DNA of 19,571 bases from contig USDU01000015.1 in the NCBI GenBank assembly GCA_900553635.1, positions 1 to 19,571 of the forward strand, given 5' to 3'. A program made the translations under genes and the position numbers. The notes beneath the pieces were generated by a model that saw nothing but the letters and a program-made list of their open reading frames with translations, was not told the DNA's origin and searched no databases. Positions 1 through 19,571 of this stretch are shown piece by piece; the first letter of the stretch is position 1, and each line of letters starts with the position of its first letter. This stretch comes from an uncultured Lachnospiraceae bacterium (lineage in GTDB: Bacteria > Bacillota_A > Clostridia > Lachnospirales > Lachnospiraceae).

Positions 1-552
1 CGCCATAACCGCTCCATCGTGAGCCAGCGGGAGATCCACGTGGACACGGAAAACTACGTGACAGCTCTCCGTGCGGCGCTCCGCCAGAGCCCCGACGTCA
101 TCCTTCTCGGGGAAATGCGTGATTACGAGACCATCAACGTGGCTATGACAGCCGCCGAAACCGGTCATCTGCTGCTGTCCACTCTTCACACGATCGGCGC
201 CGCCAATACCATTGACCGCATCATCGACGTCTTCCCGCCCAGCCAGCAGCGGCAGATCGCGATTCAGCTTTCCACCGTTCTGAACGCTGTCGTATCGCAG
301 CAGCTGCTGCCCACCGTGGATGGAGGGATGGTTCCCGCTTTTGAGATTATGACGGTAACTCCGGCGATTCGAAATATGATCCGTGATAATAAAGTGCCAC
401 AGATCGACGGACTGCTGTATTCGTCGAACCGGGAAGATATGGTATCGATGGACGCCAGCATTCTGGCACTCTGTCAGAAGGGCGTGATTTCAAAGGATAC
501 GGCGCTGATTTACGCGACGAATCCGGAGCTGCTAAAGAAGAAGCTGGTTTAG
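1..552 (+). CDS. pilT: Type IV pilus retraction ATPase PilT (C-terminal part, cut by window edge)
   Basis: The reading frame is open from base 1 and ends at TAG 550-552, giving the last 183 residues of a secretion-type ATPase. Visible motifs are the SIVSQRE segment, the Asp-box region with SPDVILLGEMRD followed by YET, the His-box region TAAETGHLLLSTLHT, and VVSQQLLP. The segment AIRNMIRD matches the AIRNLIRE motif that marks retraction ATPases (PilT) rather than assembly ATPases (PilB). PilT is a cytoplasmic hexamer that hydrolyses ATP to depolymerise pilin and retract type IV pili, which drives twitching and DNA uptake. The N-terminal domain and Walker A lie outside the window. The stop overlaps the convergent c-di-GMP gene by 4 bases. 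Family is certain; PilT versus another GspE-type ATPase is very likely from the AIRN motif. Confidence 0.93.
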   Translation, partial: RHNRSIVSQREIHVDTENYVTALRAALRQSPDVILLGEMRDYETINVAMTAAETGHLLLSTLHTIGAANTIDRIIDVFPPSQQRQIAIQLSTVLNAVVSQQLLPTVDGGMVPAFEIMTVTPAIRNMIRDNKVPQIDGLLYSSNREDMVSMDASILALCQKGVISKDTALIYATNPELLKKKLV

Positions 553-2576
553 TCTGTCAGCTTCTTTATGGATTCCGTGGATATCTCAGAAACTTCCGCC
601 ATGTCTTCCCACCGCGCATAATCCTCCGTCATGCCACTCGCAAGCTCCCACTTAATCTTGTCCTTGATATCCATGAGGCACTGCAGAAGCAACGGATTGA
701 ACGCGCCGCATTCTCCGTTCAGGATCATCCGGAGCGCCTGCTCATGGGAGTAAGCTTTTTTGTATACACGCTCGCTGACCAGGGCGTCATACACATCCGC
801 CAGCGCCACCACCTGGACGGATATGGGGATCTGATCGCCCTTCAGGCCGTCCGGATAGCCACGGCCATCATAGCGCTCGTGGTGCCAGCGACAGATATCA
901 CGGGCAATCTGAACCAACGGCTCATCCTGGTAAAGCTCCATTTTCTCCAGTATGGAAGCTCCGATCAACGTATGGGTCTTCATGATTTCAAATTCTTCAT
1001 CCGTCAATCTGCCCGGTTTGTTCAGAATGGATTCCGCGATACCGATTTTACCGATATCGTGCAGAGAGGAAGCCGTTACAATCATCTGCTGCTCCGACCA
1101 GGTCATATGGTAATCGTTGCTGCGCTTCATCAACTGCTCCAGTAACAGCTCCGTCAGAATATTGATGTGCATCACGTGCGGGCCGCTCTCGCCGTTTCGG
1201 AACTCCACGATCTGGCTCAAAATCGTGATCATAATACGGTTGCTATGCTCTTTCTCGTAAATCTGGCGGGTAATCAGGCTCAGGAGATGGCGCTGCTTGG
1301 CATAGAGCTTGATGGTGTTGAACACGCGCTGGTATACAACCTTCGCGTCGAAGGGACGTCCGATATAGTCAGTAACTCCGAATTCGTAGGCCTTCTGAAT
1401 GAACTTGGCGGAATCTTCACTGGAAATCATGATAACCGGAATATCCTCAATCCACTGCTTTTTATTCATAACGGCAAGAACTTCAAAGCCGTCCATCTTC
1501 GGCATCACCAAATCCAGGAGAATCAGGGAAATGGCAGTACCCTTCTGTTCCAGGATTTCGATACACTGCTCACCGTCTTCCGCATTCAGGATACGGTAGT
1601 CCTTCTGCAGAATCTCAGTCAAAATAGCGCGGTTCATCTCCGAGTCGTCAACGATCAGAATCTGCTGGCGCAGATCTTCGCTTTCTTCCTCCGGCGCTTT
1701 TTTTGGATTATCCTTGACATCCCACTCGGTAACAACCATATTTTTCCGCTTCTTGGCGCGGTACATGAGCTTGTCCGCCCGGGACACGGCTTCCTTGATA
1801 TCGCCGCTATTGAACATGACGCCGCCGATGCTGACAGACATCTGTAAGCGGTTATAGCCTGCTATGGTGGCTTCGTAGATGCGCTCCTGAATTATTTTCA
1901 GCTTGGCCGCAAAAATATCGGACTGGATATCCGGCAGGATCAGCAGAAATTCATCTCCGCCATAGCGGATCAGCATGTCGGACTTTCGGACATAACGCCG
2001 GATGATATCAGCGGCAGTCTCCAGTGCCAGGTCACCCGCATGGTGACCGTAGGTGTCGTTGTAGATCTTGAAATCGTCCAAATCGATAACTGCCACACCT
2101 GCAGGGCCTTTCATGTCTTTGACTTCATCCTCATAGAAACGGCGGTTATAAGCGCCGGTCAGGGCGTCCTTGTACAGCTTCTCGTTGTAGACAGTCAGAT
2201 GGCTCAGCAGCTTCTCGTAGCCCTCAGAATCCAGCAGGGTTCTCTCATCCAGATCCTTAATCATTTCCATGACATAGGGTTCTCCATCTATCTCCACGTA
2301 CCGGGAGAATACCTGATACATCTGATCGTCGATAAACTCTATCTTACTTTCCTCGCCCTGGCTGTCCAGCACATCTCTGGATATACAATTTTCACAGGGC
2401 TTGTCTTTCTTCCAGAATTCGTAGCACTGACAGGCCCTGGGGAGTCCCTCCGCCGGCTCGCGCTCCCTGTCCTTCAGAACACTTCCCTTTACCAATCTCA
2501 CAAACGGGAATACCTCCCGCAGGCAGCCCATCTTGGCTTCTGCCTGTTCCATCGTCATCTTATCCTGTTCCCGCAT
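549..2576 (-). CDS. Four-module c-di-GMP protein: Cys-rich N-terminus, GGDEF, receiver, HD-GYP
   Basis: This 675-residue cytoplasmic protein has no membrane segment. Residues 1-120 form an unassigned, perhaps PAS-like, sensor with four cysteines (C49, C51, C61, C64). Residues about 130-285 are a diguanylate cyclase domain with an intact GGDEF motif at 206-210 and an inhibitory RxxD I-site at 197-200. Residues about 305-425 are a response-regulator receiver with DD at 310-311 and phosphoacceptor D355; the usual KPF lysine is Arg407. Residues about 440-650 are an HD-GYP phosphodiesterase with HDIGKIGI (506-513) and HHERYDGRGYPDG (565-577). It could therefore both make and break c-di-GMP, switched by phosphorylation. 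The ATG at 2576 has AGGAGG about 8 bases upstream. The divergent Hpt gene is a likely phosphodonor, and pilT is a plausible downstream target since c-di-GMP controls pili in Clostridia; both links are inference. Confidence 0.95.
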   Translation of the reverse strand: MREQDKMTMEQAEAKMGCLREVFPFVRLVKGSVLKDREREPAEGLPRACQCYEFWKKDKPCENCISRDVLDSQGEESKIEFIDDQMYQVFSRYVEIDGEPYVMEMIKDLDERTLLDSEGYEKLLSHLTVYNEKLYKDALTGAYNRRFYEDEVKDMKGPAGVAVIDLDDFKIYNDTYGHHAGDLALETAADIIRRYVRKSDMLIRYGGDEFLLILPDIQSDIFAAKLKIIQERIYEATIAGYNRLQMSVSIGGVMFNSGDIKEAVSRADKLMYRAKKRKNMVVTEWDVKDNPKKAPEEESEDLRQQILIVDDSEMNRAILTEILQKDYRILNAEDGEQCIEILEQKGTAISLILLDLVMPKMDGFEVLAVMNKKQWIEDIPVIMISSEDSAKFIQKAYEFGVTDYIGRPFDAKVVYQRVFNTIKLYAKQRHLLSLITRQIYEKEHSNRIMITILSQIVEFRNGESGPHVMHINILTELLLEQLMKRSNDYHMTWSEQQMIVTASSLHDIGKIGIAESILNKPGRLTDEEFEIMKTHTLIGASILEKMELYQDEPLVQIARDICRWHHERYDGRGYPDGLKGDQIPISVQVVALADVYDALVSERVYKKAYSHEQALRMILNGECGAFNPLLLQCLMDIKDKIKWELASGMTEDYARWEDMAEVSEISTESIKKLTD

Positions 2577-2604
2577 TTATCTGCCTCCTGTCTGTATCTT
2601 TTTT

Positions 2605-2610
2605 ATTATA
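2605..2610 (-). promoter_or_regulatory. Probable -10 box for the GGDEF/HD-GYP gene
   Basis: The minus strand reads TATAAT here, 28 bases before the ATG at 2576. No good -35 hexamer lies at the usual spacing; the sequence just upstream is a CCGG-GGTT-CCGG palindrome that could bind an activator. Confidence 0.45.
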
Positions 2611-2665
2611 CACCGGAACCCCGGAAAAAGATACTCTTAAGACATATTTTGTAGTTATTTTGTAA

Positions 2666-2694
2666 TTGAATTTTTCCTGTATCCGGAGTATGAT
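2666..2694 (+). promoter_or_regulatory. SigA-type promoter of the Hpt gene
   Basis: TTGAAT (2666-2671) and TATGAT (2689-2694) are separated by 17 bases, which fits a housekeeping promoter. Transcription would start near 2701, about 44 bases before the ATG at 2745, whose ribosome site is AGGAG at about 9 bases spacing. Confidence 0.7.
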
Positions 2695-2744
2695 GGAAAA
2701 AGGGAATGTACTTTACATAAGAATATACACAGGAGATTTGAATT

Positions 2745-3095
2745 ATGACACTTGAACAGTTCTATGCCGCTGTGGGCGGCGACTATGAGCAGACACTTTC
2801 GAGACTTCCCAGCGAAGCACTGGTGAAGAAGTTTGTTCTGAAATATGTGGATGACGGCACCTGCAAAGAGCTGGCTGAAGCCATTTCGAACCGGGACTGG
2901 GCCACCGCGTTCCGCGCGGCGCACACGCTGAAGGGTATCGCGCTGAATCTGGGATTCGACGCCCTCTATACCGTCAGCTCCAAACTGACAGAGGCCCTGC
3001 GCGGAGACAAGCCGCTGACCGATATGAGTCTCTGGGCTGCGGTGGATGAGAAGCACAAGCAGATCGTGGACGCTATCTCACAGATTGACGCATAA
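2745..3095 (+). CDS. Stand-alone Hpt (histidine phosphotransfer) protein
   Basis: The 116-residue product is all alpha-helical in character and carries the Hpt signature AAHTLKGIALNLGF at residues 58-71, with His60 as the phosphorylated histidine. Hpt proteins shuttle phosphate between receiver domains in multistep phosphorelays and have no enzymatic activity of their own. The closest receiver is in the divergent c-di-GMP protein (D355), so a relay between the two is likely, but no histidine kinase gene is in the window. The gene stands alone as one transcription unit, with its own promoter upstream and an intrinsic terminator right after the stop. Confidence 0.93.
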   Translation: MTLEQFYAAVGGDYEQTLSRLPSEALVKKFVLKYVDDGTCKELAEAISNRDWATAFRAAHTLKGIALNLGFDALYTVSSKLTEALRGDKPLTDMSLWAAVDEKHKQIVDAISQIDA

Positions 3096-3113
3096 ATACA
3101 TAGCGTAGTATAA

Positions 3114-3142
3114 GGGCTCTCGCTTGCGCGAGGGTTCTTTTT
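3114..3142 (+). terminator. Intrinsic terminator of the Hpt gene
   Basis: Arms 3114-3123 (GGGCTCTCGC) and 3128-3137 (GCGAGGGTTC) pair over 10 positions, using a few G-U pairs, around a TTGC loop, and are followed by TTTTT. It starts 19 bases after the stop codon. Confidence 0.85.
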
Positions 3143-3151
3143 ACTTAAACA

Positions 3152-3311
3152 GACGAGAGGAAGGACCGCGGGAATTTCTTCTAAGCGTGTGTCCGGCTTT
3201 TCACGGATTGGTGTCTGACTGGAGCGGACTTTTAAGTCCGAGCCAGACAGATACCTGTCCGTGAAACGTCCGAACACTCCAGAAGAAAATCCCGCGGTCC
3301 TTCCTCTCGTC
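3152..3311. repeat. 160-base near-perfect inverted repeat between convergent genes
   Basis: The outer 31 bases of each arm (3152-3182 and 3281-3311) match with a single mismatch, starting GACGAGAGG and ending CCTCTCGTC. The inner parts stay largely complementary with scattered mismatches and a small length difference, down to a central palindrome CGGACTTTTAAGTCCG at 3225-3240. Either strand would therefore fold into one long hairpin as RNA. It fills the space between the hpt terminator and the stop of the RelA/SpoT gene. There is no T-tract at either end, no obvious flanking target duplication and no credible ORF inside. It may be a MITE-like element, a bidirectional transcription barrier or a structured RNA. 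Confidence 0.85.
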
Positions 3312-3327
3312 GTCCGTTTTCTCTATT

Positions 3328-4317
3328 CTAATCGATCTGATCATTCTGAAACCGTGACAAATGCTCATAAGGCAAAATCTGTCTGCCGCGGAACAGCCCG
3401 CATCCATCATTGATGAGGCTGTTATTGGCCGCGCCAAACATGTTCACATCCACCTTGGACAGATCCAGCTGCTGAAGCAGCATGCCCCGCTCATAAGCCT
3501 CGTCAAACCAGACGCACTCGCCCTCGGGGATCTCGTGCCGGCGGGCGCGCTCCCGCTCCTGTCGCTTCTCGTAGGCCACATGATTGGCAATGCCGATCTC
3601 CGCGATATCATCCATCTCTTTCGTACGGATCTGTACCTCCATATAGCAGTTGGCGCTGCTGTCAAAGAAGGTGATATGCAGGGACTCATACTCCGACCGG
3701 TTCTTATTGGAGATGTAATCCCGGTAATAATCCTTGTTATTCTCATCCAGAAGCGGCGAATTGCTCCTTTTTACGCCGCCGGTCACCTGAGCCGTGAAAC
3801 CGCGCTCTGTGAGGAAGCCGGGCAGCACATTCGCGATCTCATAGAGGCATTTCAGCTCTTCCTCCGCCTTATCCTTTCCCTGCTCCACATGACACTTCGG
3901 CATGGATATGACGATGCGGTAGGCGATCAGGTCACGGAACTTGACCAGACGCTTCCGCAGCTCCTCCACCGGCGGGTATTCGCCGTTTGCCATATAGTAC
4001 TTGTAGCTGTCCTTGACAATATAGCCGTTGAATTTTTCCTCGGCCCGGATCAGAGATTTGATGCGGCCCTTGAAGGTAAAGGCCAGCCAGGGGTACTGTC
4101 TGGCCATATACATATAAAACTCCCGGATTTTCTGGGACTGGGCGGTCAGGAATTCATTGTGCTCCAACAGATCGATAATGCTCTGCAGGAAATCACAGTG
4201 AATCATGTCGATCTCATTGCCGGTCAACGCAGCGTCACGCCCCAGATCCCGTTTGTATTTCTTCAGTATCCGCATCACCGTGTCGCCGGAATACAGATAG
4301 TCGTTTAATGTAATCAT
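3328..4317 (-). CDS. RelA/SpoT-domain (p)ppGpp synthetase, small-alarmone-synthetase type
   Basis: The 329-residue protein contains a RelA_SpoT nucleotidyltransferase domain. Recognisable synthetase elements are FKGRIKSLIRAEEK (82-95), FRDLIAYRIVIS (127-138, where the usual Gly of the DLxGxR motif is Ala), SEYESLHITF (208-217, the YxSLH motif), and EVQIRTKEMDDIAEIGIANH (227-246). No HD hydrolase, TGS or ACT domain is present, so it should only make (p)ppGpp or pGpp from GTP/GDP and ATP. At 329 residues it is longer than classical RelP/RelQ enzymes, with extra sequence at both ends. I chose the ATG at 4317 because GGAG lies 6 bases before it; an in-frame GTG at 4329 would place this site inside the gene. 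It is transcribed alone from its own promoter. Confidence 0.85.
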   Translation of the reverse strand: MITLNDYLYSGDTVMRILKKYKRDLGRDAALTGNEIDMIHCDFLQSIIDLLEHNEFLTAQSQKIREFYMYMARQYPWLAFTFKGRIKSLIRAEEKFNGYIVKDSYKYYMANGEYPPVEELRKRLVKFRDLIAYRIVISMPKCHVEQGKDKAEEELKCLYEIANVLPGFLTERGFTAQVTGGVKRSNSPLLDENNKDYYRDYISNKNRSEYESLHITFFDSSANCYMEVQIRTKEMDDIAEIGIANHVAYEKRQERERARRHEIPEGECVWFDEAYERGMLLQQLDLSKVDVNMFGAANNSLINDGCGLFRGRQILPYEHLSRFQNDQID

Positions 4318-4366
4318 GTGTTTCTCCACTTTTCTGAAATTGTGTTTTTACGCAATCCAATCTGAT

Positions 4367-4395
4367 ATTATACTGGATTTCAGCCGCAAAGGCAA
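4367..4395 (-). promoter_or_regulatory. SigA-type promoter of the RelA/SpoT-domain gene
   Basis: On the minus strand TTGCCT (4395-4390) and TATAAT (4372-4367) are 17 bases apart. Transcription would start near 4360, about 43 bases before the ATG at 4317. Confidence 0.7.
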
Positions 4396-4472
4396 GCAGC
4401 AGGCTCTGTATTCCCTATAAATTCAGCATTTTTGACACATTTTCCGTAGCTTTTTCGGCAGATATTCACAAA

Positions 4473-4509
4473 GAATCCTGCAAAGCAGGATTCCATAGGA
4501 ATTTCCTAT
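4473..4509. repeat. Two adjacent palindromes upstream of the alarmone synthetase promoter
   Basis: GAATCCTGC-AAA-GCAGGATTC (4473-4493) is a perfect 9-bp inverted repeat. It is followed directly by ATAGGAA-T-TTCCTAT (4495-4509), a perfect 7-bp inverted repeat. They lie between the transporter terminator and the promoter at 4367-4395. They could be a REP-like intergenic repeat, remnants of a second terminator, or protein-binding sites. The rest of 4396-4515 is AT-rich with no gene visible. Confidence 0.6.
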
Positions 4510-4515
4510 TGCACA

Positions 4516-4553
4516 AAAAAACCGCGCAGTCTGCGAAAAACTGCGCGGTTTTT
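4516..4553 (-). terminator. Intrinsic terminator of the nucleoside transporter operon
   Basis: AAAAACCGCGCAG (4517-4529) and CTGCGCGGTTTTT (4541-4553) form a perfect 13-bp stem around an 11-base loop. On the minus strand the stem is followed by a run of T. It begins about 20 bases after the stop codon of the last permease gene. The A/T flanks make it usable in both directions. Confidence 0.92.
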
Positions 4554-4572
4554 ATTTCCCATATTTTTACTT

Positions 4573-5565
4573 TTACCGTTCTTCCCGGAAATACGGAACT
4601 CCAAGGCTGGCAGGCGGCTGATTTTCCCGCTTGCTTCGGACGCTGGTGACCACCAGTACCACCAGGGTTACCACATAGGGAATCATCTTGTAAAGCTCCT
4701 GATATTCCATATGATCCATGCCTGTTGGGATGTACAAATACAGGATGTACAGGCCACCGAACAGGAAGGATGCCAGGATGCTTAAGTTCGGTCTCCAGAT
4801 GGTAAAGATCACCAGGGCGATGGCAAGCCAGCCTCTGTCGCCAAAGGCGTCGTTGGACCAGACGCCGCAGGCGTAGTCCATGACGTAGTAGAGTCCGCCG
4901 AGACCCGCAATCATACAGCCCACGCAGGTGGCGACGTATTTATATTTGGATACGTTGATACCCACGGCGTCCGCGGTATTCGGGTTTTCTCCCACCGCCC
5001 GCAGATGCAGGCCCTTCCGGGTATGATTCAGGAAATAGGACGCTGCCAGCGCGATGATAACTGCCAGGTAAGCCAGGAAGCCGTAGGATAAGAACAGCTT
5101 GCCAAACCATCCCATTTTCGATGCAAAGGGCAGGGATTTGCTGAAGTAACTGCTGGTGGCGCTTAAGGCAATGGAAGGCACGTCGGCGTCTACCAGTTTG
5201 ATTAAGGAACCGCCGAAGAAGTTGCCGAAGCCCACGCCAAAGGTGGTCATGGCCAGACCGGTTACGTTCTGATTGGCCCGTAGGGTTACGGTCAGGAAGC
5301 AGTACAGTAGCCCCATCAGAAGAGACCCTAAGAGACAGCACAGCATGGGAATCAGAATGGCAAGCGCCGGATTCAGCTTCGCTGTGGAGCTCTCGTAAAG
5401 GAAGGAACCGATGACGCCGCTGATGGCGCCCACGTACATGACGCCTGGGATTCCCAGATTCAGGTTACCGGATTTCTGGGTAATGATTTCGCCGGTGCTT
5501 CCGTAGAGAAGGGGGACGCCCTGTACGACGGCTCTCGGAATAAACGCAAGTAAGAAATTCCACAT
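4573..5565 (-). CDS. ABC transporter permease, nucleoside (NupQ/BmpA-system) type
   Basis: The 330-residue protein is very hydrophobic, with roughly eight to ten membrane helices. It contains the conserved stretch HTRKGLHLRAVGENPNTADA followed by VGINV, which is the cytoplasmic coupling region of BPD_transp_2 permeases in BMP-family importers. The N-terminal part GEIITQKSGNLNLGIPGVM is also typical of the second, shorter permease of such systems. It would form the membrane channel with the permease encoded upstream, whose stop codon is only 2 bases before this start. It is the last gene of the operon and is followed by a strong terminator. Substrate (guanosine or other nucleosides) is inferred from the family. 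Confidence 0.92.
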   Translation of the reverse strand: MWNFLLAFIPRAVVQGVPLLYGSTGEIITQKSGNLNLGIPGVMYVGAISGVIGSFLYESSTAKLNPALAILIPMLCCLLGSLLMGLLYCFLTVTLRANQNVTGLAMTTFGVGFGNFFGGSLIKLVDADVPSIALSATSSYFSKSLPFASKMGWFGKLFLSYGFLAYLAVIIALAASYFLNHTRKGLHLRAVGENPNTADAVGINVSKYKYVATCVGCMIAGLGGLYYVMDYACGVWSNDAFGDRGWLAIALVIFTIWRPNLSILASFLFGGLYILYLYIPTGMDHMEYQELYKMIPYVVTLVVLVVTSVRSKRENQPPASLGVPYFREER

Positions 5566-5567
5566 GA

Positions 5568-6665
5568 TTACTGTACCTCCTTTTCTGCTTTTTTACGGAA
5601 CTGCAGTCTGTAGCTGATGAAGAATTCGCAGCCGATGATGAAGAACAGAATGATTCCGGTCAGGATATCGGCGTAGGAATGATTCAGGCCGAAGGCAGTG
5701 GAAATCTCGCCTGCGCCGCGGTCCATAAAGATAATCAGGAAGCTGGAGAATACCATGGTCAGCGGATTGAACTTGGACATCCAGGACACCAGAACGCCCG
5801 TAAAGCCCTGGCCGCCCGCGATGGTGGTGGTGATGGTATGATTGATACCGCCCACCAGCAGAAGGCCCACCAGGCCACATACAGCGCCCGAGAGAAGCAT
5901 CGTACGGACGATGACCTTCTCCACCTTGATGCCAACGTATTTCGCAGTGTTCTCACTCTCACCCACGACAGAGATCTCGTAGCCCTGCTTGCTGTAATTC
6001 AGGTAGATGTACATAAGTAAGGTCACAACGATGGCAACGACGATGCTTAAGAGGTACTTGGAGCCGAAAATCTGGGGAAGCCACCCTGCATTGCTGTTCT
6101 GGTTGATAATACCGATCTTACCGGATCCCTTCGGAACCTCCCAGACGATGGTGTAGAAGGCTACAAGCTGAGTGGCGATGTAGTTCATCATCAGGGTGGA
6201 CAGGGTCTCGTTGGTGTTCCATTTCGCCTTGAAAAAGGCCGGAACGAAGCCCCAGAACGCGCCTGCCGCAAGGCTCGCCAGCACCATGCAGAGTATCAGG
6301 GCCGCGTTCGGCATCTTGTCACCCAGGCAAATCATGCAGGCTCCGGCGGTCAGACCACCGATGAGCACCTGTCCCTCGCCGCCGATGTTCCAGAACTTCA
6401 TCTTGAAGGCCGGAGTCAGGGCCAGAGCGATCAGAAGCAGAATGGAAAGATTCTGCAGGGTAATCCAGGTCTTCCGCTCGGTACCGAAAGCGCCCGTGAA
6501 GATGGACTTATATACCTCGATGGGGTCAATACCCGTGGTAATAGTGGTCAGGATGCCGCAGAGCACCAGGGCCAGAACGATGGCCACTGCCCGGATTCCT
6601 ACTGCCTGGTACCAGGGAAGGGCGTCCCTTTTTACGATATGAAAAAATGGCTCTTTCTTATTCAT
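5568..6665 (-). CDS. ABC transporter permease, nucleoside (NupP) type
   Basis: The 365-residue integral membrane protein starts with a short cytoplasmic segment and then a first helix near residues 25-45. The text FKMKFWNIGGEGQVLIGGL in the first half and YSKQGYEISVVGESENTAKY followed by VGI in the second are signature regions of the longer permease in NupNOPQ/BMP systems; the second is the coupling helix region that contacts the ATPase. Its ATG at 6665 overlaps the end of the ATPase gene by 8 bases, indicating translational coupling. It pairs with the other permease as the membrane-domain heterodimer that imports nucleosides delivered by the lipoprotein. Confidence 0.92.
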   Translation of the reverse strand: MNKKEPFFHIVKRDALPWYQAVGIRAVAIVLALVLCGILTTITTGIDPIEVYKSIFTGAFGTERKTWITLQNLSILLLIALALTPAFKMKFWNIGGEGQVLIGGLTAGACMICLGDKMPNAALILCMVLASLAAGAFWGFVPAFFKAKWNTNETLSTLMMNYIATQLVAFYTIVWEVPKGSGKIGIINQNSNAGWLPQIFGSKYLLSIVVAIVVTLLMYIYLNYSKQGYEISVVGESENTAKYVGIKVEKVIVRTMLLSGAVCGLVGLLLVGGINHTITTTIAGGQGFTGVLVSWMSKFNPLTMVFSSFLIIFMDRGAGEISTAFGLNHSYADILTGIILFFIIGCEFFISYRLQFRKKAEKEVQ

Positions 6666-8190
6666 GGCTCTCGTCCCCTCCTACTCTGGTCATCATCAGG
6701 CCGACCTCATTTTTATCGGTTTTCCGGGCGTCCACGATGCCGCTGACCTCGCCGCCGCAGAGCACCATGATCTTGTCGCAGAGCTCTACCATCACGTCCA
6801 GATCCTCGCCGACGAAAATGACGGCTACGCCCTTCTTTTTCTGTTCATTGAGCAAATCGTAAATGGTATAAGAGGAGTTGATATCCAGTCCCCTTACCGC
6901 GTAAGCAGTCAGAAGCACGGTGGGGGCGGAAGCAATCTCACGGCCTACCAGCACCTTCTGCACGTTACCGCCGGACAGACGGCGGACCGGGGTGGCGATA
7001 CCCGGGGTCACGACCTCCAGCTCCTTCACTACAGACTCTGCCAGCTTCCTGGATGGTCTGCGGTTGGTGAAGGGGGTTCTGCCCTTTCGGAAGGAACGGA
7101 GCATCATATTATCCGCCAGGTCCATATTCGCCACCAGGCCCATGCCCAGACGATCCTCCGGCACGAAGGAGAGGGACACGCCCATTTCAGCGATTTTCAG
7201 GGGATCTTTGCCAAGCAGAGGCTCCTCGTGGCCGTCGTCCTCCACATACTCGATGGTTCCGGTCTCCACAGGCTGTAACCCTGCGATGGCCTCCAGAAGC
7301 TCCTTCTGCCCACAGCCGGAAATGCCTGCGATACCCAGAATCTCGCCGCTCTTTGCCGTAAAGGACACATTTTTTAACTTCTGAATACCATCCTCGCTGC
7401 GGACGGACAGATCCTTCACCACGATACGCGGCTTCGGATTCACCGGATCCGGGCGGGCAATATTCAGGGTCACCGCATGACCTACCATCATGTTGGTCAT
7501 CTCGGTGACGGTCGTGTCTTTGGTCGCCATGCTGCCGATGTATCTGCCGTCCCGGAGGACTGCCACACGGTCAGACAGGGACTCTACTTCGTGCATCTTA
7601 TGGGTGATGATGATAATGGCCTTGCCGTCGTCCCGCATTTTCCGGAGGACACGGAATAGCTTTTCGGTCTCCTGGGGCGTCAGCACGGCGGTGGGCTCGT
7701 CCAAAATCAGAATATCCGCGCCGCGGTACAATACCTTTACGATCTCCACGGTCTGCTTCTGGGATACCGACATATCATAAATCTTCTGCTTCGGGTCTAC
7801 CTCGAAGCCATATTTCTCACAGATCGCCTCGATTTTCTTCGAAGCCTCTTTGATATTCAGCTTTCCCTCCAGACCCAGGATAATGTTCTCTGTGGCGGTA
7901 AGCACGTCGATCAGCTTGAAATGCTGATGCACCATGCCGATACCAAGATTCAGGGCGTCCTTCGGGGTCTTGATGACCTCTTCCTTTCCATTGATAAAGA
8001 TCTGGCCCTCATCCGGATAATAGATACCGGCCAGCATATTCATCAACGTGGTTTTTCCGCTTCCGTTTTCGCCCAGAAGCGCCAGGATTTCGCCCTTGTA
8101 GATATCCAGATCTACCTTTTCATTGGCAACTACAGAGCCAAAGGTCTTTGTAACGTTTTTCATTGAAACTGCGGCTACTTTGGTTTCCAT
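6658..8190 (-). CDS. Double ABC ATPase of the nucleoside importer, with degenerate second site
   Basis: The 510-residue protein has two fused nucleotide-binding domains. The first has an intact Walker A (GENGSGKT, 40-47) and Walker B (LILDEPTA, 161-168), but its signature is SVSQKQ (141-146) rather than LSGGQ. The second lacks the Walker A lysine (GISGCGQKE, 289-297) and has TAYAVRGLD (428-436) at Walker B without the catalytic Asp-Glu, yet keeps a good LSGGN (405-409). Only one composite ATP site is therefore likely to hydrolyse. I chose the ATG at 8190, which has GGGAAGG about 9 bases upstream and matches the family length; an in-frame start at 8253 would add 21 residues from a hairpin region. 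It energises import through the two permeases encoded downstream. Confidence 0.93.
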   Translation of the reverse strand: METKVAAVSMKNVTKTFGSVVANEKVDLDIYKGEILALLGENGSGKTTLMNMLAGIYYPDEGQIFINGKEEVIKTPKDALNLGIGMVHQHFKLIDVLTATENIILGLEGKLNIKEASKKIEAICEKYGFEVDPKQKIYDMSVSQKQTVEIVKVLYRGADILILDEPTAVLTPQETEKLFRVLRKMRDDGKAIIIITHKMHEVESLSDRVAVLRDGRYIGSMATKDTTVTEMTNMMVGHAVTLNIARPDPVNPKPRIVVKDLSVRSEDGIQKLKNVSFTAKSGEILGIAGISGCGQKELLEAIAGLQPVETGTIEYVEDDGHEEPLLGKDPLKIAEMGVSLSFVPEDRLGMGLVANMDLADNMMLRSFRKGRTPFTNRRPSRKLAESVVKELEVVTPGIATPVRRLSGGNVQKVLVGREIASAPTVLLTAYAVRGLDINSSYTIYDLLNEQKKKGVAVIFVGEDLDVMVELCDKIMVLCGGEVSGIVDARKTDKNEVGLMMTRVGGDESHE

Positions 8191-8218
8191 CTTTTGTTTC
8201 CTTCCCTTGTTTATGACG

Positions 8219-8273
8219 GATCCGCAAAACGGATCAAAAGGACGGCGCGGCATATTCGCTGCTGCGCCGCCCT
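8219..8273 (-). terminator. Tandem hairpins after the lipoprotein gene, likely partial terminator
   Basis: A 14-position stem with one mismatch and one G-U pair (8239-8252 with 8260-8273, GC-rich) is followed on the minus strand by TTTT. A second perfect 6-bp hairpin, GATCCG-CAAAA-CGGATC, follows at 8219-8235. Lying between the solute-binding lipoprotein and the ATPase gene, they probably attenuate read-through and stabilise the lipoprotein mRNA, so that more binding protein than ATPase is made. Confidence 0.7.
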
Positions 8274-8309
8274 GTGCTTTTTACTTAAGCGTAAGCGTTC
8301 AGGCTCGTA

Positions 8310-9557
8310 TTAGAATGCGGTATCCAGAAGATCGATGCCGTCGATATTTACATTGAAGTACGGAGCAGAACGGTACTCAGACTCATGGAAGTATCCGTCG
8401 CTTACGACCTCATGATCCGGTGTATACTCTGCATCGGTATCTACATCTGCCTCGTAGCTGGTCAGCTCCTGGCCCTCTACGGTGAAGGTAGAAGTATCAA
8501 ATACATGCAGGTCGCCGGACTCGATCTTAGCCTTTGCCTCGTCGATGGCTTCCTGTGTTCCCTCTGCGACTGCGCTTCCCAGAGCACTCAGCTCTACAGA
8601 ACCGGTTGCCAGGGTTCCTGTCCAGTCAGCGTCGATGGCCTCTCCGTTTGCTACGCAGTTGATTGCGTACTCAAAGTACGGCTCCCAGTTTACTCTGGAG
8701 GATACCAGGAAGGTGTTCGGGCATGCGCTCTCGGTGCTTCCGTTATAAGATACGTTCGGTACGCCTGCGGTCTCGCATGCGGTCGGAGCTCCCATGGAGT
8801 CTGCATGCTGGCTGATCAGAACGCAGCCGTCCTGGATCAGCTTGTTTGCTCCCTCTTTCTCTGCTGTCTCATCGTACCAGGAACCTGTGAAGGTTACTTC
8901 CATGGTAGCAGTCGGGCATACGGAACGCGCGCCCAGGAAGAAGGATGTGTAACCGGAGATAACCTCTGCGTAGGTAAATGCTCCGACGTAACCGATCTTA
9001 GCCTGCTCTGCGGTAATATCGCCATTGTCAATCATCTCATTCAGCTTCATGCCTGCGGCGATACCTGCCAGGTAACGTCCGTCATAGATGGAAGCGAATG
9101 CGTTGTGGAAATTGTCCAGATTCTCTGTATGCGCCTTGGTTCCGGTTGCGTGGCTGAACTGTACCTCCGGATACTCCTTGGCTGCCTCGATCATGTAATC
9201 CTCATGTCCAAAGCTGTCTGCGAAGATGAAGTTGCAACCTGCGTCCGCCAGTTCGCATGCTGCCTCGTAGCACTCCTGACCCTCCGGAATATTGGTCTTG
9301 GTCATGTACTCGACGCCCAGCTTCTCGCAAGCCTCTTTTGCGGCGTTCATGAAGTTCAGGTCATATGTGGAATTCTCATCGTGCAGGAAGATAAAACCTA
9401 CCTTGACATCTGCCAGGGAAGCCTCTCCCTCTGTTGTGGTGGACTCTGCGTCTGTCTTTGTATCCGCAGAAGCCTTGTCAGAAGATCCGCCGCAGCCTGC
9501 CAGCATGCCGACGGTCATAGCCAGTACAGTAATGAGACTAAGTACTCTCTTTTTCAT
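8310..9557 (-). CDS. BMP-family nucleoside-binding lipoprotein (PnrA/NupN type)
   Basis: The 415-residue protein begins with a lipoprotein signal peptide: positive MKKR, a hydrophobic stretch, and a lipobox LAGC with acylated Cys22, then a Ser/Thr/Glu-rich linker to about residue 50. The mature part has the BMP fold features VKVGFIFLHDENSTYDLNF, a region ending ADSFGHEDYM, and IGYVGAFTYAEVISGYTSFFLGA cut across a typical hinge. BMP proteins bind purine nucleosides and hand them to an ABC importer, and here the ATPase and two permeases follow directly. The start has AGGAGG 7 bases upstream. The Trp/Asp/Phe contacts that would define the ligand cannot be assigned by eye, so specificity for guanosine is not proven. 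Confidence 0.93.
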   Translation of the reverse strand: MKKRVLSLITVLAMTVGMLAGCGGSSDKASADTKTDAESTTTEGEASLADVKVGFIFLHDENSTYDLNFMNAAKEACEKLGVEYMTKTNIPEGQECYEAACELADAGCNFIFADSFGHEDYMIEAAKEYPEVQFSHATGTKAHTENLDNFHNAFASIYDGRYLAGIAAGMKLNEMIDNGDITAEQAKIGYVGAFTYAEVISGYTSFFLGARSVCPTATMEVTFTGSWYDETAEKEGANKLIQDGCVLISQHADSMGAPTACETAGVPNVSYNGSTESACPNTFLVSSRVNWEPYFEYAINCVANGEAIDADWTGTLATGSVELSALGSAVAEGTQEAIDEAKAKIESGDLHVFDTSTFTVEGQELTSYEADVDTDAEYTPDHEVVSDGYFHESEYRSAPYFNVNIDGIDLLDTAF

Positions 9558-9590
9558 AACGTTCCTCCTATGTGTTTTCCCATTATTTGG

Positions 9591-9626
9591 ATGTTGAGTC
9601 TGTCGTTGTCAGTCAATTCTCAACAT
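9591..9626 (-). promoter_or_regulatory. 5' hairpin of the nucleoside transporter mRNA
   Basis: ATGTTGAG (9591-9598) and CTCAACAT (9619-9626) form a perfect 8-bp outer stem, with a possible inner CTG/CAG pairing. The predicted transcription start is close to 9625, so this hairpin sits at the very 5' end of the message. It may protect the mRNA or take part in control; it does not match a purine riboswitch. Confidence 0.55.
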
Positions 9627-9631
9627 GTTAA

Positions 9632-9661
9632 AGTATAAGCGTCTGACTCGTACTTTGTCAA
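9632..9661 (-). promoter_or_regulatory. Strong SigA-type promoter of the nucleoside transporter operon
   Basis: The minus strand has a consensus TTGACA (9661-9656), an 18-base spacer and TATACT (9637-9632). Upstream, 9662-9720 is very AT-rich and could act as an UP element; it also contains a 10-base palindrome ACTTATAAGT at 9695-9704. The untranslated leader would be about 67 bases. Confidence 0.85.
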
Positions 9662-9755
9662 TATATTTATTAATTCTTGTTAAATATTTTATTCACTTAT
9701 AAGTTTATCTTATATGTTTAATGATGACGTCTTATAACAGTAGAATCCTGTTTTG

Positions 9756-10106
9756 TCAACCGTCTGTAACTTCGATCTCTTTAATCAAAAACTCATTGCC
9801 CCGGCGGAGATAGGTGTGTTCACTGCCGCAGTGGGGACAGGTCCTGCCGTGGGCCACGGTAGGATATTCCTGCCCGCAGTCCTCGCAGAAGGTGACGGCG
9901 TCGATCTGCTCGATCTTAAGCTCTGCTTCCTCCGTCACAGGCTCCTTTTTCCGGGCCCAGTTCCAGCAGTCGATGAGGTAATCGTGGATGATGCCGGTGA
10001 CCTCGCCGATTTCCAGGGTGACGGCGGAGACTTTTTTTACATTATTTTCCTCCGCCACCTTTTTTACGTCGCGCACGACGTAGAATATCACTCCCAATTC
10101 GTGCAT
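9756..10106 (-). CDS. hypA: HypA, nickel metallochaperone
   Basis: The 116-residue protein has the two defining HypA features. One is the N-terminal Met-His-Glu with nickel-binding His2. The other is a zinc site made of two CxxC pairs (C74/C77 and C90/C93). I chose the ATG at 10106 because the His must be residue 2; an in-frame TTG at 10133 would bury it. AAGGAA lies about 9 bases upstream. HypA passes Ni2+ to apo-hydrogenase or urease, working with HypB. Here it is the last gene of a nine-gene operon that begins with hypB and contains no hydrogenase gene, so its target is probably another enzyme of this operon or one encoded elsewhere. There is no clear terminator after it, so read-through toward the transporter operon is possible. 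Confidence 0.93.
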   Translation of the reverse strand: MHELGVIFYVVRDVKKVAEENNVKKVSAVTLEIGEVTGIIHDYLIDCWNWARKKEPVTEEAELKIEQIDAVTFCEDCGQEYPTVAHGRTCPHCGSEHTYLRRGNEFLIKEIEVTDG

Positions 10107-10149
10107 AGTATTAAGTTCCTTATTTTTATTCAAAATAGATTTTGTGTTG

Positions 10150-10185
10150 GAAACAGGTTCCTGTATTTCTATAGGAACCTGTTTC
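10150..10185 (-). repeat. Perfect 13-bp hairpin between the flavoprotein gene and hypA
   Basis: GAAACAGGTTCCT (10150-10162) and AGGAACCTGTTTC (10173-10185) pair perfectly around a 10-base loop. On the minus strand no T-tract follows, so this is more likely an mRNA-processing or stability element, or a weak attenuator of hypA, than a true terminator. Confidence 0.7.
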
Positions 10186-10193
10186 TATTCACT

Positions 10194-13001
10194 TTATTTT
10201 TCCTTATTTGTAACGATCTTCACCGCGCGCTTCAGCTGATAGGGCAGGATATGCTTGAACTTATCCTCCGCCTTCACCATCTTGGAGCACTCCGGATGAT
10301 CCCGGCGCAGGGTAATGGCGTCAAATTCGCACTTGGTAGTGCAGACGCCGCAGCCGATACACTTATTCTCGTCCACGATGGTGGCGCCGCAACCAAGACA
10401 TCTTGCCGTCTCCTTGCGCACCTGCTCCTCGGTCAGGGTCAGATGAGCGTCCTTAAAGGATTTGGACGGCACTGTCTCGTCCACGCCTTCGATCTGGCGG
10501 GAGGAATTATCGTAGCTCTCTACGGAGATATTGCTCTTATCCAGCTCGTTGAACTCCCAACGGTTCCGTCCGATGGTCATATGGCCGTTGTGGACGTAGC
10601 GGTGCAGGGATTCTGCCGCGTAGTGGCCTGCCGCGATGGCGTCGATGGCGAATTTCGGACCTGTATACACGTCTCCGCCCACGAAAATATCCGGCTGTCC
10701 GGTCTGATAGGTCAGCTTATCCGCCACGATGGCCGGACCGTTGAAGGTCACGTTCTCGCCCTCCAGCAGATTGCCCCAGACGCTTCTCTGGCCTACCGCG
10801 AAAATCACGCGGTCACAATCAATCCGGATGGTCTCATTTTCGTCATAGGTCGGCGGGAAGCGGCCCTCTGCGTTCTTGACAGAGGTACACTTCTTAAAGA
10901 TGATACCGGTCACCCTGCCGTTCTCGGTCAGAACCTCCTTCGGTCCCCAGCCGTTCTGAATCTTTACGCCGTCTTCATTTGCCTCGCGTACTTCGTCATC
11001 CGCTGCAGGCATCTCTGCCTCAGACTCCAGACAAAGCATATGAACCTCGCCGGCTCCGCTTCTGGCGCTGACTCTGGCCGCGTCGATGGCTACGTTTCCG
11101 CCGCCTACGACCACGACTCTTCCGGTGTAAGAGGTCTTGCCGGTGTTGGCCTCCCGCAGATAATCAATGGCTGTGGTGGTTCCTTCCGCGTCGTCTCCGG
11201 GCACGCCGGGTCTGCGGCCCGCGCTGCAGCCGATGGCGATATAGAAGGCCTTGTAGCCCTGCTCACGGAGCTCTTTCAGGGTCACATCTTTGCCGACCTC
11301 CACGCCGGTCTTAATCTCCACGCCCATCTCGCGCATGACGTCGATTTCTGCCGCGATGACATCTTTTTCCAGCTTATAGGAGGGAATGCCGTAGCGGAGC
11401 ATACCGCCGGGCTCCTCATTCTTCTCAAATACTGTGGGACGATAGCCCTTCTCCGCCAGATAGAAGGCCGCACTCATACCTGCCGGGCCGCCGCCGATGA
11501 TGGCGATTTTCTCCGGGAAATGCTCCATATGGATGCTGGCCGGAATCACCACGGGCGGAATATAGCGGGTCTCTGCCTTCAGATCCTGCTCCGCGATGAA
11601 CTTTTTCACTGCGTCGATGGCTACCGCCCGGTCAATGGTGCCTCTGGTGCAGGCGTCCTCACAGCGGCGGTTGCAGATGCGTCCGCAGACTGCCGGGAAG
11701 GGATTCTGCTTCTTGATTAAAGCCAGAGCCTCCTGATATTTGCCCTGGGAAGCCTTCTTCAAGTAGCCCTGTACGGCAATGTGTGCCGGACAGGCGGTCT
11801 TACAGGGTGCGGTACCGGACTTGTGGCTGTTGATACGGTTGTTGTCGCGGTAGTCGGGATCCCACTTGTCCTTGCCCCATTTCACTGCGTCCGGAAGCTG
11901 CTGCTTCGGATACTTCACCTCGGTTCCGTCCTTCTGGCAGAGCTTCTGTCCCAGTCGGGTCGCACCTGCCGGGCAGTACTCCACGCAGCGTCCGCAGGCC
12001 ACGCATTTATCCTTGTCCACGTGAGCCACGTAAGCGGAACGGGACATATTCGGGGTGTTGAACAGCTGAGAGGTCCGCAGTGCGTTACAGATATTTACAT
12101 TACAGTTGCAGATACCGAAAATCTTATTGTCGCCGTCGATGTTGGTTATCTGGTGTACGAAGCCGTTGTCCTCGGCGCGCTTTAAGATGGCCATGGCCTC
12201 CTCGTAGGTGATGTCATGGCCCTTGCCGGTCTCGCGGCAGTAGTCCGCGAAGTCGCCCACGCCGATGCACCAGCCGAAATCATCGTCTGCCACGCCCTCG
12301 CCGATAACCTTACGGGAAGCACGGCAGGAGCAGCGGCCCACGCCGATGTGACCCTCGTATTTCTTCAGCCAGTAGGACAAGTGCTCGATGTCCATGGACT
12401 GATTTTCCATGGAAATGGCTTTCTCCACCGGGATGACATGCATTCCGATGCCTGCGCCTCCGGGCGGTACCATCTGGGTAATGCCGGCCAGGGGAATGAA
12501 CGTCATGCGTTCAAAGAAGGCAGCCACGTCCGGATGCTCCTTCAAACGGGGATTGCTTCCGTCCGGCAGCTCCTCCATGTTGAACAGCTCGGCGGAACCG
12601 GGCACGAACATGGGCAGAATATATCTGCGTTCCGTCTGTTCCCGGGTGCGGCCATTGTGGTCGTAATGATAGCCGTAATCGTACTCCAGAAGTCCGATAT
12701 AACTCATCTCATCCAGCAGCTTCTGGAATTTTTCTTCACCCTCCTTCGGGATTTTGTTCAGGTGGCACAGCTCGGAAAAGGTGTAGGGCACGCGCTTTTT
12801 CATGGATAAGCCGACCTCTGCCATCTCCTCGGTAATGATTTCCGCCAAGCCCCAGTATTCCGGATCCTCCACCTTAACGCCGCCCATGATGTGTCCGGCT
12901 ACGTCGGTGATTTTCCGTCCCAGAGCGATGATTTTCTCGCTGGGCGCTTTGTCGTTTTTGTGGTTCGCGGGCCACTGGTTGTATTGTTCCATGTCAAACA
13001 T
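10194..13001 (-). CDS. Large FAD/NAD(P)-binding oxidoreductase with multiple iron-sulfur clusters
   Basis: The 935-residue soluble protein has several modules. Residues 1-320 are an uncommon N-terminal region with a winged-helix-like stretch and a Cys-rich part (C224, C226, C245, C255, C298, C300, C305). A ferredoxin motif CVACGRCVEYC follows at 333-343. Residues about 400-470 match the Cys-rich N-terminus of glutamate synthase small subunit (GltD). A GltD-type flavin fold follows, with FAD motif IIGGGPAGMS (501-510) and NAD(P)H motif VVVGGGNVAIDAA (630-642). The C-terminus has a second ferredoxin module with C868, C871, C881, C884, C887 and C891. It probably feeds electrons from NAD(P)H to a low-potential acceptor, most simply the activase and dehydratase-like pair of the same operon. 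It is not glutamate synthase: no GltB partner is nearby and both ferredoxin modules are extra. Confidence 0.85.
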   Translation of the reverse strand: MFDMEQYNQWPANHKNDKAPSEKIIALGRKITDVAGHIMGGVKVEDPEYWGLAEIITEEMAEVGLSMKKRVPYTFSELCHLNKIPKEGEEKFQKLLDEMSYIGLLEYDYGYHYDHNGRTREQTERRYILPMFVPGSAELFNMEELPDGSNPRLKEHPDVAAFFERMTFIPLAGITQMVPPGGAGIGMHVIPVEKAISMENQSMDIEHLSYWLKKYEGHIGVGRCSCRASRKVIGEGVADDDFGWCIGVGDFADYCRETGKGHDITYEEAMAILKRAEDNGFVHQITNIDGDNKIFGICNCNVNICNALRTSQLFNTPNMSRSAYVAHVDKDKCVACGRCVEYCPAGATRLGQKLCQKDGTEVKYPKQQLPDAVKWGKDKWDPDYRDNNRINSHKSGTAPCKTACPAHIAVQGYLKKASQGKYQEALALIKKQNPFPAVCGRICNRRCEDACTRGTIDRAVAIDAVKKFIAEQDLKAETRYIPPVVIPASIHMEHFPEKIAIIGGGPAGMSAAFYLAEKGYRPTVFEKNEEPGGMLRYGIPSYKLEKDVIAAEIDVMREMGVEIKTGVEVGKDVTLKELREQGYKAFYIAIGCSAGRRPGVPGDDAEGTTTAIDYLREANTGKTSYTGRVVVVGGGNVAIDAARVSARSGAGEVHMLCLESEAEMPAADDEVREANEDGVKIQNGWGPKEVLTENGRVTGIIFKKCTSVKNAEGRFPPTYDENETIRIDCDRVIFAVGQRSVWGNLLEGENVTFNGPAIVADKLTYQTGQPDIFVGGDVYTGPKFAIDAIAAGHYAAESLHRYVHNGHMTIGRNRWEFNELDKSNISVESYDNSSRQIEGVDETVPSKSFKDAHLTLTEEQVRKETARCLGCGATIVDENKCIGCGVCTTKCEFDAITLRRDHPECSKMVKAEDKFKHILPYQLKRAVKIVTNKEK

Positions 13002-13050
13002 AGGGTCATCTCCTTTTTCTTTTTAATATATTTACTCCGGCGCGCAAGAA

Positions 13051-13758
13051 TTAGCTTTCGTGAAAGTGGATCTCCCGTAAGCCTTCCACTTCATCACATA
13101 CCTGCTTCAATCCGCAGACCCCGCAGTCCATGACCAGGTTCTTCATCATGTGATCGAGCGTTTCGGTTATGCGCTCGCCTTCCCGTCCTAGCGCTTCCAG
13201 CTCCTGATACGGGAATCCATTCGCCGTCACATAATGGATTTCCACTGCCTCCACCTCCGGGTGGCTGTGAAAGGCCGCGATCATCCGGCTGCCGGTCTTC
13301 GCGAAATTCAGACCTTTTTTCAGGGCTTCTTTGCCAATACGGACGCTCTCCCGCCGTTTGGAGGAAGATACCCGCAGCATAAAGCCCTCCGGGTAAAAAT
13401 GGTAGCGGGTATACTCAAGATTCCGGATAGCCCGGTAGAGCTTTTTCCCCTCGCCCAGGGTATCCTCGCCCACCCGCACCAGGGCGATCCTTGCAAATGG
13501 CGTATCAGCGTCGATTTCCGGCAAATCCGTCCCGGTTAAGAACACGCCGTCGCCGGGAACCAGGTCTTTCGAGGCCGTCACCAGGGTGACTCCCAGGGCC
13601 GGCAGGCTGCCGCCGCCCAGTTCGTAGGCCATGTCGCTTCTGAGAATCATGCTCCGGTCGGAGACAACGGGCCAGGCGGTGGCGTCGTGGAGCAGCTGCT
13701 GCTTTTCACCATTCAGCAGCGCCCGGATTTTCCTTATGGTTTCATCATACAGCTTCAT
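13051..13758 (-). CDS. Short homologue of acetyl-CoA synthase / CdhC beta subunit
   Basis: From recalled sequence patterns, this 235-residue protein resembles the middle of ACS (AcsB/CdhC). AYELGGGSLPALGVTLV (44-60) resembles the ELGG region. VFLTGTDLPEID (72-83) resembles the IGPDL strand. EYTRYHFYPEGFML with RRESVRIGKEALKKGL (136-150) resembles the INYAEGVMH...VRISKDAxxKGL region. The C-terminal CxxC-x5-C (C212, C215, C221) resembles the start of the A-cluster site, CTLCQSFAPNHVC, with three residues fewer between the second and third Cys. The protein ends there: the fourth cluster Cys and the CGC residues that hold the distal nickel in ACS are missing. It therefore cannot build a normal A-cluster alone. 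Its ATG overlaps the stop of the small membrane protein gene (TAATG). Nickel-loading genes in the operon support a metal role. Orthology is not proven without a profile search. Confidence 0.7.
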   Translation of the reverse strand: MKLYDETIRKIRALLNGEKQQLLHDATAWPVVSDRSMILRSDMAYELGGGSLPALGVTLVTASKDLVPGDGVFLTGTDLPEIDADTPFARIALVRVGEDTLGEGKKLYRAIRNLEYTRYHFYPEGFMLRVSSSKRRESVRIGKEALKKGLNFAKTGSRMIAAFHSHPEVEAVEIHYVTANGFPYQELEALGREGERITETLDHMMKNLVMDCGVCGLKQVCDEVEGLREIHFHES

Positions 13759-13925
13759 TATAAATGCTTATCCCTGTCGATTTTATCGTAATGCTTTTCA
13801 AAGAGCGGTGCCAGCGCGGCGGTCAGCTTCATATCCAGATTGAAGAAATAGACCACAAAGGACAGAACGAACAAAACTGCCGCAATAATCGCGATTATCA
13901 CGATTGCATGTAAAATTCCTGTCAT
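13758..13925 (-). CDS. 55-residue single-pass membrane protein in the nickel operon
   Basis: This short gene fills the gap between the activase and the ACS-like gene. It encodes a 55-residue protein with a hydrophobic helix at about residues 5-28 (LHAIVIIAIIAAVLFVLSFV and following) and a charged C-terminal tail rich in Lys, Asp and His (HYDKIDRDKH near the end). AAGGAGG lies within the end of the activase gene about 8 bases before its ATG. Its TAA shares a base with the ATG of the next gene. Coupling at both ends and a good ribosome site indicate a real gene. It may anchor the soluble enzyme complex at the membrane. No family is recognised. Confidence 0.8.
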   Translation of the reverse strand: MTGILHAIVIIAIIAAVLFVLSFVVYFFNLDMKLTAALAPLFEKHYDKIDRDKHL

Positions 13926-13928
13926 TCT

Positions 13929-14729
13929 TTATGCCTCCTTCGCCATGCCTTTCTGTCTTGCGAACTCCGCCGCTCCCAGGGCTCCCATGAGCTGCGGGTC
14001 GATGGGAAGCTCGGTAACCTTCAGCTTCAGTACCTTTTCAATGGCCGCCTTCAGGCCCTCGTTCTTTGCACAGCCGCCGGTCAGGGTCACACTGCCTACG
14101 GCTCCGGCCTTCTTGCTCATGACAAAGCAGCGCTTCGCCACGGAAAGCTCGATGCCCGCCGCGATCTCGTCCATGGGCTTGCCCTCGCCCACCAGGGAAA
14201 TCACCTCGGATTCGGCAAAAACCGTACACTGGGATGTAATCGGAATCACATTTTTCGCCTGTAAGGAAAGTCTGGAAAACTCGGTCAAATCCATTTCAAA
14301 GGCTCTGGCCATGGCCTCGAAGAACCGTCCCGTTCCCGCCGCGCATTTGTCGTTCATGGCAAAATTCAGCACCGTGCCATCCGTATCCACAGCGATACCT
14401 TTTACGTCCTGTCCGCCGATGTCGATAATAGCACGGACGCTCGGATCCGCCACATGGACGCCCATGGCGTGACAGCTGATCTCGGAGATATTTTCATCCG
14501 CAAAGGGCACCTTATTGCGGCCATAGCCGGTGCCCACCAGATAGGCCAGATCCTCGGCGCTTCCAAGCTCCGGCACCTTCTCCACGGCCTGCTTTAAGGC
14601 GTCCTCGGCGCTTAAAACCGCGTTGATACGGCTTCGAAGCGTCACGTCGGACACCATTTTCCCATTCTCGTCGATAATGACGCATTTTGTATACGTACTT
14701 CCGGAATCACATCCGCCAAAATATTTCAT
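13929..14729 (-). CDS. ATP-dependent activase of 2-hydroxyacyl-CoA dehydratase type (HgdC/BcrA/BadF family)
   Basis: The 266-residue protein belongs to the ASKHA ATPase fold. It shows the phosphate-1 motif GGCDSGSTYTK (5-15), IIDIGGQDVKGI (101-112), NDKCAAGTGRF (126-136) and SQCTVFAESEVISL (166-179). C129 and C168 are the positions that hold the single [4Fe-4S] cluster bridging the homodimer. Such 'archerases' use ATP hydrolysis to push one very low-potential electron into the dehydratase or a double-cubane reductase. I chose the ATG at 14729, with GGGGGAG 6 to 7 bases upstream and the normal family length; the in-frame extension to 14774 has no family match. It follows the two dehydratase-like subunits, its expected partners. 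Confidence 0.93.
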   Translation of the reverse strand: MKYFGGCDSGSTYTKCVIIDENGKMVSDVTLRSRINAVLSAEDALKQAVEKVPELGSAEDLAYLVGTGYGRNKVPFADENISEISCHAMGVHVADPSVRAIIDIGGQDVKGIAVDTDGTVLNFAMNDKCAAGTGRFFEAMARAFEMDLTEFSRLSLQAKNVIPITSQCTVFAESEVISLVGEGKPMDEIAAGIELSVAKRCFVMSKKAGAVGSVTLTGGCAKNEGLKAAIEKVLKLKVTELPIDPQLMGALGAAEFARQKGMAKEA

Positions 14730-14767
14730 GTCTCTCTCCCCCTTCTTACCATGCAGAGCCTGAATTC

Positions 14768-16318
14768 TTACCATGACTGCTCATCCGTCAGAATCTCCAG
14801 GCTCGGATCCAGCGGTTCTTCCCGGAACACGGTCCGCATGTAACGGTTTACCTGATCGCGTATGGCCTGTCTGGAAATGACTCTCGGGTCAAACAGATCG
14901 TGGGTTACCCAGATCAGATGGATGCCCTTCTCCCGGGCCTTTTCCTCGAACTGGCCGTGCATGCCGGTCAGGGCCTTGCAGCTCATGTGCTCCCAGAGAA
15001 TGACCGTGTCGGCCCGGAATTCCTCGCAGAACTCCCAGAGCTCATCCAGCAGTACCCTGTAGCCGCCGTGAGTCCGATTTCTCATGATCATATTCTCGGT
15101 CAGCCACGCCATATCATAGATGGCCTGCTCCTTGTCATCCTCGGACAGCACCCTGGTGGACACCATGGACAGCATATCCGTCAGCGGCAGGATGCCCCAG
15201 CAGTTCTGCAGCCAGATCAGAAAATCAAAGTAGAAATGGGACTGCACGCCCCAGACGATGGCCCGGTGGCGGTACTCCGGCAGGACCTTATGTTTCTCCT
15301 TATAAGCCTTCTCGGCCAGCGCCGTAATCTTCCGGTCTGCCTCCAGGAAGTCCGGATCCTTGCCGCAGATAGCCATGTAATTGGTCTCTGTATACAGAGC
15401 CAGGTTGGAGCCGAACACCTGCGGGTAATCGGTCTTATTCATTTCCAGCCACTCCAGACGGTGACGAGTGGACTCATTTACACGCTTAGCACAGGTGAAA
15501 TATGCGTCCCAGTCCCATTTCTCCCCAGTCTGCTCCTCGATGAACTGGATACAGTTCCGGATTTCCTGGGCTGCGTATTCCTGCACGTCCTCCTCCTGAT
15601 GGCGGAGCGGCGCCGCCAGCTGGAAGCAGGGCACGCCGTCCTCCAGCTCCAGCCGCTTGGAAATGACGCTGTTGCCCATGAGCGACCCATCGCAGGTGGT
15701 GTTGCACTGTACCGCGCAGGCGCCCAGTATCGGAAAATCGTCGTCGATGGATACGCCCGCCTCGGCCTCCGGCATGGGACATACGTCGCCGGGCAGACCG
15801 TATTCCTGTGCCACGTCAATGTAATGGCAGGCCCCGTACTGATTCAGAAGCACCGATACATAGACCGCCGGCGTCTCACGGCTCAGGCCCTTCAGGGTCG
15901 GGAAGCCCATCATCACGGCCGTCATCTCATTTTCATCCATCAGGACCACCTTGTCGGACAGCTTCTTATCATTGCCGATACGGCGATCCGCCTCGAACAG
16001 ATTGTCCAGAAGCTTCGCCACGTCCGCCATAACCAGGTCGAACTCGGTATGGGCGATACGAAGCTGCGGACCGCGCAGCCCCTGCGTGTGCCGATCCACC
16101 ATCATGGGCGCGGCCAGATAGTTGGCCATCCAGCGATAGCGGAAAAAGGCTTTGATGTTCCGGGGCTTCACGATGAATTTTGACAGAATCCCCATAATAT
16201 GTAACCAACGGGTGTAATCATAAAAGGTGTCCTTCAGTCCCCGCCATTCTCTGCGGTTCCGAACCTTGCCGGTGGTGTAGAAGCTTCCCAGCGGCTCGCT
16301 TCCCCATTCTTTTCCCAT
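14768..16318 (-). CDS. 2-hydroxyacyl-CoA dehydratase-like iron-sulfur subunit (large)
   Basis: The 516-residue protein is a divergent member of the HgdA/HgdB/BcrBC/double-cubane family. Candidate cluster cysteines are C164, C180, C201, C205 and C209, with a further conserved-looking Cys at C447 in DTVILWEHMSCKALTG. The C-terminal part (KAREKGIHLIWVTHDLFDPR and following RTRV-like helix) resembles the last domain of the family. It is longer than classical subunits, with about 150 extra N-terminal residues. Its ATG overlaps the stop of the partner subunit gene (TAATG), a sign of stoichiometric synthesis. The family takes an electron from the activase and performs radical dehydration or reduction, often on acyl-CoA. 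The real substrate here is unknown. Confidence 0.85.
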   Translation of the reverse strand: MGKEWGSEPLGSFYTTGKVRNRREWRGLKDTFYDYTRWLHIMGILSKFIVKPRNIKAFFRYRWMANYLAAPMMVDRHTQGLRGPQLRIAHTEFDLVMADVAKLLDNLFEADRRIGNDKKLSDKVVLMDENEMTAVMMGFPTLKGLSRETPAVYVSVLLNQYGACHYIDVAQEYGLPGDVCPMPEAEAGVSIDDDFPILGACAVQCNTTCDGSLMGNSVISKRLELEDGVPCFQLAAPLRHQEEDVQEYAAQEIRNCIQFIEEQTGEKWDWDAYFTCAKRVNESTRHRLEWLEMNKTDYPQVFGSNLALYTETNYMAICGKDPDFLEADRKITALAEKAYKEKHKVLPEYRHRAIVWGVQSHFYFDFLIWLQNCWGILPLTDMLSMVSTRVLSEDDKEQAIYDMAWLTENMIMRNRTHGGYRVLLDELWEFCEEFRADTVILWEHMSCKALTGMHGQFEEKAREKGIHLIWVTHDLFDPRVISRQAIRDQVNRYMRTVFREEPLDPSLEILTDEQSW

Positions 16319-17505
16319 TATTTCCCACCTCCCTGGATTTTCTTAATCTCGATGCTCTCCACGAAGGCCTGGACACGGGTACGAAGCTGGCCGGAATGAC
16401 CCACCGCATAGGGGCGGTCCACCGACAGCACCGGGTAATGGTACTGGTCCCGGAGTACCTGGGTTCCCACCGTCCGCTCGTATGCCCAGGGATCGCAGAA
16501 TTTCATCTGCTCATAGATGATACCGTCCGCATGATATTCCTCCGCCAGCTTCGCCACATAAGCGCGCCGTCCCTGAATCTTCTCCTGATTCATATAGCGG
16601 GCGCACTGGGCCCGGTTCATATACTGACGGCAAATCTGCGTCAGGGCGTCCTCATCCTCCGTCAGAATGATTTCATCCCTGCCCGGAAATGATCCGTAAC
16701 AGAAGCGGTCGGCGCACACGTAAGCGCCGCAGTCCTCAATGAGCTTCACCACATCCACATCATCCACCTCGGAGCCCACCAGCAACACCCGGGCACGGTA
16801 TTTCTTTGTGTCCGGTTCTCTGGTTTTCAGTTCCTCCAGGGTCTCCTCCAGAACCGGAATCAGCATGTCCTTCGGCGCCACATAGGTAGCCATGGTCAGG
16901 ATATGGAACTCGTAGCCGGTGATGCGCGGATGCTCCTCCTTCCGGTATTCGCCGATGGCGCGGATCAGCTGACAGACACGGTTGTGCTCCGCCACGGCCT
17001 GACGGATGGCACTGTCGGACACATCGATGCCGAAATGCTCTTTTAAGGGCGTCAGCACATGGTTCCGGCACTGCAAGGTATAGAGCTTCAGACCGTTTTC
17101 ATCATTTTTCATGGGAATCTCCATGTATTCATAAAAGAAGTCCGGCTTCTCCATGGCGTGCAGAAGCTCCATATTCTCGATGCAGCGGTTCAGCATAGTG
17201 CAGCCGTCCGGCGTGATCAGACAGTCCGTGAAGTTGTAGCCGCCTTCCATGGCACGCTCCAACAGAGCTCTGGTGTATTCGCACAGGAAGCTGGTCATAT
17301 AATAGGTGGCCATTTCCATGGAGCCGGTCCGGGGCGCCCGAAGACGCACCGAGAATGTCCCCGGAAGATTCAGAAGCGGTTCCGGAACATTTTCACAGAC
17401 CGTGGCGATGCATTTGCGGCCCTCACCCTGGGCCTGACGCACCAGATCGTTGTTGGCGTCCTCTAAAAGCCGCTCCAGCTCATAGAGATGCTTTAAGTCT
17501 TTCAT
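16318..17505 (-). CDS. 2-hydroxyacyl-CoA dehydratase-like iron-sulfur subunit (small)
   Basis: The 395-residue protein has the hallmarks of the HgdB/BcrB/double-cubane family. These are GRKCIATVCENVPEPLLNLP (29-48), a middle Cys group with ITPDGCTMLNRC (97-108), the motif MKFCDPWAYE (C337) corresponding to KFCDPEE, and the C-terminal GQLRTRVQAFVE. Cluster ligands are probably C37, C102 and C337 by analogy. I chose the ATG at 17505, preceded by a GAGGGGAGAGAGGG purine tract; the in-frame TTG at 17538 is a poor alternative. It forms the enzyme core with the product of the next, overlapping gene. Two unlike subunits plus an activase is the layout of dehydratases, but no CoA-transferase, acyl-CoA dehydrogenase or other fermentation gene is adjacent, so ordinary hydroxyacyl-CoA fermentation is unlikely. 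Confidence 0.9.
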   Translation of the reverse strand: MKDLKHLYELERLLEDANNDLVRQAQGEGRKCIATVCENVPEPLLNLPGTFSVRLRAPRTGSMEMATYYMTSFLCEYTRALLERAMEGGYNFTDCLITPDGCTMLNRCIENMELLHAMEKPDFFYEYMEIPMKNDENGLKLYTLQCRNHVLTPLKEHFGIDVSDSAIRQAVAEHNRVCQLIRAIGEYRKEEHPRITGYEFHILTMATYVAPKDMLIPVLEETLEELKTREPDTKKYRARVLLVGSEVDDVDVVKLIEDCGAYVCADRFCYGSFPGRDEIILTEDEDALTQICRQYMNRAQCARYMNQEKIQGRRAYVAKLAEEYHADGIIYEQMKFCDPWAYERTVGTQVLRDQYHYPVLSVDRPYAVGHSGQLRTRVQAFVESIEIKKIQGGGK

Positions 17506-17544
17506 TCCCTCTCTCCCCTCAGTTTTTCTTATTATCAAATGCTT

Positions 17545-18336
17545 TTAATGTTCCCCGTCCAGCAGACCGATTTTCGTCAGAGCTTCCCGTGCGCCCCGGA
17601 CGATGGCCGCATCCTTTGGCAGGAAAAATACATTTTCTCCCTTAAGATCAAATTCCGCCAGGGCCGCGTCCGACGGGATGTAGGCCAGCACCGGGATATC
17701 GCCCATATCCAGATACTGCTTCACATCCATAGAGGGCAGCCGGTTGGCGATGGCTCCCACCTGCTCGTACATGACCAACTCGTCCGCCACCTTTTTGATG
17801 GTCCGGATGACCTGCGTGCCCTTGCGGCTGGAATCGGTGATGAGAAGAAGGTGCGTCACCTTCTCCATGACACGGCGGTTGATCTGCTCGACGCCCGCCT
17901 CTCCGTCGATGACCACATAGTCAAAATTGTCAGCCAGAATGCTGATAACCTCCTTCAGGTACAGGTTTACCTTACAGTAGCAGCCTGCCGCCTCTGGACG
18001 TCCCACAGCGATGAAGCTGAAGCCGTCAGCCTCCACCAGGGCATCGAAGATGCGGTAACGGGCCTCGCCCAGCAGCTCCACCGCGTCCCGGGTGTCGCCC
18101 TTCTCAGCTGCCGCTACGACGGCTTTGCGAATATCATCAATGGTAATTTCCACCTCGATGCCCAGAGCCGTGGACAGCCCCACCGCAGGATCCGCGTCGA
18201 TGGCCAGGATGCGGCTGTCCGGGTGGTTTTCTGCCAGCAGGCGAACGATGCTGGCCGCAATGGAGGTCTTACCTACGCCGCCTTTTCCGGCAACGGCGAG
18301 GATTTTGGTATCATGCTTTTCTTTGTCTGATGGCAT
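17545..18336 (-). CDS. cooC: CooC-type nickel-insertion ATPase
   Basis: The 263-residue protein is a MinD/NifH-fold ATPase. It has the deviant P-loop GKGGVGKT (17-24), IDADPAVGLSTALG (46-59) at switch I, and VIDGEAGVEQINRR at switch II. GRPEAAGCYC (112-121) carries a CxC pair (C119, C121), the position at which CooC dimers bind Ni2+. CooC loads nickel into the C-cluster of carbon monoxide dehydrogenase, and AcsF of the same family serves the A-cluster of acetyl-CoA synthase. The ATG has GGGGAG 8 bases upstream, and the gene lies 21 bases after hypB. No CODH gene is in the window; an ACS-like gene four genes downstream is the obvious candidate client. CooC versus AcsF cannot be separated by eye. 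Confidence 0.9.
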   Translation of the reverse strand: MPSDKEKHDTKILAVAGKGGVGKTSIAASIVRLLAENHPDSRILAIDADPAVGLSTALGIEVEITIDDIRKAVVAAAEKGDTRDAVELLGEARYRIFDALVEADGFSFIAVGRPEAAGCYCKVNLYLKEVISILADNFDYVVIDGEAGVEQINRRVMEKVTHLLLITDSSRKGTQVIRTIKKVADELVMYEQVGAIANRLPSMDVKQYLDMGDIPVLAYIPSDAALAEFDLKGENVFFLPKDAAIVRGAREALTKIGLLDGEH

Positions 18337-18357
18337 AAAATGTTCTCCCCTCTTCCT

Positions 18358-19029
18358 CTAGCTTCTCCAGCTTTTTGCCTCTCTCACAATCCAGTCAGCC
18401 AGCGCCTCTACGCCCTCGCCGGTCTTTGCGGAAATGTAGAGAATCGTGATATTCGGATTCCTGAGCTTCGCGTTCGCCTCTAATTTTTCTTTGCTGAAAT
18501 CAAAATACGGCATCACATCCGTCTTATTCACCACCAGCAGATCGCATTTCTCATACATCAGCGGATACTTCAGCGGCTTATCGTCGCCCTCAGGTACGGA
18601 CAGGATTGTCATATTTTTCACAGCTCCCGTGTCAAACTCCGCCGGGCACACCAGATTGCCCACATTTTCCAGAATCACCAGCTCCGCGTCGTCGAGGCCG
18701 AACTCGTAAAGCCCCTGCCTCGTCATATCCGCGTCCAGGTGGCACATGCCGCCGGTGTGGATCTGGATGGACTTTACTCCCGCTTTTGTCATGGTCTCCG
18801 CGTCCACCGCCGAGTCAATATCAGCCTCCATCACGCCCATTTTGATACGGCCTTCCAGGGCCTTCGCCAGCGCCAGCAGTGTGGTGGTCTTCCCTGATCC
18901 CGGTGAGGACATCAGATTCAGCAGGAATACCTTCTTCTCCTTCAGCTCCTGCCGGAGTCTCTCCGCGTCCGCGTCGTTGTCCGCGAAGATGCTGCGCTTC
19001 ACTTCTATGATTCGAATTTTATCTTCCAT
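18358..19029 (-). CDS. hypB: HypB, GTPase for nickel insertion
   Basis: The 223-residue protein has Walker A SPGSGKTT (42-49), the metal site GGMCHLDA (93-100, with C96 and H97 that bind metal at the dimer interface), NLVCPAEFD (126-134) and the guanine-specificity motif NKTD (168-171). The N-terminal CxxGCxC high-affinity nickel site and the His-rich stretch of some HypB proteins are absent. HypB hydrolyses GTP while transferring nickel from HypA to the target enzyme. I chose the ATG at 19029, with GGGAG 9 bases upstream; an in-frame ATG at 19068 has no ribosome site. It is the first gene of the operon. Its partner hypA is the last gene, nine genes and about 8 kb away. Confidence 0.95.
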   Translation of the reverse strand: MEDKIRIIEVKRSIFADNDADAERLRQELKEKKVFLLNLMSSPGSGKTTTLLALAKALEGRIKMGVMEADIDSAVDAETMTKAGVKSIQIHTGGMCHLDADMTRQGLYEFGLDDAELVILENVGNLVCPAEFDTGAVKNMTILSVPEGDDKPLKYPLMYEKCDLLVVNKTDVMPYFDFSKEKLEANAKLRNPNITILYISAKTGEGVEALADWIVREAKSWRS

Positions 19030-19074
19030 TTCATAACGCTCCCATTCTTTTTGATCGTATATTATCATTTTCTG

Positions 19075-19102
19075 ACATTATTACACACTTGTAAAGTGGC
19101 AA
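19075..19102 (-). promoter_or_regulatory. Candidate promoter of the nickel/ACS-like operon
   Basis: The minus strand has TTGCCA (19102-19097), a 16-base spacer and TAATGT (19080-19075), which would start transcription about 39 bases before hypB. The -35 lies inside a perfect inverted repeat TGGCAA-AG-TTGCCA (19097-19110), which could be a regulator site. Neither box is strong, and a TATAAA at 19157-19152 is an alternative -10. Confidence 0.35.
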
Positions 19103-19137
19103 AGTTGCCAAAAAAATCACAATCTCTTTTATGGTCG

Positions 19138-19148
19138 TGGTCTGACCA
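19138..19148. promoter_or_regulatory. FadR/GntR-type operator 1
   Basis: TGGTCTGACCA is a perfect inverted repeat around one central base. FadR-subfamily regulators (FadR, LldR, PdhR) bind TGGTxxxACCA sites of this form. This copy lies on the hypB side of the divergent intergenic region, 36 bases upstream of the candidate hypB -35 box. Confidence 0.75.
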
Positions 19149-19193
19149 GATTTTATACATCTTTTCCAGGAAGCCTTCCGTTATTCTCTGGTT

Positions 19194-19206
19194 TTGGTCT
19201 GACCAA
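19194..19206. promoter_or_regulatory. FadR/GntR-type operator 2
   Basis: TTGGTCTGACCAA repeats the 11-base core of operator 1 exactly, with one more base pair of symmetry on each side. It ends 6 bases before the -35 box of the regulator gene, so binding would affect that promoter (autoregulation). The two operator centres are 57 bases apart, which would allow looping or cooperative control of both directions. Confidence 0.8.
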
Positions 19207-19212
19207 TTTTCA

Positions 19213-19241
19213 TTGACTTACCCAGGATTCCATGCTATATT
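19213..19241 (+). promoter_or_regulatory. SigA-type promoter of the GntR-family regulator gene
   Basis: TTGACT (19213-19218), a 17-base spacer and TATATT (19236-19241) fit a housekeeping promoter. Transcription would start near 19248, giving a leader of about 83 bases. Confidence 0.75.
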
Positions 19242-19252
19242 GAAGCTGTTGA

Positions 19253-19287
19253 AGCCGCAGGGTTCCAAAACCATCTGCGGTTGTTTT
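19253..19287 (+). promoter_or_regulatory. Hairpin with short T-tract in the regulator gene leader
   Basis: An 8-bp stem (19253-19260 with 19275-19282, one G-U pair) encloses a 4-bp stem GGTT/AACC, and is followed by GTTTTC. It lies at the start of the predicted leader. It may act as an attenuator or simply protect the 5' end. A smaller hairpin TCCTG-CTTTA-CAGGA follows at 19291-19305. Confidence 0.45.
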
Positions 19288-19330
19288 CTGTCCTGCTTTA
19301 CAGGAATTTTATAGGAAATGAGGTGCTTAC

Positions 19331-19571
19331 TTGGCTTTTAGGAAAATTGACGCGCCTTCGATTAAGGAGTTGTTTCTGAGCCAGATGGAGGAAATGATTC
19401 TCTCCGGCGAGCTGAAGCCGGGAGACAAGCTGCCGCCGGAGCGGGAATTGGCAGATACCATGGGAATCAGCAAAACTGTAGTACACGAAGGCATCCGGGA
19501 GCTTTCAAGACGGGGCTTTCTCGACGTGCTGTCCCGGAAAGGCGTCCATGTAGCCGACTATACCCGTACCG
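19331..19571 (+). CDS. GntR-family transcriptional regulator, FadR-like (N-terminal part, cut by window edge)
   Basis: Eighty residues are visible, covering the whole winged helix-turn-helix. They include MILSGELKPGDKLPPERELA, then ADTMGISKTVVHEGIRELSRRGFLDV and the wing residues SRKGVHVADY. This is a standard GntR DNA-binding domain, and the operator type upstream points to the FadR (FCD) subfamily. The start must be the TTG at 19331: AGGTG lies 5 bases before it, an in-frame TGA lies just upstream, and the next ATG (19385) would cut the first helix. The effector domain is outside the window. It is divergent from the nickel/ACS-like operon, and operators in the shared region suggest it controls both that operon and itself. 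Whether it represses or activates is unknown. Confidence 0.92.
   Translation, partial: MAFRKIDAPSIKELFLSQMEEMILSGELKPGDKLPPERELADTMGISKTVVHEGIRELSRRGFLDVLSRKGVHVADYTRT

Follow-up and report, generated by a model that had tools for sequence, protein, structure and literature searches.

A conserved gene core of gut and rumen bacteria that may encode a nickel-dependent reductase of the benzoyl-CoA reductase/2-hydroxyacyl-CoA dehydratase superfamily

We know of no member of the superfamily of ATP-driven radical reductases that uses nickel. Within it, class I benzoyl-CoA reductase (BzdNO, together with its activase) and the double-cubane protein DCCP have two HGD-D subunits, one of them with the six ligands of an [8Fe-9S] cluster, and a BcrA/D-type ATPase. 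The available part of the BzdNO paper gives these ligands in BzdN as Cys36, Cys73, Cys100, Cys263, Cys293, and Cys327, and the catalytic histidine of BzdO as His131. Among nickel proteins, the closest described systems are the nickel ATPase CooC, acetyl-CoA synthase (AcsB/CdhC), and IsrA, described by Kronen et al. 2023 (PMC10134865) as a putative isoprene reductase and belonging to a putatively nickel-dependent type. As far as the accessible text of that work describes, IsrA has two CxC motifs (C180-C182/C254-C256), and the common neighbours of its relatives are HypA, HypB, TetR, and DUF5692.

The window analysed here, a stretch of 19,571 nucleotides from an uncultured Lachnospiraceae bacterium (contig USDU01000015.1), contains genes resembling all of these (Table 1). 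Profile and PDB matches bear out the initial annotation of nine genes at this place, all on the minus strand, and the window proteins that were scanned include no recognisable CODH, NiFe hydrogenase, urease, or full ACS, as had also been claimed. The description of the unit as tightly coupled holds for most of it. It is weaker at HypA, because this gene lies 87 nt from the flavoprotein gene and the gap contains a perfect 13-base inverted repeat (10185-10173/10162-10150, identified by eye). In the ORF list, HgdB begins at 17538, and HypA begins with the TTG at position 10133. Scanning the window for Rfam families and for tRNAs yielded no matches. The palindrome TGGTCNGACCA, with two copies ahead of the operon here, is also found ahead of 11 of 80 related loci, and in one locus (L003) the gene in the same place as the divergent GntR-like ORF codes for GntR plus FCD. 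The grouping of the genes is beyond chance, as the core order recurs across many genomes and the palindrome precedes the operon.

Table 1. Genes and sequence elements of the operon and its upstream region, with positions in the window
Feature	Position	Strand	Module and basis
HypB, nickel GTPase	18358..19068	-	Module B; alternative ATG 19029; TIGR00073
CooC-type nickel ATPase	17545..18336	-	Core; PDB 3kje match, CxC pair
HgdB, BzdN/DCCP-type HGD-D subunit	16318..17505	-	Core; PF06050; predicted [8Fe-9S] double-cubane carrier
HgdC, divergent HGD-D subunit	14768..16318	-	Core; PF06050; BzdO/HadB-like fold; candidate active-site subunit
BcrA/D-type ATP-dependent activase	13929..14774	-	Core; TIGR00241; start conserved at M16 (14729)
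55-aa membrane protein, motif FNLDMK	13758..13925	-	Core; tblastn
ACS-like protein (ACSl, CdhC-like)	13051..13758	-	Core; ACS domain 2 + C-x2-C-x5-C-x9-H; PF03598
IsrA-type FAD/NAD(P)/multi-[4Fe-4S] oxidoreductase, 935 aa	10194..13001	-	Module B; PF14691, PF07992, Fer4
HypA, nickel metallochaperone	9756..10106	-	Module B; PF01155; start = ATG
Palindrome TGGTCNGACCA, probable operator	19138..19148	no strand	First copy
Palindrome TGGTCNGACCA	19195..19205	no strand	Second copy
Divergent gene start, GntR-like N-terminus (by eye)	19331..19571	+	ORF; cut by window end

The nine genes are two modules and not one invariant set. The core consists of CooC, HgdB, HgdC, the BcrA/D-type activase, the 55-aa membrane protein, and ACSl, whereas module B consists of HypB, the IsrA-type flavoprotein, and HypA. 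CooC, HgdB, HgdC, and the activase all lie upstream of the ACSl gene in 50 of the 56 loci with enough flank; gene by gene, CooC is found in 54 of these, HgdB in 51, HgdC in 52, and the activase and the membrane protein in 55 each (the latter by tblastn, its motif being read from an alignment of 20). One such locus, L012, yielded no activase. L125, L130, and L131 have the same genes in other orders. All nine genes occur together in only 10 of the 48 loci with both flanks covered. HypB is present in 10/56 loci and the flavoprotein and HypA in 35/61 each; the latter two adjoin the core in 32/61, and no IsrA-type flavoprotein is within reach in 26/61.

HgdC is present in all 22 ACSl carriers tested, including five with HgdBC at a distance from ACSl (G019, G029, G435, G032, and G039). 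Because most loci keep the core and HgdC accompanies ACSl even where the locus is split, the core behaves as one system; the earlier claim of a single system is therefore supported for the core but not, as stated, for the nine genes. In a second family, HgdC occurs in 19/19 ACSl carriers and in 0/61 other genomes, the latter not drawn at random, and across the phylum a strong HgdC match was found in 1 of 398 genomes, the centre genome itself. A genome may have up to 10 HgdC matches, fragments included, alongside one or two ACSl. The neighbourhoods of the paralogues gave no substrate clue, ORF calls being unreliable in GC-rich contigs. Tree distances of the families correlate (r 0.61-0.95, uncorrected for kinship); correlation of this kind can also arise from the shared ancestry of the genomes themselves. 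Many Pseudobutyrivibrio loci also have neighbours in common outside the core (clusters c8-c12 and c22), which appear by eye to be housekeeping or unrelated genes.

HgdB (PF06050, 292.9 bits) matches BzdN in a PDB sequence search (8s02_B, E 4.9e-29). Its C48, C86, C113, C280, C312, and C348 (numbered from ORF start 17538) are conserved in 57-58 of 58 sequences, and the six ligand cysteines published for BzdN all map onto them in the alignment; the full ligand set of the [8Fe-9S] double cubane is thus present in HgdB. HgdC (PF06050, 128.9 bits) is more divergent. The best matches of its predicted model (single chain, cofactor-free) are chains of BzdNO, MbdO, and HadB. C180, C201, C205, C209, C373, and C447 are conserved in 59-60 of 60 sequences, C431 in 56/60, and six histidines in 59-60/60; by comparison, HgdC retains cluster cysteines of the superfamily, and it has further invariant Cys and His residues. 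The direct alignment with BzdO is weak (E 8.6e-5), C209 being one residue off Cys128 and Cys95 falling outside the aligned part. One of the further residues, C205, is aligned to a HadB cysteine, and HadB is not known as a nickel protein. At the place of the BzdO histidine, HgdC has Gly211 in the alignment, or Ser212 if C209 is equated with Cys128, and there is no His among residues 198-215. The activase (TIGR00241, 215.8 bits, cut-off 125) keeps the fold and has invariant C144 and C183 (65/65). Judged by sequence, two PF06050 subunits with Fe-S ligands and a BcrA/D-type activase in the same operon belong to the BCR/HAD superfamily. All window proteins are nevertheless below the cut-offs of the curated BzdN, BcrC, BcrA, BcrD, and BzdQ models, and the DCCP model NF040772 (cut-off 350) is not reached (146.5 and 43.6 bits). 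The locus differs from BzdNO in the longer HgdC (516 aa), with its further Cys/His and no counterpart of His131, in having one activase gene instead of a BzdPQ-like pair, and in the near-obligate CooC and ACS-like partners.

The best PDB sequence match of the CooC-like protein is CooC itself (3kje, E 1.1e-17), with the CYC pairs of the two aligned; it has a P-loop, and C119-x-C121 is kept in 60/60 sequences. ACSl (PF03598, 26.9 bits, cut-off 24) corresponds to ACS domain 2 by sequence, fold, and profile, and all 235 full-length homologues have the A-cluster Fe-S motif with the fourth Cys replaced by His. Unlike AcsB/CdhC, it lacks domain 1 and, according to profile comparison, ends before the Ni-binding CGC segment of the C-terminal domain (PF19436). 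The CdhC-like protein is hence not a whole ACS β subunit and is best described as a truncated ACS with a Cys3His Fe-S motif. The tail holding this motif has a pLDDT of about 43-62 by blocks in the predicted model. Several database records label this protein "carbon monoxide dehydrogenase."

The genomic setting also departs from that of known CooC and ACS. CooS is over the cut-off in 9 of 50 carrier genomes and in none of the other 41, and PF19436 is absent from 49/50, so that in most carriers CooC serves a set without CooS over the cut-off or full ACS. Because 30/50 carriers have neither CooS over the cut-off nor NiFe hydrogenase (PF00374), the core is not an accessory of either enzyme, and the initial reading stands on this point.

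In module B, HypB (TIGR00073, 237.6 bits, cut-off 121) has C109 in 10/11 and H110 in 11/11 sequences, and HypA (PF01155, 110.6 bits) has H2, C74, C77, C90, and C93 in 27/27. The flavoprotein agrees with the description of IsrA in the accessible part of the publication: about 900 aa, two CxC motifs, DPD domain II, a FAD/NAD domain, and terminal ferredoxin clusters. The CxC motifs are 74 residues apart in 37/37 sequences, the same spacing as in IsrA, and the domain order and the nearby HypA/HypB also agree. PDB matches of the N-terminal part cover a ferredoxin-like stretch only. By published description, HypB, the flavoprotein, and HypA thus match the IsrA type, although here they are joined to the HgdBC core, the ferredoxin and second HypA of IsrA are absent, and the substrate may differ. 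Part of what the initial annotation regarded as having no characterised counterpart is therefore already in print. On the core combination, a literature search covering mainly open-access journal papers listed no paper, and the available part of PMC13056359 does not mention it.

In the best reading, to which we give an even chance, the core would encode a reductase of the benzoyl-CoA reductase/2-hydroxyacyl-CoA dehydratase superfamily that has two subunits, is activated by ATP, depends on nickel, and comes with its own maturation set. A nickel chaperone gene by itself is no proof of a nickel enzyme. The activase would use ATP to pump low-potential electrons into HgdB, from which they would pass to a cluster in HgdC. 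CooC would supply nickel for a Ni-Fe-S site on ACSl or on HgdC; in the first case ACSl might be a scaffold, an insertion partner, or a third subunit, and in the second the further conserved Cys/His of HgdC would be candidate ligands. The several HgdBC paralogues per genome in one family suggest that HgdB-HgdC pairs may be exchangeable catalytic units, and that CooC, activase, and ACSl may form a common set for their maturation and activation. The putative IsrA-type nickel reductase with HypA/HypB, which would be a second one, is joined to the operon in this window and may feed electrons to it or share its pathway. An acyl-CoA would be the default substrate expectation from the superfamily.

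The core could instead be a 2-hydroxyacyl-CoA dehydratase or ring reductase of the ordinary iron-sulphur kind, with the nickel chaperones serving only the neighbouring IsrA-type enzyme and ACSl and CooC acting as iron-sulphur assembly helpers. HgdB and HgdC do keep ordinary Fe-S ligands, the IsrA type already accounts for HypA/HypB, and the nickel ligands are candidates only. However, one would then not expect CooC to follow the core (54/56) and not the flavoprotein (35/61), nor its CxC to be so strictly kept, and HgdC has no His at the place of His131. We regard this explanation as unlikely, if one to be taken seriously.

It is improbable that the core is a non-canonical CODH/ACS, in which the Fe-S(-Ni) clusters of HgdBC would turn CO2 into CO, to be joined with methyl and CoA by the truncated ACS. 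If true, this would account for a Lachnospiraceae member that shows acetogenesis and CODH activity but has no CODH/ACS genes: the available part of one study reports, for acetogenic cultures of "Candidatus Galacturonibacter soehngenii," CODH activity of 2.1 umol/min/mg, carbonyl labelling from bicarbonate, and a genome without these genes, and counts Pseudobutyrivibrio xylanivorans and Butyrivibrio fibrisolvens among the relatives in which the full complex is missing (Valk et al. 2020, PMC7000372). Genomes under these two species names carry the operon (L023, DSM 14809; L032, strain 16/4), yet a CooS is present in P. xylanivorans (G017). In two carriers, G035 and G037, AcsD occurs together with a fused AcsC-AcsE, but the ACS A-cluster domain is lacking and no CooS match passes the cut-off. 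The kinship of ACSl with ACS and its retention of the Fe-S motif favour this reading; against it, the CGC segment is missing, and G857 has a canonical ACS alongside ACSl. The corrinoid protein was rejected as a general partner: it is clear in 3/50 carriers, seven further matches being weak and in frames of 808-870 aa, and in one family it is rarer in carriers (2/19) than in others (64/191; Fisher p 0.04). Five non-carriers, some perhaps incomplete genomes, have it without ACS. Nor is a single CODH easily squared with as many as ten HgdBC copies. AcsE was discarded as a methyl-branch marker, its model matching 367/397 genomes; among the matches listed, most are in frames of at least about 800 aa, taken for methionine synthase. 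A 739-aa frame beside AcsD in L140 has no family match and looks spurious. Just as doubtful is the related proposal that HgdBC and truncated ACS form a second nickel system, independent of CooS, which makes or uses CO or an acetyl group and would be the carbonyl-branch enzyme missing from acetogenic Lachnospiraceae that have no CODH/ACS.

By analogy with the activation complex of methyl-coenzyme M reductase, which does likewise for its nickel cofactor, the core might serve the IsrA-type reductase by activating it reductively at the expense of ATP and by inserting its nickel; we consider this a long shot. The flavoprotein and HypA adjoin the core in about half of the loci and HgdBC paralogues in L217, L223, and L247 (the flavoprotein alone in L235), but the 26 loci without such a flavoprotein within reach, the several HgdBC pairs per genome, unexpected of an activator, and the absence of the core from the common neighbours named in the accessible part of the IsrA survey (PMC10134865) all speak against it.

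If the core is a nickel-dependent reductase, it would bring to the superfamily a further metal and a further way of maturation, probably along with new substrates, in some gut and rumen bacteria. The branch so added would be a conserved one, characterised by its near-obligate nickel ATPase and its acetyl-CoA synthase fragment. The operon is a candidate, too, for explaining how an acetogen that lacks the genes for CODH can show CODH activity.

Profile and open reading frame analysis of the window recovered, in place and on the minus strand, all nine genes listed in the initial annotation, in the transcription order HypB, CooC-like ATPase, HgdB, HgdC, activase, membrane protein, ACSl (a protein with ACS domain 2 and an Fe-S motif), flavoprotein and HypA. 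These genes were proposed to form a single nickel-dependent, ATP-driven operon. The comparison of loci supports a single system for the core running from CooC to ACSl and not for the complete set: the core is together in 50 of 56 loci, whereas all nine genes occur in 10 of the 48 loci with both flanks. Loci were obtained by scanning named genome contigs, with mostly Lachnospiraceae titles, for ACSl, and these and all following locus counts refer to the best 80 of 86. Fifty-six loci extend 8 kb or more upstream; of these, 55 contain the activase, 55 the membrane protein, 54 CooC, 52 HgdC and 51 HgdB, the 50 being those with CooC, HgdB, HgdC and activase jointly; upstream HypB is found in only 10. 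A downstream flank of 4.5 kb or more is available for 61 loci, of which 35 have the flavoprotein, 35 have HypA and 32 have both. Even where gene order is altered (L125, L130, and L131), the core genes remain together. Among the publications listed by the literature searches, none describes this core. Genes for 2-oxoacid:ferredoxin oxidoreductase subunits lie near the operon in loci L042, L059, L060, L066, L074, and L076 (clusters c24/c31), with the identity established for those of L059.

Features of the window and of two other loci (positions refer to the window unless a locus is named)
Feature	Positions	Length	Description
HgdB		395 aa, counted from the conserved ATG	HGD-D protein
HgdC		516 aa	HGD-D protein
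Activase			BcrA/D-type
Membrane protein		55 aa	
ACSl		235 aa	CdhC-like
Flavoprotein		935 aa	Iron-sulphur
Palindrome TGGTCNGACCA	19138-19148 and 19195-19205		Between divergent gene and HypB
Inverted repeat	10185-10150	13 bases	Perfect; between flavoprotein gene and HypA; no T run after it
BMP-type ABC transporter	4573-9557		Downstream; binding protein, ATPase, two permeases
GGDEF/response-regulator protein	549-2576		No visible operon link
PilT-family ATPase gene	19-552		Perhaps cut by window start; no visible operon link
AcsC-AcsE fusion	L140, 9616-11898		Corrinoid protein fused with methyltransferase
AcsC-AcsE fusion	L141, 1171-3633		Corrinoid protein fused with methyltransferase

A divergent gene, GntR-like at its start and truncated by the window end, precedes the operon; the equivalent position in locus L003 holds a GntR and FCD gene. 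Of the 80 related loci, 11 share the palindrome of the intervening region, in one copy each, always ahead of HypB or CooC and separated by 27 to 981 bases from the next gene that our script labelled; among the other loci compared, it was found in L227 only. At the other end, HypA may be expressed separately from the flavoprotein gene. The downstream transporter, which gives below-cut-off matches to a "putative B6 transporter" set, lies outside the system, because its BMP binding protein has no match among the 80 ACSl loci.

The best reading of the HypB, flavoprotein and HypA genes is that of an IsrA-type module attached to the core. IsrA is described by Kronen et al. 2023 (PMC10134865) as a putative isoprene reductase of 901 aa with two CxC motifs (C180-C182 and C254-C256), DPD domain II, an FAD/NAD(P) domain and ferredoxin clusters; its operon also contains two HypA, one HypB and one ferredoxin. 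Of 988 homologues, 73% have HypA and 56% have HypB nearby, and these authors proposed that the six-cysteine centre holds a nickel site. The assignment follows from the domain order, which is the same in the window flavoprotein, and from its CxC motifs: these lie at 224 and 298, and their 74-residue spacing equals that of IsrA and is found in 37 of 37 relatives. In a second family, IsrA-type flavoprotein genes also adjoin HgdBC paralogues (L217, L223, L235, and L247).

HgdC and ACSl closely co-occur in genomes. Among 397 genomes of the family of Pseudobutyrivibrio ruminis CF1b, the ACSl profile matches 32, of which 30 have short ACSl-type proteins and two a full ACS (open frames of 723 and 726 aa). 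All 22 ACSl carriers searched have HgdC, and they were picked to include ones without HgdBC at the ACSl locus; in five genomes (G019, G029, G435, G032, and G039) it lies elsewhere, together with HgdB, and in G337 there are two partial matches only (best 1e-31). In a phylum sample of 398 genomes, a strong HgdC match was found in the centre genome only, three others being weak. The second family sample (210 genomes around G035, Pseudoflavonifractor sp. MSJ-30) has an ACSl-type protein in 19, one of which, G1018, has only a cysteine-free paralogue. In 80 genomes of this family, HgdC matched in 19/19 ACSl carriers versus 0/61 others, the latter being a non-random draw from the ACSl and corrinoid-protein results that includes G831, with a 30-residue ACSl fragment. 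The cysteine-free paralogue, of about 216 aa, is seen in G1018, G957, and G869 (L202, L203, and L204). Genomes of the second family that match HgdC have 1 to 10 rows each, fragments included; G980 and G1035 (L212-L228), of about 2 Mb, have ten each, and no neighbours were shared by many of their copies. P0127, P0135, and P0270, homologues of ACSl with the labels Selenomonadaceae, Clostridium gasigenes, and Spirochaetaceae, suggest that the protein extends past the two main families, unless these records are mislabelled.

The initial annotation noted no CODH, full ACS, or hydrogenase gene beside the operon, and the carrier genomes agree that the core is no accessory of CODH or hydrogenase. Of the 80 loci, 50 had their genomes searched: 9 have CooS above cut-off, 18 match PF00374, the large subunit of NiFe hydrogenase, and 30 have neither. 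Since the carrier genomes are for the most part drafts or metagenome-derived, single absences are weak, though the overall pattern is not. Twelve further carriers match CooS weakly; these matches mostly span positions 326-586 and lie in 538-588 aa frames that we interpret as hybrid cluster proteins. Seventeen of the 18 PF00374 matches cover the first 70 positions only, in frames of 156-379 aa that read as Ech-like. One of the 50 contains PF19436, the A-cluster domain of ACS.

It is improbable that the core acts instead as a non-canonical CODH/ACS. Valk et al. 2020 (PMC7000372) report acetogenesis with CODH activity in a Lachnospiraceae member without CODH/ACS genes. The relatives that they name as lacking the full complex include Pseudobutyrivibrio xylanivorans and Butyrivibrio fibrisolvens, and the operon is present in genomes of these names (L023, DSM 14809; L032, strain 16/4). 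In two carriers, G035 and G037, AcsD and an AcsC-AcsE fusion are accompanied by neither an ACS domain nor an above-cut-off CooS, and among genomes with the corrinoid protein ACS is absent in 2/3 carriers versus 5/64 others (p 0.03, with G037, one of these two carriers, added by hand). However, in the second family the corrinoid protein is rarer in carriers (2/19 versus 64/191 others, p 0.04), G857 has ACS alongside ACSl, five non-carriers have the corrinoid protein without ACS, and ACSl lacks the nickel part of ACS. Frames of similar length to the fusions contain the corrinoid domain in other second-family genomes.

CooC is the best PDB sequence match of the CooC-like protein, with an aligned CxC kept in 60/60, and the activase is strongly conserved (C144 and C183 in 65/65). 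HgdB matches BzdN (8s02_B, E 4.9e-29), whose [8Fe-9S] ligands are given as Cys36/73/100/263/293/327, those of the BzdO [4Fe-4S] cluster being Cys95/128/380 (PMC11971306). The six BzdN ligands align with HgdB C48, C86, C113, C280, C312, and C348, kept in 57 or 58 of 58 sequences. HgdC has weak sequence matches to DCCP, MbdO, HadB, and BzdO, and its predicted model (pLDDT 80) best matches BzdNO, MbdO, and HadB chains. C180 aligns with a cysteine of DCCP, MbdO, and HadB, C209 with one of DCCP and HadB, and C447 with one of MbdO and, in an insignificant stretch, with BzdO Cys380. Direct alignment with BzdO puts C209 next to Cys128 and leaves Cys95 uncovered; BzdO His131 falls opposite Gly211, or Ser212 if C209 is set on Cys128, and HgdC residues 198-215 contain no histidine. 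C201, C205, C373, C431, and six histidines, kept in at least 56 of 60 sequences, could be further metal ligands, C205 not being special to the HgdC branch since HadB has a counterpart.

Given superfamily membership, electrons would enter the activase, and ATP hydrolysis would push them into the HgdB double cubane and then to the HgdC cluster. Because HgdBC is duplicated and ACSl mostly is not, we favour HgdBC as the catalyst and ACSl as a shared nickel/Fe-S scaffold or insertion partner, but ACSl may instead be a catalytic third subunit. Nickel would be the new element relative to the superfamily, CooC being tied to the core as tightly as the enzyme genes.
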